A DNA stretch of 64,000 bases from a virus, in IMG/VR virus record IMGVR_UViG_3300027712_001108, positions 93,924-157,923 of that record; one strand, given 5' to 3'. A program made the translations under genes and the position numbers. Below are positions 1 through 64,000 of this stretch, piece after piece (position 1 is the first letter of the stretch; each line of letters starts with the position of its first letter). The notes beneath the pieces are model-generated. The model did no database searches and was not told where the DNA came from. It saw only the letters and a program-made list of their open reading frames with translations.

Positions 1-1
1 T

Positions 2-742
2 GGCATTAATCCCGACAATGTGCAAATACCTGTCAACATTTACAAAGACAAGACCCGTGCAGAAGTTCGTGAAAATTTTATCAGCTCTAACAGCGACGGC
101 AAATTGCAACTGGATGCATTTGATATCTACGAGCAAAAAATCTGCGGCGTTCGTGTAGACGGTAGCAAAAACCCGGACTGGCTGCAAACAGAACTCAAAC
201 AACGTCATATTGAAAACAATGGCATGTTTGTAACAGCTAAAAAGTTTGGCGATGCCGACGAACCGGGTGCAATTAGTCGTTTACACGAAATTAATAAAAT
301 GCAAGCTGTTGCGGTAAAGAACTGCTGCGAGTATCTTAAGATAGTAGGATGCAACAACCGTGCAGTAGAAGAAAAAGAAATGGTGATGATGGGTCAGTTT
401 TTTGATCGTTGTTATCATGCAGAACAAAACTACAAAACCAATAAGAAAGACCAATTACCAAATGTAGTTGTAACGCCATCTTTTATAAAAGATCTTGCAA
501 CTACTACTACAAAATTATGGAATGCAGATTTTAAACCAGACAGTAAGTTTTGGAAAAAAGGTGCAGTTGCATATGTTAATTGGCATACATCTGTAGACAT
601 TAAAACCAAAGCCAAGTTTATGCCTGAACCTGTACACGGTATGCCATTTATGTTAGCATGTCTAGATAAACATTTTTCATATGCTATTCCACTTAATAGC
701 AGCACATCAGAGTTTACCCCCGCAGAAAAGGATCTATTCTAA
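2..742 (+). CDS. Unrecognised protein, 5'-truncated by window edge
   Basis: The open frame runs in from the left edge without an in-frame ATG; the first possible internal start is a GTG at 20, so the true start almost certainly lies upstream. About 246 codons are visible. The C-terminal half is aromatic and lysine-rich (motifs such as FWKKGAVAYVNWH and HGMPFMLACLDKHF) but I do not recognise a family. The stop codon overlaps the next gene's ATG (TAATG), so the two are probably translated from one message. The protein looks soluble, with no signal peptide or membrane segment in the visible part. Confidence 0.7.
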   Translation, partial: GINPDNVQIPVNIYKDKTRAEVRENFISSNSDGKLQLDAFDIYEQKICGVRVDGSKNPDWLQTELKQRHIENNGMFVTAKKFGDADEPGAISRLHEINKMQAVAVKNCCEYLKIVGCNNRAVEEKEMVMMGQFFDRCYHAEQNYKTNKKDQLPNVVVTPSFIKDLATTTTKLWNADFKPDSKFWKKGAVAYVNWHTSVDIKTKAKFMPEPVHGMPFMLACLDKHFSYAIPLNSSTSEFTPAEKDLF

Positions 743-1224
743 TGCTGTATGCAGAATATGACATTGTAAAATCCTCAGCAGTATTACGCACAGAAGTTGG
801 TAATGTTTGTACTGTACCAGGGTGTAAAGAGCATATTACCCAAATGCGAGGTCCAGGCAGTAGCGTGCTGTGCAGAAATCATCAACTCTATATGAGAGAG
901 TACGGCGGTATGGGACGTATAGATAGACCGTGGACGTTTCATCGTAAACGATTTTGTATCGAATGTGGATTTAATCCATACGAAGATACCAAAAATAAGT
1001 ATTTTTATTTAAAAGATATAAATCCAGATCTCTGGCACAGGTTATGCAGAGGTAAACTAGTTGGTGATCATATAATCAGACCATCAGAGGGCGGCACAGA
1101 TGAAGAGGATAATATACAAACATTGTGCAGACTTTGCGATAGTGATAAGACTACTATTAACGAAGACTGGCGTAAAGGCGACAAACGGCGACTAGACGAA
1201 GATAATAATGTAATAGACGATTGA
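742..1224 (+). CDS. HNH endonuclease, zinc-finger type
   Basis: 160 aa. The C-terminal third holds an HNH core: GDHIIRPSEGG, then a conserved N in DEEDNIQTLC, followed by CRLC as the second half of a Cys-pair zinc knuckle. Further Cys pairs upstream (CTVPGC, CIEC) could form another zinc site. HNH proteins of this size in T4-like phages are mostly free-standing homing nickases or endonucleases. It starts on the stop codon of the preceding gene, which suggests insertion behind an existing gene. The biological target is not visible. An alternative reading is a packaging-associated HNH nuclease, less likely away from terminase genes. Confidence 0.85.
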   Translation: MLYAEYDIVKSSAVLRTEVGNVCTVPGCKEHITQMRGPGSSVLCRNHQLYMREYGGMGRIDRPWTFHRKRFCIECGFNPYEDTKNKYFYLKDINPDLWHRLCRGKLVGDHIIRPSEGGTDEEDNIQTLCRLCDSDKTTINEDWRKGDKRRLDEDNNVIDD

Positions 1225-1253
1225 GTAAAATGTCTATATGACTACTTTTACTA

Positions 1254-1282
1254 TTGATGTATATAGATACATCTTATATAAT
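1254..1282 (+). promoter_or_regulatory. Sigma70-type promoter with internal dyad
   Basis: TTGATG (1254-1259), 17-nt spacer, TATAAT (1277-1282), lying 21 bases before the start of the next small gene. The spacer contains an inverted repeat, GATGTAT-ATAG-ATACATC (1256-1273), that could be an operator. Confidence 0.6.
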
Positions 1283-1303
1283 TAACACATACGGAGAAAT
1301 ATC

Positions 1304-1513
1304 ATGGCTAAAAAATCTATCACTAAAATCAGTGACAAGCTGGTCAAAGTAAACGAAAATTTCACTGTTAACATCTACGACAACGGTTTTATGATCGAAG
1401 TTGGTGGGCGTGACAGAGAAGACAACTGGACCGCGGTAAAACTTATGGTTAACAATATAGAAGAACTTGTTACACTTATCCGTGAAACAGTCGAAATGGA
1501 AATTAGTAACTAA
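1304..1513 (+). CDS. Small conserved-type phage protein
   Basis: 69 aa, with a good ribosome binding site (GGAGAAATATC) just before the ATG. The sequence alternates short strands (NFTVNIYDNGFMIEVGGRD) with a C-terminal helix (NNIEELVTLIRETVEME), suggesting a small alpha/beta fold. The 'YDNGFMIEV' core resembles small proteins I have seen in marine T4-like phages, but no function is known to me. It has its own promoter and sits immediately upstream of tRNA-Ser, so the tRNA may share its transcript. Confidence 0.7.
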   Translation: MAKKSITKISDKLVKVNENFTVNIYDNGFMIEVGGRDREDNWTAVKLMVNNIEELVTLIRETVEMEISN

Positions 1514-1521
1514 CACACACA

Positions 1522-1611
1522 GGAGGGATGGCCGAGAGGTTGATGGCTCTAGTCTTGAAAACTAGCGAGGGTGAAAGCCCTCCGTGGGTTCGAATCCCAC
1601 TCCCTCCGCCA
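1522..1611 (+). tRNA. tRNA-Ser(UGA)
   Basis: 90 nt with a long variable arm. The acceptor stem pairs GGAGGGA (1522-1528) with TCCCTCC (1601-1607), followed by G and an encoded CCA. The anticodon arm CTAGT-CTTGAAA-ACTAG presents TGA at 1556-1558. The T-arm carries GGTTCGAATCC. All cloverleaf elements expected of a class II serine tRNA are present. Confidence 0.97.
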
Positions 1612-1625
1612 ATAATAATGCCAGC

Positions 1626-2762
1626 ATGACAAAGTTTTGTATACACAGCAATGCTGGCATCAGTTTAGTATCTGCAACTGGTAAATTGATGCCGTGCTGT
1701 AAGTATAATGCAGATGACAATATCAGCAGCATTTACAACGTAACTACATTAAACGGGTTACATGACACGCCGCAATATAAGCAGATGCAAGCACAGCTAA
1801 ATGCTGGCATTTTTCCCACAGGTTGCAACTATTGCAAGACTACAGAAACTGCTGGTAGACAAAGTCGCAGACAACATACAAATCAAATGTATGACGATTT
1901 GAATATGTACGTACCAGGCCATGTGCAAGACATGGAAATTGCACTGGACTATACTTGTAACATGATGTGCAGAATGTGCAATCCAGGTGCTAGCAGCAAA
2001 TGGAATATTGCACAATCTGTAATAAAGCAATTTGCAGAGCAGAAGATTGAATTAGATGGCAATAACAAATACCGTTCATACCAAGATCAACTGCGCAGCG
2101 TATTAGACAATACTGATCTTAGCCATGCTAGAATAGTAAAAATAGAAGGCGGTGAACCGTTCTATGCTAAAAATTTAGAATGGTTCTTAGACAAACTAGA
2201 TAAAGAAGTACTTGATAAAAGCAAACTATACATAAACATATTCACCAATGGCAGCATATATCCATCTGTTACGGTGCTGGAAAAACTAGCAAAATTGAAC
2301 GCTGCAATCATATTCAGTATTGATGCAGTAGGTGAATTAGCTAGTACAATTCGCTGGGGTGTAGATTGGAACGTCATTGCTGACAACATAGGCAAATGGC
2401 GCAAATTTGTTGATGCAAATCCACAAATGTCATTGCAAACCAACATAACAGTAAGCTTGCTTAATGTTAATAGACTGTCACCACTGCTGGCATTTTGTAA
2501 AAAATTGAATATAGATATAAACTTCAGCGAGTTAACATTCCCACATTACCTTAGTATCTATCAGCTACCCAAATCTGTTAGACAGCGTTGGACATACGAT
2601 GACGAAACGCTAACTGGTATGATAATGGCAGATGTTGCGATTGAACCGGAATTTGCCAAGTTCATAGCCAGTGTAAATATACTAGATGCATATCAAGGCT
2701 ACAGTTTCGAAACTGTTAACAATGAGATGTATCAACTAATACAATCTCTATCCCCATGTTAA
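1626..2762 (+). CDS. Radical SAM protein (twitch type)
   Basis: 378 aa. The cluster-binding motif CNMMCRMC (CxxxCxxC) follows 'IALDYT', and EGGEPF is the expected SAM-binding GGE segment; the C-terminal part is consistent with a partial TIM barrel. Extra cysteines near the N-terminus (CCKY, CNYC) may bind a second cluster, as in SPASM or twitch relatives. Reading could begin at a GTG inside tRNA-Ser, but the ATG at 1626 avoids the tRNA and is preferred. Such proteins are common in marine T4-like phages with unknown substrate. It is not an obvious QueE. SAM could be supplied by the phage's own MetK (18712). Confidence 0.85.
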   Translation: MTKFCIHSNAGISLVSATGKLMPCCKYNADDNISSIYNVTTLNGLHDTPQYKQMQAQLNAGIFPTGCNYCKTTETAGRQSRRQHTNQMYDDLNMYVPGHVQDMEIALDYTCNMMCRMCNPGASSKWNIAQSVIKQFAEQKIELDGNNKYRSYQDQLRSVLDNTDLSHARIVKIEGGEPFYAKNLEWFLDKLDKEVLDKSKLYINIFTNGSIYPSVTVLEKLAKLNAAIIFSIDAVGELASTIRWGVDWNVIADNIGKWRKFVDANPQMSLQTNITVSLLNVNRLSPLLAFCKKLNIDINFSELTFPHYLSIYQLPKSVRQRWTYDDETLTGMIMADVAIEPEFAKFIASVNILDAYQGYSFETVNNEMYQLIQSLSPC

Positions 2763-3008
2763 CACATAGAGGGTCTTATCAACAAAGGTCGGATGTAACA
2801 ACAAGGTTCAATACAATAAATGACCCGTCTACCGAGATAAGCGTATGCTGAAGTACGTCAGCGTTCAGTAGGCTACATGATGTGAAGGTGGCAGTGTTGC
2901 TGGTAATGCTAAAGAGTTGATAACTCAAACCAGCGTTAAAAATGAAGATTTATTGGCATTTTTCCTTAGACAAATTCAAAAACAGACTATATATTAACAG
3001 TAAGATAT
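2763..3008 (+). other. Gene-free, hairpin-rich region before tRNA-Gly
   Basis: No credible ORF. A nested hairpin at 2899-2934 pairs GCTGGT with ACCAGC around an inner GAGTT/AACTC stem, and GCTGA/TCAGC forms another near 2868-2883. GGGTC (about 2771) and GACCC (about 2822) could close an outer helix. Candidate small RNA or processed tRNA leader; no named family recognised. Confidence 0.35.
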
Positions 3009-3083
3009 GCGGGTGTAGCTCAGGGGTAGAGCGTCTGGTTGCCAACCACAAGGTCGTGAGTTCGAATCTCATCACCCGCTCCA
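3009..3083 (+). tRNA. tRNA-Gly(GCC)
   Basis: 75 nt. Acceptor GCGGGTG (3009-3015) pairs with CACCCGC (3073-3079), then T and an encoded CCA. The anticodon loop TTGCCAA presents GCC at 3041-3043. T-arm GAGTTCGAATCTC is canonical. One mismatch is present in the anticodon stem. Confidence 0.96.
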
Positions 3084-3203
3084 AAATTTAACTATATCTA
3101 TAACGGGCGTGTGGTCCAAGCACCATGTTGGGTATGTGATCAACAAACGAACAGTACAAGTTCAACCGTCGCATGTTGTAGAAAAGATTCGTGCTGCAAG
3201 TCG

Positions 3204-3223
3204 TTGACAACAGCTGGTATAAT
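3204..3223 (+). promoter_or_regulatory. Extended -10 promoter
   Basis: TGG-TATAAT (3215-3223) is a perfect extended -10 element; a TTGACA (3204-3209) lies too close to act as its -35 but could pair with ATTGTA downstream. It probably drives the HNH gene at 3261. The flanking 3084-3260 stretch has no gene and no other signal I can interpret. Confidence 0.45.
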
Positions 3224-3248
3224 AGATTGTAGTGTGTATGCCGACTTT

Positions 3249-3256
3249 GATAAATA
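3249..3256 (+). promoter_or_regulatory. T4-late-like box GATAAATA
   Basis: GATAAATA five bases before the HNH start codon, matching the T4 late -10 consensus TATAAATA at 7 of 8 positions. If used, the transcript would be almost leaderless. Confidence 0.35.
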
Positions 3257-3260
3257 AAGT

Positions 3261-3887
3261 ATGGAAAACACAATTATACCAATAGATCGATACTGCGACA
3301 GTGGATGCGGCCATTTAGCACAATTTTTTAGTACTAACACTGGTCGATACAGGTGTACAAAGAGTGCAAGTAGCTGCCCTGCTAATAAAGCAAAAAATAG
3401 TAGTGCATTAAAACAAGCACATAAAGACGGTAAATTACCTAAATTTACCGACGACATGCGACTTAAAAGCCAAATAAGTTTTCGTCGAAATTTGGTAAAA
3501 GAACATGCATTTGAAGATCTCGGTCATACATTGCGCAAAAAAATTGTAATAGAAGATCAGGAATATAAATGTGCGCATTGCGAATTAGAAGAATGGATGG
3601 GATTACGTATAACATTAGAGCTTGACCATATAGACGGTAATCGATCTAATAATGTTAGAAATAATTTACGATGTTTATGTCCGAACTGCCATAGTATCAC
3701 CGATACATGGAAAATGGGACAACATAAAGGAAAGAAATCTAGAAAATGCAGCGATGATGAAATAATTGCAGCATTTAATAAAACCGGCAGTATAAATGCG
3801 GCCCTTAAAGCATTAAATATGAATTGGGGGTCAGTTAGTACTGTTAAAAAAGTGTTGTTTAAATATGGAATCATAAACGAAATTTAG
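3261..3887 (+). CDS. HNH homing-type endonuclease
   Basis: 208 aa. The centre holds a textbook HNH motif: CAHC, then LELDHIDGNRSNN, then LRCLCPNCHS, giving two zinc-binding Cys pairs around the catalytic His. The C-terminus (DDEIIAAFNKTGSINAALKAL) looks like a helix-turn-helix that recognises DNA, and an N-terminal CDSGC/C zinc patch is present. It lies between tRNA-Gly and tRNA-Leu, a typical location for free-standing homing endonucleases. The stop codon TAG donates its last base to the following tRNA, so the gene is inserted with no spare sequence. Confidence 0.88.
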   Translation: MENTIIPIDRYCDSGCGHLAQFFSTNTGRYRCTKSASSCPANKAKNSSALKQAHKDGKLPKFTDDMRLKSQISFRRNLVKEHAFEDLGHTLRKKIVIEDQEYKCAHCELEEWMGLRITLELDHIDGNRSNNVRNNLRCLCPNCHSITDTWKMGQHKGKKSRKCSDDEIIAAFNKTGSINAALKALNMNWGSVSTVKKVLFKYGIINEI

Positions 3888-3970
3888 CCTCTGTGGTGAA
3901 ACGGTAGACACACTGCGCTTAGGACGCAGCGCCGCAAGGTGTGGGGGTTCAAATCCCTCCAGAGGCACCA
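3887..3970 (+). tRNA. tRNA-Leu(UAG)
   Basis: 84 nt class II tRNA. GCCTCTG (3887-3893) pairs with CAGAGGC (3960-3966), then A and an encoded CCA. The anticodon loop CTTAGGA presents TAG at 3920-3922. The first base is shared with the stop codon of the upstream HNH gene. Confidence 0.96.
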
Positions 3971-3987
3971 ATTTTAAAGGAAACAGT

Positions 3988-4227
3988 ATGAAGTGGCGAG
4001 ATTTAAAAGACGACCCACCAACTGGCAATGAATATGCTGTTTTACTTTTTCCTTGTAAAGCAGATTGCGGTGTACTTTACACAGTAAGTAATCCGCATTA
4101 TGCTAAAGGCCAGTATGCACTAGATGCCGGTTATACACACTGGTTTGAATTCGAACTAGCACCTGATCATAAAAAATGGCAGCAATGGCAAGACGAATTG
4201 TTGCCGATGGGATTGACTACACAGTAA
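3988..4227 (+). CDS. Small DUF551-like protein
   Basis: 79 aa, with AAAGGAAACAGT before the ATG as ribosome binding site. It opens with MKWRDLKDDPPTGNEYAVLL and later has THWFEFELAP, the arrangement of W-x-x-L-x-D-x-P and THW seen in DUF551-type phage proteins, whose function is unknown. It lies between two tRNA-Leu genes and is probably cotranscribed with them. Assignment to DUF551 is a motif-based guess. Confidence 0.6.
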   Translation: MKWRDLKDDPPTGNEYAVLLFPCKADCGVLYTVSNPHYAKGQYALDAGYTHWFEFELAPDHKKWQQWQDELLPMGLTTQ

Positions 4228-4235
4228 TACTGTAC

Positions 4236-4243
4236 TATAAATA
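4236..4243 (+). promoter_or_regulatory. Perfect T4-late box TATAAATA
   Basis: TATAAATA ends 7 bases before the first base of tRNA-Leu(UAA). It matches the T4 late -10 consensus exactly and would place a start site at or next to the mature tRNA 5' end. Confidence 0.45.
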
Positions 4244-4250
4244 AAAATAT

Positions 4251-4333
4251 GCGGGCGTGGTGTAACGGTAGCCACAGGAGACTTAAAATCTCCCGCCTAG
4301 TGCGTGTCGGTTCGATTCCGACCGCCCGCACCA
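4251..4333 (+). tRNA. tRNA-Leu(UAA)
   Basis: 83 nt class II tRNA. GCGGGCG (4251-4257) pairs with CGCCCGC (4323-4329), then A and an encoded CCA. The anticodon stem GGAGA/TCTCC encloses CTTAAAA with anticodon TAA at 4284-4286. T-arm GGTTCGATTCC is canonical. Confidence 0.96.
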
Positions 4334-4340
4334 AAATTCA

Positions 4341-4370
4341 AAAAGGCGCAACGCAAGTTGCGTCTTTTTT
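4341..4370 (+). terminator. Rho-independent terminator
   Basis: 8-bp stem GGCGCAAC/GTTGCGTC closed by GCAA tetraloop, followed by six T. It ends the tRNA block. Confidence 0.85.
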
Positions 4371-4431
4371 GTCTATTGCATTTAAATAGTTGCGGCAATA
4401 TAGTTTAATTCTAGAATGGAATTTAAATGAA

Positions 4432-4674
4432 ATGACTCCTCAAGAAATCTCAGACTACAAACTAAAATGGCGTGCCAATGGTGTTGCTGTACCGTTACAC
4501 AGCGATCTCGATGTAGCTGGTAAAGACTGGTGCAGACGTCGTCTAGAACGTCATCAGTGGGCATTCAATCCACACACAGCAGTATATGCACACACGTTTT
4601 TGTTTGAAGATGCTGCAAATGCAGAAGCATTCGTCGAACATTTCAAGCTTGACAACCACATGGTCCAGTCTTAG
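4432..4674 (+). CDS. Small protein of unknown function
   Basis: 80 aa from the ATG at 4432 (MTPQEISDYKLKW...). A longer reading from a TTG at 4390 is possible but has no ribosome binding site. It contains WCRRRLERHQW and a C-terminal DAANAEAFVEHFKL helix, which suggests a small ferredoxin-like fold. No function recognised. It lies just after the tRNA terminator and before the transporter gene. Confidence 0.6.
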   Translation: MTPQEISDYKLKWRANGVAVPLHSDLDVAGKDWCRRRLERHQWAFNPHTAVYAHTFLFEDAANAEAFVEHFKLDNHMVQS

Positions 4675-4737
4675 ACAAAATAATATCTTGCATGTTCTAT
4701 CCTATGTAGGATAAAATATACGATAAGGAGATATTAT

Positions 4738-5355
4738 ATGTTTACAAACTTGTTTAAAGATCTGGACCGTAATTTACTTGTTAAATTAGTCATAATCCAG
4801 TCACTATTAATCACCATTAGCAACTATCTAGTACACTATAAGTTTGCCATTGCTGGTTTCCCACTGGCCTATAGCATCTGGTGCACGCCACTGTTCATGG
4901 TTATAACTGATCTCATCACACGCTTGAGTGGCAAGCCACTGGCACGCGGTGTGTTGGTAGCAGCACTGATCCCAGGTATGATAGGCACTGCGCTTGGTGC
5001 TTGGATATACGGCAGCGACTTACTAGGTGGCACACGACTCACAGTAGCCAGCGGCGTTTGCTACTTGTTGCCAATGTTGCTAGATGTCAGTATCTTTGCT
5101 TGGTTGCGCACACGCATCAAAGCTTGGTATGTAGCACCTGCTGTTAGCGGTATCATTACCACTATCATTATGACTTACTTGTTCTGGTTTGCTGCGTTTG
5201 CAGGAGATGGTGGACAGTTTAGCGATACTTGGCACATCATGGCTACCAACCAGATACTAGTCAAGTGTGTGCTTAATATACTGATACTGTTGCCGGCATA
5301 CAAGCTGCTGTTGGATTGGTTGCAAGGCGGTCTAGAGGACTCGCGAACAGCATGA
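4738..5355 (+). CDS. VUT family transporter (YhhQ-like, queuosine-precursor type)
   Basis: 205 aa membrane protein with about six hydrophobic segments, preceded by AAGGAGATATTAT. The segment 'LTVASGVCYLLPMLLDVSIF' followed by WYVAP matches the conserved core of VUT/YhhQ proteins, which import queuine or 7-deazaguanine precursors across the inner membrane in bacteria. Phages that replace guanine with 7-deazaguanine can encode this transporter. No DpdA, QueC, QueD or FolE is visible in this window, so its substrate here is inferred. It heads an operon with a methyltransferase and an adenylate-forming enzyme through ATGA overlaps. Confidence 0.8.
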   Translation: MFTNLFKDLDRNLLVKLVIIQSLLITISNYLVHYKFAIAGFPLAYSIWCTPLFMVITDLITRLSGKPLARGVLVAALIPGMIGTALGAWIYGSDLLGGTRLTVASGVCYLLPMLLDVSIFAWLRTRIKAWYVAPAVSGIITTIIMTYLFWFAAFAGDGGQFSDTWHIMATNQILVKCVLNILILLPAYKLLLDWLQGGLEDSRTA

Positions 5356-6137
5356 GTGAAACTCCCTGGCGAAACTATAGCACTTACTGGGATCATCTGC
5401 CTCCACCAATGAGGCCCACTCCCAGTATAATAGATGTGATGACGAGCAATAGCACACCGGGGCATGTGCTGTTGTTGGGAGTTACACCTGAGATACATGC
5501 TGCGTTTGATCACGTCACTGCGATAGATCGAGATTCCAGCATGATTGCTAATGTTTGGCCAGGGAACACCGATAACAAACAAGTACAGCAGGGTTCATGG
5601 ACAGAAATGGATTGGCCTGAGGCCACATTCGATACCATAATAGGTGACTGCGCTATACCCTTGCTTACAGATGTTGACAGCATTGCCGCATTTCAAACTC
5701 GTTGCCTCCATTGGCTTAAACCCGGCGGTAGCTTTGTGCATAGATTGATGCAGCGACCAGAAACGGCTGTGACCAGACATGATATTGCCCGTGAATTGTC
5801 TGGTCCGGCTACAATAAACTTCCATGCCATGCGGTGGCGCATGCAGCAGTGTATAGCTGCTGACAACAACGGTGTGGCACCTGCTATGAAAGTACGCGAA
5901 TTGTTTGAATCGCTAGTACCAGATAGAGATGCGCTATGTGACATCACTGGTTGGAAACGAATAGATGTAGACAGCATTGACCTTTATAAGGGCAATACCA
6001 ACCGTATATTCTTTGGTAGCCAACAACAGTGGCGCAATACAATCCCTGCTAACGCAGTGGACATACGCTGGACATATGTGTTTGATCATGATATCAGCGA
6101 AGATTTTCCTGTAATGCGTTGGAGAAAACCACTATGA
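5352..6137 (+). CDS. Class I SAM-dependent methyltransferase
   Basis: 261 aa. HVLLLGVTPEIH is the glycine-containing SAM-binding loop in degenerate form, followed by VTAIDRD (acidic ribose ligand), FDTIIGDCAIPLL and WLKPGGSF, the usual order of class I motifs. The ATG at 5352 overlaps the transporter stop as ATGA; longer upstream readings would invade the transporter gene. There is no N6-adenine DPPY or cytosine PC motif, so a small-molecule or modified-base substrate is more likely than ordinary DNA methylation. The gene ends in another ATGA overlap with the ligase. Confidence 0.75.
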   Translation: MSETPWRNYSTYWDHLPPPMRPTPSIIDVMTSNSTPGHVLLLGVTPEIHAAFDHVTAIDRDSSMIANVWPGNTDNKQVQQGSWTEMDWPEATFDTIIGDCAIPLLTDVDSIAAFQTRCLHWLKPGGSFVHRLMQRPETAVTRHDIARELSGPATINFHAMRWRMQQCIAADNNGVAPAMKVRELFESLVPDRDALCDITGWKRIDVDSIDLYKGNTNRIFFGSQQQWRNTIPANAVDIRWTYVFDHDISEDFPVMRWRKPL

Positions 6138-7471
6138 ATTTAGAAGGTATTGTATGGCCGCGTATGTACCAAGGCCCTAACTTGGTACTAATGGCTATGC
6201 TGGCAGAGCTTGATCGTACCATGTGGTTAGATCCTGATGTGATAGAAGCCGAACAGTTTGGTCAGCTTCGTTTGATAATAGCGCATCACATGGCGCATAG
6301 CCCGCAGTTTGCCGCACGTATGTGTGCTGCGGGGTTAACAGCAACAGAAATTACAGATCCTGTCAGTTTTAGAAAACTACCTACTCTGACGCGATTGGAC
6401 ATACAACAAGCAGGCGACAGTTTCTACAGCAGATATATTCCTAAAAGTCACGGACAACCGGGCGAAACTCGCACCAGTGGTAGCACAGGCGAACCTGTAA
6501 GAATACGCAAGACACAGATTGATGCACTGTACTGGACTGCACATGCAATTAGAGATCACTTGTGGGCTCGTAGAGATTTTCGTCACAAGCTGTTAAGCAT
6601 ACGTGCTGACATCTTCAAGTACGGCGAGAACCCCAATTGGGGACAGCCTATGTCTGATATATGGCAAACAGGACTTAGCATAGGCATGCCTGCCACATTC
6701 GATATGCGTGAGCAATTAAAAATCATCAAAGAATTCCAGCCTGGTATACTATTGATCTATCCCAACAATCTCAGTATTATACTGGACGAAATGGAACTTG
6801 ATGGTGGTGACTTCAGCTACATCAAACATGTCAAAACCATAGGTGAAACTGTACATCAATGGCAGCGAGATAAGACACAGCGTGTTTTGGGATTAAAGAT
6901 AGAAGACAACTACAGCAGCAATGAAATGGGCTGTATGGCTATACAGTGTCCTACAACTGACAACTATCATGTGATGACTGAAACTGTTATAGTAGAAATA
7001 CTGAATGATGACAACCAACCCTGCGCACCGGGTGAAGTTGGACGTTTGGTAGTTACAGATCTGCATAATCATGCTAGCCCACTAATACGTTATGATATCG
7101 GCGACTGGGCAGAAGCAGGCGAACGCTGTAGCTGCGGACGTGGATTGCCAACTATTAGACGCTTTATAGGTCGTGAACACAGCATATTGACTCGACCGGA
7201 TGGTACACGTATATGGCCTATATTCTATGGTGCCAAAATGAATGACATAGCACCGGTACGTCAATATCAGTTCCGTCAAAAGACTCTCACCGGCATGGAG
7301 TTCCGTTGCTTTACAGAAGAGCCACTAACTGAAGCACAGCGTTCAGGATTGATAGCATTGGTGCAGGATGCACTGGGCTATCCATATGAAATGGATCTTG
7401 TTGAATACAGACAACCTTTGCCAACTACTGGCAGAGGCAAGTTCCAAGAATTTATACGTGAAATTCCCTAA
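6134..7471 (+). CDS. PaaK-like adenylate-forming enzyme (ANL superfamily)
   Basis: 445 aa. Visible hallmarks are the P-loop-like TSGSTGEPV (about residue 114), the adenine-binding EDNYSSNEMGC, and SPLIRYDIGDWAE carrying the conserved acidic residue that holds ribose. CSCGRGLPTIRRFIGR resembles the metal-binding insertion of phenylacetate-CoA ligase relatives. Such enzymes activate a carboxylate with ATP and usually pass it to CoA or an amine. The start at 6134 overlaps the methyltransferase stop (ATGA), implying a joint pathway. ANL enzymes are rare in phages and I cannot name the substrate. Confidence 0.82.
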   Translation: MNLEGIVWPRMYQGPNLVLMAMLAELDRTMWLDPDVIEAEQFGQLRLIIAHHMAHSPQFAARMCAAGLTATEITDPVSFRKLPTLTRLDIQQAGDSFYSRYIPKSHGQPGETRTSGSTGEPVRIRKTQIDALYWTAHAIRDHLWARRDFRHKLLSIRADIFKYGENPNWGQPMSDIWQTGLSIGMPATFDMREQLKIIKEFQPGILLIYPNNLSIILDEMELDGGDFSYIKHVKTIGETVHQWQRDKTQRVLGLKIEDNYSSNEMGCMAIQCPTTDNYHVMTETVIVEILNDDNQPCAPGEVGRLVVTDLHNHASPLIRYDIGDWAEAGERCSCGRGLPTIRRFIGREHSILTRPDGTRIWPIFYGAKMNDIAPVRQYQFRQKTLTGMEFRCFTEEPLTEAQRSGLIALVQDALGYPYEMDLVEYRQPLPTTGRGKFQEFIREIP

Positions 7472-7487
7472 TATAGGCATTAACTCC

Positions 7488-7841
7488 ATGAGCGAACTAA
7501 AACAGATGATTGTCATGCGCAAGGATCTAAACATGCGCAAAGGCAAGATGGTGGCACAGGGTGCGCATGCCAGCATGAAAGCACTGCTGGAAAACATGGA
7601 GCACCCTAGCATCAAGCAATGGTTAAGCGGCCCGTTTGCCAAAATTGCTGTAACTGTGGACAGCGAAGAAGAACTGTTTGCAGTGATGAATAACGCCAAA
7701 GCAGCAGGATTGATTACCACCCTGATTACAGATGCAGGACGCACTGAGTTTAACGGTGTGGCAACCAATACCTGCATTGCAGTAGGACCTGCATCCAATG
7801 AAGACCTTGCACCTATCACCGGACATCTAAAACTGCTGTGA
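7488..7841 (+). CDS. pth2: Peptidyl-tRNA hydrolase, Pth2 family
   Basis: 117 aa, the usual Pth2 length. QMIVMRKDLNMRKGKMVAQ is the N-terminal signature, followed by GAHAS, then SEEELFAVMNNAKAAGL, the TLITDAGRTEF active-site strand and the terminal GPASNEDLAPITGHLKLL. Pth2 cleaves the ester between tRNA and stalled nascent peptide in archaea, eukaryotes and a few bacteria and phages; most bacteria use the unrelated Pth1. The ATG at 7488 begins exactly at the family N-terminus. It follows the ligase gene by 16 bases, so it belongs to the same operon. Confidence 0.93.
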   Translation: MSELKQMIVMRKDLNMRKGKMVAQGAHASMKALLENMEHPSIKQWLSGPFAKIAVTVDSEEELFAVMNNAKAAGLITTLITDAGRTEFNGVATNTCIAVGPASNEDLAPITGHLKLL

Positions 7842-7849
7842 ATTAACGG

Positions 7850-7878
7850 TTGCATTTTCTACAATTGTATGTTACAGT
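7850..7878 (+). promoter_or_regulatory. Promoter with extended -10
   Basis: TTGCAT (7850-7855), 17-nt spacer ending TGT, TACAGT (7873-7878). It would give a transcript with a leader of over 200 nt before the next start codon. Confidence 0.5.
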
Positions 7879-8100
7879 GACTATGCGAAAAAAGGTTTGT
7901 AGTAGCGGTTGGTAATCCTGAAACCCTGAGACAAGTGAGGTGAGAACGCCCGTCTCACACACCAGCAATGGTAAAGTAGCGCAAGCGAAGAGATGCAGGA
8001 ATCCTGTCTGTATGGCAGGTTGAAAACTGGGAACCTGCCACTTGTCAATACCCATTAAGATCGGCAGTAGGCCAACCACATTAACCACAAGGCACGCAAA
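7879..8100 (+). other. Long structured 5' leader, gene-free
   Basis: About 220 nt between promoter and ATG with no ORF. Stems include GGCAGGTT/AACCTGCC (8014-8039, 10-nt loop) and GTGAGA/TCTCAC (near 7940). Candidate regulatory RNA or untranslated leader; no riboswitch class recognised. Confidence 0.4.
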
Positions 8101-8658
8101 ATGAATAGATATAAAGAATCCTTCAACGTAGGCGATATTGTAATTGCTGTAAATGGCAAAAGACCCTACCGTGTTACCAGCATATGGGGCAATCGTGTAG
8201 AAGGTCGTTATCTACACAGCGAGAATCCTGCAAGGTTTACACAAGGCCAGGTAAAACACTACGATGAAAACGAAAAATCTCAAAAAGACAAGGGGAAAGA
8301 AATGAGTCAATCCATTTACCAAGTAACGCTAGAAGATGGTACTACTACATTCGGTACCAAAGCCGGTGCAACTGCACAAGGCAAAATCCTTATTGAAGAA
8401 AAAGGCACTGGCAAAATTATTATTGTAGACGAGGCTATGCTCGAAGAACAACTGCCTTACACGTTTGCAGTTCGTACTCAAGGCAACACTCAACACTACA
8501 TCGGCAAGCCAGGCGCTGTTGAAAAAGGCGACATCGTTATCGTAATGGATGGCGGCGTTGACAAGTTTACAGTGGGTATGGTGTCTGCTGTTGACACTAA
8601 GAACAAAACTGCTACAAAGCCGTTCAATGGCCGCAAGCTGATTACTGAAGCTATCTAA
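8101..8658 (+). CDS. Unknown protein with SH3-like N-terminus and possible internal start
   Basis: 185 aa. The first 50 residues (VGDIVIAVNGKRPYRVTSIW, then GNRVEGRY) look like a small SH3 or KOW-like beta barrel; a lysine-rich linker follows. The rest is beta-rich (TFAVRTQGNTQHYIG, KGDIVIVMDGG). An in-frame ATG at 8302 has a much stronger ribosome binding site (AGGGGAAAGAA) than the first ATG, so a separate 118-aa product is likely. Function unknown. It is transcribed behind a long structured leader. Confidence 0.6.
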   Translation: MNRYKESFNVGDIVIAVNGKRPYRVTSIWGNRVEGRYLHSENPARFTQGQVKHYDENEKSQKDKGKEMSQSIYQVTLEDGTTTFGTKAGATAQGKILIEEKGTGKIIIVDEAMLEEQLPYTFAVRTQGNTQHYIGKPGAVEKGDIVIVMDGGVDKFTVGMVSAVDTKNKTATKPFNGRKLITEAI

Positions 8659-8676
8659 CACAACAAGGATCAAACT

Positions 8677-8937
8677 ATGAACAGCGAACAAGAACACAAA
8701 GTTGTCTTTGCACCCGGCTGCTTTGATGATTTTGAAGGTACACAAGAAGAACTCGATGCATTTATGGCAGAGATTTTAGAAATGCTAAAATCTGAAGACA
8801 TTCGAGAACATGCATCAACGGATGGCAATATCATTGCAATCCCACATGTGTATGACAACGAAGATGAGGACGATGTGGCAGCAGTAGAAGCATACACTGC
8901 ACAGCTAAATGCAGCAAGAAAGCGTATGCTCAACTAA
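8677..8937 (+). CDS. Small conserved phage protein
   Basis: 86 aa, acidic, with ACAAGGATCAAACT before the ATG. It contains VVFAPGCFDDFEGTQEELD, a string I recall in small proteins from many marine T4-like phages, followed by an acidic helix (FMAEILEMLKSEDI). Function unknown. It is probably cotranscribed with the preceding gene, 18 bases upstream. Confidence 0.7.
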   Translation: MNSEQEHKVVFAPGCFDDFEGTQEELDAFMAEILEMLKSEDIREHASTDGNIIAIPHVYDNEDEDDVAAVEAYTAQLNAARKRMLN

Positions 8938-8945
8938 ATAGTTTC

Positions 8946-9092
8946 ATGAGATTACATGAAATTGCAAAAAAGCCGCAGACTATAAAATCTGCAACCACAA
9001 AAAGTGGCATGATCAACCGCAAAAAAGCCAATGCTGCGGTTGATCCTCACGGCTATTTTAAATCAACCAGCGCATACAAGAACGTGCGCTAA
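8946..9092 (+). CDS. 48-aa basic protein with leader-like N-terminus
   Basis: Short ORF (MRLHEIAKKPQTIKSATTKS...) of 48 aa, strongly basic. The N-terminus resembles the MRLxDLFE-type leaders of genes after 28 kb but has no visible cleavage site. ACTAAATAG just before the ATG resembles a late promoter. The sequence around the start (TTTCATG-AGATTA-CATGAAA) also forms a hairpin. Coding status is uncertain. Confidence 0.4.
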   Translation: MRLHEIAKKPQTIKSATTKSGMINRKKANAAVDPHGYFKSTSAYKNVR

Positions 9093-9097
9093 CGCAA

Positions 9098-9382
9098 TTA
9101 TAGCATTGGATCGTCTAACCAACGTATAATTGCAAACTTCAACATAGATACAGCACGTTCGGGTGTAAGGTTGAACCATTCACCTTTCAATCGCAAGTAT
9201 CCCAACTCTGTATGCAGCTTCTTTTCTAGTATACGCACACGATGTTCTGGCACAGGTTCTGTGTGATGAATCTTTAACGGTGCAGGATTGCCTGTTTGCA
9301 GTGTAGACAAGCGTTTAGCAACATCTTTGCTAAAGCCTATCTTCTGTCTGTCAGTGTCTGTTCCAATGATATACAAATACAT
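9098..9382 (-). CDS. T5orf172/MUG113-type GIY-YIG-like protein
   Basis: 94 aa from the ATG at 9382; a TTG further upstream would lengthen it by 12 residues. The core MYLYIIGTDTDRQKIGFSKD, then RLSTLQTGNP, then the His/Glu-bearing RILEKKLHTELG with WF after it, is the order seen in the T5orf172 (MUG113) branch of the GIY-YIG fold. Isolated copies in phages have no known role; nuclease activity is possible. It is the only minus-strand gene in this part of the window and converges with the plus-strand genes. Confidence 0.7.
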   Translation of the reverse strand: MYLYIIGTDTDRQKIGFSKDVAKRLSTLQTGNPAPLKIHHTEPVPEHRVRILEKKLHTELGYLRLKGEWFNLTPERAVSMLKFAIIRWLDDPML

Positions 9383-9428
9383 GAAGATACTTAGTTGCAA
9401 TTTTGCACAGATAGTCAACTATTTCTGC

Positions 9429-9457
9429 TTGACACTGCTCAACGACTTGTTTATACA
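9429..9457 (+). promoter_or_regulatory. Sigma70-type promoter
   Basis: TTGACA (9429-9434), 17-nt spacer, TATACA (9452-9457), upstream of the AAA ATPase at 9496. Confidence 0.6.
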
Positions 9458-9495
9458 CAGCACAACGAACACACAGACATCGAAAGGACTATCTT

Positions 9496-10479
9496 ATGCA
9501 AGACGTTACTATTATGGCAGGCAGCTACCGCAATCAATCTCTTAACGACGTGCGCTGCATGTTGGTGCAGCCTATTAAGATGGGTAGCCGCGGATGGTAC
9601 GGCAACTTCCAAGTGCCTGGCTTGGGCAGCATTCGTGTGCAATTGCCCAACGAATCCAGTTTGACCTATCACGGCACACTGAAGTCGCCAGAGTTGGTTG
9701 CAGCAGAAGAAATTACCGACGAACAAATTGCCAAGCGTATTGAGGATCGTTTCAAAATCCTTGATGAAATTACCGCAGGTGTTGCATCTGACACTGTGCG
9801 CAGTTTGATTGTCAGCGGTGCACCCGGCATGGGTAAGAGCGTTGGTATCCAGAACATCTTGGATCGCGAAATGTCGTTGAACGGCATTGAATACAACAAG
9901 ATCAGCGGTAGCATTGTCAGTGCGTTTCAACTGTATCAAGTGTTGTTTGACAATGCAGAGCCCAACAGCGTGTTGATTTTGGATGACTGCGACAGCCTGC
10001 TGTTTGACTCGGACTGTGTTAACTTGCTGAAAGCTGCGCTGGAAAGCGGCGACCGTCCTCGTATGGTCAGCTATAACAGCGAAAGCGTTGTTAAACTGGG
10101 CATGCCTAAAACGTTTGAATTCAATGGGCGTGTGATTTTTATCACCAACTTGGACTTCCAACAGATCATTGACAAGGATCGCGGCGCTGCTAAACACATC
10201 TCTGCACTGGTTGACCGTAGCTTGTATTTGGATCTTAGCATGCACACCCGTCGTGAGATTTGGTGCAGGGTTGAGACCATGGTTCGCCGGCATCGCATGC
10301 TTAAATCGTTTTACTTTGACGAGCACGTCATTGACATGCTGTTGGAATACATCAAAGAACGCCGCGATGACTTCCGTCGGCTCAGCTTGCGGACTGTGGT
10401 TCAGCTGGCACAGTTTGCTAAAACCAGCCCCGACGGTTGGCGCCGAATGAGCGAAGCATTCCAGATCCGGCCGCGCTAA
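9496..10479 (+). CDS. AAA+ ATPase
   Basis: 327 aa. Walker A GAPGMGKS lies near residue 109, Walker B VLILDDCDS near 160, and sensor 1 VIFITNLD near 212; a charged helical lid follows (RRDDFRRLSLRTVVQLAQF). The N-terminal 80 residues are beta-rich and probably mediate partner or substrate binding. It starts within an AAAGGACTATCTT context. Single-domain AAA proteins of this kind recur in large phages, without a settled role; it is distinct from the clamp loader. The following gene overlaps its stop codon. Confidence 0.85.
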   Translation: MQDVTIMAGSYRNQSLNDVRCMLVQPIKMGSRGWYGNFQVPGLGSIRVQLPNESSLTYHGTLKSPELVAAEEITDEQIAKRIEDRFKILDEITAGVASDTVRSLIVSGAPGMGKSVGIQNILDREMSLNGIEYNKISGSIVSAFQLYQVLFDNAEPNSVLILDDCDSLLFDSDCVNLLKAALESGDRPRMVSYNSESVVKLGMPKTFEFNGRVIFITNLDFQQIIDKDRGAAKHISALVDRSLYLDLSMHTRREIWCRVETMVRRHRMLKSFYFDEHVIDMLLEYIKERRDDFRRLSLRTVVQLAQFAKTSPDGWRRMSEAFQIRPR

Positions 10480-10721
10480 TGGCAACCAAGTTAAGAACAA
10501 TTGAGGAAACAATACGTTTGTTTCCTCATCATGTGCGGATTAAACCTGTAAAGGTCGCTGGCGGCAGACGTTCGCAAATGCGCGAGTGGCTGTCTGAACA
10601 GCAAATACGAGTACATCACTTATACGGCGATGCAGCAGATGTATATTGGGATACAGGTTGGGTCAACTTCTATTTCAAGCATGATACACAAGCAATGCTG
10701 TTCAAATTGAAGTGGTTATAA
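10479..10721 (+). CDS. Small basic protein
   Basis: 80 aa. The ATG at 10479 overlaps the ATPase stop (TAATG), indicating coupled translation and perhaps a partner role. The sequence is basic with strands (HHVRIKPVKVAGG, WVNFYFKHDTQAMLFKLKW). The ending 'FKLKW' resembles the last strand of phage proteins that sense or bind substrate as small alpha/beta folds. No family recognised. Confidence 0.6.
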   Translation: MATKLRTIEETIRLFPHHVRIKPVKVAGGRRSQMREWLSEQQIRVHHLYGDAADVYWDTGWVNFYFKHDTQAMLFKLKWL

Positions 10722-10748
10722 ACCTATGGCATATCAATGGAGTCGCAA

Positions 10749-11408
10749 ATGTCAGATGTTGAACTAGTAATGCAGCCAGCTAGATACTGGCGTATCAAGT
10801 TGTATGGTTATGGCGGTGAATTGGTATTTGGTACCAGTTCCAAAGAAGAAATGGAATACTGGGAAAGTGAACAAGCTCGTATTGACACCGACTGCCCCGA
10901 AGATGAAACTCCATTTGAACATTATATGTGGGAACAGGACAGCGAAGGTGCAGATTTTCCTAATGTACCAGAGAAGTTTCGCAGAGACGGTGGGTGGTAT
11001 GACCAAGATGATCTGGCCCATTCGAATGGAGTAGAGTATTCTGCTGCCTACATTGCCATTGAAGAAGTAGAAAGTGCAACCTGGGATGCAGAAGCTATCA
11101 GAGAAGTGATTGAAGATGCAAGTCTGCCCGACTTTGTTGCAGCCAATTCAATCTCTGTAGGATCAGAAGAGTTCTACCCCGATGTTACTCACGTGTTCTG
11201 CGGCACCAGCGACGAAAAAGGCATGTTTTTCGAAGGTATTTTTGAAACACATGGTCCACTGGATTTATTCAAACTCAGCTTTAAGACCACTGAATTTCCC
11301 AATGGATATGAAATTGTCGATTGGGTACAGTACGATGGTGCTGATATCGAAAGTTATAATAGCGATACCAACGGTAAAAGCATGGATATTGGTTTTATCG
11401 AACTATAA
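10749..11408 (+). CDS. Acidic protein of unknown function
   Basis: 219 aa from the ATG at 10749, chosen because GGAG lies 7 bases before it; an ATG at 10737 would add four residues. The protein is strongly acidic with many aromatic residues (YWESEQARID, HYMWEQDSEG) and no hydrophobic segment. The acidity could mean a DNA-mimic or a binder of basic proteins, but this is speculation. It ends before a clear terminator. Confidence 0.6.
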   Translation: MSDVELVMQPARYWRIKLYGYGGELVFGTSSKEEMEYWESEQARIDTDCPEDETPFEHYMWEQDSEGADFPNVPEKFRRDGGWYDQDDLAHSNGVEYSAAYIAIEEVESATWDAEAIREVIEDASLPDFVAANSISVGSEEFYPDVTHVFCGTSDEKGMFFEGIFETHGPLDLFKLSFKTTEFPNGYEIVDWVQYDGADIESYNSDTNGKSMDIGFIEL

Positions 11409-11433
11409 AAACAAAGGGTTATCTATCAACTTT

Positions 11434-11466
11434 GCCGCAGCATACACCTAGTGTGCTGCGGCTTTT
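11434..11466 (+). terminator. Rho-independent terminator
   Basis: GCCGCAGCA.../...TGCTGCGGC stem with CTAG at the tip, followed by TTTT. Confidence 0.8.
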
Positions 11467-11523
11467 CAATGACCAATTTTCAACGATTGCGGGCAATGCA
11501 TAGCAGTTATGCAATTGCAGCAA

Positions 11524-11552
11524 TTGCTTTTTGCACCGCAGCATGCTATATA
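11524..11552 (+). promoter_or_regulatory. Extended -10 promoter
   Basis: TTGCTT (11524-11529), 17-nt spacer ending TGC, TATATA (11547-11552). It serves the DUF1127 gene at 11582. Confidence 0.55.
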
Positions 11553-11581
11553 GTATGTACACAGAGAGAAGGGAAAACATC

Positions 11582-11806
11582 ATGTTTATTACTATGATCA
11601 CACGAATCATTACCGACGCTATACACGCAATTGCAGTGTATAAGATGAAACAACGCACTATCAAAGAGCTTAATATGCTGTCAGACAGGGATCTGTTGGA
11701 TATTGGCATCACTCGTTATGACATTGCTGATATTGCAAAATACGATGCCAGTATGAAAATGTTTGCCAAAAGCAATGTATCTAGCTGGAATGTTGAAAAT
11801 GCCTAA
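11582..11806 (+). CDS. DUF1127-domain small protein
   Basis: 74 aa from the ATG at 11582 with AAGGGAAAACATC before it. RTIKELNMLSDRDLLDIGIT followed by RYDIADIA is the DUF1127 (YjiS-like) signature, nearly complete. In alpha- and gammaproteobacteria, DUF1127 proteins are small, basic and implicated in RNA turnover and phosphate or carbon regulation. A hydrophobic N-terminal helix (MFITMITRIITDAIHAIAV) precedes the domain here. A phage copy suggests manipulation of host RNA metabolism, or simple acquisition from the host. It overlaps the next gene. Confidence 0.82.
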   Translation: MFITMITRIITDAIHAIAVYKMKQRTIKELNMLSDRDLLDIGITRYDIADIAKYDASMKMFAKSNVSSWNVENA

Positions 11807-11981
11807 CAAATTTTTAACAATGATCATGGGTTTAAAGAATTTATTTAAACCTGATCCCTATCGTGAATATACCATGGAACAGCGTAGGTTGAATCGGTAT
11901 CTCAGTCAGGCCACTGACAGATACCATTTAGAACAACTGGAACGCGAATACATGAAAGACCATAAAACAGCTTGGCGCTAA
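11799..11981 (+). CDS. DUF3563-like small protein
   Basis: 60 aa from the ATG at 11799, overlapping the DUF1127 gene by 8 bases; ATGs at 11820 and 11826 are alternatives. LNRYLSQATDRYHLEQLERE resembles the 'ERYLAQATDLHDLERR' pattern of DUF3563, a small pseudomonadote family of unknown function often found near DUF1127-type genes. The pairing here supports joint acquisition from a host genome. Confidence 0.6.
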   Translation: MPNKFLTMIMGLKNLFKPDPYREYTMEQRRLNRYLSQATDRYHLEQLEREYMKDHKTAWR

Positions 11982-12012
11982 TCTAGCGCCAACTGCTGCA
12001 ACGGAGAATATT

Positions 12013-12072
12013 ATGTGCCACTGGCCTTACACAGATGAAGAATTAGATTTCATCAATGGGAAAAAACGTTAA
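12013..12072 (+). CDS. 19-aa micro-ORF
   Basis: MCHWPYTDEELDFINGKKR, preceded by a good ribosome binding site (CGGAGAATATT). The strong site and codon use suggest translation, but the ORF could also be a leader peptide for the following region. No function recognised. Confidence 0.4.
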   Translation: MCHWPYTDEELDFINGKKR

Positions 12073-12139
12073 TCTGTTGTTATGTTACAATTATGCAACA
12101 TATCGTGTTGCAAATTAAACATAACTTATACAGTAAGAG

Positions 12140-12168
12140 TTGACATTACCCGATAAATTATGTAATAT
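12140..12168 (+). promoter_or_regulatory. Sigma70-type promoter
   Basis: TTGACA (12140-12145), 17-nt spacer, TAATAT (12163-12168), giving a leader of about 60 nt before the outer-membrane protein gene. Confidence 0.6.
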
Positions 12169-12232
12169 ATACATACGAAAAGAACGCAAAGTCGACTCAC
12201 GTTCTTATATGTATCAAACAAAGGAAAATCAA

Positions 12233-12790
12233 ATGAAAAAGACTATTTTTGCACTGGCAGCTATTGCGGCACTTGCTGGAACTGCTGCGGTTGCTAACAC
12301 TACAGTTGCGCTGACTTACGGCCAGGATTATACTGCGGCTGGCTTCGGTGAGAAGACCAGCGAAACTACTGGTATTGCTATTTCGCAGTCATACGGTGAT
12401 TACAAAGTTGGCGTTTCTTACAGCGGCAACACCGATGCACAAAATCTAGAAGCAACTATTGGACATCGATTCGCACTTAACGATCAAGTAAGCGTGGGTG
12501 CTAAACTTGGTTTGGGTGAACGTTTTGACACTGCTGATTTTGCATACTACACACTGAGCGGCGATGTAGGTGTTAAAGTCAACGACAAGCTGACTTGGAC
12601 TGCAATCAACTATCGCTATCGCAATGCATTTGACACTGCGAACGATTACGAATCCCATCGTGTAGGCACTGGTGTTAGCTATGCACTGACTGATGCGGTT
12701 GCAGTCAATGCAACTGTTTATCGCAAATTCGATAACAACTTCGATGCCACTGGCAACACTGCTGAAATTGGTCTTGCATACCGATTCTAA
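12233..12790 (+). CDS. Outer-membrane beta-barrel protein
   Basis: 185 aa with a typical Sec signal peptide (MKKTIFALAAIAALAGTAAVAN) and AAAGGAAAATCA ribosome binding site. The mature part is a series of alternating strands (TTVALTYGQDY, YKVGVSYSGNT, QVSVGAKLGLG, AVAVNATVYRKF) ending in EIGLAYRF, the terminal-Phe signal read by the BAM machinery. It probably forms an 8-stranded barrel in the outer membrane. Phage barrels such as lambda Lom alter the host surface; superinfection exclusion or a nutrient channel are both possible. It has its own promoter and terminator, so it forms a single-gene unit. Confidence 0.85.
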   Translation: MKKTIFALAAIAALAGTAAVANTTVALTYGQDYTAAGFGEKTSETTGIAISQSYGDYKVGVSYSGNTDAQNLEATIGHRFALNDQVSVGAKLGLGERFDTADFAYYTLSGDVGVKVNDKLTWTAINYRYRNAFDTANDYESHRVGTGVSYALTDAVAVNATVYRKFDNNFDATGNTAEIGLAYRF

Positions 12791-12814
12791 TAGTTTAAAC
12801 TCGCTCCTTTACAA

Positions 12815-12850
12815 AAGACCCTGGGTGTAAAAACTCAGGGTTTCTTTTTG
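12815..12850 (+). terminator. Rho-independent terminator
   Basis: ACCCTG/CAGGGT stem with a 12-nt loop, followed by a T-rich tract (TTTCTTTTT). Confidence 0.8.
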
Positions 12851-12854
12851 ACTA

Positions 12855-12883
12855 TTGACGACTCTTATAACCTCTGCTATTAT
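12855..12883 (+). promoter_or_regulatory. Promoter with extended -10
   Basis: TTGACG (12855-12860), 17-nt spacer ending TGC, TATTAT (12878-12883). Confidence 0.55.
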
Positions 12884-12910
12884 TACAGTATGATAATATG
12901 GAGAACGGCA

Positions 12911-13120
12911 ATGAATCGTGTGATTGATGTTGTAGCGTATATGGCACCTGCTGTATTCGTTGTGTTTTTGCTATATGATATTGTTGCATATCAAGAACAT
13001 CTGGCGATAGATGTCATTGGACTGGGCGGATGGCTCAGCTATGTATATGAACGCAGAGACAATACAGTGTTGAAACTGCGTATGATAAAACTGATTAATG
13101 AGGTAACAAAAAAAGCATAA
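12911..13120 (+). CDS. Small membrane protein
   Basis: 69 aa from the ATG at 12911 (GGAGAACGGCA before it). One long hydrophobic segment (VVAYMAPAVFVVFLLYDIVAY, about residues 5-26) and a second weaker one (IDVIGLGGWLSYVYE), then a basic tail (KLRMIKLINEVTKKA). It is probably an inner-membrane protein with its C-terminus in the cytoplasm. Function unknown. The stop overlaps the start of the interrupted metallophosphoesterase gene. Confidence 0.65.
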   Translation: MNRVIDVVAYMAPAVFVVFLLYDIVAYQEHLAIDVIGLGGWLSYVYERRDNTVLKLRMIKLINEVTKKA

Positions 13121-13197
13121 TGCTTGACATAATCACAAACCCTGCTAAGGACATTTGGTTCATCAGCGACACACATTTTGGCCATTATACTAAATAA
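13120..13197 (+). pseudogene. Orphan N-terminus of metallophosphoesterase gene
   Basis: 25 codons: MLDIITNPAKDIWFISDTHF followed by GHYTK and stop. FISDTHFGH is the first metal-binding motif of calcineurin-like phosphoesterases, and the same string recurs at the start of the downstream gene (14071). The fragment is best read as the original 5' end of that gene, separated from the rest by insertion of the HNH endonuclease gene. It starts on the stop codon of the membrane-protein gene, as an ordinary gene in this operon would. Confidence 0.75.
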
Positions 13198-13226
13198 AAT
13201 ACAGATTGTATTTTATAAGGAATATC

Positions 13227-14078
13227 ATGCCTAAAATTAAATTTGAATGTGCAACATGTGGTAATCAAGGTGAAAAATATAAATCACAGTTAAAAAATAA
13301 AAACTATTGTTCATCTCAATGTGGTAATAAAGCTAAATCATTAAAAGGCCCTTTAAACGGTAACTATGGTAAAAACTGGTCATATGATCAAAAATTAAAA
13401 CAATCGATTTTAATAAAATCTAAAGTGGATGATGATTATAGATCCGCAGCAGGAAGTGCAAATAAAGGCAAACACTTTTCACAAGAACGGATTGCAGCAA
13501 TGCATTCCCACAGAAGTCCCGATAGTTACAGGCATTACCCATCTGAAGAAGTACGAATTAAAATAGGTATAAAATCCGCTGAAAAATTCAACGAACAATA
13601 TAACATAAATTTTCGTAATATAATGGAAACATCAGGACATTGGATTCCATTAGAAAATGTTTCAGACTATAATCTATATAAAAAAGAAGCCCATTGGATA
13701 AGTCATATGTGGGATTTAATTGTAGATATCAACCAAGTAACTCTGCTGAATACACATAAAGTATTTCATCCTATTAATAACAAAACAGGTTGTGTACGAG
13801 ATCATATGTATTCTAAATTAGACGGGTTTAATGCAGGTGTACCACCTGAAATATTACGTCATCCTGCTAATTGCATGATAATAACACATAGTCAAAATGC
13901 TAGTAAAGGGCACCATTCATTGATATCCATTGACAAACTGTTTGAATTAATACACAGTTATACTGGTAATTGGAACGAACATACAATTGCGTTAAATAAA
14001 ATTAACAATTACAACAACGGATTTAGATGGTCTAAATCCTATTATATAAACAAAATGAAAGGAGGTTGTCATGGATAA
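13227..14078 (+). CDS. HNH homing endonuclease with NUMOD3-like region, inserted in a phosphoesterase gene
   Basis: 283 aa from the ATG at 13227 (TAAGGAATATC before it). Order: N-terminal zinc knuckle CATCG...CSSQCG; a NUMOD3-like DNA-binding stretch (GPLNGNYGKNWS, GSANKGKHFSQERIAAM); then a nuclease domain with GCVRDHMYSKLDGF and HPANCMIITHSQNASKG, as in phage HNH endonucleases that act on conserved genes. Its base composition is visibly richer in A and T than neighbouring genes, a sign of recent transfer. Its last codons (CAT GGA TAA) contain the ATG that restarts the interrupted phosphoesterase gene. Confidence 0.85.
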   Translation: MPKIKFECATCGNQGEKYKSQLKNKNYCSSQCGNKAKSLKGPLNGNYGKNWSYDQKLKQSILIKSKVDDDYRSAAGSANKGKHFSQERIAAMHSHRSPDSYRHYPSEEVRIKIGIKSAEKFNEQYNINFRNIMETSGHWIPLENVSDYNLYKKEAHWISHMWDLIVDINQVTLLNTHKVFHPINNKTGCVRDHMYSKLDGFNAGVPPEILRHPANCMIITHSQNASKGHHSLISIDKLFELIHSYTGNWNEHTIALNKINNYNNGFRWSKSYYINKMKGGCHG

Positions 14079-14614
14079 AAATATTTGGTTTATCAGTGAC
14101 ACACACTTTTGGCCACGCCAATTTTCTTAACTTCAAACACACAGACGGAGAATATATTCGCAAGTTTGACAACGTTCAAGCCATGGACGACTGCATGACT
14201 ACTCATTGGAATGAAAATATCAAGCCGGGTGATAAAGTATATCACCTCGGTGATGTTGCAATGGGCGGCCCTGCTGTAGTCAAAAGCATAGGTAGGCTCA
14301 ATGGACATAAACGTCTCATTGTTGGCAATCACGATGTACTCAAAGGCGAACTGCTGAATCAATTCCACAAAATTTCAATGTGGCGTGTATTCCGCGAACA
14401 TGACTTTATTTGCAGCCATGTGCCGTTGCGTGAAGATTCAATGATGACCACGTTCAATCTGCATGGTCATATACACAAACATCCTAGCCCTAGCAATCGG
14501 CATATGAACATCTGTGTGGAACATCATGACTACAAGCCTGTGCATTTGGATACAATCCTTGCAGAACTGGCACGGCGCAAGTCAACGATTGGAGAAATTC
14601 CTCGTGCGTATTGA
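14071..14614 (+). pseudogene. Calcineurin-like metallophosphoesterase with restored start but +1 frameshift
   Basis: A GGAGG site precedes ATG 14071, which encodes MDKNIWFISDTHF and then leaves frame at CAC TTT TGG, stopping at 14130. The remainder (FGHANFLNFKHTDG..., frame starting 14108) carries every later motif: HLGDV, VGNHD, CSHVPL and HGHIHKH. Skipping one T of TTTT (14107-14110) restores a full protein of about 180 aa. Either the gene is broken, the ribosome slips +1 on TTTT (TTT re-pairs perfectly), or the sequence carries an indel error. The intact enzyme would be a metal-dependent phosphodiesterase or phosphatase next to RNA-repair-like genes. Confidence 0.7.
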
Positions 14615-14864
14615 GTTGTTAATCAGATCGGGCAAGTTGGTTGCACGGCTGATCGACAGTAGCTTTAGACCCAACGATGTAGTAAGTGAAAGCAGCATAG
14701 ATTTAAAAGATCTTGCTGCTGCATTGCCACAACACACACTTGCACCCACTATAGACGGGGACATGTATGTGCATTCGCCGCATAAAACAAGTCCGCAAGT
14801 GATAACCAGAGAAGAAAACGAAGCACAGGTATTGGCTGAACGAAAAAACACAGATACCCGTTGA
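14604..14864 (+). CDS. Small protein of unknown function
   Basis: 86 aa from a GTG start at 14604 that overlaps the phosphoesterase gene by 11 bases; GGAGAAATTCCTC before it is a usable ribosome binding site. No ATG start is available without running far into the upstream gene. The sequence is mixed helix and loop (IDLKDLAAALPQHTL) with no motif I recognise. Its TGA stop lies inside the TTGACA of the next promoter. Confidence 0.5.
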   Translation: MRIELLIRSGKLVARLIDSSFRPNDVVSESSIDLKDLAAALPQHTLAPTIDGDMYVHSPHKTSPQVITREENEAQVLAERKNTDTR

Positions 14865-14888
14865 CAACGGCATTATATATGTTATTGT
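14861..14888 (+). promoter_or_regulatory. Promoter, TTGACA-16-TATTGT class
   Basis: TTGACA (14861-14866), 16-nt spacer ending TGT, TATTGT (14883-14888). It drives the HAD phosphatase and cyclic-phosphate domain genes. Confidence 0.7.
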
Positions 14889-14917
14889 GCAGTTGTAGAT
14901 AGCAACAGGAGACAGAC

Positions 14918-15358
14918 ATGAGCAAGGTAATTGTATTCGACATCGATGGAACCATTGCTGACATGGAGCACCGTCGGCATTGGGTTGCAACTAAACCCAA
15001 GAACTGGCCCGCATTCAATGCAGGCATGGCACGCGATACTGTGCATAAAGACATTGCTGGCCTCATGGACATGTTTGCTGACCTGGATTACACTATCCTG
15101 CTGTGCAGCGGCCGTGGCGAAGAATCTCGTGCAGTTACCGAGCAGTGGCTGGCAGATAACGACCTGCCTTACCGGCAACTGTACATGCGCGGTCTGCAAG
15201 ACTATCGCCAGGACAGCATTGTCAAAGTAGAACTGCTGGCACAGATCCGTGTTCAGCATGGCAATCCTTGGCTGTGGTTTGACGATCGTAACCAAGTCGT
15301 AGATGCGATCCGTGCAGAAGGCGTTCGTGTTCTGCAAGTAGCCCCCGGAAACTTTTAA
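14918..15358 (+). CDS. HAD phosphatase related to the T4 Pnk 3'-phosphatase domain
   Basis: 146 aa. VIVFDIDGTIADMEHR is HAD motif I with the DxDGT nucleophile; LLCSGRGEESR is motif II; DSIVKVELL and WFDDRNQVVDAIRAEG supply motifs III and IV; the tail VLQVAPGNF is the same as in phage polynucleotide kinase-phosphatases. T4 Pnk removes 3'-phosphates so that cleaved tRNA can be religated. Here only the phosphatase module is present, with no kinase P-loop. It ends directly next to a cyclic-phosphate receiver-domain gene, which supports an RNA-end-healing role. Confidence 0.85.
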   Translation: MSKVIVFDIDGTIADMEHRRHWVATKPKNWPAFNAGMARDTVHKDIAGLMDMFADLDYTILLCSGRGEESRAVTEQWLADNDLPYRQLYMRGLQDYRQDSIVKVELLAQIRVQHGNPWLWFDDRNQVVDAIRAEGVRVLQVAPGNF

Positions 15359-15736
15359 ATGACTTACAAAATGTTTCTGGACGACGAGCGTGTACCCAAT
15401 TTCCTTGGCCTCAAGGGATATGACTATCCCACCAAAGGAAATTGGGTCATCGTGCGCAGCATGCAAGCTGCCATTGACTGCATCAAGGAAAACGGCATCC
15501 CGTTCTTCATTGCATTCGACCATGATTTGGAAGATGCGCACTATGATGGCAAGGAAGGTCACGAACGTACTGGCTATGAGTTTGCCAAATGGTTCTGGGA
15601 TTATGTTTTGGACAACAACATTGTGTTGCCTGACAACTTTGATTGGGTTGTTCACAGTATGAATCCCACTGGTGCAGAAAACATACGCCGTTATATGGCA
15701 AACTATATGCGTCATTACAAGAGCGAACACCCGTGA
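15359..15736 (+). CDS. Cyclic-phosphate processing receiver domain (cPPRD) protein
   Basis: 125 aa, starting on the base after the phosphatase stop. MFLDDERVP replaces the usual acidic start of a receiver domain; FIAFDHDLED and WVVHSMNPTGAENIRRY carry the conserved DHDL and HSxNPxG motifs of the cPPRD family. These are predicted to act on 2',3'-cyclic phosphates at RNA ends and are found beside RNA ligases and phosphatases. Gene adjacency to the Pnk-type phosphatase fits this. No ligase is visible in the window. Confidence 0.82.
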   Translation: MTYKMFLDDERVPNFLGLKGYDYPTKGNWVIVRSMQAAIDCIKENGIPFFIAFDHDLEDAHYDGKEGHERTGYEFAKWFWDYVLDNNIVLPDNFDWVVHSMNPTGAENIRRYMANYMRHYKSEHP

Positions 15737-15930
15737 AGCTGTCAGAACGAAATCAAGACAGACTACAACTACTAAAACTCTGGGTCCGACTACATTCGTA
15801 TCATACGTCTGGCGTGTTGACACTTACATATTTGGACCCAGAGTACCCTGCTTGGTTCAAAGCAGCAGTGGAAGAATATATCACAGCGTTAGAACAATAT
15901 AAAGACAAATATTCTAAAAAATCCCGTTGA
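15733..15930 (+). CDS. Small helical protein
   Basis: 65 aa from a GTG at 15733 overlapping the previous stop as GTGA. It is helical and charged (SERNQDRLQLLKLWVRLHSY, AVEEYITALEQYKDKYSKK). The overlap marks it as the third gene of the RNA-end-repair operon, but no function is evident. Confidence 0.55.
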   Translation: MKLSERNQDRLQLLKLWVRLHSYHTSGVLTLTYLDPEYPAWFKAAVEEYITALEQYKDKYSKKSR

Positions 15931-15954
15931 CACTGTCTGCTGTGATGTTATTGT
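15927..15954 (+). promoter_or_regulatory. Promoter, TTGACA-16-TATTGT class
   Basis: TTGACA (15927-15932), 16-nt spacer ending TGT, TATTGT (15949-15954). Confidence 0.7.
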
Positions 15955-15992
15955 CACTGTACAGAGACACACAATACACGCTGGAGCACACT

Positions 15993-16406
15993 ATGTCTTA
16001 CACGTTTGACGCCAACATTGTTTCCGACTTGCACAAAGATGCATACGGTTATCGTCCTACCAGCGTGTTCTGGATCGACTGGAACAACGGCTCCGATAGC
16101 TACAAACAGAAAATGTGGGACTACTTGCTTGAAGATCTCGATGCCGAACTGGCTCGCGAGCGTGACGAGCAAGCGTTGGCTGTGTTCAGCTATGAAACAC
16201 AGATCGCAAATAACATTGCTCTAGGCGCAGCAGACCGTGCTACTGCTATCCGTTGGATGATGCAGTCCATGGAACTCGGCGAGAATGATCTCTACTACGG
16301 CGGCTCGTTGGTTTGCTACAAGTTGGGCTTGCCTTACCACATGGAGACTGAGTTCGACGACATCTGCAAGCAGATGCTTGCTGCCTTTCAAAAAGAAGCA
16401 GCATGA
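15993..16406 (+). CDS. Conserved-type phage protein of unknown function
   Basis: 137 aa from the ATG at 15993 (CTGGAGCACACT before it). The N-terminus TFDANIVSDLHKDAYGYRPT followed by FWIDWNNGSD is a pattern I recall in many T4-like phages, without known function. The rest is helical, with DRATAIRWMMQSMELGENDL. It has its own promoter and is acidic and soluble. Confidence 0.7.
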   Translation: MSYTFDANIVSDLHKDAYGYRPTSVFWIDWNNGSDSYKQKMWDYLLEDLDAELARERDEQALAVFSYETQIANNIALGAADRATAIRWMMQSMELGENDLYYGGSLVCYKLGLPYHMETEFDDICKQMLAAFQKEAA

Positions 16407-16411
16407 AAACA

Positions 16412-16440
16412 TTGACAGCGAGCATGACTACTGCTATGCT
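16412..16440 (+). promoter_or_regulatory. Promoter with extended -10
   Basis: TTGACA (16412-16417), 17-nt spacer ending TGC, TATGCT (16435-16440), upstream of the AAA ATPase. Confidence 0.6.
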
Positions 16441-16497
16441 CACTGAGTTAAACAAAATACGAACACACACTTATCATACAAGCACACAGAGGCAACA

Positions 16498-17556
16498 ATG
16501 ACCCACTATCTCAAAGACGGCAACTCTTTCCGAGTGGCAGACGACAACAGTCTTGACATTCACAATCTGTTGCCTGCTGGCAACTATATTGTCAAGACGG
16601 ATATGTTCGGCAACTTCTTCCTTGAACAGGTAGAATCGTTTACAGCACCTAGCAAAATCTACGGCGACACACTGAAGTTGGCAGATCGTATGCTGAATAC
16701 CTATCACAATCGTCCTGCTAGCACCGGTGTGTTGCTGACTGGTGAAAAAGGTTCGGGTAAAACGCTGCTCAGCAAGATGCTCAGCATCAAAGCTGCCGAA
16801 ACAGGTGTTCCCACTATCATTATCAACAGCCCGTGGAAAGGCGACGGGTTCAACAAGCTGATGCAAGATATCAGCCAGCCGTGCATTGTGCTGTTTGACG
16901 AGTTTGAAAAAGTCTATGACGGCGATGACCAAGAAGCTATCCTCACGCTGTTGGATGGTGTGTTCATTACCAAGAAACTGTTTGTGTTGACCTGCAACGA
17001 CAAATGGCGTATTGACTCGCACATGCGCAACCGTCCGGGCCGTATCTATTACATGCTGGACTATGTTGGGCTTAGCACTGCATTTGTTCGTGAATACTGC
17101 GAAGACAACCTACTTGACAAGACGCAAGTTGATTCAGTATGCAATGCATCAAGCCTGTTTACCAGCTTCAACTTTGACATGCTCAAAGCCATGGTTGAAG
17201 AAATGAACCGCTACGGCGAAACTCCGCAAGAAGTGTTGAAGTTCCTCAACGCGAAGCCTGAGTTCATGGCAGCAGACACTTTTAATGTAGAAGCCATCAT
17301 TGACCATGAAACTGTTAAAGCAGACGACCTGGGTAACAATCAATGGCGCGGCAATCCGCTGCGTGAAGAAGTGGAAATCAGCGTTCGCACTGTCGACGAA
17401 GATGATGACACTGAGTGGGTAGAATACACGTTCACTGCGGACAATCTCAAAAAGGTCGATGGTACCAAAGGTCGCTTTGTGTTTACCACGGACAAGGGAA
17501 CTGTTATCCTTACTCGTGTTAAACCCCCGTCGTTTGACTACTGGGCTGCAATGTAA
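16498..17556 (+). CDS. AAA+ ATPase with C-terminal beta domain
   Basis: 352 aa. Walker A GEKGSGKT at about residue 82, Walker B CIVLFDEFEK near 130, sensor 1 LFVLTCND near 162, and arginine finger NRPGR near 180. After the AAA lid the last 80 residues are beta-rich (EVEISVRTVDED, KGRFVFTTDKGTVILTRV). This type of ATPase is frequent in T4-like phages and has no settled function. The N-terminus (HYLKDGNSFRVADDNSLDI) looks like a small adaptor. A strong terminator follows. Confidence 0.85.
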   Translation: MTHYLKDGNSFRVADDNSLDIHNLLPAGNYIVKTDMFGNFFLEQVESFTAPSKIYGDTLKLADRMLNTYHNRPASTGVLLTGEKGSGKTLLSKMLSIKAAETGVPTIIINSPWKGDGFNKLMQDISQPCIVLFDEFEKVYDGDDQEAILTLLDGVFITKKLFVLTCNDKWRIDSHMRNRPGRIYYMLDYVGLSTAFVREYCEDNLLDKTQVDSVCNASSLFTSFNFDMLKAMVEEMNRYGETPQEVLKFLNAKPEFMAADTFNVEAIIDHETVKADDLGNNQWRGNPLREEVEISVRTVDEDDDTEWVEYTFTADNLKKVDGTKGRFVFTTDKGTVILTRVKPPSFDYWAAM

Positions 17557-17571
17557 GCTACTATACTACCG

Positions 17572-17605
17572 GAATAGGGCGCTACGGCGTCCTATTCTAT
17601 TTTTC
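17572..17605 (+). terminator. Rho-independent terminator
   Basis: GAATAGG/CCTATTC stem extended by CGC/GCG around a TACG loop, followed by TATTTTT. Confidence 0.85.
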
Positions 17606-17621
17606 AATATAAAGGCATCAC

Positions 17622-18263
17622 ATGATAAGACCATTTATACACTCAACAGATTTGCCTATTATAGACAGGCTGTGCAATGTTAGATCTAAATTTTGGATAG
17701 CAGGTGGTACTGTGCTGAATTGGTACCAGCATAAGCCTGCGGATAGTGATATCGATTTGTTTTTTCACAGCGAAAAAGATTTCGATAAAATGAACAAGTT
17801 GTTCACCAATGCATATGAAATTGCCACGTCTATAGATAGTGTGTTACCTAAATTTGCAGTAAAAAAAACTTACGAAACCATAGACAGCGACATCTTTATA
17901 ACTGACAGGCATGCGTCTGATAATGCTGTAACTTACTCTGTAACTATAAGTGGCGCATCGCATCCGTTGTGGAAAGTGCAGTTAATCAAACGTCGATTCT
18001 ATAAAAACATTGAAGACGTTATTGACGATTTTGATATTACTGTGTGTCAAATTGCAACGGACAGTTACAACAAAATCGTCACTAGCAAGCACTTTGCAGA
18101 AGATGTTGCAGCCAAGCGATTGCGATTTGTAAACATGACACCCAGCAGTGCCAAACGTTTGATAAAATATTGGGCATATGGCTTTACTCCCACGGATGAT
18201 GATATACAATCAGTAATAGACTATCTAGATTTAGACTTGACTCGCAGAGAGGATGATTATTAA
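17622..18263 (+). CDS. Nucleotidyltransferase-fold protein
   Basis: 213 aa. KFWIAGGTVLNWY followed by SDIDLFF is the GG...DxD nucleotidyltransferase signature at about residues 23-50, and SDIFITD may carry a third acidic residue. The fold includes tRNA CCA-adding enzymes, antibiotic adenylyltransferases and MNT toxins. The C-terminal part (AAKRLRFVNMTPSSAKRLIKYW) is helical, as in poly(A)-polymerase relatives. Substrate unknown; tRNA or protein are possible. It overlaps the next gene as TAATG. Confidence 0.78.
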   Translation: MIRPFIHSTDLPIIDRLCNVRSKFWIAGGTVLNWYQHKPADSDIDLFFHSEKDFDKMNKLFTNAYEIATSIDSVLPKFAVKKTYETIDSDIFITDRHASDNAVTYSVTISGASHPLWKVQLIKRRFYKNIEDVIDDFDITVCQIATDSYNKIVTSKHFAEDVAAKRLRFVNMTPSSAKRLIKYWAYGFTPTDDDIQSVIDYLDLDLTRREDDY

Positions 18264-18670
18264 TGAATAACAATCAACGTCACCAAGCTACGTGGAGCAA
18301 GCTCAGCCCTGTTCCATCTATGCATTATCATCCACACAGTGCCAGTCATATTGTGTATTGGAATGGAGTAGGCATGACCCGTAGCACTGCACTTATGCTT
18401 GTAGGTGCATGGTGGAACTTTATGTGGCCTACTCCCAAAATGAAAACCAAATCCTATGAGGAGTTCGTCAATGCATACAGACTGGGTGCATTTGGCAATG
18501 TAAACTGGGATGATATGATCAAAAGCGATCCGCAACAATACTTTACACAAATTACCAAGCTGGTTGTCAATTCTAAAACTCATTCTATTCAGGACTTGGT
18601 AAAGCAATACACTGTGCAAGAAGCATTGTCGTGGTTTAAAACCGAAAATGAATCTGTGATAGAAGACTAA
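18263..18670 (+). CDS. Unrecognised protein cotranslated with the nucleotidyltransferase
   Basis: 135 aa, starting on the stop of the previous gene (TAATG). The N-terminus is rich in His, Trp and Tyr (MHYHPHSASHIVYWNG, VGAWWNFMWP) and the C-terminus is helical. No family recognised. Coupled translation suggests it could work with the nucleotidyltransferase. Confidence 0.6.
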   Translation: MNNNQRHQATWSKLSPVPSMHYHPHSASHIVYWNGVGMTRSTALMLVGAWWNFMWPTPKMKTKSYEEFVNAYRLGAFGNVNWDDMIKSDPQQYFTQITKLVVNSKTHSIQDLVKQYTVQEALSWFKTENESVIED

Positions 18671-18711
18671 TCCGCAGTATAGTAGCATGTAATATCAAAA
18701 TAGGAACACAA

Positions 18712-19803
18712 ATGTCATATCTTTTTACAAGCGAAAGTGTCAGTGAAGGACACCCTGACAAAGTAGCAGATGCTATTAGCGATGCTGTGCTAGACATGGT
18801 TATGTCGCATTATGATTCAAGTATGCGATGTGCATGTGAAACACTGGTAACTACCAATCAAGTTGTGCTAGCAGGCGAATACAAAGGTATTCTCGGCACC
18901 AGTGCAGTAGATGATACTGTGCGAAGTGTTATACGCAACATCGGCTATGAGCAAACTGGATTTGACTGGCGTACCGTTAACATTCTCAATTTGATGCATG
19001 GACAAAGCGCAGACATTGCATTGGGTACAGACGACTTTGGCGCAGGTGATCAGGGGCTGATGTTTGGCTATGCTACTACCGAAACTGAAAGCTATATGCC
19101 CAGTGCTATCTATTGGAGCCACGAGATTCTACGCAAGCTAACTGCTGCTCGCAAAGACGGTACTATGCCTTGGCTAGGACCTGATGCAAAAAGCCAAGTT
19201 ACGTTTGAATACGATAACAATAACAAGCCTGTAGGCATTGCCAAAGTTGTTTGCAGTACACAGCACAATGAACACATTACCATACAGGAAGTTCGTGAAA
19301 CTGTTGAACTGCTTATTCGTTCTGTACTGCCGCAACAGTATTTGACCAACACTGAATTCTACATCAATCCCACTGGACGTTTTGTAATTGGCGGTCCTGA
19401 TGGCGATACCGGACTAACTGGACGCAAGATCATCGTGGACAGCTACGGTGGGTATGCTCCTCACGGTGGCGGTGCGTTCTCAGGCAAGGATCCTACCAAA
19501 GTTGACCGCAGTGCAGCTTATATGATGCGTTATATTGCTAAAAACATTGTAGCAAGTGGTAAGGCTGATTGGGCAACTGTGCAAGTAAGCTATGCAATCG
19601 GTCTTAAAGATCCCATGAGCTTCTATGTGGAAAGCAACGGCGACAGCAGAAATCTTACCAATTGGGTCCGAGACAACGTTGACTTAACTCCTGCAGGCAT
19701 TATAAATCGTTTCAAGTTGTTCAGTCCGATATACAGTTCAACTACCAATTATGGACATTTTGGCAAGACTGACTTGCCGTGGGAAAAGGTAGACCTATTC
19801 TAA
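18712..19803 (+). CDS. metK: S-adenosylmethionine synthetase
   Basis: 363 aa, slightly shorter than bacterial MetK (about 385). Makes SAM from methionine and ATP in the cytosol. Signatures: TSESVSEGHPDKVADAISDA (methionine and ATP loop), GDQGLMFGYATTET (the GAGDQG motif), and GGGAFSGKDPTKVDRSAAY (phosphate-binding P-loop-like motif), all intact. AATAGGAACACAA precedes the ATG. Phage copies are uncommon. It could feed the methyltransferase at 5352 and the radical SAM protein at 1626, or offset SAM depletion. The UV endonuclease gene starts on its stop codon. Confidence 0.95.
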   Translation: MSYLFTSESVSEGHPDKVADAISDAVLDMVMSHYDSSMRCACETLVTTNQVVLAGEYKGILGTSAVDDTVRSVIRNIGYEQTGFDWRTVNILNLMHGQSADIALGTDDFGAGDQGLMFGYATTETESYMPSAIYWSHEILRKLTAARKDGTMPWLGPDAKSQVTFEYDNNNKPVGIAKVVCSTQHNEHITIQEVRETVELLIRSVLPQQYLTNTEFYINPTGRFVIGGPDGDTGLTGRKIIVDSYGGYAPHGGGAFSGKDPTKVDRSAAYMMRYIAKNIVASGKADWATVQVSYAIGLKDPMSFYVESNGDSRNLTNWVRDNVDLTPAGIINRFKLFSPIYSSTTNYGHFGKTDLPWEKVDLF

Positions 19804-20828
19804 TGGAACACACTGCAACTAAGAAGCTGGGCTTTGCTTGCAAATGGTTGGATGACCCCAGTGAAGCTGGTATGAAAATCAATGCTCGTAACCGAGAAAT
19901 TAACACCAGCACAACCACTGTTACATGGCTGAATCGCCAAACTCGCGAAGTGGCTGAGCAGCGACTGTGGGATCTTATGGTCCATAATATCGCTGCTAAT
20001 AGACTGCTGGTATCAGCAGTTGCAAAGCTGCCAGAGTCTCAGCGTATGGTGCGACTGGGCAGTGATATGCTGCCTGTTTACACAGAAGCATCGTGGCGGT
20101 ATTTTTGGCAGAAAACAGACGTTAAAAGGTATGCGGAACAAGAGTTTATCAAAGTAGGAGATGTGGCTCGCGACGCTGGTGTGCGACTCAGTATGCATCC
20201 AGGGCAGTACTGTGTTCTTGCCAGTACCACAGATACTATTGTAGAGCGCAGCATTGAAGAATTTGAATACCATGCCGATATGGCACGTTGGATGGGGTAT
20301 GGACAGCAGTTCCAAGACTTTAAAATCAATGTGCATATCAGCGGCCGTCAAGGTCCTGACGGCATCAGAAAAGTTTTGCCTCGACTGTCCACAGAAGCAC
20401 GTAACTGCATTACTATTGAGAATGACGAGAACAGTTGGGGTCTTGATGCCAGTTTGGAATTGGAAAAAGATGTGCCGCTTGTACTTGATATTCATCACCA
20501 TTGGATTCGCACAGGCGAGTATATTCAAGCCAACGACGACCGAGTCAAACGTGTTGCCGACAGCTGGCGCGGTGTACGCCCTGCCATGCACTACAGCGTT
20601 AGCCGAGAAGACTATCTTGTGGGATTTGACCACACGGTGCTACCTGATATGACAACACTGCTAGCAGCAGGTTACAAGAAAGGCAAGCTGCGTGCGCACA
20701 GTGATTTCTATTGGAATACTGCTGCCAATGATTGGGCGCTTAGCTTTAACCATGACTTTGATATTATGCTAGAAAGTAAAGGAAAGAATCTTTCAAGCAC
20801 GCGGCTGTTTGAATATCTCACAGCTTAA
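19803..20828 (+). CDS. uvsE: UV-damage endonuclease UvsE
   Basis: 341 aa from the ATG at 19803, sharing TAATG with metK; upstream readings inside metK are rejected. Motifs of the UVDE/UvsE TIM barrel: KLGFACKWL at the N-terminus, RLSMHPGQYCVLAS, INVHISGRQG, CITIENDE, LVLDIHHHWI and LRAHSDFYWN, supplying the His/Glu/Asp ligands of the three-metal site. It nicks DNA 5' of UV photoproducts and starts excision repair. Phages of sunlit water often carry UV-repair genes. T4's DenV pyrimidine-dimer glycosylase is a different protein with the same job. Confidence 0.93.
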   Translation: MEHTATKKLGFACKWLDDPSEAGMKINARNREINTSTTTVTWLNRQTREVAEQRLWDLMVHNIAANRLLVSAVAKLPESQRMVRLGSDMLPVYTEASWRYFWQKTDVKRYAEQEFIKVGDVARDAGVRLSMHPGQYCVLASTTDTIVERSIEEFEYHADMARWMGYGQQFQDFKINVHISGRQGPDGIRKVLPRLSTEARNCITIENDENSWGLDASLELEKDVPLVLDIHHHWIRTGEYIQANDDRVKRVADSWRGVRPAMHYSVSREDYLVGFDHTVLPDMTTLLAAGYKKGKLRAHSDFYWNTAANDWALSFNHDFDIMLESKGKNLSSTRLFEYLTA

Positions 20829-21510
20829 CTAGACTATACACTGTCGATAGCCTGTCCAGGCGGTTGAATTGGACTGCTCACCTTCTACGGGGAGGGATGC
20901 ACGTGGGCGACAGCACGGCTAATGCGCACTAACCCATTGATGGTGGGATGCGAAGCTTCCGGACATACCTCCGGTTCTGCAATATAAATCAAAAGCTCTG
21001 CGCACTAGGATAAAAACAACAGCAGTACGACAAGTTAAAAACTATTTTTGACACTTGGGATAGCGACGGTAATCCCACATCTATGAAATCCAGTGGTAGT
21101 GTTAGTCCGTAGGCCATTGGACGAGATGGGCAAGCATTTAGCGTAAAAGGGAGGCAATCGTAACAGCCCCTTGCTTATAGCAATATAAGTTGCAAACAGA
21201 TGGACAGGTGAAAAGACTCAGCGAAAAGCTCTACCTTTTTAGCCACATGATGACATGCTACAGTCGTCTTGTGGCTATGGATCTAGCGAAAATAAAAGAA
21301 GATATGATAATAATCCATCATCCAATAAGTATCAGAATTGGCGATTGAGTTGATGAATAGAGCCTGCGATATGAAAGCAACGACAGTCGCAGTGTGTTGA
21401 AGACACACTTGGTAGGATTGAAAAATATTATGGCATTTAAGGCAAATTCAGATTAACAATCTGTACATGCGAATGTATATTGCGCATAATTGGTATATCA
21501 GGGACACAGA
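20829..21510 (+). ncRNA. Gene-free 680-nt region, candidate large structured RNA
   Basis: No ORF on either strand has a plausible start and composition. Many stems are readable: AGCCACA/TGTGGCT (21241-21276) with inner GATGAC/GTCGTC; AGTGTGT/ACACACT (21391-21409) with a 5-nt loop; GGGAT/ATCCC (21057-21076); CCGG/CCGG-type stems near 20959-20974. GA-rich internal segments and GNRA-like tips (GAAA, GCGA) are frequent. Large ornate phage RNAs such as GOLLD and ROOL have this size and genomic setting, but I do not see sequence proof of membership. It could also contain several separate small RNAs. Confidence 0.5.
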
Positions 21511-21753
21511 ATGTTTTGGGATCAAGAATCAAGTGGTGGCGCAATAGCATTGGGTGTGCATCCCAGTCATGTAACACAATATAGTTTAGATAGCTATTTC
21601 GAATTCTGCATACATTGTGGTAACACTGATCTTGCACCGGGAGGTTGGGATGCATGGGAAGCAGAATGTACTAAAGAACCTGAACAACATCGCGTGGCAA
21701 GACTGCTGGGTGCTACTACTGAATTCGTCAATTCAACATTGGATAATATATGA
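21511..21753 (+). CDS. Small unknown protein
   Basis: 80 aa from the ATG at 21511, with CAGGGACACAGA before it. It includes CIHCGN, one Cys pair only, and an acidic helix (WDAWEAECTKEPEQHRVARL). No family recognised. Coding potential is fair: codon use resembles the neighbours. Confidence 0.55.
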   Translation: MFWDQESSGGAIALGVHPSHVTQYSLDSYFEFCIHCGNTDLAPGGWDAWEAECTKEPEQHRVARLLGATTEFVNSTLDNI

Positions 21754-21792
21754 TAGATTATGGATTAATCTAGATGCCGTACCCAAGCGCAG

Positions 21793-21821
21793 TTGACATA
21801 CTGTAATCAGTATGTTATGTG
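21793..21821 (+). promoter_or_regulatory. Sigma70-type promoter with extended -10
   Basis: TTGACA (21793-21798), 17-nt spacer ending TGT, TATGTG (21816-21821). Confidence 0.55.
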
Positions 21822-21856
21822 ATTACATCAATAACTGAATATAGGGGATATTCGAA

Positions 21857-22444
21857 ATGTTTAAAAATAGGTTAGTATGGATGGTACTGGTTCTTTTGCT
21901 TGTACTGTTTACAGCCAGTCAGGTGTTTGCAGGGTCATGTGATCAACTACAAGTACCAGGCATGACTGACAGTCAGTTGATTGACCTAAAGAAGAAGTGT
22001 GTTGATATGGCAGGTAACATTTCTTCTGTTGGTAATACTAGTGTAACCGACCTGTCGCAGTATGCAGAGCTAGGACAGAAATACGGCATTGCTCTTAGCG
22101 AAGTTGCCAAGAGTATTGGCGTTACTGTTAACGAACTTGCACAAACACCTGTTGGACAGTTTATGCTGGTTATGGTTGCATACAAGGTCATGGGTAACGA
22201 CTTGCTGGGTATTGTTGGCAGCTTCCTGTGGTTTACAATTATGATCCCGCTGTGGGTATACATGTTTCATCGCATGGTACTGAGCACTCGCAGTATTAAA
22301 GAAACGTTTGATAACACGGGAAAATTAGCCAGTCGTGTTGTAAATCCCACAGATTGGGGCGATGCACCTGGTGTGATTGCGATTATCATGATGTTTGTGA
22401 TGTTGTTTATCTGTATCAGCGGCTTTATTATGGCATTTGGTTGA
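21857..22444 (+). CDS. Multi-pass membrane protein with signal peptide
   Basis: 195 aa. An N-terminal signal sequence (VWMVLVLLLVLFTASQVFAG) is followed by a soluble periplasmic stretch of about 75 residues with two cysteines, then hydrophobic segments near residues 98-112, 115-138 and 172-194. The pattern suits an inner-membrane protein with an exported N-terminal domain, such as a holin-related, antiholin or exclusion protein, but no family is recognised. It has its own promoter and overlaps no gene. Confidence 0.65.
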   Translation: MFKNRLVWMVLVLLLVLFTASQVFAGSCDQLQVPGMTDSQLIDLKKKCVDMAGNISSVGNTSVTDLSQYAELGQKYGIALSEVAKSIGVTVNELAQTPVGQFMLVMVAYKVMGNDLLGIVGSFLWFTIMIPLWVYMFHRMVLSTRSIKETFDNTGKLASRVVNPTDWGDAPGVIAIIMMFVMLFICISGFIMAFG

Positions 22445-22451
22445 TAGGTGT

Positions 22452-22910
22452 ATGATGAAAGAAGAACTTGAAAAACAGCTGGTTGAAAAGTATCCGTTGA
22501 TTTTCAACCAGCGTTTCGAAATTTCCTGTGGCGATGGGTGGTATCAGCTAATCGATACACTGTGCGGTACCATCCAAGGTCATGTCAACAGTGTTGAACG
22601 GCAGCGTACCTGGGCATTGGAAAAAAATGCCAAAGGTATAGATATAGATAATCCCTATGAAGTACCCGAACCTGTTGTGCAAGTGAATGTACAACAGATT
22701 AAAGAAAAGTTTGGCACTCTGCGATTCTATACTACCGGCGGTGATGCATATATTCATGGTGCCATAAACATGGCAGATACTATGAGTGAACACATTTGCG
22801 AAGAATGTGGTAATGTGGGCAAACGGCGATCTGGTACTTGGATCAGAACACTGTGCGATCAACACTTTGTTGCAACAGCACTGGGTGCAGCAGATGAATT
22901 TCTTGATTGA
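22452..22910 (+). CDS. Zinc-finger phage protein
   Basis: 152 aa from ATG 22452 (ATG 22455 is equally possible). Three conserved blocks appear in order: ISCGDGWYQLIDTLC; QIKEKFGTLRFYTTG; and HICEECGNVGKRR...WIRTLCDQH with Cys pairs suited to one zinc. This arrangement occurs in many phage and some bacterial proteins of unknown role. The gene ends within the next promoter. Confidence 0.72.
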   Translation: MMKEELEKQLVEKYPLIFNQRFEISCGDGWYQLIDTLCGTIQGHVNSVERQRTWALEKNAKGIDIDNPYEVPEPVVQVNVQQIKEKFGTLRFYTTGGDAYIHGAINMADTMSEHICEECGNVGKRRSGTWIRTLCDQHFVATALGAADEFLD

Positions 22911-22937
22911 CATCTGCTGCACCCCACACTATAAATA
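22907..22937 (+). promoter_or_regulatory. Promoter, also a perfect late box
   Basis: TTGACA (22907-22912), 17-nt spacer, TATAAA (22930-22935). The same bases form TATAAATA (22930-22937), the T4 late consensus, so the NAD gene block may be read both early and late. Confidence 0.6.
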
Positions 22938-22988
22938 GACATGTGATGGGATAGACCTGTCGCGCTAACATCAATAGTAGGATTTACT

Positions 22989-24044
22989 ATGTCATACGAA
23001 TTCGATATGGCCGTATTCATCGGTCGATTTGAGCCTTTTACTATCGCACATGCAACAGTTGTGCAAAAAGCTCTTAACAGTGCCAAAAAAGTAACAGTTG
23101 TTATTGGTTCTGCAAATACTCCCAGAAATCATCGAAACCCCTGGACATATGAAGAACGTGCTGCAATAATCAAAGCAGCCTTTCCCAATGATGCTGATCG
23201 CATTATTACTACTCCTTTGGAAGATACTATCTACAACGATGAAAAGTGGACCAAGGACGTTCAAGCTGCTGTTAATGATGCATTTACTGAAGCGTTTGGT
23301 GCATGGCATCCACTGGCCAAAGTTGCGCTGATTGGGCACGGCAAAGACAATACCAGTTTTTATCTTAGCTTGTTCCCGCAATGGGGTAGCATCAATGTTG
23401 AGAACATCGGTGGTATTTCTGCAACTGATGTACGCGATTGGTATTTTGGCAGCGACAGCGAATATTTTCAACGTATTAATAGTGCAGTGTTGCCTGCTAG
23501 CACAGATGCATTCTTGACTGAGTTTCGAAAAACACCAGACTTTGAAAACATCCGTGATGAATATGAGTTTGTTGCCAAGTACAAGCGTGCCTGGGATGCT
23601 GCGCCATTCAAGCCCACATTTGTCACAGTAGATACAGTTGTTGTGCAAAGCGGTCATGTGCTGCTAGTGCAACGTGGTGCTCGTCCTGGTAAAGGCTTGT
23701 GGGCATTGCCTGGTGGATTTCTTGAACAGGGCGAATGGATACAAGACGGTGCTATTCGTGAACTGCGTGAAGAAACCAAAATCAAAGTACCTGAGCCTGT
23801 GCTGCGCGGTAACATCAAAGCAAGTCGTGTGTTTGACGATCCCAATCGCAGCGCCCGTGGACGTACTATTACACATGCATACTTGATTCACTTGCCTCCT
23901 GCAACTGCACTGCCTAAGATCAAAGGCAGTGACGATGCAGTAAAAGCAAAATGGATGCCTATTGCAGATGTCAAACGCAGCATGATGTTTGAAGATCACT
24001 ATGATATCGTTCAAACAATGATTGACATGCTCAAACTCAAGTGA
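22989..24044 (+). CDS. nadM: Bifunctional NMN adenylyltransferase / Nudix hydrolase
   Basis: 351 aa. The N-terminal half is a nucleotidyltransferase: GRFEPFTIAHATVV is the (H/T)xGH-type motif and ISATDVR the ISxTxxR motif, as in NadM. The C-terminal half has a Nudix box (GGFLEQGE, then IRELREETKI). NadM makes NAD+ from NMN and ATP; the Nudix domain typically hydrolyses ADP-ribose. Together with the NAMPT gene at 24856 this gives a two-step salvage route from nicotinamide to NAD+, the scheme known in phages as NARP2, used to restore NAD+ after host defence NADases. Confidence 0.93.
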   Translation: MSYEFDMAVFIGRFEPFTIAHATVVQKALNSAKKVTVVIGSANTPRNHRNPWTYEERAAIIKAAFPNDADRIITTPLEDTIYNDEKWTKDVQAAVNDAFTEAFGAWHPLAKVALIGHGKDNTSFYLSLFPQWGSINVENIGGISATDVRDWYFGSDSEYFQRINSAVLPASTDAFLTEFRKTPDFENIRDEYEFVAKYKRAWDAAPFKPTFVTVDTVVVQSGHVLLVQRGARPGKGLWALPGGFLEQGEWIQDGAIRELREETKIKVPEPVLRGNIKASRVFDDPNRSARGRTITHAYLIHLPPATALPKIKGSDDAVKAKWMPIADVKRSMMFEDHYDIVQTMIDMLKLK

Positions 24045-24053
24045 GGAATCTAA

Positions 24054-24455
24054 ATGAAAATCGGTGTAACCGGTACCCGTAGTGGTATGAACGAAATACA
24101 ATTTGCAGCAGTTCAAGATTACCTGTCTCAATTTGTGCCAGCTGATACAGAATTACATCATGGCGATTGTGTGGGAGTAGATGTTGAAGTTGCAATCCTT
24201 GCACAGTTACTTGGTATGCGTACAGTCTGTCATCCACCTAGCAATGACGAATTACGTGCTAACCATGCTAGCGACGAGATCCGAGAACCTCTCAGCTACT
24301 TTGCTCGCAATCGCAACATTGTAGACGATACAGATGTGCTGATAGTTGTACCTTATCAAGATGTCCATCAAACGAACGGCGGTACATGGTATACACATGA
24401 TTACGCCAAGAAGAAGGGTAAGGCTCTGGTTGTGTTCTTTCCTGGGAGATGCTAA
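24054..24455 (+). CDS. SLOG-fold nucleotide-binding protein
   Basis: 133 aa with GAGGAATCTAA before the ATG. KIGVTGTRSGM opens a Rossmann-like fold; HHGDCVGVDVEVAILAQLLG is the GD-containing phosphate-binding segment; RNRNIVDDTDVLIVVP and GTWYTHDYA complete the pattern of YspA/DprA-related SLOG proteins. SLOG domains bind nucleotide-derived ligands, including NAD+ metabolites in some defence systems. Its place between NadM and NAMPT suggests a role in binding or sensing NAD+ products, which remains inference. Confidence 0.8.
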   Translation: MKIGVTGTRSGMNEIQFAAVQDYLSQFVPADTELHHGDCVGVDVEVAILAQLLGMRTVCHPPSNDELRANHASDEIREPLSYFARNRNIVDDTDVLIVVPYQDVHQTNGGTWYTHDYAKKKGKALVVFFPGRC

Positions 24456-24484
24456 TGTCACAATATAATAAAGGAGATCTAAAA

Positions 24485-24793
24485 ATGGTTAAGCCAATTG
24501 CACCATCTGATGTATCTGCTTTACAAGTAGAACTGTTTCCAGATTTTGTAATAGAAACATGGAACACTGTTATTGCTAAAAAATGGTCAGGCACACAAAG
24601 TCGTATTCTGCAAGATGATATAGTGCTGAAATTAATTGCTGCATCGCCTATGTTGATTACCAGAGGTGACGTATTTGCCCGACATTGGCTTGACATTGAA
24701 GATCTGTACCGTGCCGAAGGCTGGGTAGTCGAATACGATACGCCCGCATATAGTGAAGGCTACGATGCTTACTTTGTGTTCAAAAAGAAGTAA
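24485..24793 (+). CDS. Small conserved-type phage protein
   Basis: 102 aa from the ATG at 24485, chosen for its strong ribosome binding site (AAAGGAGATCTAAAA). An ATG at 24455 overlaps the SLOG stop and would add ten residues. The C-terminus (RAEGWVVEYDTPAYSEGYDA) is a pattern seen in several T4-like phage proteins of unknown role. A hairpin CCAACTG/CAGTTGG (24810-24828) follows the stop. Confidence 0.7.
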   Translation: MVKPIAPSDVSALQVELFPDFVIETWNTVIAKKWSGTQSRILQDDIVLKLIAASPMLITRGDVFARHWLDIEDLYRAEGWVVEYDTPAYSEGYDAYFVFKKK

Positions 24794-24855
24794 ACCGCAC
24801 TACCAAAGTCCAACTGATAGACAGTTGGCATCTAACTCAAGGGAGACTTGAAAAA

Positions 24856-26238
24856 ATGACTAACTTAATTCTCAATACAGACAGCTACAAAGCCAGCCAT
24901 TGGGGCCAATACCCTGCTGGCACCGAGCGAGTATACAGCTACATTGAAAGCCGAGGCGGGCGATTTGATCGCACTGTGGTATTTGGTCCGCAGATGTTTA
25001 TCAAGAACACGCTGATGAAAGGCGTTACAGTTGATGACGTTAAAGAAGCCAAAGAGATGTGGCCTGCACATGGTGAACCTTTCAACGAAGAAGGTTGGAT
25101 GGACATTGCTGTTCGACTCAAAGGCAAGCTGCCGTTGCTGATCAAAGCAGTACCGGAAGGTACTGTATTGCCTACGCACAACGCTATGGTTACACTGGAA
25201 AACACTGACCACAAGCATTTTTGGTTGACCAGCTACATCGAAACTGCACTGCTTCGTGCTGTTTGGTACCCGACCACTGTTGCTACGCTCAGCTGGCACA
25301 TCAAGCAGATGATCAAAGCTGCAATCGATAAGACCAGCGATGTGCCTGAGCAGATTGCATTCAAGCTGCACGACTTTGGTGCTAGAGGTGTAAGCAGCGA
25401 AGAGACTGCCGGCATTGGCGGCGCTGCACACCTTGTGAACTTTATGGGTACTGATACCATGAGTGGTGTTGTTGCTGCCAAGCGTTATTACAACGAGCCA
25501 ATGGCAGGCTTTAGTATTCCTGCTGCTGAACACAGCACTATGACCAGCTGGGGTCGTGATCACGAAGCAGACGCATATTCTAACATGATTGACCGTTACG
25601 GCAAGCCGGGTGCTGTGTTTGCCGTAGTCAGCGACAGCTATGACTTTTGGCATGCAGTAAGTAGCATCTGGGGAGAACAACTACGCCAGCGTGTGATAGA
25701 CAGTGGTGCTACACTAGTTGTGCGTCCCGACAGCGGTGATCCTACCACTGTGCCAGTTAAAGCAATTGAACTACTGGCAGAGAAGTTTGGCTACACTGTG
25801 AACAGCAAAGGCTACAAGGTACTGCCTAACTGTGTGCGAGTGATCCAAGGTGACGGCATCACAATCGAAAGCATCGTTACACTGCTTGCCAACTTGGAAA
25901 CTGCTGGATTTGCCATCGACAACCTTGCGTTTGGTATGGGCGGCGGACTTGGACAGATGGTCAACCGCGACACGCAGAAGTTTGCCATGAAAGCCAGTGC
26001 TGCTATGGTTAACGGCGAATGGCGCGATGTTTACAAAGATCCTGTCACTGACCACGGCAAGCAAAGCAAGCGTGGACGACTGGCACTGATCCGTGAAAAC
26101 GGCAAGTGGGAGACTGTTGGCGAAAGCGGCTGGGCGTGGGCCAATTACCTAGAACCTGTATTCCGCGATGGTGAACTGCTGCGTGACCAGACATTTGCAG
26201 ACGTTCGTGCGCACAGCAACCGTACTGCATTGGACTAA
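24856..26238 (+). CDS. nadV: Nicotinamide phosphoribosyltransferase
   Basis: 460 aa, the usual length. Transfers phosphoribose from PRPP to nicotinamide, giving NMN. Signatures: LNTDSYKASHWGQYPAGTE at the N-terminus, KLHDFGARGVSSEETAG with the substrate Asp, SIPAAEHSTMTSWGRDHE, VVSDSYDFWHAV, VVRPDSGDP (PRPP phosphate contacts), and FGMGGGLGQMVNRDTQKFA. All catalytic positions I can identify are intact. AAGGGAGACTTGAAAAA precedes the ATG. Its product is the substrate of the NadM domain at 22989. A bidirectional terminator ends the transcript. Confidence 0.96.
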   Translation: MTNLILNTDSYKASHWGQYPAGTERVYSYIESRGGRFDRTVVFGPQMFIKNTLMKGVTVDDVKEAKEMWPAHGEPFNEEGWMDIAVRLKGKLPLLIKAVPEGTVLPTHNAMVTLENTDHKHFWLTSYIETALLRAVWYPTTVATLSWHIKQMIKAAIDKTSDVPEQIAFKLHDFGARGVSSEETAGIGGAAHLVNFMGTDTMSGVVAAKRYYNEPMAGFSIPAAEHSTMTSWGRDHEADAYSNMIDRYGKPGAVFAVVSDSYDFWHAVSSIWGEQLRQRVIDSGATLVVRPDSGDPTTVPVKAIELLAEKFGYTVNSKGYKVLPNCVRVIQGDGITIESIVTLLANLETAGFAIDNLAFGMGGGLGQMVNRDTQKFAMKASAAMVNGEWRDVYKDPVTDHGKQSKRGRLALIRENGKWETVGESGWAWANYLEPVFRDGELLRDQTFADVRAHSNRTALD

Positions 26239-26256
26239 CCGGTTATTTAATATAAA

Positions 26257-26287
26257 AGATAAAAGCGGGCAATGCTCGCTTTTATAC
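26257..26287. terminator. Bidirectional terminator
   Basis: ATAAAAGCG/CGCTTTTAT 9-bp stem (26259-26285) with T-runs on both strands; it separates the NAMPT gene from the convergent minus-strand gene. Confidence 0.8.
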
Positions 26288-26854
26288 AACTAACGGATCT
26301 GTAATCACAGGTGTACCATCTGCACGTTGCATGATATTTTCGTCATGCAAATCTAAATAAAACTTACCATGTATGTTAGGTAAGTCTGCTAACACTCTAG
26401 CAACATCAGGCCAACGTGTTGCTATCTTATCTACAAATTCTTGGTATTCAGATAATCGTAAGCTTATTGGCGGATCAGTGAGTTCGTTTGGTAAATCACC
26501 ACTTAGCCTGTCCAATGGTTCTATACGTATAGCATATGTGGTTTTGTTGATACGAATAGGTCTGCCTTTTATTTTAGGCACTGCTGATAAATTTTGATGA
26601 TGTATTGCATAATTCAAATATGCCAGATATGCAGGATCATTGTTAAAAACTTTGAATACCCATGGATAGCCAGGTCGCTCGAATACTGTGCCAAATCCGC
26701 CGCTGCCTAATTCTTCAAACCCCAATTCTTCCAGTTCGAATTTGAACTTTTCCCATGCATTAGTTGGATCTACTCTATCACCGATTTCTTTGGCAGCAAT
26801 GCCCGCGGGCGACTGTTTGATAACCTGTGCACCTTTTAATTCTGCTATAAGCAT
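26282..26854 (-). CDS. Protein-kinase-like fold protein
   Basis: 190 aa. ELGSGGFGTVFERPGYPWVF is a glycine-rich nucleotide loop followed by the VFKVF lysine, and YLDLHDENIMQRADG plus VITDPLVV matches catalytic-loop (HxDxxxxN-like, here DLHDENIM) and DFG-like (TDP) motifs. The fold is minimal, so it may be a degenerate kinase or an aminoglycoside-phosphotransferase-type enzyme. T4-like phages carry comparable small proteins. The start codon overlaps the stop of the upstream minus-strand gene (TGATG). Confidence 0.65.
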   Translation of the reverse strand: MLIAELKGAQVIKQSPAGIAAKEIGDRVDPTNAWEKFKFELEELGFEELGSGGFGTVFERPGYPWVFKVFNNDPAYLAYLNYAIHHQNLSAVPKIKGRPIRINKTTYAIRIEPLDRLSGDLPNELTDPPISLRLSEYQEFVDKIATRWPDVARVLADLPNIHGKFYLDLHDENIMQRADGTPVITDPLVV

Positions 26855-27477
26855 CAGTCTTCTGGGCCTAATCCAGATTTACGCAGCATGTCTTTAAGTC
26901 CGGCAACATGATCAGCAGCAGATTTCTTTTCTTCGCCTTTTACTTTGTAACGGTCGTTGCCTATAGTAGCCAATGTACCGCCTATAAACTGTTTGATGAT
27001 GTGTTGTGCAAAAGCAACTGCACTGGATATAGGCATTCCTGATTTACGTGCAATAGCAGACGCAAGTTCTACTAGTGTAAATTCACCTAATTCACGTATG
27101 GTTTTCAATGCAATAGATGTAAGACGTACTTGATCTCCCATGGCATCTTGAACACCTTGTGGTACTGCTGCGCCTGCATCATTGTCTTTCTCTGACCAGC
27201 CATACCTTTTATCGCCCAGTCGTTCTATACAGCAACCAAACTTACCTACAACTGCTCGTAATAAATCGGCAACTGGATGGTCGTCATCTGGGTGTAACAT
27301 TCGTATTCTATCAGCCCATTCCTTAACACTGATACCTTCGTCACCTGCATCTTTAACAGCTTCCAATGCATCCAGTATGCGAGTTTGCATAGCAGGTGCA
27401 TGCTTTTTAAGTTCACGTTCTATTTGAAAGTTAATAGACGGTCTGTCAGATATTGATTCTCTTAGTTTTCTTTTCAT
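26854..27477 (-). CDS. Unknown protein with two winged-helix-like regions
   Basis: 207 aa. Starts MKRKLRESISDRPS, with an LRE-S site like the leader peptides of the late block. Two helical segments, ILDALEAVKDAGDEGISVKE with ADRIRML and TSIALKTIRELGEFTLVELA with SAIARKSG, look like tandem winged helix-turn-helix domains. The C-terminus is basic. Function unknown; DNA binding is possible. It is cotranslated with the kinase-like gene. Confidence 0.6.
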   Translation of the reverse strand: MKRKLRESISDRPSINFQIERELKKHAPAMQTRILDALEAVKDAGDEGISVKEWADRIRMLHPDDDHPVADLLRAVVGKFGCCIERLGDKRYGWSEKDNDAGAAVPQGVQDAMGDQVRLTSIALKTIRELGEFTLVELASAIARKSGMPISSAVAFAQHIIKQFIGGTLATIGNDRYKVKGEEKKSAADHVAGLKDMLRKSGLGPED

Positions 27478-27522
27478 AGCATGCAGCCTTATATGGTCTA
27501 TTATTTATTGGAATTTTACCAC

Positions 27523-27550
27523 TTGACAACAGTCAACTAACTGCTATATT
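27523..27550 (+). promoter_or_regulatory. Promoter, TTGACA-16-TATATT class
   Basis: TTGACA (27523-27528), 16-nt spacer ending TGC, TATATT (27545-27550). Confidence 0.65.
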
Positions 27551-27581
27551 ACACACATACAAACACACACAGGAGAACTAG

Positions 27582-27977
27582 ATGAGTGTTACTAAAGGTG
27601 TACTTTATGTTGGAGGCGGACTGCTTGCAGTAGCAGTGTTGTTTGGTGTTGCCACACCCATTCTCAGCGTGCTAACTGCACCTGGGCGTGTGCTTACTGA
27701 AACCATGGGCACCACGAACATTATCAACAACTATGAAATGTTCTTTGATCTCAATGCAGGCTATCAACGTCGCATGGGCGACATTGCTGGTCATAAAGAT
27801 GCAGTTGCCACTGCCGCTGGCAATGAAAAGAATCGCTTGACAGTTGAACTGTTGGGTATGAAGAACACTTGCCGTGACTTGGTTACTCGCTACAATGCAG
27901 AAAGCGCCAAACAGAATCGTGCGCTGTTTAAAGCAGCCAATCTGCCTGGCGAACTTGACATCAACACTTGCAACTGA
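27582..27977 (+). CDS. Membrane-anchored protein
   Basis: 131 aa with a perfect CAGGAG site before the ATG. One N-terminal hydrophobic segment (VLYVGGGLLAVAVLFGVATPILSV, given here in two overlapping pieces: VLYVGGGLLAVAVLFG and FGVATPILSV) is followed by a soluble region with two cysteines (NTCRDLVTRY and the C-terminal NTCN). It is probably anchored in the inner membrane with the domain in the periplasm. Function unknown. It is cotranscribed with the lipoprotein-like gene 12 bases downstream. Confidence 0.6.
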   Translation: MSVTKGVLYVGGGLLAVAVLFGVATPILSVLTAPGRVLTETMGTTNIINNYEMFFDLNAGYQRRMGDIAGHKDAVATAAGNEKNRLTVELLGMKNTCRDLVTRYNAESAKQNRALFKAANLPGELDINTCN

Positions 27978-27989
27978 TAGGATAATAAA

Positions 27990-28535
27990 ATGACAACGAA
28001 ACGGATTCTCACTAGCTTGGCACTTGTTGCTGGCCTTGGTTTGACATTGATGGCTGGTAGCTGTGATGTGCAGCCCAATACTTCAACAAAAAACAGTGAA
28101 GCCAGTAAAGCTGCTGCCGCTGCCAACTCTATTAGCTTTGCTGCTGGCAATGCTGAAATCGACAACATCAAGAAGCGTTTGCAATTGACAAGCGACCCTG
28201 CGCTGATGGGTTATATCGTTCTGTTCAATGACATGGGGCAACCCGTCATCTATACCACTGTCAAAGGCAAGGTTACTTCGGGTGGTAAGCGTCTGACTGC
28301 ACCTTTCCAAGAAACTGCTCTTACACGCGGCGGAGTTGGTGAAGTAAGTTCGAGTGACTTTACCGATGCACCCAGCGATGAAGGCACATGGGGTTCCAGC
28401 AATCCATACATTTACTTCTGGACTACCGAAGGTCAATACATCCAGTGGAGCGGTAATTACCTCTACAGCGACAAACCGTTCCGTTTGAACAGTACTCCGT
28501 CTGTGGTACTTGTACAACCTGTACCTGCTAACTAA
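27990..28535 (+). CDS. Putative exported lipoprotein
   Basis: 181 aa. The N-terminus (MTTKRILTSLALVAGLGLT followed by LMAGSC) is a signal peptide with a near-lipobox, the Cys at about residue 25. The mature part is beta-rich (YIVLFNDMGQPVIYTTVKG, YIYFWTTEGQYIQWSG) and begins with a helical Ala-rich stretch. A membrane-anchored surface or periplasmic role such as superinfection exclusion is plausible. The lipobox is imperfect (AGSC), so plain secretion is an alternative. Confidence 0.6.
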   Translation: MTTKRILTSLALVAGLGLTLMAGSCDVQPNTSTKNSEASKAAAAANSISFAAGNAEIDNIKKRLQLTSDPALMGYIVLFNDMGQPVIYTTVKGKVTSGGKRLTAPFQETALTRGGVGEVSSSDFTDAPSDEGTWGSSNPYIYFWTTEGQYIQWSGNYLYSDKPFRLNSTPSVVLVQPVPAN

Positions 28536-28559
28536 CTAAAATCTCACAATTGACACAGT

Positions 28560-28587
28560 GAGGCAGCATGCGATTACATGCTGCCTC
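28560..28587 (+). terminator. Strong hairpin, weak terminator
   Basis: 11-bp perfect stem GAGGCAGCATG/CATGCTGCCTC with loop CGATTA. The downstream tract (TATTCAT) is poor in T, so it may slow or protect RNA rather than end it. Confidence 0.5.
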
Positions 28588-28645
28588 TATTCATATCATT
28601 GCTAAATATCTAGTACATGTTATCAAGTATCTGGAAATTCACACA

Positions 28646-31600
28646 ATGAAAATCAAAAATATCACATCGCGAATTAAGTTGGCAGAAGCACCTGGTACCG
28701 GACAAGCGACTCAGGTACGTCCTGCTACTAATGTGCCACGCGGTATGCGCAATTCTACAGGCAATGGTCCTAAAAAACCCACTAACTTTGCAGCAAACGA
28801 CAATATTGTTAAAAAAGCCGCTGACATGATTGGTAGTACAGGTGCATCAGCTGAAGAAATTGTAGCAAGTCCATGGTATGCAAGATGGTACGATACATTT
28901 GCAGATGGTGCAAAATTTGCGGGCAAAGGTGCCTGGAATGGTGTTAAGATTGCCGGTAAAGTTGCAAGCAAAGTTGCATTGCCATTGCTGGCGTGTGTGG
29001 CCATATATGACGGCTATACTCAAATAACTGCCATAGATAAAAATGATACCAATCGTAGAAATAAAATAATTGCTATAGTAACTAAACTTGTGGCAGATTA
29101 TGGATTTCCGGCAGTTGCAGGATATCTCGGTGCAATGGCAGGTGGTGCAGTTGGTGCATGGGTAGGCGGAGTAGGTGCGGCACCTGGTGCATTGATAGGA
29201 GGTATTGCCGGAGAAGCTGCTGCGTTTATTACACAATGGCAATATGGTGATAATATAGATCAAGCAATTGAAGATCTAGTAGATAATGTTCTTATGGATG
29301 CACCGCCATTGCGAAAAGCAACAGGTACATACACTGCACCGTATGATGTATCCAACGACGAACAAGGTGCACCGTTACCCTATGACGATATTGTGCCTAA
29401 TCCAATTGTCAATCCAAATTCGAATCCTGTTGTAGATCCTTCTACACCAGTTGTAACTAAACCTGCTGCTGTAACTGCATCACCCACTGCACAAAATACT
29501 GCTAAAAAACCTGAAAGTAAACCAAAAACTGCTGTAACACCAAGTGCTGCAAGTACTACTACAAGACCACCGACTGCTAAGTTGCCAGTTACAACATCTA
29601 CACCAACTGTGCCTCAAACTCCAAAGGTTACAATACCTAAAACTCCTACAACTGCAACACAGCCTAATTATGATGAGTTAACATTCAAGCAGGCATTTGC
29701 TCGTGCCAGAGAACGTGCAAGACAATTGTCACCTGATGATGCAGGCAAGTATACATTTACATGGCGTGGTAAACCATATCAAACAAATTACAAAGGCAGT
29801 GGCACTGCTGCCAGACCAAATGAGCCTTATATATCTCAGAAAAAGCAGCGCGGTATGATGAGTACTGCACCAATAAAAAATCCATACGAAAATCCAAAAA
29901 ACGAAAGCATGAATTTTGCTGTTGATGAAGGAGTGTTAGACGTACTTGGCAGACTTGGTACAGGTATCAAAGGGTTGTTTAAAGGCGGTAAAGCACTTAC
30001 CGCAGCAGAGAAAGCAGCAGCTGAAGCCGCCGAAGTCGCAGCAAAAGCTGCTAGAGCATTAGAGAAGACACTGTCTAACGGTAGGAAATATAGATACGAC
30101 GAACTTAAAAAAGTCTGGTATGATGTTGAAAAAGAAGCTACCATAGGTAAAAAAGCAGCACAAGTAAATTCTGCCAGTGTAGAAGGTCGTGAGCTATATG
30201 CTATACGATCTGCAAAAATAGATGCAGAGGCTGCGGCTTCGGCAGGTACCACTGCATCTAAAATTACACCAGAGGTTAAAGCATTATTACGCAAAAAGCC
30301 GCCAGAAAGTTGGACAGTTGCAGAACTTACAAGCTTGGGTCTTAAAATAGAGGATGTGCCATTTTTATCTGCTGCTAGATCAGTGGGGCTTGACATTGCT
30401 GCAACTGCTGACGAAATTGTCAAGGCGCCATGGTATAGTGCATGGAGCAAGCTTGTACATGTCACCGGAGTTGTTTCTAATAATCTATTAATGGCTGCAA
30501 TAAATGGTGCAGTGCCTGTATTTGAAGCAATTGGAAAACTACAACAACTTGATAAAAATGATCCAAATTATCAACGTAGACGAAACGAAATATGGGCAGA
30601 GTGTATTGCAAAAATTGGTGTACAGGCAACTGCTGCTATACTAGGTGCCGCAATTGCTCGTAAGTTAGTAGGTAAAGTCACAGCTAATAACAAAGCAAAA
30701 TGGGTAGCAACACTGGTTGGAGAGTTTGCAGGGTTGACTGCTGAACAAATTTTCATAGATCCAAGTATAGAATCTATAGTGCAAAAAGCCAGCGACGTTA
30801 TAACAGGAACTACAATACCCAGAGGGCAGGTGACTGATCCCACAACCGGTGAACCTCAGACAAACGCAGATGGCACACCTGCAAATTACGGCGATGTTAC
30901 AAATAATCCATTGTATAAGAAGGCATATAACTGGGCAGTAAAATCTGGATATACAGGTGATGGTCCTGCTAGATTTGCCATGATGATTTATAAACAAGGG
31001 CCAAATGGTCCTCTTGTTAATCAACTAAATGAAACTATTTTAGTTGGATGGCTCTACAAACAACTACAAGAGTCAACAGATGCACGACGCACTATTAACA
31101 TCCACAATAGTATTAGATCTATACTAGCAGAACGTACCAATGCCGATGCAATTGAACGTGTTGCATTCACATTGGTGGAATCTGGTATATTCAATGAAGA
31201 TGCCGATAGTGATAACTTTATGACCAATGTCACTGCTGCCATTGCAGCCAATACCAAAGGCGACAAAGTAGGCGCACAAAAAGCCCTTGATGCTGCAAAA
31301 TTGAATAACCCAGCCACAGGCACTGATCAAACCAATCAAAAGAAAATGCTGGATCAATTGACCAAAGCAAATCCCAGCCTGGCCGTACCCAATACCAATC
31401 CAAACTCTACTCAAAATCAAACACCAAATCCCAATGCCACACAGAGTAATGTTGAAGAAGCCGGCGGCATCGGCGGCGGCATGTCTGGTGGTGCAATACA
31501 CGGTCAGGCAGTTGGTGCTAATGCAACAGAAGTAATTCAAGCCTATAATGAATTTGCAGCACAATATCCCATTGCTAAATTCCTGCTAGATATTGCACCA

Positions 31601-33694
31601 ATAACTGGTACCGCAACAAGTATTATTGACGCATCGCAAGATCTTCGCGATGGCAAATATGGGCAGGCTGCATTAGATATGTTAGGTGCATTGCCTGGAT
31701 TTAAAATAGGCAAGTATCTGAGTCGTGGTTTGCAAAATGCAGTACATGCTATTAATAAAGGTGCACGAGCTGGCAATATAGGCAATGCCGCATCTAACCT
31801 GATTGGTAATACAATTGGATCTGCAAGTGAAAGCATTGCACCTAAGATGGGCGATCACGTCATGTTGGAATTGGCAGATGGTCGTATGATAGTTGCTCCT
31901 ATATCAGAGCTTCGCGGCAACAGTATGATTGTTACGCTGGATGAAACTGGACATCAATGGCTGGATGAAAGTCCAAGTCATGACGCACTTAAAATAGGTG
32001 ATGGCACACAGTCAATAAGCAGCACTGCACAGTTTTGGAACAGTATGATAGATACACTTGTGCATGATACTCCTTCAGGTTGGGCGCAGATGTTTGTCAA
32101 TTTGCAAAATACAACAGGTCATGCTGCAAGAACTATGCCAGCGCAATGGGCTAACATATGGAGACAACAACATATTGCACTGGGTGACGAAATTACTCGC
32201 GGTGATATGTTGACATGGGTAGACGAAGTTGAATCTGCAATAGACCGTAGCGGATTGACCGAATCATCACTGAATCCTGCAGGTGGTAGTAAACTGCGTG
32301 ACATGTTAGACAGCAAGGATGCTGCAATGCTGGCAGTTTGGATGTCTAGTCGTGCAGGTGGTAAAGGCATTAGTGTTGCAAAGTTTACCAAAGACAAAGC
32401 TGTACAGTGTGGATTGCCTGCCAATCATTGGTGGGGCAAAATCAAACACCTTGTAAACGAAACTGCTGATCCATATTCAATGGAAAAGCGTTACTACATT
32501 GTGCGTAAAACTTCATCCGCTGCACCTGTAGACGGCATCAGTGGATTCCATCGCAAGAGCCAAGCTGAGAAAAAGCTTGCCGCTATGAAGAATCCGGATC
32601 AGTATATGGTACGTGCAATAGACAGCACTAAACTGCCCAAAGATGAATTCGATGAAGCGGCAATACCTGGAATCAATACCAAAGACACACGCTACGACTA
32701 TTTTAAACATGGCAGATGGGTTATTATGGTCAGCAAGGAGCCGGTTCTGATGCCAGCACTAACTGGTCCTAATCCCAAGTACGTGGCCAAAGCAATACTA
32801 AGTGATGATCCGCGCAAGCAGCATATCAGTGTAGCAATGACACAGAATGGTGCGGTTGAAGCTGTGTCTAACAAGGCTATAGATGCCAATCGTGCTAGTT
32901 TAGATCCAAACGATTATGAAAACTACGTGATAGATTTTAACGTAGACTTCACTCGCGAATACATGGATCCAAAGACTGGACATTTCTTTAAGTTTACAAT
33001 TGGTGCAGATGGACAACCGCGACTAATCAGTGTAGGTCTAGAATGGTATCAAAAGTTTGGCACGGAGATGGATCAGTTGGGGTTCCGTCGTGCTAGCGAC
33101 AAGAGTTCGCGCAACATTGATACTCCTAATACCCCTACCTACAGCTTCCCAATAGGCAAGCCCATGGTCAAAAACTTGGGTCTCATACCAAACATGCGTT
33201 ACTCAGTTGAGTTAGAAAGCCAAGATGCCGATGGTAACGACGTGTTTATTATTAGCCCGCACAGCAGATATACAGGTGTGGGTACTCGCATGATGATGAG
33301 AACACCTGGCTTTATACTGGCTGCGGTGCCCAAGAATAAAACCGACACTCCCCCGAGCCAATATGTTAATGACATGCCTGGTCTTGCAAGTTCTGGACTT
33401 GACGAAGCAGAGTATAAAGGCAAAACTGTACCTCTTAGCAAACCCATACGTACCAGTCCCAGCGAAGGCGGCAAGTTCAAAGTCTATGTGAAAGATCCAA
33501 AAACTGGCAACATCAAAATGGTTCGCTTTGGTGATACAACTGGGCTCAGTATCAAGCGCGATGATCCCAAGCGCAGAAAAAACTATCGTGCTAGACATCA
33601 CTGCGAAAATCCAGGTCCTAAGACCAAAGCCAATTATTGGTCCTGTAAATTCTGGGCCAGTACACCTGTTAGTAAATTATTAAAGGGCAAATAA
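28646..33694 (+). CDS. Giant virion-associated-type protein with glycine zippers
   Basis: 1682 aa. ATG 28646 gives MKIKNITSRIKLAEAPGTG, a leader with LAE-A. Two related modules contain Gly/Ala membrane-like stretches (GYLGAMAGGAVGAWVGGVGA near residues 160-180; AAILGAAIARKLVG near 660). Between them lie a Pro/Thr linker and a long Ala/Glu coiled segment. Later regions include ALPGFKIGKYLSRGLQNAV, as in polymorphic pre-toxin regions, and DHVMLELADGRMIVAP. The tail RHHCENPGPKTKANYWSCKF is a zinc-like motif seen in many T4-like virion proteins. It could be an internal head protein ejected with DNA. A CTAAATAT box lies at 28602. Confidence 0.7.
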   Translation: MKIKNITSRIKLAEAPGTGQATQVRPATNVPRGMRNSTGNGPKKPTNFAANDNIVKKAADMIGSTGASAEEIVASPWYARWYDTFADGAKFAGKGAWNGVKIAGKVASKVALPLLACVAIYDGYTQITAIDKNDTNRRNKIIAIVTKLVADYGFPAVAGYLGAMAGGAVGAWVGGVGAAPGALIGGIAGEAAAFITQWQYGDNIDQAIEDLVDNVLMDAPPLRKATGTYTAPYDVSNDEQGAPLPYDDIVPNPIVNPNSNPVVDPSTPVVTKPAAVTASPTAQNTAKKPESKPKTAVTPSAASTTTRPPTAKLPVTTSTPTVPQTPKVTIPKTPTTATQPNYDELTFKQAFARARERARQLSPDDAGKYTFTWRGKPYQTNYKGSGTAARPNEPYISQKKQRGMMSTAPIKNPYENPKNESMNFAVDEGVLDVLGRLGTGIKGLFKGGKALTAAEKAAAEAAEVAAKAARALEKTLSNGRKYRYDELKKVWYDVEKEATIGKKAAQVNSASVEGRELYAIRSAKIDAEAAASAGTTASKITPEVKALLRKKPPESWTVAELTSLGLKIEDVPFLSAARSVGLDIAATADEIVKAPWYSAWSKLVHVTGVVSNNLLMAAINGAVPVFEAIGKLQQLDKNDPNYQRRRNEIWAECIAKIGVQATAAILGAAIARKLVGKVTANNKAKWVATLVGEFAGLTAEQIFIDPSIESIVQKASDVITGTTIPRGQVTDPTTGEPQTNADGTPANYGDVTNNPLYKKAYNWAVKSGYTGDGPARFAMMIYKQGPNGPLVNQLNETILVGWLYKQLQESTDARRTINIHNSIRSILAERTNADAIERVAFTLVESGIFNEDADSDNFMTNVTAAIAANTKGDKVGAQKALDAAKLNNPATGTDQTNQKKMLDQLTKANPSLAVPNTNPNSTQNQTPNPNATQSNVEEAGGIGGGMSGGAIHGQAVGANATEVIQAYNEFAAQYPIAKFLLDIAPITGTATSIIDASQDLRDGKYGQAALDMLGALPGFKIGKYLSRGLQNAVHAINKGARAGNIGNAASNLIGNTIGSASESIAPKMGDHVMLELADGRMIVAPISELRGNSMIVTLDETGHQWLDESPSHDALKIGDGTQSISSTAQFWNSMIDTLVHDTPSGWAQMFVNLQNTTGHAARTMPAQWANIWRQQHIALGDEITRGDMLTWVDEVESAIDRSGLTESSLNPAGGSKLRDMLDSKDAAMLAVWMSSRAGGKGISVAKFTKDKAVQCGLPANHWWGKIKHLVNETADPYSMEKRYYIVRKTSSAAPVDGISGFHRKSQAEKKLAAMKNPDQYMVRAIDSTKLPKDEFDEAAIPGINTKDTRYDYFKHGRWVIMVSKEPVLMPALTGPNPKYVAKAILSDDPRKQHISVAMTQNGAVEAVSNKAIDANRASLDPNDYENYVIDFNVDFTREYMDPKTGHFFKFTIGADGQPRLISVGLEWYQKFGTEMDQLGFRRASDKSSRNIDTPNTPTYSFPIGKPMVKNLGLIPNMRYSVELESQDADGNDVFIISPHSRYTGVGTRMMMRTPGFILAAVPKNKTDTPPSQYVNDMPGLASSGLDEAEYKGKTVPLSKPIRTSPSEGGKFKVYVKDPKTGNIKMVRFGDTTGLSIKRDDPKRRKNYRARHHCENPGPKTKANYWSCKFWASTPVSKLLKGK

Positions 33695-34323
33695 TGTACT
33701 ATATCATTTATAAAATAACAAACCATATTAATGGACGTTATTACATAGGTCGTCATGCAACTGATAATTTAGATGATGGTTATATGGGTAGTGGTAAAGG
33801 TATAAAGAATGCCATTGCAAAGTATGGTCTTGATAATTTTACTAAAGATATCATTGCTACAGCAGAAACTGCCGTGGATCTATGGCAATTAGAAAAAGAT
33901 ATTGTTAACGAAACAGTAGTTAAAGATCCGTTATCTTATAATATGTCATATGGTGGAAAACATTATCTTGACGGTTTGAAAAAATATGACGAGCAAGCAT
34001 TTATTGAACATCAAAGACAAGCAGGATTGCGCGGCGGCAAAGTATCTATAGCTACTCGCAATTCAGCATGGCATGCAAAAGGCGGATCAGCATCTAGTCG
34101 TAAAAAAGCAGCACTATATAAGTATAAGCTTACTACATCATCTGGGGATGTATTTGATCTAGACGGTAATAGTCTTAAAGCAATGTGCAAAGAAAACAAT
34201 TGGAATTATGATACATTAATATGGACCAGGCATAAAGATCGACCAGTATTATCGGGCCCTCTTGCAGGATTCAGATTAGACCAAATAAGCAAGCCTGTGG
34301 GCAAAATACTCAAAGGCAAGTGA
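33694..34323 (+). CDS. GIY-YIG endonuclease
   Basis: 209 aa, starting on the stop of the giant gene (TAATG). YYIIYKITNHINGRYYIGRH is the GIY-YIG motif (YKI...YYIG), followed by GYMGSGKGIKNAIAKYGLDN and the conserved Glu in WQLEKDIV, as in Seg-type nucleases. A C-terminal stretch (GNSLKAMCKENNWNYDTLIW) looks like a DNA-binding helix-turn-helix. Its last residues, KPVGKILKGK, mirror the last residues of the upstream giant protein, TPVSKLLKGK, a sign that it is inserted at the 3' end of that gene. Confidence 0.87.
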   Translation: MYYIIYKITNHINGRYYIGRHATDNLDDGYMGSGKGIKNAIAKYGLDNFTKDIIATAETAVDLWQLEKDIVNETVVKDPLSYNMSYGGKHYLDGLKKYDEQAFIEHQRQAGLRGGKVSIATRNSAWHAKGGSASSRKKAALYKYKLTTSSGDVFDLDGNSLKAMCKENNWNYDTLIWTRHKDRPVLSGPLAGFRLDQISKPVGKILKGK

Positions 34324-35033
34324 TGCGCAGCAGCCAGTTTATAACAGACGCTGTTGCACCTCGTAATATAAATGCTGCAAGCGAAGAAGAACAGCTTGCC
34401 GCAGTTGCCGACGATTATGGTATAATACGTGACATTGATAATCCCAGTGAGGCAGTGCAGCTAGCAGCAATAAACGAATATCCAGGTTCTATAATAGCCA
34501 TAGACAATCCCACTGAGCGTGTTAAGATGGTGGCAATAGAAAACTCGCCACATCTTATCAAACACATACCAGACCCTAGCGAAGAATTGCAATTCGCAGC
34601 AGTTTCGCAAAACTACCGACTCATTCAACATATATACAGGCCTGCACCTGCTGTGCAACGTTATGTAGTAGAAGAAACGCCCGAGTACATACGTTACATT
34701 AACGCACCAACAGAAGAAGTTCAACTACTAGCAGTATCTGCATCTCCTTGGAATATACAAGATATATGGGAACCAACCGCAGCAGTACAAAAACTTGCAG
34801 TAATCAACAATGCTGCTACCATGTTAGAGATCAGATCTGATATTGATCGTGCAATATTCAATGACGGTAAAGTCAAACAATCTATCATACGATATATGTT
34901 GAAGCTGATAAAAGACTCTTATAAAGAACGTGTGGTACGATATATGAACATATTAGAATACTATGATGTCAAGTGGCCAGATTTAGATGTGATACGTGAC
35001 ACTGTGAACTCAATACCAGATGACGACTATTAA
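34323..35033 (+). CDS. 22-residue-repeat protein with a C-terminal WPEL module
   Basis: 236 aa from ATG 34323 (TGATG overlap). The leader MRSSQFITDA resembles T4 capsid-targeting peptides (MKTYQEFIAE). Then seven units of about 22 residues follow the pattern (D/E)xPs-x-x-VQLAAVxxxxxxIxxI (for example NPTERVKMVAIENSPHLI), likely a helical solenoid. The last 50 residues end in YYDVKWPDLDVIRDTV, one copy of the WPEL repeat shared with downstream genes. Function unknown; a packaged or structural role is inferred from the leader and neighbours. Confidence 0.7.
   Translation: MRSSQFITDAVAPRNINAASEEEQLAAVADDYGIIRDIDNPSEAVQLAAINEYPGSIIAIDNPTERVKMVAIENSPHLIKHIPDPSEELQFAAVSQNYRLIQHIYRPAPAVQRYVVEETPEYIRYINAPTEEVQLLAVSASPWNIQDIWEPTAAVQKLAVINNAATMLEIRSDIDRAIFNDGKVKQSIIRYMLKLIKDSYKERVVRYMNILEYYDVKWPDLDVIRDTVNSIPDDDY
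34374..34832 (+). repeat. Seven 22-residue coding repeats
   Basis: Six full 66-nt units (34437-34832) after one degenerate 63-nt unit. At protein level each reads xxPsexVQxxAVxxxxxxIxxI. DNA identity between units is low, so the repeat is old. Confidence 0.75.
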
Positions 35034-35101
35034 TAGTAACATACAAAACCTGTATGTAACAACATGATCTATTAAGGACTGCTGTGTTGTGTAATTTCTT
35101 C

Positions 35102-35109
35102 CATAAATA
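35102..35109 (+). promoter_or_regulatory. Late-type box CATAAATA
   Basis: CATAAATA 16 bases before the start codon of the leader protein at 35126. Confidence 0.45.
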
Positions 35110-35125
35110 CCATGGGAGATTTGCA

Positions 35126-35590
35126 ATGAGACTAACAGACCTATACGGTGATCTTTTTGAGAACGCACCATCCATGGGCAAGATAGTGGCCGGATTGCCT
35201 CCCAGCTTTCAACATAGTATGCCTGCTACACATGCTTTTCCTGACATGGACAACTATTATGGATTTTATAGATTTGTTATAGCTATGGCAGGCGAATCGG
35301 GTGAACCGCACGAACCCGTCGATTATGAAATACCGTTACAAAGCAACATGCGAGACATACCCATTGCTGTTGCATATACAAAGCAAGAACACGAAATGAT
35401 ACACAGGACTGCCAGACGAATGGGCGCTAAACCAGATGAGCTTGCATATCATGGCAGTCAAGAACCACCTGACACATTTACAGTTAGTCCTGTTATAAAA
35501 TTTCAAATGAGTGAAGCTCAACAACGTAAGTTTAAAAGTCTATTGGCACTAAGCGAGGCAATGATTAATGCGTCTACTCGATCTGTTTGA
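35126..35590 (+). CDS. Leader-bearing protein, paralogous to N-terminus of the next gene
   Basis: 154 aa from ATG 35126 (GGGAGATTTGCA before it). Leader MRLTDLYGDLFEN carries LFE-N. The rest aligns by eye with residues 30-150 of the next protein: both have YxFYRFxxxMA / YLQYRFMSDMA, a KQEHEMIH / TPEELETV helix, SQEPPDTF / SQEPSWVN, and end FxMSEAQQRKFKSLL / FHMSEHKRSNKKLAGL. This is a local gene duplication in which the second copy gained enzymatic domains. It overlaps the next gene by 23 bases. Confidence 0.65.
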   Translation: MRLTDLYGDLFENAPSMGKIVAGLPPSFQHSMPATHAFPDMDNYYGFYRFVIAMAGESGEPHEPVDYEIPLQSNMRDIPIAVAYTKQEHEMIHRTARRMGAKPDELAYHGSQEPPDTFTVSPVIKFQMSEAQQRKFKSLLALSEAMINASTRSV

Positions 35591-37250
35591 AGAATTTGGA
35601 TCTGCAAAGATCGACCATGACATGGAAGCAACATTGCCGCCTGTTGCAATCATGCCAGAACTTAGCAACAGCAACAGCTATCTACAATATCGTTTTATGT
35701 CTGATATGGCTGCTGCAAGAGCAGTAGCAGCAGGCGAGGTTCAATTTAAGAAAATTGTACCATGGAGTCAGTATCTAACAGTAGTTGGGTATACACCAGA
35801 AGAACTTGAAACTGTGAGATTGGCATGTGAACAAAGTGGTATGAAGTTTGAAATGATCAATAACACAACAAGCCAAGAACCCAGTTGGGTTAATACTCTA
35901 AGCACTGTGATGCCGTTTCATATGAGTGAACACAAGCGTAGCAATAAAAAACTTGCAGGCTTATTTGAAAGTGACGGCAAGCAAGTACTAGTAATATACC
36001 CTGGGCATTTCCAGCCGTTACACCGTGGTCATCAAGCAGTATTTCAAAAACTACAAGAAGAATACGGTGACAATGTCTATATCGCAACCAGTGATAAAAC
36101 AAATAGTAATAATAGCCCATTTGACTACAATGACAAAACAGTTATGGCTCGTGCCGCCAATATACCACTTGATAAAGTTGTGCAGGTAAAATCCACTTAT
36201 AGCCCAGCTGAAATTACAAAATTATTCGATCCCAATAACACAGTGCTGATATTTGTAGTGGGTGTTAAGGATATGGAACTTGATCCGCGATTCAAGTTTG
36301 ATGATAAAAAAGACGGCACTAAATCATATTTGCAAAAGTTTAAAAACGAAGAAGTAGCTGAACCAATGAGCAAGCATGGTTATATCATGTCTGCACCTAC
36401 TGTTGAGTTTGAGTTGTTGGGCCAACCCGTCACCAGTGCTACACAAGTTAGAAAACTTTATGCTGCCAGCGACGATGCAAAGCGTGATAAAATACTGAAA
36501 GATCTCTATGGTAAACCCTCGTCTGAAATTAGAACCATGTTTGATCGCAAGTTGAGTCATTCGTCTACACAACTGAGCGAGTCTGTACATAGCGAAACTT
36601 TTATAGATAACATGCGCAAGTTTTTTGCAATTGCACAGCGTGACTTGGAACTGGATAGCTTGCCTAAGATAGTATGGACCAGTGACAGTACTGCCAAAGG
36701 CGAACGTCCTACCTTTGGTAAATTCCAAAACGACAATAACACAATCACTGTAAGCATTGTAAATCGCCATCCAATTGATATTATGCGCACATTGGCACAC
36801 GAACTTACACACTATAAACAACACATGACCAAAGGTTTAGATGCTAAAAGCGGCGATACAGGTAGTCCAGAAGAAGATGAAGCCAATGCCATTGCTGGAC
36901 AAATTATGCGTCACTTTGACGAAGAAAATCCAGACGCATTTGATATCAAGCCTGTTATAGCAGAACATATTGTTAGACACGGCAGTGGATATAGACTGCT
37001 TAGCAAAAAAACTGGCAAAAATCTCGGAGATTTCCCTACTAAAGCTGCGGCTGAAAAGCATGAACGTGAAGTACAATATTTCAAGCATGCATCTGAATCA
37101 GTCAATGAGGAAGTATGGGATCACCCTAATCCTGTTAAAAAGCATAAAAAGCTAAGCCCAGCTGACAAAGCTGCTGCCAAACGCAGAGCCGCAGCAGCAG
37201 GTAGAAAATATCCCAACATGGTAGATAATATCTGGGCTGCTAAACGATAA
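35568..37250 (+). CDS. Fusion: leader, paralog domain, nucleotidyltransferase, HExxH metallopeptidase
   Basis: 560 aa. Order: leader MRLLDLFEEFGS (LFE-E); paralogous domain to about residue 130; cytidylyltransferase fold with VIYPGHFQPLHRGHQAVF (HxGH) and VTSATQVRK at about 145-310; LSES linker near 340; a zinc metallopeptidase with IMRTLAHELTHYKQH and the third-ligand helix EDEANAIAGQIM at about 405-450; basic tail KLSPADKAAAKRRAAAAGRK. Joining NadM-like nucleotidyltransfer to a protease behind a capsid-type leader suggests packaged enzymes that may be cut apart at LxE sites. Substrates unknown. Confidence 0.78.
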   Translation: MRLLDLFEEFGSAKIDHDMEATLPPVAIMPELSNSNSYLQYRFMSDMAAARAVAAGEVQFKKIVPWSQYLTVVGYTPEELETVRLACEQSGMKFEMINNTTSQEPSWVNTLSTVMPFHMSEHKRSNKKLAGLFESDGKQVLVIYPGHFQPLHRGHQAVFQKLQEEYGDNVYIATSDKTNSNNSPFDYNDKTVMARAANIPLDKVVQVKSTYSPAEITKLFDPNNTVLIFVVGVKDMELDPRFKFDDKKDGTKSYLQKFKNEEVAEPMSKHGYIMSAPTVEFELLGQPVTSATQVRKLYAASDDAKRDKILKDLYGKPSSEIRTMFDRKLSHSSTQLSESVHSETFIDNMRKFFAIAQRDLELDSLPKIVWTSDSTAKGERPTFGKFQNDNNTITVSIVNRHPIDIMRTLAHELTHYKQHMTKGLDAKSGDTGSPEEDEANAIAGQIMRHFDEENPDAFDIKPVIAEHIVRHGSGYRLLSKKTGKNLGDFPTKAAAEKHEREVQYFKHASESVNEEVWDHPNPVKKHKKLSPADKAAAKRRAAAAGRKYPNMVDNIWAAKR

Positions 37251-37281
37251 CTAATGCTGCAACAGCACAATGGAGAGTAAC

Positions 37282-37443
37282 GTGAATTTATCCAATGCAG
37301 ATAAAGAACATATTGCTCGCATATTGTACGAAACTGTCAATCCTCATGGAAATTGGCTAACTGTATTACCAATGGAACGCCGCAATTGGATAGCAGGCGC
37401 TGTTAAATTGTATACGCTGGATTACACACCTCACGTTCGTTAA
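37282..37443 (+). CDS. 53-aa protein with GTG start
   Basis: GTG start at 37282 with TGGAGAGTAAC before it. The sequence (NADKEHIARILYETVNPHGN, WLTVLPMERRNWIAGAVKLY) is helical and its codon use matches neighbours. No family recognised. The stop codon lies within the following late-type promoter box. Confidence 0.5.
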   Translation: MNLSNADKEHIARILYETVNPHGNWLTVLPMERRNWIAGAVKLYTLDYTPHVR

Positions 37444-37449
37444 TAAATA
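37442..37449 (+). promoter_or_regulatory. Late-type box AATAAATA
   Basis: AATAAATA ends 5 bases before ATG 37455; a transcript starting from it would have almost no leader. Confidence 0.4.
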
Positions 37450-37454
37450 TCTAC

Positions 37455-40400
37455 ATGAAAATTATTAACATTATACCAAATACGCAATCTATATTTGAAG
37501 CAAAGGTTATCGGTGATTATCACCGAGGCATGTATAATGATGATGACGATGATGATGACGATAGCAGTTCATCGGGCTACAAACGTCGTATGCCACTCGG
37601 TAGTATACTGAATAAACATAAAAAATCTAGAAAAAAGAACGTTTCTTTACCCAGTAATACACCCCCAATCAGGTATGATTTGCCAGATTGGGACGCTGTG
37701 TTTGTTTTCACAGGGCATTTTAGAGATAGAATAGCAGAGCGCCATATCAATTATAATTTTATGGTAGATGAATTGTCTAACATTTTAGAAAAACACAAAG
37801 ATACTATTCAAAGTTTGCCAGATGATGAAGAATTCGTAATACGTGATAGATTCAGATTTAACAGTATAATTGTTGTACACCGTAATGATGATGGTAGTTC
37901 TACATATTATGCTGTAACTATGTTACCAGCCACCAAAGCACGTAGCACTTTTGAAAAATTCAAATATGTGTTTAACGAATCAGATGATAGACATCCAATT
38001 AAACTAGGTGATCTTGTTACTATGTCAAAAGGCATGGAAGATGCCGATTTTTGGATAGAATATCGCGGCAGTATTAATACAGTTGGTAAACCCAGTAAAG
38101 AATACGGTCCGCATAAACTTGGTATAAAAGTCACAGCAACTGATCGATTGGATCCAAAATATTTGTACTATATGTTTATGCATTTGCATAACCAAGGGCA
38201 GTTTGCAAAAATAGCCAACGGTACAACCAATCTAGTTAATATAAGAATACGCGACATTGCTAATATACCATTGGCAATGTCAGAATCTATTGCAGAAAAT
38301 GATGACGAACCGGTCAGGATAACGCTGCGAGGCTTTCCTAAAAGTCCAGACGATAGGCCGGAAGCAAGTGCTGCCAAGCGATGGATAGATCATCTGTATG
38401 CAACTCTGCCTACCAATCCGTTAAATCCAGACCAACTAGCACTGGTATACGGCGAAGGTGCAAATCAACAGATAGCACTGTTTGAGTTAGAACCAGTAAA
38501 GGGCGATCCAAAAACTGTCTATGTCAAGTGGTTCCAAGCATACCCAATGCGTCAGGGTGTAGGTACTAGAGCCATGAAAGAGTTGCAGGACATGGCAGGC
38601 AAAGCAGGTCTTAAACTGAACTTGATCAGCTGGAATCACGGTAAGGTACCAAGACGTGCGCTAGACAAGTTCTACAAAAAAGTGGGATTCAAACCCAGTT
38701 CTGGTAAACTAAGTGGTCTAACCTGGGATCCACTAAGTGAAACGGACGCTGTGACATTTGCAGGCAAAGATCCAAGAGAATTTACATCACCCAATGGTGG
38801 CAAAGCAGCAATGGTCATAGTTACTGCACAGGGATCGCGCTATCTTATAACAGATGATGGTATGGTGCTGCGCCATAAGTCTGCACATGCCAACACAGGC
38901 GGCGATGATCAAGGCCTTAAAAATTGGTCACAGCACATAGAATTTTATGATCCCAGTGAAAAAGTAGGCGGTACTACATTCCCGTTAGCAGTGTCTGCGT
39001 CTGTGAGTAAAAATCTACCAGTTGCATTAAGCAAAACACCCGATGGACTTCGTGCGCTGGCAATTTTAGACAATGGCAAGTGGCGTGTGGCTAAAATCAG
39101 TGATGTATTCAAACATGTTGCAAAAGATGATGTGCCGATTGCTGGCAAGTACAGCACAAGTCCCAAACTGCATTGGCATACCATGGATTACGATATCAAC
39201 AGCAAAGGTATGCTGTCTAGAGTACACCCTGGCAGTCCAGTGTCACACGGTGCTGTAATCAAGCATGCGGTAAACGAAAACGATGACGACTATGGTGTCG
39301 ATGACACACCCGACATAAAAGGTGCTAAAAAATGCATACAAGATGTCAAACGTGATTTTGATTCGTTGGGCGAATTGCCTGTTAATGGTTTACTAAGTGA
39401 TTTGCAATATCGTTACAATTTAGACAATGCAACTATCGGCAAGTTGATAGAACCTATTAAATCAGACATCGTTGTCTATATAAACACCATGTTAAATCAA
39501 GGCGGTCATCCTGTATACGGCGCAGTACGACGTATATATAAACTATTCCAATACGATATTGCGTGGCCGGAACTGTATAGTATACTGAATATGCATAGGC
39601 GGCATATTATAAAATACATGTTAGACAAAATTAAAGTCAATGACATTGGTGTAGTTCAAGAACAACTTCGACATTTAAAAGAAATGGGTATAGATTGGCC
39701 GGAACTAGTTACTATACGTAACAGCGTAGTACCCAACAACCTTATAGCAGAAGTAGGACCTGCCATTGACAATGTATACGGTCTTGGTGCAGTTGGCATA
39801 AGTGGTAATATCAACTATATGGGTCTTAGAGTATATGTAAAACCCAGTGTGTTTTTGAAACTTGCAGCCCGTCATCCTGATATGCAAACGGATTACATTC
39901 AGCAACACATGTCCGGCGGTAAAGCCATAGGTGCACCGTTTCTTGATATAAATATTCCCAGTGAATGGATAGATAAATCTTCTAGACATGATCAAGTGGC
40001 AGAAGGCGATTTGACCGAACCTGCCATGGTTATTGGGCATGAAGGTCGTCATCGCATGGCTGCTATCTTAAAAGACTATGGCGATGATCCCATTGAAACA
40101 CATTTGGTGTTTCGTGGACTGCGCCGCCGCCATATCACTGACAACATGATTGAACGACTGAACCAAGATATCGTCAATGAAAACGGTAGATTGTATCAAG
40201 GCTCGTGGTTTAATTTAACTGACGTAGTTACAGAAACTGATGATGACGATATTGATTTTGATACTAATTTTGTAGAACAGGACTTTTTAAAAGATCTACG
40301 TAACTATGGTATACTTGTTGCAATAACTGATATTTCAAATAAAGCCGAACGCGATGCCAGATTTTATCGCGATACTGCAATATATCATGACACTGTGATA

Positions 40401-40703
40401 GACCACAAATCATTAATAATCAGGGAACTACTAAAACGTATGAGTGCAGCAACAAGTCATACTGAGTTTCTTGTCATTGACGACTCTATTGCGTATCTAA
40501 CTAAAAAGCTAAAATTAAATTGGCCAGAGTTAAACATAATAAGACAGAGCTGCAAAGCTCATGTAGCAGCATTACCGGACGATCATCCAGGATACGACGA
40601 GTTAGATGAAAAATGGAGCAAAAAATACAAAAACAGTATAAACTGTTCCAATCCCAAGGGATTCAGTCAACGTGCGCATTGTGCTGGTAAGAAAAAAAGA
40701 TAA
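37455..40703 (+). CDS. Mosaic leader protein: GNAT-like, ParB-like and WPEL modules
   Basis: 1082 aa. Leader MKIINIIPNTQSIFEAK (IFE-A), then an acidic run of Asp. Modules in order: HFRDRIAERHI domain; a segment resembling restriction-specificity subunits (DADFWIEYRGSINTVGKPS, then NGTTNLVNIRIRDIANIPL) at about 190-280; a GNAT-like acetyltransferase (AYPMRQGVGTRAMKEL and FYKKVGF) near 355-415; a beta domain (VTFAGKDPREF); two WPEL repeats near 700-755; a domain with VIGHEGRHRMAAIL, typical of phage ParB-like proteins; a third WPEL; tail NPKGFSQRAHCAGKKKR. LxE sites (SESIAEN, VAEGDL) separate modules. Each activity is inferred from short motifs. Confidence 0.72.
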   Translation: MKIINIIPNTQSIFEAKVIGDYHRGMYNDDDDDDDDSSSSGYKRRMPLGSILNKHKKSRKKNVSLPSNTPPIRYDLPDWDAVFVFTGHFRDRIAERHINYNFMVDELSNILEKHKDTIQSLPDDEEFVIRDRFRFNSIIVVHRNDDGSSTYYAVTMLPATKARSTFEKFKYVFNESDDRHPIKLGDLVTMSKGMEDADFWIEYRGSINTVGKPSKEYGPHKLGIKVTATDRLDPKYLYYMFMHLHNQGQFAKIANGTTNLVNIRIRDIANIPLAMSESIAENDDEPVRITLRGFPKSPDDRPEASAAKRWIDHLYATLPTNPLNPDQLALVYGEGANQQIALFELEPVKGDPKTVYVKWFQAYPMRQGVGTRAMKELQDMAGKAGLKLNLISWNHGKVPRRALDKFYKKVGFKPSSGKLSGLTWDPLSETDAVTFAGKDPREFTSPNGGKAAMVIVTAQGSRYLITDDGMVLRHKSAHANTGGDDQGLKNWSQHIEFYDPSEKVGGTTFPLAVSASVSKNLPVALSKTPDGLRALAILDNGKWRVAKISDVFKHVAKDDVPIAGKYSTSPKLHWHTMDYDINSKGMLSRVHPGSPVSHGAVIKHAVNENDDDYGVDDTPDIKGAKKCIQDVKRDFDSLGELPVNGLLSDLQYRYNLDNATIGKLIEPIKSDIVVYINTMLNQGGHPVYGAVRRIYKLFQYDIAWPELYSILNMHRRHIIKYMLDKIKVNDIGVVQEQLRHLKEMGIDWPELVTIRNSVVPNNLIAEVGPAIDNVYGLGAVGISGNINYMGLRVYVKPSVFLKLAARHPDMQTDYIQQHMSGGKAIGAPFLDINIPSEWIDKSSRHDQVAEGDLTEPAMVIGHEGRHRMAAILKDYGDDPIETHLVFRGLRRRHITDNMIERLNQDIVNENGRLYQGSWFNLTDVVTETDDDDIDFDTNFVEQDFLKDLRNYGILVAITDISNKAERDARFYRDTAIYHDTVIDHKSLIIRELLKRMSAATSHTEFLVIDDSIAYLTKKLKLNWPELNIIRQSCKAHVAALPDDHPGYDELDEKWSKKYKNSINCSNPKGFSQRAHCAGKKKR

Positions 40704-40716
40704 AGGGAAAACAAAG

Positions 40717-41361
40717 ATGAAAATAAGTGATCTCGTTTACAATGCCAGCATCGACGATGTTAACGAAAGTAAATCTAAATCTATGAGTCGTGCTGCCAAA
40801 GGCAATGAGAAATACGGCAAAGACGGTATGAAAGCTTTGGCCAAAGCAGGACGTGACGGCGCCAGCGAAGAAAAGTTAGACGCAATACGCGACAAATATG
40901 ACAATTATAATGAAAGCACGGATGCACTGAATAGAATACTACAACTCAGCGGAGTAGAATTAACAGAATCATTGACGCCGGATCAGCAGTTCAATATGAT
41001 TGAAGAATTAGTAGAACATTTGGCCGCAGAACATGGCGTGGATCCAGATGCGATCTGGGAAGATTTCGAAACTGTAGATGACTATGAACTATATGAAAGT
41101 GCAGCATGGCATCGTAAAGAAGGCAAGAACAAAAAAGGCGGTTTAAATGCCAAAGGTGTAGCCAGCTATCGCAGAGAACACCCTGGTAGTAAATTACAAA
41201 CCGCAGTAACTACCAAACCTAGCAAATTAAAGAAAGGCAGCAAAGCTGCTAAACGTAGAAAAAGCTTTTGTGCTAGAATGTCCGGTGTTAAAGGACCAAT
41301 GAAAAAACCAAACGGTAAACCAACTCGCAAGGCGTTGGCCCTACGCAAATGGAACTGCTGA
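40717..41361 (+). CDS. Leader protein with C-terminal basic Cys motif
   Basis: 214 aa from ATG 40717 (AAGGGAAAACAAAG before it). N-terminus MKISDLVYNASIDDVNES; then a basic helix typical of phage proteins (SRAAKGNEKYGKDGMKALAK); and a C-terminal block, AWHRKEGKNKKGGLNAKG ... RRKSFCARMSGVKGPMKK ... RKWNC. This C-terminal block is widespread in T4-like phage genomes, where function is unknown; its basic, Cys-containing nature suggests DNA or RNA binding. Probably packaged in the head. Confidence 0.72.
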   Translation: MKISDLVYNASIDDVNESKSKSMSRAAKGNEKYGKDGMKALAKAGRDGASEEKLDAIRDKYDNYNESTDALNRILQLSGVELTESLTPDQQFNMIEELVEHLAAEHGVDPDAIWEDFETVDDYELYESAAWHRKEGKNKKGGLNAKGVASYRREHPGSKLQTAVTTKPSKLKKGSKAAKRRKSFCARMSGVKGPMKKPNGKPTRKALALRKWNC

Positions 41362-41362
41362 T

Positions 41363-42094
41363 ATGAAAATTAATGAACTAGTAATAGAAGCTGTAAAGCA
41401 ACGTTTAGATCCAAAATGTTGGAAGGGCAAACACAAAGAAGGCACCAAAATCAAAGGCGGTGTTAGAGTTAATAACTGTGTGCCCAACGAAAGTATAGAA
41501 GAAAGCAAAGTTAAACCCAGTGCAAAATACTTAAAACTAGCTGATGCACTGGAAGATTATGCCAATAAGCATATTCCCAAGTCGCAGCCGGGCTTTGGCG
41601 ATTTCATGTACCATGCTGAATTAATACGCAAGGGCCATCAAGATGTGCATAAACAAGATTTAAACACTGTGCAACAGAAGTATCGCAAAACTATGGGCGA
41701 TATGATAAAACAACATCTTGATGAGACTCGTATCAGCGAAGGTCTTACTTACAATGATCCTGTATCAAAGTGGATAGCAGTGTTCAAAGCCAGCACACAT
41801 CCAAAGTTTAAAGGAAAGACAGCTGAGCAGCGTGAGAAGATGGCACGTATGGCACAGTACAAAGCTGTGCAAAACAAAAAACCGTTATCAGAAAGCAAGA
41901 AGCGTAAGGCTAAGACACTTATAGACGGTATGATTAAATCCCTAATCAAGCAAGGCCGCACACATGATGAAGCTGTAGCTGATCTCAAACGACAAGTTGA
42001 TTCACGTTTTTATGAGCATATAGATGCGTTAGCTGCTATGATAACAGAGCACGAATCTAATGCGGATTCTATTAACGATCAACGAGGTAGATAA
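41363..42094 (+). CDS. Leader protein with basic Cys motif
   Basis: 243 aa. Leader MKINELVIEAVKQ (VIE-A) is followed directly by DPKCWKGKHKEGTKIKGG and VNNC, a basic two-Cys motif common in phage head-associated proteins. Later segments include SKWIAVFKASTHPKFKGKT, another recurring phage pattern, and a helical C-terminus. Two further LxES/LDE-T sites (PLSESKK, LDETRISEG) could be cut. Function unknown. It follows the preceding gene by one base and overlaps the next by 35. Confidence 0.68.
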   Translation: MKINELVIEAVKQRLDPKCWKGKHKEGTKIKGGVRVNNCVPNESIEESKVKPSAKYLKLADALEDYANKHIPKSQPGFGDFMYHAELIRKGHQDVHKQDLNTVQQKYRKTMGDMIKQHLDETRISEGLTYNDPVSKWIAVFKASTHPKFKGKTAEQREKMARMAQYKAVQNKKPLSESKKRKAKTLIDGMIKSLIKQGRTHDEAVADLKRQVDSRFYEHIDALAAMITEHESNADSINDQRGR

Positions 42095-43481
42095 CAACAT
42101 GTCTGGTCATGTGTATAAACCAAAACAACCTGTAACAGAAACATTTGATCAACCATACAAATCCAAATGGGAAAACAGTGAGTATGGCGATGTTGATCTG
42201 TTGACTAAGTTACCGGATGGCACAAATTTAAGTATCATGTTCAACCATGAAGGCGACGACGAATGGCAAGTTGAATTCTATAGAGACAACAGCCAAGCAG
42301 TAACCGGCCAAGGCGATGCACAGCGAATATTTGCCACTGTGATAAATGCTGTCCAGAAATTCGTTAAAAAACACAAACCACAGTTAGTGAGATTCTCTGC
42401 AAGCACAGAGTTAGATCCTGGACAGAATAGCGAAAGTAGAGCTAAATTATACGGTAGAATAATTCAGCGTTATGCTAGTGCAATGGGATATGAAGCGTAT
42501 CAAGAGGATCACGGCGATCAAGTTACATATGAATTGACACGATTAGAAAATGTAACGGAAAACAGTGCAGATGGCCTAATAAGTGGCAAAGAAATGCTAG
42601 ACATCTTTAAACGCATGCACCATGAACACGGCTTCAACAAGCAGATGGAACGTTGGATTGCCAAACAAACGTGGAGTCTTGATACAATTGAGCCAGAACA
42701 ATTGCAAGACATGTACAATGACGACGAAGACACTGATCCGTTTGATAGAACCGTTTGGTTAGACGATGCAGTGGTTACCAAATATGAGCGTATATTGAGT
42801 GCAGGACAATTGGTTAATCCCATCATAATGGGTCTGGATCGCACTGTGATAGATGGTAACCATCGTGCGCAGGCTGCAAAAAACTTGCATGTAAGCATAC
42901 CAGGTTATGTACCAGTTAAGAATGATGTAACAGAAAACTTTACAGATGGTAAAGGTCCTGGTCGCCCCGGAGACAGTCGACGCCACGGTATTCCCAAGCA
43001 CGCTACATTAGCGCAGCTAGACAAGATCTCACATCAAGGTGGCCGCAAAGGTCAGCTAGCACACTGGCAAGCCAACATGCGCAGAGGTCGTGCAAAGACC
43101 AATGAAGCCATTGCTCCGCATGGAGACAGTTGGAACGAATTGAATTTGATGAAGATTGGCCAAAAGCCAGCGGCACTGGTAGGCCCACATGAATTTGAAA
43201 AACTCTACAAGCCAATTATGCGCAAGTATAACTGGATATGGACACATGTCACGGTGCCCAACCCTGATTCGGGACCTCTTGTACTTGGATTTGAACGTTA
43301 TATAATTGGCCAACCTGGCGAACAAGCACGTATTGCTCGTATGCATCATTTGCTTGTACAAATGAACAAAAATCTTAAAAATGGTATCAGACCTGATGCA
43401 GACTATCATATAGAAATGGGTAGACTGCTGGGATACAGCGATGCTGATATTTCAGAGTTTCTCAAAAAAATAAATCTATAA
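42060..43481 (+). CDS. ParB-like domain protein with basic phage motif
   Basis: 473 aa from 42060 (MRILLTINEVDNN, a leader with INE-V) or 460 aa from ATG 42099 (MSGHVYKPKQ, with GAGG upstream); I favour neither strongly. A middle domain has LSAGQLVNPIIMGLDRTVID followed by GNHRAQAAKNL, the ParB/sulfiredoxin-like core. Then PGRPGDSRRHGIPKHATLAQ and RKGQLAHWQANMRRGR, a motif common in T4-like virion-associated proteins. The C-terminal 120 residues are helical. VTEN and TNEA sites may be protease targets. Function unknown. Confidence 0.65.
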   Translation: MRILLTINEVDNNMSGHVYKPKQPVTETFDQPYKSKWENSEYGDVDLLTKLPDGTNLSIMFNHEGDDEWQVEFYRDNSQAVTGQGDAQRIFATVINAVQKFVKKHKPQLVRFSASTELDPGQNSESRAKLYGRIIQRYASAMGYEAYQEDHGDQVTYELTRLENVTENSADGLISGKEMLDIFKRMHHEHGFNKQMERWIAKQTWSLDTIEPEQLQDMYNDDEDTDPFDRTVWLDDAVVTKYERILSAGQLVNPIIMGLDRTVIDGNHRAQAAKNLHVSIPGYVPVKNDVTENFTDGKGPGRPGDSRRHGIPKHATLAQLDKISHQGGRKGQLAHWQANMRRGRAKTNEAIAPHGDSWNELNLMKIGQKPAALVGPHEFEKLYKPIMRKYNWIWTHVTVPNPDSGPLVLGFERYIIGQPGEQARIARMHHLLVQMNKNLKNGIRPDADYHIEMGRLLGYSDADISEFLKKINL

Positions 43482-43519
43482 ATTATTGATACTATCAAAA
43501 TAGCAGAGTAAAATTCACT

Positions 43520-44362
43520 ATGACACAAGTACTATTCAGCATGCCATGCCATGAAAGCCATGAAGCAGTTAATATCAACATAGCCAATCTGCGACGATTC
43601 AACGGATTGCAGCATCAAATTTTGATACATGCAGACGCAGGTTGGAACGATTGGATGGAAGAACGTGTGGATTTTCCCAATGTCTACATCAATCCCATGC
43701 GTTATCGTACAAACCATGCACACAGCCAAATTGTCACACACATAAGCAACTACTTGAATGCAGTGGAGCGCGGTGTGGATTTTGATTATGTGGCAGTGTT
43801 TCATACCAGTGAGATGTTTATCAAACGAGGCATGCACGATCATATTGACAAATATGATCACAGCCTTTGGTTCACACCAGAAACACAACCGCATGATCTA
43901 AGTTGGCCACCCTTGGGCAAAGCAGTTGAAATGCGCATGTTCAAGGATCTATTTCCGGCTAATATACTCAGCAACTATCTGGGTAATTTGCTGGAAGGCA
44001 GTTGGTGGAAGCGCGAACTGTTTCAAGAAATTGTAGACTGGACACTGTATCACTATGATTTGGAAGATTTGCAATTGCCATGGGCAGCAGAAGAAGTGTT
44101 CTTTCCAACACTGAGTTGGCACTTGTCTGGTGGTAAAAACTTCACACACCCGTATTGTGCATTCCATCATGAAGATCATTTTATCAAAGATCGTATACTG
44201 ATAGATGGTATACGCAATGGCAAAGATGTGACATTCTGGCAACCTCAAAACTTTGTCTATGATTGGAAACCTGTGCCCAGCCAAGGCCTATTCTCTGTCA
44301 AACGCATCAGCAGAGATTTGGAAGATCCCATACGCATATATCTAAGTTGGCTCAAAGCCTAA
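43520..44362 (+). CDS. Glycosyltransferase-like protein
   Basis: 280 aa. TQVLFSMPCHESHEAVNINI opens a probable Rossmann fold; later HTSEMFIKRGMHDHI and PWAAEEVFFPTLSWHL resemble the acceptor and catalytic acidic regions of core-2/I-branching (GT14-like) glycosyltransferases. This resemblance is by eye and uncertain. It might modify phage DNA or the host surface. There is no leader peptide and no WPEL module, so it differs from its neighbours. No strong ribosome binding site is visible. Confidence 0.5.
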   Translation: MTQVLFSMPCHESHEAVNINIANLRRFNGLQHQILIHADAGWNDWMEERVDFPNVYINPMRYRTNHAHSQIVTHISNYLNAVERGVDFDYVAVFHTSEMFIKRGMHDHIDKYDHSLWFTPETQPHDLSWPPLGKAVEMRMFKDLFPANILSNYLGNLLEGSWWKRELFQEIVDWTLYHYDLEDLQLPWAAEEVFFPTLSWHLSGGKNFTHPYCAFHHEDHFIKDRILIDGIRNGKDVTFWQPQNFVYDWKPVPSQGLFSVKRISRDLEDPIRIYLSWLKA

Positions 44363-44397
44363 CACCATACGTTGATGTCTTCAATGTGAATTTCTTT

Positions 44398-44405
44398 AAT
44401 AAATA
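44398..44405 (+). promoter_or_regulatory. Late-type box AATAAATA
   Basis: AATAAATA 54 bases before the leader gene at 44460; the 97-nt gap otherwise shows nothing distinctive. Confidence 0.45.
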
Positions 44406-44459
44406 CTGATAGACATTTTCAGCTTAGCTGCACACCTCTAATAAGGTAACGTATATACT

Positions 44460-45626
44460 ATGAGATTACTAGATATTTTTGAGTCGTTTTATTTGTTAGA
44501 AGACCTAGAAGGGCAAAAAGCTCAGCGTGGTCAGTTTCTCAAAGACAAGTATGGCAAAGATTTTAAAGGCTTGCCTGGCTATGGGCCGGACGACTTAGAC
44601 AAGCTGATTGAAAAGATCGGCGAAGTTGATCCCACTCGTAACGGTGCTTACATGCAGTGGATTGGACGATTGGCACTGACAAAGCCGGGTGAGAATCGCA
44701 CAGAAGATTTGGACCGTGTGGGACAGGACTTGCAGAACTTCGAACAGTTCAAAGCACGTATTGCCAACAAAGATATCAACGCTTACAAAAGCTTTAACCA
44801 GCTCTACGATATAACTGAGCCGTTTACTAGACCACAAGAAAAAACAAAAGACGACAAGGCCAAAGACAAAGAAGCGGCAGAAATTGCCAAGCTGAAAAAT
44901 GAAATCATCACAGTCTACAACGGCCCAGAAGGCTGGATACGTATTCCCAAAACACAAGCTGCTGCTACATACCTTGGCAAGGGTACACGTTGGTGTACTG
45001 CTGCTACTGGCAACAACATGTTCAACCATTATAACCGAGATGACAACCTATTTGTTGTACACGATAAAGCACAATCAAAAGTGTATAGAGAATTTATGGC
45101 GAACCCTGCCAATGCCGGTAAGCCAAAGCCTCACAACGGCATGTATCAGTTGCACATTGAAAGTGGTCAGTTTGCATCAGACGACGACCGCAATCAGGGT
45201 ACTAGCTCAGTGCCGCCGTGGGCAAGAACTCCTATACTTGAATATTACAAAGCCAACAATCCAAATCTATCATGGAAACAGATAATGACACTGAGTACAT
45301 TCGGCGATGAAAATCTCGCAGTTGGTACAAAGCATGAAGGTGTTATAAATCTGTTCAGCTTGTTTGATGCAATTGAACAACAAGATTATAAGAAAATACT
45401 GTACTGTGCAGCCAGCTTGCCTAATTTCAATATAGAATCTACACCAGACTATGCTGAAGAAATGGACAAATACAAAGCAAACTATATAAAAGACATGCTG
45501 ACCAATCTTAATAAAGGTCCAGACGGCTACGCAGATGTAAATGCCATGCTGTCGCAACTTGAAAGTTTTGGAATGCCATGGCCTGAACTAAAACCCATTC
45601 GCGCTAAATTAAACGCTGTAATTTAA
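44460..45626 (+). CDS. Leader protein with 'WCTA' domain and a WPEL module
   Basis: 388 aa, AAGGTAACGTATATACT before the ATG. Leader MRLLDIFESFYLLED (IFE-S). A helical region is followed by a domain with WIRIPKTQAAATYLGKGTRW and CTAATG, then FVVHDK and MYQLHIESGQFASDDDR; this is a recurring phage domain in which the WCTA strand is diagnostic, function unknown. The last 60 residues are a WPEL repeat (YIKDMLTNLNKG ... FGMPWPELKPIRAKL). It is the first gene of the main WPEL operon. Confidence 0.72.
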   Translation: MRLLDIFESFYLLEDLEGQKAQRGQFLKDKYGKDFKGLPGYGPDDLDKLIEKIGEVDPTRNGAYMQWIGRLALTKPGENRTEDLDRVGQDLQNFEQFKARIANKDINAYKSFNQLYDITEPFTRPQEKTKDDKAKDKEAAEIAKLKNEIITVYNGPEGWIRIPKTQAAATYLGKGTRWCTAATGNNMFNHYNRDDNLFVVHDKAQSKVYREFMANPANAGKPKPHNGMYQLHIESGQFASDDDRNQGTSSVPPWARTPILEYYKANNPNLSWKQIMTLSTFGDENLAVGTKHEGVINLFSLFDAIEQQDYKKILYCAASLPNFNIESTPDYAEEMDKYKANYIKDMLTNLNKGPDGYADVNAMLSQLESFGMPWPELKPIRAKLNAVI

Positions 45627-45639
45627 TCGTACTGCAACA

Positions 45640-45665
45640 CGCCCTTGTATTAGTTTACAAGGGCG
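45640..45665 (+). terminator. Strong hairpin between WPEL genes
   Basis: 10-bp perfect stem CGCCCTTGTA/TACAAGGGCG with a 6-nt loop. No T-run follows (TTGTC), so it may attenuate or stabilise rather than terminate. Confidence 0.5.
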
Positions 45666-45686
45666 TTGTCATGACATCTATATAGC

Positions 45687-45694
45687 GATAAATA
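45687..45694 (+). promoter_or_regulatory. Late-type box GATAAATA
   Basis: GATAAATA 26 bases before ATG 45721, upstream of the tandem WPEL-repeat genes. Confidence 0.45.
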
Positions 45695-45720
45695 TCTTGC
45701 AATAACACAGGTATTTTCAC

Positions 45721-46194
45721 ATGCGACACTTTATATCATTAATAGAAAACATCAATGCTGAAAATTATACAGTACCGCAAGATGTAATAGATGCAATTGG
45801 AGAAACTCTAGATAATGGTTCTGCGTGGAGTTTGGAAAATGTGTACAGTTTAATGGATGAGCTTGACGTACCTGAAGATGCTACAACAGAAGTGCTTAAA
45901 CGTCTGTTGCCGAATATAAAAAATTGGCTAGACCTGATGATAAATGAATATACGTTGGTCGGTGCAATGGACAGCATAATGTATCTAATTGATGAAGAAG
46001 GCCTGGAAGAATTCAAACCTATTTTAATACAAACCATAAAACAAAATAGAAGCAAAGTAATTAAAGGGTTGCTGCGAAACCTGCAAGAAAGCGTTATGGG
46101 TATTGAACACGTTATTGATTATCTGATGTCGCTGGGATTTGAATGGACTGAATTACAAACGATATACGATAGTGTTCATACAGGTAGAAATTAA
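45721..46194 (+). CDS. Small leader protein with one WPEL module
   Basis: 157 aa. Leader MRHFISLIENINAENY (LIE-N). Helical throughout. The C-terminal 55 residues (QNRSKVIKGLLRNLQES ... SLGFEWTELQTIYDSV) are a WPEL repeat with T for P. An upstream region (PNIKNWLDLMINEYTLVGAM) looks like a degenerate copy. Function unknown; it is followed by the tandem-repeat genes after 3 bases. Confidence 0.7.
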   Translation: MRHFISLIENINAENYTVPQDVIDAIGETLDNGSAWSLENVYSLMDELDVPEDATTEVLKRLLPNIKNWLDLMINEYTLVGAMDSIMYLIDEEGLEEFKPILIQTIKQNRSKVIKGLLRNLQESVMGIEHVIDYLMSLGFEWTELQTIYDSVHTGRN

Positions 46195-46197
46195 TCA

Positions 46198-48036
46198 ATG
46201 TCCACTACAAATATAGATACCAGCATAGACAAACTGCGAGACAGATTAGAAGCTATTAAAACAGCTGGCGAATACTATAAACTTACCCCAATATTATCTC
46301 AAATTTCTAGAGTAATAGACAGTAGGCGTGACAACACCGAAACCAATTTATATCTGTTTGAAAAACTTGATCAACTGCTGTTGCATTACAAACCAATAAT
46401 TCTAGAGTGGTTAAACGATCAATTTGAGCATGCTATATATGGCGGACTTGAAGGTCTAGAAATTTTAAAAAATGACATTGGACTTGATTGGCCAGAGTTA
46501 GGCAACTGGATTAATACGCATAAGCATACATTCGTTAAACAGCTTGTTTTAGGTATGAAGCAAAATGATTTCCATTCAGTTATATCTGACATTGAAGAAT
46601 TGCGTAGATTAAATGTGACTTGGCCAGAATTGGATATTTTTGAAAAACCTGCTCGCGAAGAACAACAACGCATAGACTTTCGTTATGTAGGCGATGACAA
46701 CGACGCCGATGATTATATAGATGATCACGATTTGCATGAGGATGATAGCGTGTCTCCTAAAATTAAAAAAACAGTACAATATTTGTTGAATACTGGCCAT
46801 GTGGATGTGTTTGTACGGCAGTTGGAAGATCAAGGACTAGACGATTCTAGAATCGTAGAAGTATTGTCACCGCATGCAAAACAAATAGTAGATAAAATAA
46901 CTGAAAACAAAAGAATGCCGCCTTATGCAGTATACGAACTGATATTGCTTTTACAACTTGGTGCAAAATGGCCTGTGTTATTAGATGCAATCTCAAATAA
47001 CAAGCATGCAGTTATCAAATATCTGTTAACCGACTTTAAAGAGAATTATGCAGATGACATCATGCTAGACAGTTTGAATAAAGATCTTGAACGCTTGAAA
47101 TCATTTGGTATAAACTGGAAAGAACTGGAGATACTTGAAACCAGCGTTGTCGATCAATTAAAAGATCGCGGGCTATACGATGATCGTACTCCATTGGCAG
47201 AAGCACAGCCTGTAATACCACCTAAAATAGTAAAACAGTTTGAACGTGAATACAGCAATATTCACCTGCGCGGTGTTACTGCTATATGGGAAACAGTGGT
47301 ACACTTGAAAGACATAGGTGCAACTGATCAACAAATTGCATCGCTGCTATCAGAACGTCGCGAGCAAGTTGCACAGGTAATTAGAAACAGCTTGCACAAT
47401 GAATCTCCTAAAAGTTTCAATCCCATTAACGAGGCCATGTACGCCATATACGAATTGCTAAGTGTAGGTATTAAATGGCCTTTGCTGTTACAGCTACTAG
47501 ACCGCTATAAAGACAAAGTCACAGCCTGGGCAATTGCAGGCGCTACTGATAGTCACTTTGGTTCAATTATTGCAGACAGATTAGTTGCCTTTGAAAAACT
47601 GGGATTTGACACTGCTGATATTAGACAGGAATTAAAAGCCAATGTATCGCCTGATTTATTAAAATCTCTATATAGGCAAGGGTTCGGTTGGCACGTACAA
47701 AATAAAATACAAACACTTGCTAAATTAAATCTCCTACCAATTGAATTCAATGACAGAGACATAGATGATATTTTATCTGTATTCATGGACTATGTTGCCA
47801 ATTACAGAATGTCTAAAGATGCATATAATGCATTGGTCGAGTTAATACCGCACGACATTGCTAAAATAAAACAGACGTTTGAGAAAAACAAAGCAACTAT
47901 AGTAAAATCCCTGCTTAAAAGCATAAAATCGCAATATTCACAGTCTATAGTAGACACATTGCATATACTACACAAGTTGAATATTAAATGGCCAGAAATG
48001 TCTGTTATTACAACTAGTCTGAAAGCAGGCAGATAA
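46198..48036 (+). CDS. Tandem WPEL-repeat protein (about 6 units)
   Basis: 612 aa, almost entirely helical repeats. Units end at GLDWPELGNWI, NVTWPELDIFEK, GAKWPVLLDAIS, GINWKELEILETS, GIKWPLLLQLL and NIKWPEMSVITTS; another may lack the motif (LGFDTADIRQEL). After the second and fourth units come acidic linkers, the latter with TPLAEAQPVIPP, an LAE-A site. No leader of the MRLxDLFE type is seen, so this may be cut from, or made with, leader-bearing partners. The stop overlaps the next ATG (TAATG). Confidence 0.72.
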   Translation: MSTTNIDTSIDKLRDRLEAIKTAGEYYKLTPILSQISRVIDSRRDNTETNLYLFEKLDQLLLHYKPIILEWLNDQFEHAIYGGLEGLEILKNDIGLDWPELGNWINTHKHTFVKQLVLGMKQNDFHSVISDIEELRRLNVTWPELDIFEKPAREEQQRIDFRYVGDDNDADDYIDDHDLHEDDSVSPKIKKTVQYLLNTGHVDVFVRQLEDQGLDDSRIVEVLSPHAKQIVDKITENKRMPPYAVYELILLLQLGAKWPVLLDAISNNKHAVIKYLLTDFKENYADDIMLDSLNKDLERLKSFGINWKELEILETSVVDQLKDRGLYDDRTPLAEAQPVIPPKIVKQFEREYSNIHLRGVTAIWETVVHLKDIGATDQQIASLLSERREQVAQVIRNSLHNESPKSFNPINEAMYAIYELLSVGIKWPLLLQLLDRYKDKVTAWAIAGATDSHFGSIIADRLVAFEKLGFDTADIRQELKANVSPDLLKSLYRQGFGWHVQNKIQTLAKLNLLPIEFNDRDIDDILSVFMDYVANYRMSKDAYNALVELIPHDIAKIKQTFEKNKATIVKSLLKSIKSQYSQSIVDTLHILHKLNIKWPEMSVITTSLKAGR

Positions 48037-49670
48037 TGCAGTATTATAATGAAGAAATATACAGATCACTGATAGAGGCTGTACGTCAGCGCCAGTACAA
48101 AGAAGTACCGTTTAAATTACGTAGACTTGGTGAAAATACAGAACCTTTTACACCTAGAAGCGGTATTGATCTGCTTAATAAAAACAAAACTGGCTGCATT
48201 CGTGGTATATTGTACATATATAAAAATCAAGATGATTATGGGTTAACCAACAATGATTTCCAAAATGCAGTAAAAGGTGCACGTAAAATAGGATTGGCCT
48301 GGCCTGAATTGGATATACTTGAAAACAGTATTGGCACTGATACAGTCACCGAAGCTGCAAAACAACTCACCGGTGACGACATAGCCAAAGATATCGAAGA
48401 CATATTCAGCGACACCGATTCAGGTTTTAGTTCTTCTAAACGTATGATATTGCAACGTCTGATATTATCCTATTCCGCATTGTTAGATGCAGTTAAAATA
48501 AAAGACATATCCAGCATAACAGCAGCGTTGACTAGATTAAAGCAACGTATTCTTCGAGACATGCTGTCTAATATGCAGCATGGCGATACCAAGGTGGATA
48601 TGCCCATTTATATTAAAACACTACAGCAGTTTGGTATCAATTGGCCGGAGTTATCTATTATAAACGACAGCACAGATAAAAAACTCAAAGAAACGCTGCG
48701 CATACATCCTCGGGATCCCAGAGATCGTATGCTGGATAGATTAGAAGACATATTCACTGATCCCGGCACAGATGTATTTGACCGAATCACTGAATTGGAT
48801 ATAGCCAGATCCATTTTACAACGTATCAGTCAAGACGATGTTGATGCAATATTGGCAAACTATAAAACCCACATTATAAAAGATACATTGAAACATTTGA
48901 TGCATGGTGCAGTAGATGTTGATGTACCTATCTTTTTAAGAACACTGCAAGGACTGGGTGCAAACTGGCGTGAATTAGACATAATCGAAAAAAGTGTTGG
49001 CGGCAATAGCCCGCAGTTGGATGAAGCACCCCGTACATCCGATGAAATAATTCGTGACGAATTTGACTATAATATATTTTATGGCATTGCAGCATTGCGC
49101 ATTTATAGCCGTCAACTTGCAGAATTTCCCGAATATGAACAGCTAGTGAATACACATAAAGCCAAGCTGATACGCTTGCTGTTGGAGTTGTGCAAAGACA
49201 ACGAGTTCGGTGTGGCCAAATTCAGAGCAGAGGATTTGCAAACTGCGGGTGTAGATTGGCCAGAGTTGGACATCATTATAGACAGCGCCACACATGAACT
49301 TGACAAGTTCTTTGGCATTGACTCAGCAGACCAGCTAGCAGAAGGAATTAGTCATGCTGCCAGATATAACATGAGTGGTGCGCTATCTAGCATAGAAGAC
49401 GACGAACCACGCGAAATGGTATTGTTTTTAAGCAATGCTGCATATGAAGATTCGTTGCCAACTATTGCTAAAAAACTGGCTCCACATAAACAGTTTATTG
49501 TACGAGCATTGCTGGACTTTTTAAGAGATGAAGAAGATGCAGCAGAGTCAGTTGATACTGTTAGGGATTGCCTAACAGTATTGGATAAAATAGGATTCTC
49601 CAGCCCAGAATTGTCTATACTACGAAATAGTTTAAACGTACCAAGCAAAGGTGATCAAAATGGCCAATGA
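48036..49670 (+). CDS. Tandem WPEL-repeat protein (5 units)
   Basis: 544 aa. N-terminus YNEEIYRSLIEAVRQR has an LIE-A site. Five regular units end GLAWPELDILENS, GINWPELSIINDS, GANWRELDIIEKS, GVDWPELDIIIDS and GFSSPELSILRNS. Each begins with a 'hxxxKxxIIRxxL' helix, e.g. LANYKTHIIKDTLKHL. Linkers after the units contain TVTEAAKQL, PQLDEAPRT and QLAEGISHA, candidate protease sites placed regularly between units. This is the clearest view of the repeat and linker architecture. It overlaps the next gene by 11 bases. Confidence 0.75.
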   Translation: MQYYNEEIYRSLIEAVRQRQYKEVPFKLRRLGENTEPFTPRSGIDLLNKNKTGCIRGILYIYKNQDDYGLTNNDFQNAVKGARKIGLAWPELDILENSIGTDTVTEAAKQLTGDDIAKDIEDIFSDTDSGFSSSKRMILQRLILSYSALLDAVKIKDISSITAALTRLKQRILRDMLSNMQHGDTKVDMPIYIKTLQQFGINWPELSIINDSTDKKLKETLRIHPRDPRDRMLDRLEDIFTDPGTDVFDRITELDIARSILQRISQDDVDAILANYKTHIIKDTLKHLMHGAVDVDVPIFLRTLQGLGANWRELDIIEKSVGGNSPQLDEAPRTSDEIIRDEFDYNIFYGIAALRIYSRQLAEFPEYEQLVNTHKAKLIRLLLELCKDNEFGVAKFRAEDLQTAGVDWPELDIIIDSATHELDKFFGIDSADQLAEGISHAARYNMSGALSSIEDDEPREMVLFLSNAAYEDSLPTIAKKLAPHKQFIVRALLDFLRDEEDAAESVDTVRDCLTVLDKIGFSSPELSILRNSLNVPSKGDQNGQ

Positions 49671-50844
49671 TGCAGATCAATTAATTGCCAGCCGAGTTGC
49701 AGGCATAATGATGAATGAACCACTGGCACTAAGAGCATTGATTCACCGACTAGAAACACCACCCTATGAATGGCCAGCAGACGATATATTAGCAGTGGTA
49801 CAAGATCACAAGACTGCTATTTTAAAATACATAGATAGAAAATTCAGGGTAGGTAATATATCATTGCCCATCAATGACATTAAAAAACTAATACACATTG
49901 ATGCGCCATGGCCAGAATTAAAAGACATGGTCATCAAATACAAATTTTCTATTGTAAAAAAACTGTTAGAGATGCTGCGAGCCGGCGATCATAGAACAGC
50001 TACAGATCCAATTAACACACTAACGTCGTTAAACATGCGCTGGCCGGAACTTGTTGTTATGCAAAAGAGTATAGATGAAAGAAATAAACAGCTACGCGAA
50101 TCATACACATTAGATGACCACGAAATGGCACAATACAAAGCTGATTTATTGTCTGACATCCACGGCAAGCATTATATTGCAGTATTAGATGCTGTACCCG
50201 ATATTACACAGTATACAAATTTAGGCAATGTAGATCGTATAACTCGCACATTGGAAGAACATAAACACGGTATAATGCGTGCATTGTTAGAAATGATAAA
50301 ATTGGGCAGCAGTAACGAATTGTCATTGTATGGCCCTACTCTTTTAAATGGATTTGCGAAACTGGGAATTGACTGGCCTGACCTTGACGTAATACGAACA
50401 TCAATTGCCAAGACTCCGCTGAAAGAGTTGAGTGAAAATCGCGACCATGCCAAATGGATAGCAGATGAATATAAAGACAGCATAATAATAGGTGTTTTGC
50501 GAAACGACATGGATTTGCTATTGCAATCACTGGCAGAATTCGGATGGACAGATTCTCAAGATAGAGGCGATGTCACAGATTTAACTACGCTTATGACGAA
50601 TCACAAGCAGAGAATAATGAAAGGCATACGCGAGTACATGCTGGAGTTGGACTCGGACGGCATATGCTACATTATGCCTCAAATATTAGATGGATTAGAT
50701 AATGCTGGTATAAAGTGGCCGGATTTACAAGTACTTGGCCAGAGCGTTGACCTTATACAACAAGAAAAAGACGAAGACAATGTAGAGTTGAATGAACGCC
50801 GAAAGTCTGTAAATAACATAACGTACAGGAATCCCAGGGCATGA
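49660..50844 (+). CDS. Tandem WPEL-repeat protein (4 units)
   Basis: 394 aa from ATG 49660, preceded by AAAGGTGATCAAA; an in-frame start at 49651 adds three residues. Units end DAPWPELKDMVI, NMRWPELVVMQKS, GIDWPDLDVIRTS and GIKWPDLQVLGQS. Linkers: QLRESYTLD, PLKELSENRD and VELNERRKS. The first two units run together without a linker, like a two-unit block. The stop overlaps the next gene (ATGA). Confidence 0.73.
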   Translation: MANDADQLIASRVAGIMMNEPLALRALIHRLETPPYEWPADDILAVVQDHKTAILKYIDRKFRVGNISLPINDIKKLIHIDAPWPELKDMVIKYKFSIVKKLLEMLRAGDHRTATDPINTLTSLNMRWPELVVMQKSIDERNKQLRESYTLDDHEMAQYKADLLSDIHGKHYIAVLDAVPDITQYTNLGNVDRITRTLEEHKHGIMRALLEMIKLGSSNELSLYGPTLLNGFAKLGIDWPDLDVIRTSIAKTPLKELSENRDHAKWIADEYKDSIIIGVLRNDMDLLLQSLAEFGWTDSQDRGDVTDLTTLMTNHKQRIMKGIREYMLELDSDGICYIMPQILDGLDNAGIKWPDLQVLGQSVDLIQQEKDEDNVELNERRKSVNNITYRNPRA

Positions 50845-52490
50845 TACCACGTGAAATCAGATACACTCTGACAATGTTCTACGAGGACATTGAGCAGGGT
50901 AGTTATATCGACGCTGTGGAGTGTCTAAATGAATTGTACCACTATAAGGTATATGAAACTGCTGAACGCAATAGAATCAATGCAGCATTGGTAGCCCATA
51001 AAAATGGTATCGTGAAACGACTGCTGCGCTATATGCGACGTTATCCATCAGATGAAGTTGCACACTTTATACCCAATACCATTGATGCATTGCGAGCATT
51101 TGATATTGATTGGCCTGATTTAAACGTTATTGCACGGTCTGTACCTAAAACGAAACCAGTGGCAGAAGCACTGGCATCGCCGCTGGGTAATATTGTATTT
51201 GGCATGCAAAATGCACTGCGACAGGGCAACGACCGTGTGGTAGCACACCGCGTAATTGATCTATGGCGTGGTAGTACATTGGAAAAACAGCGTGCAAGCG
51301 ACATGCTAGCAGATGTTGATAATTTGGTATTGAGTTATATAGAACGTCAGCTTGGATCTGATGATATGTTTGCAGTACAAGATGGATTAAATCTTGTACA
51401 AGTATTACCGCCGTCAGAAGACTGGGCAGATATAACAACGCTTCTCAACAAATACAAAAAAAACATAATAAAGTATTTGTTAAAATGCATGCAACATGGA
51501 GAATTTGATATCGTAGAATATCGCGTACCCATGTTACATGAATGGGGTATACACTGGCCCGACTTGGAAGTTTTAAAAATCAGTGCAGATGAAATGGAAC
51601 AGAACGACAGCAATGATTCCCAGCTGGATGAAGCAGATAGCCGCGCTGACTTTTCAACTGTGCATAGAAACAGATCAGACGCAGACGGCGGTCATAGATT
51701 TCTATTAAATGCAGATGAGTATGTGGAACATATCAGAGCTCTATTGCAAAATGGATATAAAAATAATGAAGCGGTGTCAGAGTTGTCCACTGTTGGCCGT
51801 AGACGCCGGGGCGCCATCAAAGACTGGCCTGAATTAGCTGCGGTAATCAACGAATATAAAAAACCATTATTAGATATTATATTGTTGCATTTTAATAAAG
51901 AACATTTCAGTCATCGACTTTTGGATTTTGCAGGTGCATTATACGCTATCGGGGTCCATTGGCCTGAAATTAAACCCATGATAGAAAAAAACAAATATAA
52001 GATCATGCAGATATTGCGTGGACTAATCGAAGACGAATCTGACATAGAGTTTATAGAATCTCAAATACATGCATTAAAAAGTTACGGTATTAAATGGCCT
52101 GATTTAGACATCATCGCCAAAAGTATTGCGCCCGATGATTTAGCAGAGGACGAAGATCAAGCAGCCGCGGTGCCAGACAATTCTATACGTTCAATGATAA
52201 TGGATATGCTAGAACGCGATGGGCTGGGTATTGCATTATATCATATAGAAGAATGGAATCTTGATGTTGAAAAGTTTCCAGAATTAGTAGACTTTCTTAA
52301 CAAGCGCAAACATCAATATATGAAAATCTTGATAAATGATCTAAAAGATGGACGCGACTGGAAGTATGGCGCAGTTGAACAATATCTAAGACGTCTAGAA
52401 AAGTCAAAAATAAATTGGCCCGAATTATCAATCATACGCGACAGCTTAAATACAGTACAACAGCAGGAAGACGATACCAATGACAATTGA
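50841..52490 (+). CDS. Tandem WPEL-repeat protein (about 6 units)
   Basis: 549 aa. Units end DIDWPDLNVIARS, GIHWPDLEVLKIS, IKDWPELAAVINE, GVHWPEIKPMIEK, GIKWPDLDIIAKS and KINWPELSIIRDS. Linkers include KPVAEALASPL, SQLDEADSRAD and DDLAEDEDQAA. The basic patch GRRRRGAIKDW lies in the third unit. The start ATG shares bases with the previous stop (ATGA). As with its neighbours no enzyme motif is visible, so a binding or scaffolding role is more likely than catalysis. Confidence 0.73.
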   Translation: MIPREIRYTLTMFYEDIEQGSYIDAVECLNELYHYKVYETAERNRINAALVAHKNGIVKRLLRYMRRYPSDEVAHFIPNTIDALRAFDIDWPDLNVIARSVPKTKPVAEALASPLGNIVFGMQNALRQGNDRVVAHRVIDLWRGSTLEKQRASDMLADVDNLVLSYIERQLGSDDMFAVQDGLNLVQVLPPSEDWADITTLLNKYKKNIIKYLLKCMQHGEFDIVEYRVPMLHEWGIHWPDLEVLKISADEMEQNDSNDSQLDEADSRADFSTVHRNRSDADGGHRFLLNADEYVEHIRALLQNGYKNNEAVSELSTVGRRRRGAIKDWPELAAVINEYKKPLLDIILLHFNKEHFSHRLLDFAGALYAIGVHWPEIKPMIEKNKYKIMQILRGLIEDESDIEFIESQIHALKSYGIKWPDLDIIAKSIAPDDLAEDEDQAAAVPDNSIRSMIMDMLERDGLGIALYHIEEWNLDVEKFPELVDFLNKRKHQYMKILINDLKDGRDWKYGAVEQYLRRLEKSKINWPELSIIRDSLNTVQQQEDDTNDN

Positions 52491-53721
52491 CCATTTGGAT
52501 TTATTAGAAGACCTTGGCAATCTTGCACAGCTCAATGCAGGTCCGCTGATAAATGTGCTTAAACAATATCCCGGACCTAGTGGTATTGGTCACGTCGAGA
52601 AGGCATTTCACCGAGAATGGGATATGGCAATTGGCAGTAACAGTCCTATACTTGATATCGGCAATCTCAAAGATGGTATAAAGACGCTTCGCAAAGCATT
52701 TAAAACACACGAAGCTGCTGCGGCATTTGTAGTATACATTGGCGGCAAAGCTGCTATGTTTGGCACAACAGACAGTTATACACTTGCTGGCGGTTCACGC
52801 GAAGGCAGATTAGCATATGATTTAAGACCCTGGGAAGCTGCTGTAAAAGCTGCACATGAACGAGAACATGGAACCAAGCCGTCTTGGTCAAGACCCAGTA
52901 CGCCCGCTCTCAGTACTGCTAAAGATGTAGAGTCGCGCAATTACAGTCATCCTGAAGACAAGTGGAATAACCCAGTAATGGTTACCAGACACTATGCAGG
53001 CGACATGGTCAGTACCGGTACGCTGTCTGGATTGTTTACTATTATGCAGAATATTGCTAAAGACACCGGAGAGCCTCTCACAGGCAAGCTGGTACTGCGC
53101 GATATGAAAGCCAGAGAAACTAGACGTGCAAGGCAGTTAACTAGACAAGAAATTAATGCTGGGGTGAAAGATCTCAAAACTAGATTGGCGATTTATAAGA
53201 ACAGCAAAAAGCCCAGTGTCGATACTGTTGAAGATTTCATTGCAATGAGTCTTAATAAGCCAGGTAGTATTGTACAGTTTGCAGGACGCCCATATCGACT
53301 AACTGCTAGCACCTACGACAAAATTGATCCGTTGAGTTTGTTAAAAGGCAAATCATTTACCACCAGGTATGCAACCAACGAACCTGGTGGGTATAATAGT
53401 ATGGAGTTGACATACAGGTTTGATGCAGATACTAACCAACTGTTACCTATATCAGCAACGTGGAGCGATAACACTGATCCTAATAAACCACGTAGTCAAA
53501 CAGCAGTGCTGGATCCCAAGGGTTATCTACAAAACGCATTGGGTATTAAAAAGCTAGAAAAGCCATATGTTATACCTAAACTATTGGAAAAAATAAAAAA
53601 CCAGCAATTCAAAGATGCATTACTGTATGCAACTGCATTGGAAAAATTAGGAATAGAATGGCCTGAAATCTCGCTTATCAAAGACAGTGCGCAACACGAA
53701 GTTGATTTAAAAAATAAATGA
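52480..53721 (+). CDS. Phage-domain protein with C-terminal WPEL module
   Basis: 413 aa. N-terminus MTIDHLDLLEDLGNL has LLE-D. The first third has FKTHEAAAAFVVYIGGKAAM followed by FGTTDSYTLAGGSREG and YDLRPW, a domain that recurs in T4-like phage genomes without known function. A lysine/arginine-rich middle (MKARETRRARQLTRQEIN) precedes a beta region, and the end is a WPEL unit (KLGIEWPEISLIKDSA). It overlaps both neighbours, so is translated as part of the WPEL operon. Confidence 0.7.
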   Translation: MTIDHLDLLEDLGNLAQLNAGPLINVLKQYPGPSGIGHVEKAFHREWDMAIGSNSPILDIGNLKDGIKTLRKAFKTHEAAAAFVVYIGGKAAMFGTTDSYTLAGGSREGRLAYDLRPWEAAVKAAHEREHGTKPSWSRPSTPALSTAKDVESRNYSHPEDKWNNPVMVTRHYAGDMVSTGTLSGLFTIMQNIAKDTGEPLTGKLVLRDMKARETRRARQLTRQEINAGVKDLKTRLAIYKNSKKPSVDTVEDFIAMSLNKPGSIVQFAGRPYRLTASTYDKIDPLSLLKGKSFTTRYATNEPGGYNSMELTYRFDADTNQLLPISATWSDNTDPNKPRSQTAVLDPKGYLQNALGIKKLEKPYVIPKLLEKIKNQQFKDALLYATALEKLGIEWPEISLIKDSAQHEVDLKNK

Positions 53722-54131
53722 AATCCAGTGAATTCATAAACAAATCTATCAGGGATATTACAACAGACGTTGTGGCTATGTCGGTGAGCATTGGTAACTC
53801 TGTAACGGAATCTGATATAAGTCCTGAACTGTTATCACGTATGAGCAAGGCAGTTAAAAGCAAATTCTCAAAAGGCGATTATGCAGACGCACTTCGCTAC
53901 ATGGGCGATTACGGATTAACATATGCAGCAGCACCAAGTGAATTACAAGACCTTATCAACAGTAGACGAATGCAGATCATCAAAGATCTACTTGATATTG
54001 CAAGACATAATCCAGATGCATGGCGTGTATATAGATTGATGTCCTATGTAAAACTAGTAGAACTAGGTTGGCCTGAAATTGACACACTGTTCAACAGTGC
54101 CAAAGCTGCAAAAGAAGACGAGCGCATTTAA
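53718..54131 (+). CDS. Small leader-like protein with WPEL module
   Basis: 137 aa, ATGA overlap with the previous gene. N-terminus MKSSEFINKSIRDI resembles MRSSQFITDA of the gene at 34323 and T4 MKTYQEFIAE. A single repeat occupies the C-terminal half: INSRRMQIIKDLLDIARHNP ... VELGWPEIDTLFNSA. It is the last gene of the WPEL run. Confidence 0.7.
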   Translation: MKSSEFINKSIRDITTDVVAMSVSIGNSVTESDISPELLSRMSKAVKSKFSKGDYADALRYMGDYGLTYAAAPSELQDLINSRRMQIIKDLLDIARHNPDAWRVYRLMSYVKLVELGWPEIDTLFNSAKAAKEDERI

Positions 54132-54138
54132 ATACAAT

Positions 54139-54717
54139 ATGTTTACAGAATCCGCACCCCTTACAGCAGATGGTAGTTTTGCTAAAAGCCTAAGCTACAG
54201 CAAGCTATGGATGTGTCTTGAACTAAAACGCCTAATGAGCGAATTAAACATCAAGCAATTCAATGTGGTATATAGTCTTGGTAGTTGGTACGGTAACATG
54301 GGTATATTCATGTTGTTTACGCATGTGCCATTCAAAGTACTAGTAGATGTTGATACAGATCCGGAACCATTAAAAGCCAGTCATATCATACTTAAACAGC
54401 TAGCACCCGACCGAAAAATAATAAGCATGTGCAAAGATGCCAACAAGCTGCAATACATAGTTGGTCAACCCAGTTTGGTAATCAATAACAGCACAAACAA
54501 CATGGCAAACCGCGGATGGCTAGAGCATGTGCCAGCTGGCACAGTTGTTGCAATTCAAGGTCGCAGTGACGAACCAGATAACAATTACAACACCTGCAAA
54601 ACCATAGACGATTTTGATAAACAATATCCATTACGAGATGTACAATTTTTAGGGCAAATGTCATTGAAAGATCCCGGTGACAAATACCAACGTTGGATGA
54701 AGATAGGTATAAAATGA
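54139..54717 (+). CDS. Rossmann-like, methyltransferase-type protein
   Basis: 192 aa from ATG 54139; upstream codons belong to the previous gene. NVVYSLGSWYGNMGIFML is a glycine-containing loop like SAM motif I, FKVLVDVDTDP gives the acidic residue, and LVINNSTNNM lies where motif IV would be (N replacing the usual D/NPPF). It could be an RNA or small-molecule methyltransferase, or an inactive relative. No leader peptide is apparent (MFTESAPLT contains FTE-S). It is translationally coupled to the next gene (ATGA). Confidence 0.5.
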   Translation: MFTESAPLTADGSFAKSLSYSKLWMCLELKRLMSELNIKQFNVVYSLGSWYGNMGIFMLFTHVPFKVLVDVDTDPEPLKASHIILKQLAPDRKIISMCKDANKLQYIVGQPSLVINNSTNNMANRGWLEHVPAGTVVAIQGRSDEPDNNYNTCKTIDDFDKQYPLRDVQFLGQMSLKDPGDKYQRWMKIGIK

Positions 54718-55760
54718 CAACAGTACTGGGCGCAGGTCAACGTTACGATAGAATAATCGGTGTAGGTGGCATCACTGCTAGCACAGACGGATATCTATGG
54801 AGTAGCGAATCAGAGATAACAGAACCATTTCCGCCACGTATGCGTGCGCAGGGCATAGCAGTCAACGGCAGCAGCAATGTCTGGGTAGCTATAAGCGACA
54901 ATGGCTATGCAGCGACGAGCTATGACTTGTCTACATGGGCAAATGTGCGACTGTTAGACTCTAACTTTTCTGCGCAGGGTATTAGTTGGAGTGTGAATGG
55001 CAGCGGTGCAAGACCCATATTCTGTGTTGCTGGCACACGCAAATACAATGATGACAATGTGTTGCCAGGTGAATACGAAAACAATACACAGATTGCCGAA
55101 ATACTGATAAACGAAACAGGCAGCATTTATACATGGGATCAAGCGTTTACCCATCCTGAAAACAACAGTTATTTCTTCAACGTAAAATACTTCACTGACA
55201 TATTGGTTAACGGTATATCTGTATCTGTTTGGGTAGCAGTGGGATCTGTAAATGGTCAGCCTGACATATGGTATAGTGAAAACATCAACTGGATAGGCGG
55301 CGGTTCTGTACCTGATACTGCCACTTGGCAACAAGTTAGTATACCCACTGCATTTGCAGATAGACCGCTATACGATGTAGCGGAATATCAAGGCACTCTG
55401 TATTTCAGCGGCCGCGGTGTTATTATCAACACAACTGATCTGGGTAGTCCTGTTTGGGGTACTAGCGATTTCTTTACCACTGCACGTTCATTGCCAGATT
55501 ATCGCAATATAGCTGTAAATCCAGATGGCCATCTTGTTGCAGTAAGCAGCGGCGATATACGCTACAGCTTGGACAGAGTTGGTTGGACCAGCTATGACCA
55601 ATTAGGTTACTTTTTCCAAAGCGTAATTTGGTTTCAAGACCATTGGATAGTGGGTGCATACAGTAATCTGACACAGTATACATATTTTACCAGTGCCAAT
55701 ACCACTGACTGGGTACCTCGTAATAATCTTGTACAAATATACGGTATGTGCGCTTATTGA
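54714..55760 (+). CDS. Beta-propeller-like protein
   Basis: 348 aa from ATG 54714 (ATGA overlap). Repeated blades of about 45 residues carry S/N-x-D-G-x-x-W-type turns (STDGYLWSSES, SDNGYAATSYDLSTW, NPDGHLVAVSSGDIRYS, DRVGWTSYDQLG), typical of sialidase/BNR-type propellers. No signal peptide. Such folds in phages often serve in tail or host-recognition proteins, though this gene is coupled to a methyltransferase-like gene and lies in the virion-protein block. Exact role unknown. Confidence 0.6.
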   Translation: MTTVLGAGQRYDRIIGVGGITASTDGYLWSSESEITEPFPPRMRAQGIAVNGSSNVWVAISDNGYAATSYDLSTWANVRLLDSNFSAQGISWSVNGSGARPIFCVAGTRKYNDDNVLPGEYENNTQIAEILINETGSIYTWDQAFTHPENNSYFFNVKYFTDILVNGISVSVWVAVGSVNGQPDIWYSENINWIGGGSVPDTATWQQVSIPTAFADRPLYDVAEYQGTLYFSGRGVIINTTDLGSPVWGTSDFFTTARSLPDYRNIAVNPDGHLVAVSSGDIRYSLDRVGWTSYDQLGYFFQSVIWFQDHWIVGAYSNLTQYTYFTSANTTDWVPRNNLVQIYGMCAY

Positions 55761-55816
55761 CAGAACACTGAGTCTGCGGCAAACTATGTTATCGCAAATA
55801 TACATAGGAGCATTAC

Positions 55817-56092
55817 ATGAGCATTGGAACGCTAAGCGAAGCAGATCGTCTTAAAATCAAAGAACTTATTGATCAAGGTGTCAGTGTTACTCGTGACATA
55901 GAAACTCTGAAAGAAGGTCTCAAAGAGACTGTTGCTGCTATTGCAGCTGAACTTGAAATTAAAAAGCCTGTTCTTAACAAAGCTATCCGTGTAGCATATA
56001 AGATGGCAGAGAACCGCGATGAATTGGCGGAAGGTCGCGAGATATTTGACGAAATCGAAGAACTGCTGGAAATTGCCAAAAAGCGCAAGTAA
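55817..56092 (+). CDS. DsbA-like double-stranded DNA-binding protein (T4 late transcription)
   Basis: 91 aa, TAGGAGCATTAC before the ATG. Two helices dominate: SEADRLKIKELIDQGVSVTR, DIETLKEGLKETVAAIAAEL. The pattern 'LIDxGxSVxxDIExLKxxLKxTVxxxAxELxIKK' matches T4 DsbA, a small protein that binds DNA near late promoters. This fits the NATAAATA boxes in the window. It also resembles coiled-coil phage proteins of other kinds, so function is fairly but not fully certain. Confidence 0.72.
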   Translation: MSIGTLSEADRLKIKELIDQGVSVTRDIETLKEGLKETVAAIAAELEIKKPVLNKAIRVAYKMAENRDELAEGREIFDEIEELLEIAKKRK

Positions 56093-56113
56093 TACTGGCA
56101 TTGTTGCAGTGTA

Positions 56114-56154
56114 TATAACGCTGTCGGATGATATATTCGGCAGCGTTATATTTT
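56114..56154 (+). terminator. Rho-independent terminator
   Basis: 10-bp perfect stem TATAACGCTG/CAGCGTTATA, followed by TTTT; it ends the upstream late block. Confidence 0.8.
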
Positions 56155-56165
56155 GGCGCAATAGG

Positions 56166-56194
56166 TTGGATAATAGAGTAGCTGCTGGTACAAT
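56166..56194 (+). promoter_or_regulatory. DNA polymerase promoter
   Basis: TTGGAT (56166-56171), 17-nt spacer ending TGG, TACAAT (56189-56194), 46 nt before the polymerase start. Confidence 0.6.
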
Positions 56195-56239
56195 AGTAAT
56201 AAGGTAAGGTTAACCGGCCACAAGCGGTAAGGAGAATAA

Positions 56240-59005
56240 ATGAGTTATGTAGACGCTATTATTGATAAAGATAAGAATACAATATTCGTAGCAGAACGGT
56301 CACAGGATGGCCAACGTGTTTTAACAGAACATCCAACAAAATATGTAGTGTACTGGCCCAGCGACAGGGGCAAATGGTCAAGCATTCACGGCGTTAAACT
56401 GGACCGTTTTCAAACTAACAAGGGGAAAGAGTTCCAACGTGAACTGGGTGTTATTCCCAAACCCAAGCAACATGAAAGTGATATCAACCCAATCTTCCGT
56501 TGCTTATACGACAATTATAGAGATGCACCAAGTCCCAATCTGCACGTAGGGCTATTCGACATTGAAACTGACTTTGATCCGCTAAGAGGATTCTCAAGTA
56601 CAGAAGATGCATTCTCACCAATCACTGCTATTTCAGTGTGGATGAATTGGTTGGATCGTTGTTTTACTCTGGCAATTAAACCAAAAACAATGAGTAAAGA
56701 AGCTGCACAGACAGTATGTAGCGAATTTCCAGATACCATGCTGTGCGATACTGAAAAAGAACTGCTAGACATATTTCTTACACTGATTGAAGACTGTGAT
56801 ATCCTTAGCGGTTGGAACTCAGAGGGCTACGATATTCCCTATATCTACAACAGGATTGTGCAAGTGCTTGGCAAAAGCGAAACTGCAAGACTGTGTTTGT
56901 GGGGCAAGTATCCCAAGAAGCGTGAATACGAAAGCTATGGACGTCAAACTATCACCTACGATTTGGTAGGGCGTGTACACTTGGACTATCTACAATTGTA
57001 TCGCAAACACACTTATCATGAAATGCACACATATCGACTGGATGCAATTGGTGAATATGAAGTAGGCGAACGTAAAACACAATACGAAGGCACACTGGAT
57101 CAACTTTATAACAATGACTTTAAAAAGTTCATTGAATACAACAGACAGGACGTTTTGCTGTTGGCTAAGATTGATGCCAAGCTGAAGTTTATCGAACTGG
57201 CAAACAACTTGGCACATACCAACTGTGTGCTTCTGCAAACAACGATGGGCGCTGTGGCATTGATTGACCAATCTATTGTCAATGCTGCTAGAGACTTGGA
57301 GTTGATTGTACCTGCGAGGATTCGAGAAACCGAAGCCGAAAAAGAAGAACGCTGGGCAGAAGAAACTGAAATGGGCGGCTCTGTGGTGGGTGCATATGTT
57401 GCTGATCCCAAGCCAGGCATGCACGACTGGATAGGCGGTGTTGACATTAACAGTCTGTATCCCAGTGTTATTCGTGCGCTGAACATGAGTCCAGAAACCA
57501 TTGTTGGACATATCAGACCCATTACAACTGAAGCGTTTATCAAAAACAGTGTTGCAAATAAGAAGTCATTTGCAGATTCGTGGAATGGTATTTTTGGCAC
57601 GCTGGAATATCAAGACGTTATGGAATTGAAACCCACTATTATGACAGTGGATTTTGAAGACGGCACCAGTGCCACTGTTACTGCAAAAGAAATACATGAC
57701 TTGGTATGGAAAAGCGGTAGGACATTAACACTGAGTGCAAACGGCACTATCTTTGATTACAGCAAGCCTGGATTGATACCCGGCGTTCTTACACGCTGGT
57801 TTGCAGAACGTAAACAACTGCAAGCAGAATATCGTAAATGGGCAAAGACAGCAGATGATGCCACTGATCCAGATGCCAAAGCAGCAGCTAAGAAACAGGC
57901 AGAGTTTCATGATCAACGACAATTGATCAAGAAGATTTTGCTTAACAGCTTGTACGGCGCTATTGGTAACCCTGGTAGTCGTTGGTATGATCCCCGTGTT
58001 GCACAGAGTACTACACTGTGTGGGCGTTGTATCGTTAAGCATATGAGCGGCAAGATCAACGAAATCATTGCAGGCGAATACAATCATGTGGGCAAAGCCA
58101 TTGTTTATGGTGATACAGACAGTGCATACTTCACTGCATACACAACTATGAAGGACAATCCGGAATTCGCTGACTATGAGTGGACCAAAGAAAATGTGAT
58201 TGACCTGTATGACAAGATTGCAGATATGACCAATGCCAGCTTTCCTGACTTTATGGCAAAGGCATTTGGTTGCCCTGAAGCGAATGGCAAGATTATCAAA
58301 GCAGCACGTGAACTCTGTGCAATCAAAGGCTTGTTTATTACCAAGAAGCGTTACGCAGTGCTTATCTATGACAAAGAAGGCAAGCGTAAAGATCAAAACG
58401 GCAAGCCAGGCGAAATCAAAGCCATGGGACTGGATCTCAAACGCAGTGATACGCCAAAGACAGTACAGGACTTTTTGCAAAACGTACTGGTTGGTGTGCT
58501 AACAGGCGCAGATAAAAATGCTGCACTAAAGATGATTATGGACTTCCGCAAGGAGTTTAGAAGCTGGGATGGCTGGCTAAAAGGATCACCCAAGCGTGCC
58601 AACAACATTACCAACCACGCGAAGAACCAAGAACTGATGGAGAAGGTAAACTTCAACAAAACGTCTGCGGTTACAAAGAAGGTGATGATCCCAGGCCATG
58701 TGCTTGCAAGCTTGAACTGGAACAAACTGAAAAAGATCTACGGCGATCATTACAGTATGCCAATTCAAGACGGACAAAAGGTAATTGTGTGTAAGCTCAA
58801 ACCCAATCCCAGCGGCATGACATCAGTGGCATATCCCACAGATGAACTCAAACTACCGCAGTGGTTTAAAGACTTGCCGTTTGACCACGATGCTATGGAA
58901 GAAGCACTTATCGACAAGAAGATAGACAACTTGTTGGGTGTGCTGAAATGGAACGTAAATGAAAACAAAGCCAACAGCAGTTTTGAAGACTTGTTTAGTT
59001 TTTAA
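56240..59005 (+). CDS. 43: Family B DNA polymerase (T4 gp43-like)
   Basis: 921 aa, near the T4 length (898). Replicative polymerase with proofreading. Exonuclease motifs: FDIETDFD (residues 106-113), SGWNSEGYDIPYIYNRI (about 190) and YNRQDVLLLAKID (about 300). Polymerase motifs: DINSLYPSVIRALNMSPE with catalytic D402, KKILLNSLYGAIGNPG (about 565), and VYGDTDSAY (aspartates near 624-626). All catalytic residues are present. AAGGAGAATAA precedes the ATG. It is followed by a small gene and the sliding clamp, partly preserving T4-type replication clustering. Confidence 0.97.
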   Translation: MSYVDAIIDKDKNTIFVAERSQDGQRVLTEHPTKYVVYWPSDRGKWSSIHGVKLDRFQTNKGKEFQRELGVIPKPKQHESDINPIFRCLYDNYRDAPSPNLHVGLFDIETDFDPLRGFSSTEDAFSPITAISVWMNWLDRCFTLAIKPKTMSKEAAQTVCSEFPDTMLCDTEKELLDIFLTLIEDCDILSGWNSEGYDIPYIYNRIVQVLGKSETARLCLWGKYPKKREYESYGRQTITYDLVGRVHLDYLQLYRKHTYHEMHTYRLDAIGEYEVGERKTQYEGTLDQLYNNDFKKFIEYNRQDVLLLAKIDAKLKFIELANNLAHTNCVLLQTTMGAVALIDQSIVNAARDLELIVPARIRETEAEKEERWAEETEMGGSVVGAYVADPKPGMHDWIGGVDINSLYPSVIRALNMSPETIVGHIRPITTEAFIKNSVANKKSFADSWNGIFGTLEYQDVMELKPTIMTVDFEDGTSATVTAKEIHDLVWKSGRTLTLSANGTIFDYSKPGLIPGVLTRWFAERKQLQAEYRKWAKTADDATDPDAKAAAKKQAEFHDQRQLIKKILLNSLYGAIGNPGSRWYDPRVAQSTTLCGRCIVKHMSGKINEIIAGEYNHVGKAIVYGDTDSAYFTAYTTMKDNPEFADYEWTKENVIDLYDKIADMTNASFPDFMAKAFGCPEANGKIIKAARELCAIKGLFITKKRYAVLIYDKEGKRKDQNGKPGEIKAMGLDLKRSDTPKTVQDFLQNVLVGVLTGADKNAALKMIMDFRKEFRSWDGWLKGSPKRANNITNHAKNQELMEKVNFNKTSAVTKKVMIPGHVLASLNWNKLKKIYGDHYSMPIQDGQKVIVCKLKPNPSGMTSVAYPTDELKLPQWFKDLPFDHDAMEEALIDKKIDNLLGVLKWNVNENKANSSFEDLFSF

Positions 59006-59011
59006 TCCACG

Positions 59012-59040
59012 TTGACAGAACACACATGACAGACAATAAT
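59012..59040 (+). promoter_or_regulatory. Sigma70-type promoter
   Basis: TTGACA (59012-59017), 17-nt spacer, AATAAT (59035-59040), upstream of the clamp operon. Confidence 0.5.
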
Positions 59041-59056
59041 ATATCAAGAGGATAGC

Positions 59057-59281
59057 ATGACAGACGAATCTACAGATAGCAGTGGCAGTATGGTACACAA
59101 TCCACAGGATCTAAAAACATTATTTGAAGCTATGCAGCTAGCACCTAGCTGGATGAGCAAACGATTTATTATGAAAGAACTATGCGGTTGGAACGATACT
59201 GCGATAGAGCTCAATGTTAAATTGATGACAGAAGAAAACGCACAAGTTACAAAAGGTAATAGGATAGGAGGCTACAAATGA
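59057..59281 (+). CDS. Small helical protein upstream of the clamp
   Basis: 74 aa with AAGAGGATAGC before the ATG. A compact helical core, LKTLFEAMQLAPSWMSKRFI followed by MKELCGWNDTAIELNVKLM, may be a three-helix bundle. It overlaps the clamp gene by 4 bases (ATGA), suggesting joint work in replication. No family recognised. Confidence 0.6.
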   Translation: MTDESTDSSGSMVHNPQDLKTLFEAMQLAPSWMSKRFIMKELCGWNDTAIELNVKLMTEENAQVTKGNRIGGYK

Positions 59282-60015
59282 AGGACTACATTCAGGATCT
59301 TACTAGGCACGTTGTTTCTACAGGATTCTTTGACAAGATTAAAATCACTGCTGATAAAAAAGGCGTGACGATTGAAGCACTTGAAAAAGAAAAAGAAGTA
59401 GTGCTAAAAGGTACATTTGCACAGCCTATTGCTGATATGGATGGTGAATTTGGACTTAGCAATCTCAGCTTGCTAGGGCACGTTGCCAACGACAGCGAAT
59501 TCAACAGCAAAGACAGCAAGCTTGAAATGGTTTATGAAACCAAGAACGGTGAAAAGACTGCGGTTGAATTGACCTATATCAACAAAAGCAAAAGCTATAT
59601 CAACTATCGCTTTATGAGCAAGCAGTTGATTCCTGATCAACCCAAGTTCATGGAACCGCAGTGGGACGTAAAGATCAAGCCCAGCAAAGCCAATATTCAA
59701 CAGTTTGCATGGGCCAGCAGCGGTCTTGGTGCATATGAGCAATACTTTATTCCCAAGATCCAAGATGGCGAACTACGCTTCTACATTGGTGAAGAAGGCA
59801 CTGCCAATCAGCGCGGCGGCGTCGTGTTCGCAACAGACCTGACTGAAAAGTTTGAAGCACAGCACAAATGGAAGATCCAACAACTGATGTCAGTTCTCAA
59901 ACTCAGCGAAGCCGCTGATTGTGAAATGGCATTCAGCAGCAAGGGTGTTATTCAAATAACTCTCAACACTGGGCTTGGTTCGTATCGCTACATCTTCCCG
60001 GCCAAGGTGCGCTGA
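59278..60015 (+). CDS. 45: Sliding clamp (T4 gp45-like)
   Basis: 245 aa. Predicted to form the trimeric ring that holds the polymerase on DNA and, in T4, also activates late transcription. FGLSNLSLLGHVANDSEFNS with SKLEMVYE corresponds to the gp45 segment with LSLVNDDAEIS; the C-terminal half (WKIQQLMSVLKLSEAADCEM, KGVIQITLNTGLGSYRYIF) gives the second clamp-like domain ending in strands. Sequence similarity is weak, but length, fold pattern, and position after gp43 agree. Overlaps the MazG-like gene (TGATG). Confidence 0.75.
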   Translation: MKDYIQDLTRHVVSTGFFDKIKITADKKGVTIEALEKEKEVVLKGTFAQPIADMDGEFGLSNLSLLGHVANDSEFNSKDSKLEMVYETKNGEKTAVELTYINKSKSYINYRFMSKQLIPDQPKFMEPQWDVKIKPSKANIQQFAWASSGLGAYEQYFIPKIQDGELRFYIGEEGTANQRGGVVFATDLTEKFEAQHKWKIQQLMSVLKLSEAADCEMAFSSKGVIQITLNTGLGSYRYIFPAKVR

Positions 60016-60398
60016 TGCAGCATCCACATCATGCTGTAACTGAGTTTCATGAGGCGTTTGGCCTCATGATCAACTCCACGCCAACACTGCCTGACACTGC
60101 CACACGAGATCTACGTAAAAAGCTGCTGGCAGAAGAATACACTGAATACACCACTGCTGAAGCAGAAGATGACATTGTGGAGATTGCAGACGCACTGGCT
60201 GACCTTATCTACATTGCATGTGGCACAGCAGTGGCCTATGGTATTCCCTTGGATCGTGTATTTGCAGAAGTACACCGCAGCAATATGGCCAAATTGGTAG
60301 ACGGTAAAGTCATCCGCCGTGAAGATGGCAAAGTGCTCAAACCTGCCGGATGGACACCCCCTGATGTTGCAGGTATTCTTGGATTGCAAACAAATTGA
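60015..60398 (+). CDS. MazG/HisE-like NTP pyrophosphohydrolase
   Basis: 127 aa. RKKLLAEEYTEYTTAEAEDD with IVEIADALADLIYIACG is the ExxE...ExxD helix pair that binds Mg2+ in MazG-type enzymes; VFAEVHRSNMAKLVDGKVIR and VLKPAGWTPPD are the C-terminal signature common in phage members. It likely hydrolyses NTPs or dNTPs, or ppGpp-linked pools, to control nucleotide supply for replication. It overlaps the clamp stop by 1 base. Confidence 0.88.
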   Translation: MQHPHHAVTEFHEAFGLMINSTPTLPDTATRDLRKKLLAEEYTEYTTAEAEDDIVEIADALADLIYIACGTAVAYGIPLDRVFAEVHRSNMAKLVDGKVIRREDGKVLKPAGWTPPDVAGILGLQTN

Positions 60399-60406
60399 TT
60401 TAGCAG

Positions 60407-60440
60407 CATAAATATCTCACATTACTCAACGTGAGATATT
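60407..60440 (+). promoter_or_regulatory. Late-type box CATAAATA with overlapping hairpin
   Basis: CATAAATA (60407-60414) partly overlaps a 10-bp perfect inverted repeat AATATCTCAC/GTGAGATATT (60411-60440) just before ATG 60444. The repeat may act as an operator, or as an RNA hairpin covering the start region. Confidence 0.5.
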
Positions 60441-60443
60441 AAC

Positions 60444-61415
60444 ATGCTGCGAATCAAATTCTTTGAAGCCAAAGACGATGAACCTGAAAAGAAGAAGCAG
60501 GACAACAAGTCTGCTTCTTCTAAACCAGTCAAAGACAAGGAAGCTGATCCGTTTGATTCTTCCATGTTTAAACCACAAAAATCGCAGCCTGTTGCCAAAG
60601 TAGACAAGTCTGCTGATACTAAATCAAACACTCCCACTGCTGACAAATCCCAAGCAGACACTCCTGAAATCAAAAAAGCATCTGCTGCTGACACTGCAAA
60701 AGCTATGCGAGGTGTTAATGCCACTGATGACATGCGCGATATGATGAGCAGGATAAATGTGCCCGACGATATGGTGGCAAATGAACCAGAGCTCGATACA
60801 GATAATGCACCAAATGACGAAGCTCGTCCTGAACCTATTAATCCCGACAATGTTCCTGCACTGATTAGTAGAGAAATTGCAGCAGCGATGCCGGATACTG
60901 TAGATCCGCAATTCCATCAAGTTAAGAACTTGCCCGGTTATATGAGCCGTGCTATTCGTGCAATGGGCCGTGAAACATTCAAAAACTACACAGATACACC
61001 AATTGAAGATATTAGTGTAGTTGCTAATCTTGGCGGACAGGGTCCAAACAGCGAAAGAGAAATCAATGCTGTATCTTCATGGTTAAAACAAAATGGTACA
61101 AAGCTAGATGCGTCTGAGTTAGGTTTTGGTGACATGATACCTGGGTACAGTGCGCAGACAATGCTGTACTCAACTGCCGGTATGCGATTCTTAGTAGTTA
61201 AAGACTTTGCAGGCGGCTATATCTATGTATGGCCAGAGGGATCAAGCGGCAATGCATTGGGATCAGACAAAGGCAGTGCAAAAGCTTTGGCCGCACCTAA
61301 AGCTGAGCCGCGCAGTGCCAGATCACTTGCAGCGCCTCGCAGTGCAGAACCAGAAGAATATTCCGGCAATGTAGACGACGATTTGGCTGCATTGATGAAA
61401 AAATACGGAGTGTGA
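60444..61415 (+). CDS. Leader-bearing, probably head-associated protein
   Basis: 323 aa. Leader MLRIKFFEAKDDE (FFE-A) followed by a long low-complexity Lys/Asp/Ser linker. The middle third is folded (LPGYMSRAIRAMGRETFKNY, TDTPIEDISVVANLGGQGPN, MLYSTAGMRFLVVKDFAGGY), then an Ala/Pro/Ser-rich tail ending in DDDLAALMKKYGV. The ending resembles interaction peptides but I cannot name a partner. No strong ribosome binding site is visible, and a hairpin lies close to the start codon. Confidence 0.65.
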   Translation: MLRIKFFEAKDDEPEKKKQDNKSASSKPVKDKEADPFDSSMFKPQKSQPVAKVDKSADTKSNTPTADKSQADTPEIKKASAADTAKAMRGVNATDDMRDMMSRINVPDDMVANEPELDTDNAPNDEARPEPINPDNVPALISREIAAAMPDTVDPQFHQVKNLPGYMSRAIRAMGRETFKNYTDTPIEDISVVANLGGQGPNSEREINAVSSWLKQNGTKLDASELGFGDMIPGYSAQTMLYSTAGMRFLVVKDFAGGYIYVWPEGSSGNALGSDKGSAKALAAPKAEPRSARSLAAPRSAEPEEYSGNVDDDLAALMKKYGV

Positions 61416-61416
61416 T

Positions 61417-61446
61417 AAAAAAAGCCAGCTTGCGCTGGCTTTTTTA
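61417..61446. terminator. Bidirectional terminator
   Basis: AGCCAGC-TTGC-GCTGGCT stem flanked by A-run and T-run, serving both converging transcripts. Confidence 0.9.
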
Positions 61447-62043
61447 TTATTTCTCACTGTCGACAATCATATGGTAGATTGTTTCCCAGTCCTTAACCAA
61501 ATATCCACCTGTAGTGTCTTTGTGCATATTGTGACCGTGTTCAACTAAGATTGATTTCATTCCCAGCGACTGGCCCAATTTAAAGTTTTCATACTTGTCT
61601 TCAATCCACCACAATCCGGAATCCTTGTATGGCAGCAGTGCATCGTCTTTGTCTGCACCAGTACCAAGAAATTTGAATTTGCGGAATGCAGTCTCACCAA
61701 ACAGTTTGCGCAGGTTCTTTTTACGCAGCTTTTGAGCATAGGTATTGGTGCTCAAGCTGGTTACAACATCAAACACATAGCCGTGCTTTTCATGCAACAG
61801 TTTAACATAGTACGTTGCATCACGTAGCGCAGGCAAGAAACCAATTGCTGCGCTTTCATTAAACAGCTTGATCAGTTTGCGACTGTCTTCTTTGGTGATG
61901 CCATATCGCAATCCCATGTCATAAGCCAAGGCATGATCTGGTACAACACGATGCCCGTGTTCCTCCATCCATATCTCAAATGCCCATTCCCAGTTGAGTA
62001 GAACACCATCGGCGTCCGTGACAATAACCTTTTGTTCTGACAT
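61447..62043 (-). CDS. HAD-superfamily phosphatase (5'-nucleotidase-like)
   Basis: 198 aa, AAAGGATAAACA before the ATG. KVIVTDADGVLLNWEWAFEI is HAD motif I with DxDGV; DVVTSLSTN gives the motif II Ser/Thr; KDDALLPYKDSGLWWIEDKY provides the late Lys and acidic motif. The cap and order resemble phage deoxynucleotidase-type HAD proteins. A probable role is dephosphorylation of nucleotides or RNA ends. It is cotranscribed with the protein gene three bases upstream on the minus strand. Confidence 0.82.
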   Translation of the reverse strand: MSEQKVIVTDADGVLLNWEWAFEIWMEEHGHRVVPDHALAYDMGLRYGITKEDSRKLIKLFNESAAIGFLPALRDATYYVKLLHEKHGYVFDVVTSLSTNTYAQKLRKKNLRKLFGETAFRKFKFLGTGADKDDALLPYKDSGLWWIEDKYENFKLGQSLGMKSILVEHGHNMHKDTTGGYLVKDWETIYHMIVDSEK

Positions 62044-62046
62044 TGT

Positions 62047-62754
62047 TTATCCTTTGATAACGTTGATAATTTTTGTGTAATTCAAGCGGTTTTCATTCAA
62101 TCCATGGTGTTTAAACGACGGACCGAACGCTTTAACTTTACCCGTAAGCTCAATCTTGTCATTAAAGGCATGCTGTGTTTTGTTGAAGAAACTTATCAAG
62201 TAACCGTCGTCGGTGACACCCACATGATTGTGGACACCAAACTCCTGCGAGTAACGGCAATTGGTTACAGTAATGGTTACTTTGACACTATGACCTTGCG
62301 GTGCCAGCTGCTCATTGTTGACATTCAGCAGCATTTCTTCAACTTTTTGAGCTTGCACCATCTGCAATGCAATGGTATGCATATAGCAAAGCCGCTTGAT
62401 ATTTTTGGGGTGGATTTCTTCGCTATTGAGGTCGTTATAAACCCCTTTGGTAAAGTCATCCAACTGGTCCTGCATGAACTTGAACAGTGCAGTCTGCAAA
62501 ATCAAATTGCGATTGGCTTCTGCTTGCTGACGAATTTCTGGTGTAATATCCAACACAATAGCAGCATTTGTACCATTGGGGATATTTTCAACAACAGTAT
62601 TGTACAGCGACGGTACAAACTTAGCATCGTCTCCCTCACCTACCCGAATGCCGTCATTGACAATCTCACGTTGGCTGCGATTACAAAATCCATGTGCTTG
62701 ATATACACTCCACGCAGCAGTGATAACTTCGGTGGCTGTCACAGTGTTGATCAT
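62047..62754 (-). CDS. Unknown protein with OB-fold-like C-terminus
   Basis: 235 aa. The N-terminal half is helical (NRNLILQTALFKFMQDQLDD). The C-terminal 80 residues are beta-rich (VGVTDDGYLISFFNKTQHAF, DKIELTGKVKAFGPS, NRLNYTKIINVI), similar in layout to OB folds that end phage DNA-processing proteins ('GKV...T.LNYTK'). Nucleic-acid binding is inferred. It has its own TTGACA-16-TATTGT promoter. Confidence 0.55.
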   Translation of the reverse strand: MINTVTATEVITAAWSVYQAHGFCNRSQREIVNDGIRVGEGDDAKFVPSLYNTVVENIPNGTNAAIVLDITPEIRQQAEANRNLILQTALFKFMQDQLDDFTKGVYNDLNSEEIHPKNIKRLCYMHTIALQMVQAQKVEEMLLNVNNEQLAPQGHSVKVTITVTNCRYSQEFGVHNHVGVTDDGYLISFFNKTQHAFNDKIELTGKVKAFGPSFKHHGLNENRLNYTKIINVIKG

Positions 62755-62791
62755 TGCAGTCTATCCCATGTATGTTGCTGTCTACCCGCAT

Positions 62792-62819
62792 ACAATAGCA
62801 TAGACTGCAACTGTGTCAA
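62792..62819 (-). promoter_or_regulatory. Promoter, TTGACA-16-TATTGT class
   Basis: On the minus strand: TTGACA (62819-62814), 16-nt spacer ending TGC, TATTGT (62797-62792). Confidence 0.7.
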
Positions 62820-63139
62820 CACACAATACCGATATTGCCTAACATTTGTTGAGCAATATCTAGTTCGTTCACATCTTCTACTATTTCAAATCCGTCGTCG
62901 TAATCTGCAAACATTGCTTCGAATGCAGCATCGAATGCAACTTCGTTAAAGTCTCCATCCTTGTAAAATTCAGGAAACCTTGCGATTTCATAGGCATCCA
63001 TTAGACTTACTGCCGTGATTACAAGGGTAGGCTGATCCATTTCATCAAACCACGCACTTTTCTTACCTCCAAGATCCCAACTGTATGTTGCAGTAAGTGC
63101 TTTAATAGAGTACGGCGAGGTGATTGATATTGGGTACAT
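62816..63139 (-). CDS. Small acidic protein
   Basis: 107 aa, AAAGGACCTGCCAA before the ATG. N-terminus is beta-like (YPISITSPYSIKALTATYSW), the C-terminus acidic and helical (DAAFEAMFADYDDGFEIVED). No family recognised. The strong acidity suggests binding of a basic partner. Confidence 0.6.
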   Translation of the reverse strand: MYPISITSPYSIKALTATYSWDLGGKKSAWFDEMDQPTLVITAVSLMDAYEIARFPEFYKDGDFNEVAFDAAFEAMFADYDDGFEIVEDVNELDIAQQMLGNIGIVC

Positions 63140-63180
63140 TTGGCAGGTCCTTTTTTTATGTTTTTATAGTTATCGGTAAC

Positions 63181-63372
63181 TTAGCGTACTTCGCCAAGGA
63201 AGCCAATTTCAGCACCGTACTGACGATACTGGCTTTCCAACTGATTACGTGCTTCGGCCGAGTTACGTGCCTCAACAATACGCTCATGGTAATCAGACGT
63301 GTTGTATTTTATACCCTGCGGATTGGGAGCAAGGTACGGTTGCACTTTAAAACGATACTTGGTGAATTGCAT
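63181..63372 (-). CDS. Small basic protein
   Basis: 63 aa with GGAGAATCATT before the ATG. FTKYRFKVQPYLAPNPQGIK begins a strand-like N-terminus and EARNSAEARNQLESQYRQYG a helix. The layout (strand, loop, 'A..A...' helix, G-x-E end) resembles small phage proteins that fold like ssDNA- or host-protein-binding modules, but no specific family is recognised. Confidence 0.6.
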   Translation of the reverse strand: MQFTKYRFKVQPYLAPNPQGIKYNTSDYHERIVEARNSAEARNQLESQYRQYGAEIGFLGEVR

Positions 63373-63383
63373 AATGATTCTCC

Positions 63384-63830
63384 TTATGCGTTGTTGATCA
63401 TTGACAGTTCGATGAAGAACCTGTGGTATTTTTCCATACGGTCTAGGTCTTTTTGATTAACACCCTTGAGGCGTCGCACATCTGTGTTGTGACGAAGGTC
63501 GCACAGTTTAACTTTGATAGCATCTGGATTACAGATAACTCGCACCTTGTAATCATCATAGCTTTCGCCGGGCATCTTGGTCAGCGCACGAATGCCTTCG
63601 ATGACGCGATCCGTAAAACCCATTTCTTTGAGTTCAGCAAACGTGGTAGGTGTATCTTCAATCAGGTCATGTGCGAGAGCAATACACTGAAGTTCTTCGT
63701 CGTCGCTTTTGAGGTAGTGCATGACTTTCAATGTATGCAAGATATAAGGATTGCCACCTTTGTCAGTTTGGCCGGCATGACGATTGGTGGTCAGTACCAG
63801 CATCTTCCCAAGTAGTTCACCTTTACGCAT
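63384..63830 (-). CDS. HD-domain (p)ppGpp hydrolase-like protein
   Basis: 148 aa, AAAGGAGAACAAG before the ATG. RHAGQTDKGGNPYILHTLKV gives the first His, IALAHDLIEDTPTTF the HD pair with the ED motif, and KVKLCDLRHNTDVRRL the downstream Asp, matching small SpoT/MESH1-type alarmone hydrolases. No synthetase domain is present. It would remove (p)ppGpp or related alarmones, or NADPH phosphate as known for MESH1, and so keep host metabolism open during infection. Early expression is likely from its TTGACA-type promoter. Confidence 0.85.
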   Translation of the reverse strand: MRKGELLGKMLVLTTNRHAGQTDKGGNPYILHTLKVMHYLKSDDEELQCIALAHDLIEDTPTTFAELKEMGFTDRVIEGIRALTKMPGESYDDYKVRVICNPDAIKVKLCDLRHNTDVRRLKGVNQKDLDRMEKYHRFFIELSMINNA

Positions 63831-63855
63831 CTTGTTCTCCTTTGTCTATACTATG

Positions 63856-63883
63856 ACAATAGCATCGGCTACAGCAGTGTCAA
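63856..63883 (-). promoter_or_regulatory. Promoter, TTGACA-16-TATTGT class
   Basis: On the minus strand: TTGACA (63883-63878), 16-nt spacer ending TGC, TATTGT (63861-63856). Confidence 0.7.
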
Positions 63884-63885
63884 CC

Positions 63886-63920
63886 AAAAAGATAGGCAGC
63901 GATTACACTGCCTATCTTAT
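63886..63920 (-). terminator. Rho-independent terminator
   Basis: GATAGGCAG/CTGCCTATC 9-bp stem with an 8-nt loop (CGATTACA), followed on the minus strand by a T-run; ends the gene entering from the right edge. Confidence 0.85.
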
Positions 63921-63932
63921 TTTAGTGTCCCG

Positions 63933-64000
63933 TTACTTGATGCTGATAAAGGGTGTGGCTTGTCCGGGTACCATTGTGGTAGGCAGCTTGCCGTCCCACT
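63933..64000 (-). CDS. C-terminus of a gene entering from the right edge
   Basis: Only the last 21 codons are visible (WDGKLPTTMVPGQ, then ATPFISIK and stop), with the terminator directly after. The start is beyond the window. No family can be named from this fragment. Confidence 0.6.
   Translation of the reverse strand, partial: WDGKLPTTMVPGQATPFISIK

Follow-up and report, generated by a model that had tools for sequence, protein, structure and literature searches.

In phage T4 the internal head proteins (IPI-III and Alt) are cut by the gp21 protease after a Glu with a hydrophobic residue at P3, and Alt is cut at ITE-6 and at LTE-619, the latter near the C-terminus (PMC5694885). In IPIII, residues 4 and 7 serve targeting and residues 8 and 10 serve processing (PMC9026906). 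Head-packaged proteins of phiKZ and SPN3US, among them the inner-body and ejection proteins, are extensively cleaved behind x-x-E by gp175/gp245, a T4 gp21-related protease; in SPN3US the motif is AxE, with 14 sites in nine proteins (PMC10052503), of which 13 remove N-terminal propeptides. Polyvalent proteins (Iyer et al. 2017, PMC5512222) are multi-domain chains of shuffled modules that are proposed to need processing into separate units, either by built-in peptidase domains or by assemblin-like domains at the C-terminus.

The window analysed here (64,000 nt; positions 93,924 to 157,923 of IMG/VR record IMGVR_UViG_3300027712_001108) carries four adjacent ORFs (A612, B544, C397 and D549; 46198-52490) that are chains of all-helical domains, with a repeat of ~44 aa and the core ..GIxWPELxIIxxS. 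As judged from sequence, these are likely to be internal head proteins that a T4-related jumbo phage packages as polyproteins and whose domains the prohead protease separates as the head matures. As in T4, the predicted cleavage follows Glu with a hydrophobic P3, the free-standing modules have an N-terminal peptide resembling M-K-..-E-F-I-x-E and relatives encode an S77 protease. However, T4 sheds short terminal propeptides, whereas here the sites lie between domains and one chain is predicted to give several folded products; the modules showed no homology to the T4 internal proteins (no PHROG or Pfam match). The predicted cleavage also resembles that in phiKZ and SPN3US, but P3 is Ala there (S/A/G in phiKZ) rather than Leu/Ile/Val, and those phages have no repeated-domain chain. 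Polyvalent proteins share the multi-domain architecture and the shuffled modules, which at this locus and in a relative include a weak GNAT match, a Pol-beta NTase and an HExxH peptidase; at least two distinct shuffled domains occur per chain, and modules are free, internal or reordered in relatives. They differ in that here each junction has a site of the type used by a trans-acting prohead protease, and in that many modules are non-enzymatic helical domains. The tandem repeats are also reminiscent of alpha-solenoid proteins (TPR, HEAT, ARM), although Pfam hits to these were all weak and below cut-off. A Foldseek search of PDB and BFVD gave no significant match (best E 2.6 and 2.7), and the WPEL unit had no match in a search of isolated phages; the profile search of viral contigs used a closer subset of the unit alignment.

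The ORFs, defined with a unit HMM, and their sites are as follows. A slash marks the predicted cut, the residue number is that of the P1 Glu, and G001 is a 518-kb relative that shares the gene cluster.

46198..48036, + strand: ORF A612, polyprotein-like WPEL solenoid protein; predicted fragments 1-181, 182-335 and 336-612
46738..46740, + strand: A612 site DLHE/DDSV (Glu 181); matches the N-terminus MQIQSLME/AKNIPP of G001 gene 210831-212198
47200..47202, + strand: A612 site PLAE/AQPV (Glu 335); SLME/AQPV in the G001 ortholog
48036..49670, + strand: ORF B544, five domains of ~12 kDa with four sites between them
48351..48353, + strand: B544 site TVTE/AAKQ (Glu 106); YIDE/AM in the corresponding G001 linker
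48690..48692, + strand: B544 site KLKE/TLRI (Glu 219)
49023..49025, + strand: B544 site QLDE/APRT (Glu 330)
49341..49343, + strand: B544 site QLAE/GISH (Glu 436); ELDE/GEAG in G001
49651..50844, + strand: ORF C397, three domains; aligned with G001 214046-215227
50098..50100, + strand: C397 site QLRE/SYTL (Glu 150); NVNE/AL in G001
50425..50436, + strand: C397 sites PLKE/LSE (Glu 259) and adjoining LSE/N (Glu 262); TLDE/SY in G001
50794..50796, + strand: C397 C-terminal-tail site ELNE/RRKS (Glu 382); DLYE/SS in G001; compare the C-terminal cut in T4 Alt (PMC5694885)
50841..52490, + strand: ORF D549, four predicted fragments
51165..51167, + strand: D549 site PVAE/ALAS (Glu 109); PVRE/ALSS in G001
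51630..51632, + strand: D549 site QLDE/ADSR (Glu 264)
52146..52148, + strand: D549 site DLAE/DEDQ (Glu 436); GLNE/SKSN in G001

The original prediction had named eight such motifs, and all exist at domain borders: PLAE335/AQ in A612; TVTE106/AA, QLDE330/AP and QLAE436/GI in B544; QLRE150/SY in C397; and PVAE109/AL, SQLDE264/AD and DLAE436/DE in D549. DLHE181/DD (A612), KLKE219/TL (B544) and PLKE259/L with LSE262/N (C397) were absent from that list. Its placement of sites at the borders of units holds for 11 of 11 domain-border linkers; repeats that abut directly (44-45 aa spacing) have neither linker nor site. This rules out the single repeat as the product, as had been proposed, and each predicted product is instead either an entire domain, comprising two to four ~44-aa repeats, or an enzymatic module. 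A single WPEL domain was modelled with a pLDDT of 90 (59 for the first ten linker residues), which suggests that it can fold independently. The full-length model of C397, made from a two-sequence input, had low confidence (pLDDT 65), with both linkers within low-confidence stretches.

To measure enrichment, the first 28 aa past each core that has a linker after it were taken as the linker set. The motif [LIV]xE occurred in all 12 linkers of the four ORFs, compared with 4.0±1.6 after within-linker shuffling (0/2000 shuffles reached the count). One of the 12, A612 LVE548/L, sits in a domain body and is lost in the relative; it was therefore discarded as a linker site, giving a true count of 11/11. 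In linkers of relatives that were fetched later and had played no part in finding the pattern, the motif was present in 28 of 29 (12.0±2.5 expected; 0/2000 shuffles), although linkers from related phages are partly non-independent samples. Across all sets, the stricter [LIV]xE[AGSDNT] was found in 35 of 43 linkers (7.5±2.4 expected). The comparison of linkers with unit bodies that the original prediction had called for bore it out: per 1000 aa, linkers had 29.1 sites with a small P1' and cores had 3.7 (~8-fold). Some sites depart from the consensus, with V at P3 or with V, L, K or R at P1'.

Could these motifs arise merely as by-products of linkers that are acidic and flexible, or of the starts of helices? 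The linkers do have a high content of D and E (20% in total) and the reversed motif, Ex[LIV], was mildly enriched (24/43 linkers against 16.8). However, the observed count was never reached in the within-linker shuffles, [LIV]xxE was not enriched (8/43 against 16.2), nor were [LIV]xD, [LIV]xK or [FYMW]xE, and the distance from the site to the end of the core varies (P3 offset 1-25). Acidic composition thus does not account for the signal; an artefact of composition was ruled out, and we regard the by-product explanation as a whole as very improbable.

Every one of the 11 true linkers has a counterpart with [LIV]xE in the relative, at an overall identity of 38-56%, and the site is kept while its surroundings diverge (zone identity 0.11-0.68). 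In C397, Glu 150, 259 and 382 are invariant against G001 214046-215227 although the linkers have diverged (alignment A7). The B544 domain between TVTE/AAKQ and KLKE/T is missing from G001, and at the position of D549 Glu 264 G001 has an additional module of ~180 aa flanked by RIDE/G and ELKE/D. From residue 182 onward, A612 is homologous to the product (455 aa) of a gene that stands on its own in G001, with DLHE/D in A612 corresponding to the N-terminal SLME/A of that gene.

The phenomenon is broader than the WPEL proteins; it extends to the surrounding cluster (about 28.5-53.7 kb) and to similar modules in cultured phages. The relevant neighbouring features are:

35568..37250, + strand: multi-module ORF with MRLLDLFE/E, with GLFE/S before a cytidylyltransferase-like module and QLSE/S before a HELTH metallopeptidase module
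37455..40703, + strand: ORF X1082, with an N-terminal module, weak GNAT, WPEL solenoid, HEGRHR ParB-like module and WPEL
39750..39752, + strand: P1 Glu of X1082 site LIAE/VGPAIDN, the upstream border of the HEGRHR module
42060..43481, + strand: multi-module ORF with PVTE/TFDQP
44460..45626, + strand: ORF with the N-terminus MRLLDIFE/S, resembling a capsid-targeting peptide, and one C-terminal WPEL unit
45721..46194, + strand: ORF with the N-terminus MRHFISLIE/N and one WPEL unit
52480..53721, + strand: ORF with the N-terminal site DLLE/DLGNLAQL; the module is internal in G001 (EQLDE/DLGNLNQL)
53718..54131, + strand: last WPEL ORF of the cluster, a single domain

The same modules were found as free genes or as internal segments in other phages, usually with [LIV]xE at the junction. 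In X1082, whose module borders carry SIFE/AK, SIAE/N, AVNE/N and LIAE/V, the region past LIAE/VGP is a separate gene in G001, and the internal LIAE/VGPAIDN corresponds to that gene's N-terminus, MKLDDIFE/AGPKIDN. Conversely, the N-terminal DLLE/DLGNL of ORF 52480 is the internal QLDE/DLGNL of G001, and its E10 is invariant among four phages (alignment A3). In two cultured Vibrio phages, nt-1 (of Vibrio natriegens) and ValKK3, the module of the PVTE/TFDQP ORF is internal, after NLTE/AFDKP, whereas Vibrio phage 207E48.1 has it at the N-terminus, after MIVE/V. In nt-1 protein AGN30040.1 (VPFG_00035) the predicted cut is SSVNLTE/AFDKPSK. The peptidase module of ORF 35568, which matches a metallo-protease PHROG, stands alone as gp332 of Synechococcus phage B23, starting MNYKQFLRE/S. 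The HEGRHR module recurs in dozens of further contigs; the nearer of these have it, at the N-terminus or internally, with the preceding E, and E lies immediately upstream in nearly all relatives except one distant group. The GNAT match in X1082 is weak (E 0.0034, below cut-off) and Pol-beta NTase is above cut-off in the G001 protein. None of the polyvalent effector domains sought (ART, GNAT, Pol-beta NTase, MPTase, ParB/DdrB) was found in A612-D549.

Tested across homology borders, sites coincided with 48 of 114 (24.5±4.4 expected). Solenoid repeats align out of register and make this test noisy, so it was rerun without them: [LIVMF]xE was then present on both sides in 27 of 51 non-solenoid module borders, whereas randomly chosen positions gave 8.4±2.6 and never more than 18 in 2000 trials. 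The junctions are points of gene fusion and fission at [LIV]xE sites, and this module shuffling is the strongest evidence for the model.

Free copies of modules begin with a T4-like capsid-targeting peptide, MKxxEFIxE/, and internal copies keep the cleavage part alone: N-terminal sites follow M[KR]..E[FIL][IL]xE/, and internal sites retain only P3, P1 and P1'. An N-terminal capsid-targeting peptide ending (L/I)xE is present in ORFs 35126, 35568, 37455, 41363, 44460, 45721 and 52480. The N-termini of A612, C397 and D549 have no obvious one, and SLIE14/A of B544 was discounted, G001 having ALKDVV there. Genome-wide, 12% of genes have P3 within residues 1-11 compared with 2-9% elsewhere; this enrichment is only modest and was dropped as proof of targeting peptides.

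G001 encodes a gp21-type prohead protease (S77) and a gp23 capsid protein with LFE/S at the expected maturation site; the PA5oct capsid protein has LVE/N. S77 is present in PA5oct, nt-1, ValKK3, B23 and 207E48.1, and in one search all four cultured phages examined with modules were positive. No S77, S78 or gp23 was found on the window's own 158-kb contig, which is expected as the contig is a fragment; S77 occurs in only two of 31 other HEGRHR-module contigs, most of which are small fragments. ORF 44460 has a homolog in PA5oct, EST35_0205, whose annotation as a virion protein is based on ESI-MS/MS.

The exact alignment of several internal sites with N-terminal sites of free-standing genes would also be expected if the linker motifs were fossils, left when once-separate genes with N-terminal targeting peptides fused by read-through, and are now functionless. 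Decay would then be expected at 38-56% identity, yet every true linker keeps [LIV]xE amid divergence; moreover, the upstream targeting residues are gone while P3, P1 and P1' are kept, as expected if selection is on cleavage. We consider the fossil explanation improbable. The same loss of the conserved upstream residues tells against the motifs being uncut docking peptides that bind scaffold or capsid and recruit each domain to the prohead. T4 capsid-targeting peptides do target, and Asp at position 10 stops processing but not targeting (PMC9026906); however, the retained hydrophobic P3 and Glu P1 correspond to the residues that determine processing and a small P1' is preferred, which makes docking somewhat less probable still. 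Another peptidase might cut instead, such as the HELTH module of ORF 35568-37250 in the same cluster, and self-processing by an MPTase has been proposed for polyvalent proteins (PMC5512222). Yet the motif is of the kind cut by the prohead protease family, whose members cleave behind Glu (PMC5694885); it also agrees with LFE/S and LVE/N in the capsid proteins, and the peptidase module is itself flanked by an LxE site, like a passenger; we think this less plausible than either fossils or docking.

We therefore return to polyproteins cut by a T4-type prohead protease, the part of the original prediction that enrichment, conservation, and fusion and fission at the sites support. Our computations show how the chains are divided into modules, that the sites are conserved and placed non-randomly, that fusion and fission occur at them, and that relatives have the protease and the matching sites in capsid proteins; we infer that cutting occurs and that the products are packaged and injected. 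A targeting-like N-terminal peptide would carry its own chain, or neighbouring ones, into the core of the prohead. There the gp21-type protease (S77) would cleave the linkers behind the Glu of [L/I/V]-x-E/[S/A/N/D/G], freeing compact helical domains of 12-20 kDa and enzymatic modules. These products would remain in the head alongside the DNA and would probably be injected, and the linker sites may double as joints for module shuffling between genes. On balance, and with less assurance than for this locus, we favour the wider view that the prohead protease serves large T4-related phages as a general processor of polyproteins. Internal-virion effectors would be encoded as concatenated modules, with [LIV]xE linkers that serve for cleavage and for recombination alike, and a single targeting peptide could carry many different domains into the head, to be cut apart there for injection.

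If true, this would give phages a novel means of packaging and delivering many small proteins together, and would solve how long multi-domain internal-virion effectors are packaged and then travel through the tail tube in separate pieces. The simple rule of cutting behind [LIV]xE in a linker would predict the mature products of many unknown jumbo-phage and T4-like phage proteins and flag orphan proteins that are likely to be inside virions and injected. It would also suggest that a protease site can serve as an evolutionary joint in module shuffling.

The original prediction held that the linkers between WPEL units (~44-aa helical repeats with a WPEL core) carry prohead-protease-like LxE-A sites, making the chains possible polyproteins. 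Its eight motifs were all found at domain borders of the four ORFs at window 46198-52490 (A612, B544, C397 and D549, starting at 46198, 48036, 49651 and 50841, and named by their length in aa), along with at least three further border motifs that it had overlooked. Taking the initial 28 residues after each core that a linker follows as the test zone, [LIV]xE occurred in 12/12 linkers of the four ORFs, versus 4.0±1.6 after shuffling (0/2000 shuffles). Among linkers of relatives, a set fetched afterwards that played no role in pattern discovery, the motif occurred in 28/29, versus 12.0±2.5 (0/2000). With a small residue required after Glu, sites were found in 35/43 linkers versus 7.5±2.4, at a density of 29.1 per 1000 aa in linkers versus 3.7 in cores. 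Control motifs were not enriched in linkers, apart from the reversed motif, which was mildly over-represented. Because orthologous linkers are mutually non-independent, the exact probabilities are not to be read at face value. One of the 12, LVE548 of A612, was rejected as a border site; it lies within a body and is not conserved.

The same family is present on two related virus contigs, G001 (518,643 bp, corresponding cluster at 199-221 kb) and G002 (199,865 bp), and on smaller contigs. Overall ortholog identity is 38-56% and linkers vary in length and sequence; even so, all true linkers in the four ORFs are matched in G001 by a linker that carries [LIV]xE, and in the C397 alignment the three Glu form invariant columns. 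We regard it as almost certain that these are genuine sites, under selection and placed at module joints.

A profile of the unit, derived from window sequences, detected about 30 WPEL units spread over 12 genes in the record; two of these genes lie far away from the window's ORFs.
WPEL-unit genes in the window (unit profile): ORFs at 34320, 37455, 44460, 45721, 46198, 48036, 49651, 50841, 52480 and 53718
The repeats (~44-45 aa, consensus LADLLNKHKHKIIKDLLKNLKHGDFDVDVEDVIEALRKLGIDWPELDIIRNSVKA) either abut directly or end ..WPELxIIxxS before a linker. A two-repeat domain, predicted from 20 aligned domains, has six helices with good confidence (pLDDT 90; 59 in the initial ten residues, the linker). 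The unit had no match in isolated phages, the ORFs no Pfam family above cut-off and no informative PHROG match, and neither the PDB nor predicted structures of viral proteins yielded a significant match to the predicted domain. At window 34320-35033 and contig G000 13789-15036 (-), ~24-aa repeats (NPSExxQLAAVxxxPxxIxxI; PHROG 17056-related) are fused to a WPEL unit.

Genes are joined, split and extended at the sites (a slash marks the expected cut after Glu, P1). In X1082 (window ORF 37455..40703), ..NNLIAE/VGPAIDNVYGLGAVGISGN.. is internal; its G001 equivalent, MKLDDIFE/AGPKIDNIHGMGAVGISGN, opens a gene of its own. Likewise, A612 from DLHE/D onwards is a separate G001 gene starting MQIQSLME/AKN, and the module starting ORF 52480 (..DLLE/DLGNLAQL..) is internal in G001 (..QLDE/DLGNLNQL..). 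The G001 D549 ortholog has an additional ~180-aa module between RIDE/G and ELKE/D, and one B544 domain between two sites is absent in G001. Across non-solenoid homology borders, 27/51 had a site on both sides, versus 8.4±2.6 when positions were drawn at random. Searches located the HEGRHR module of X1082 at 47 loci; among the nearer relatives it directly follows a Glu whose P3 is hydrophobic, whether N-terminal (e.g. MKSSEFITE/V, MKIKEILE/V) or internal (e.g. LDE/V, LKE/A, INE/V, LDE/Y, LNE/N), the exceptions being one nearer relative (locus L095) and a distant group. SSVNLTE/AFDKPS is internal in Vibrio phages nt-1 and ValKK3 and corresponds to N-terminal MIVE/VLDAP of Vibrio phage 207E48.1, and Synechococcus phage B23 gp332 (metallopeptidase module) starts MNYKQFLRE/S where its counterpart in window ORF 35568 has internal QLSE/S. 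All four of these cultured phages encode S77, the gp21-type prohead protease.

Two further motifs recur. A Cys/His motif, KYKxSINCSNPKGFSQRAHCA, is C-terminal in X1082 (window 40560-40700) and internal in the G001 D549 ortholog (215224-217533), between VEE/S and VRE/A. QRLDPKCWKG..GTKxKxGVRVNNCV follows soon after an [LIVF]xE site at window 41390-41480 (ORF 41363) and at G001 193833-198959.

N-terminal copies of the site read M[KR]xx[ED][FIL][IL]xE/[SAD..], where only columns other than M[KR] and the motif itself are informative, these having defined the set. In internal copies nothing is retained except P3 (L>V,I), P1 (E) and P1' (S, A, N, D, G), and upstream positions show little preference. 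In the capsid-targeting peptide (CTS) of T4 IPIII, residues 4 and 7 serve targeting and 8 and 10 processing; Asp at position 10, in place of the P1 Glu, stops processing and still allows targeting (PMC9026906). T4 Alt is cleaved at ITE-6 and LTE-619 (PMC5694885). The capsid proteins of G001 (ILFE/SAT) and phage PA5oct (FLVE/NAS) have, by analogy, sites where cleavage during gp23 maturation would be expected. By these comparisons, the internal linkers have kept the features that a gp21-type protease requires, but not those that targeting requires. Cleavage by the S77 protease is likely. Window ORF 34320 has a CTS-like N-terminus, MMRSSQFITD/A, with Asp rather than Glu at P1. In two different phages, a short gp23 N-terminal piece (..LLPIIRRVLPTLIAHEIIGVQP..) is fused to members of a tandem family of small proteins that end in FxLxW (G001 265816-265929 (-), locus L065; G002 31287-31415 (-), locus L068).

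The original prediction also had a gp21-type protease sought elsewhere in the genome. The window forms the final 64 kb of a record, 157,923 bp long, from an uncultivated virus; the record encodes no Peptidase_S77 (gp21 type), Peptidase_S78 or gp23 capsid protein; the virus's head genes are therefore probably located elsewhere. Probably a fragment, the record carries a DNA polymerase whose closest matches belong to jumbo myoviruses of 350-490 kb (Sinorhizobium phage Phosso, Agrobacterium phage Atu_ph07). Outside the window, G000 31000-51100 holds minus-strand Radical-SAM-type genes and a sigma-70-type factor (49656-51119), a notable phage cargo.

Immediately upstream of the four ORFs, the N-terminal half of ORF 44460 is homologous to PA5oct EST35_0205, whose annotation as a structural protein comes from ESI-MS/MS; PA5oct has a T4-like gp20, an S77 protease and a gp23-like capsid protein. 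The WPEL domains may also be head filler or a scaffold-like core protein. Modules of the cluster match cytidylyltransferase, metallopeptidase (HELTH) and, weakly, GNAT, and the G001 version includes a Pol-beta nucleotidyltransferase. In its make-up the cluster resembles polyvalent proteins, whose separation into individual units was considered necessary and was ascribed mainly to built-in metallopeptidases (PMC5512222). The HELTH module (window 35568-37250), itself in an LxE-bounded chain, may either travel as a passenger effector or serve as an additional processing enzyme. Among the open-access papers searched, PMC5512222 alone names prohead protease and polyvalent proteins together, and a search combining prohead protease with polyprotein gave no account of chains of this kind being cut at several sites into domains. 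In the mechanism proposed here, the prohead protease would separate the chain into units in trans, and we lean towards products that are packaged and injected.
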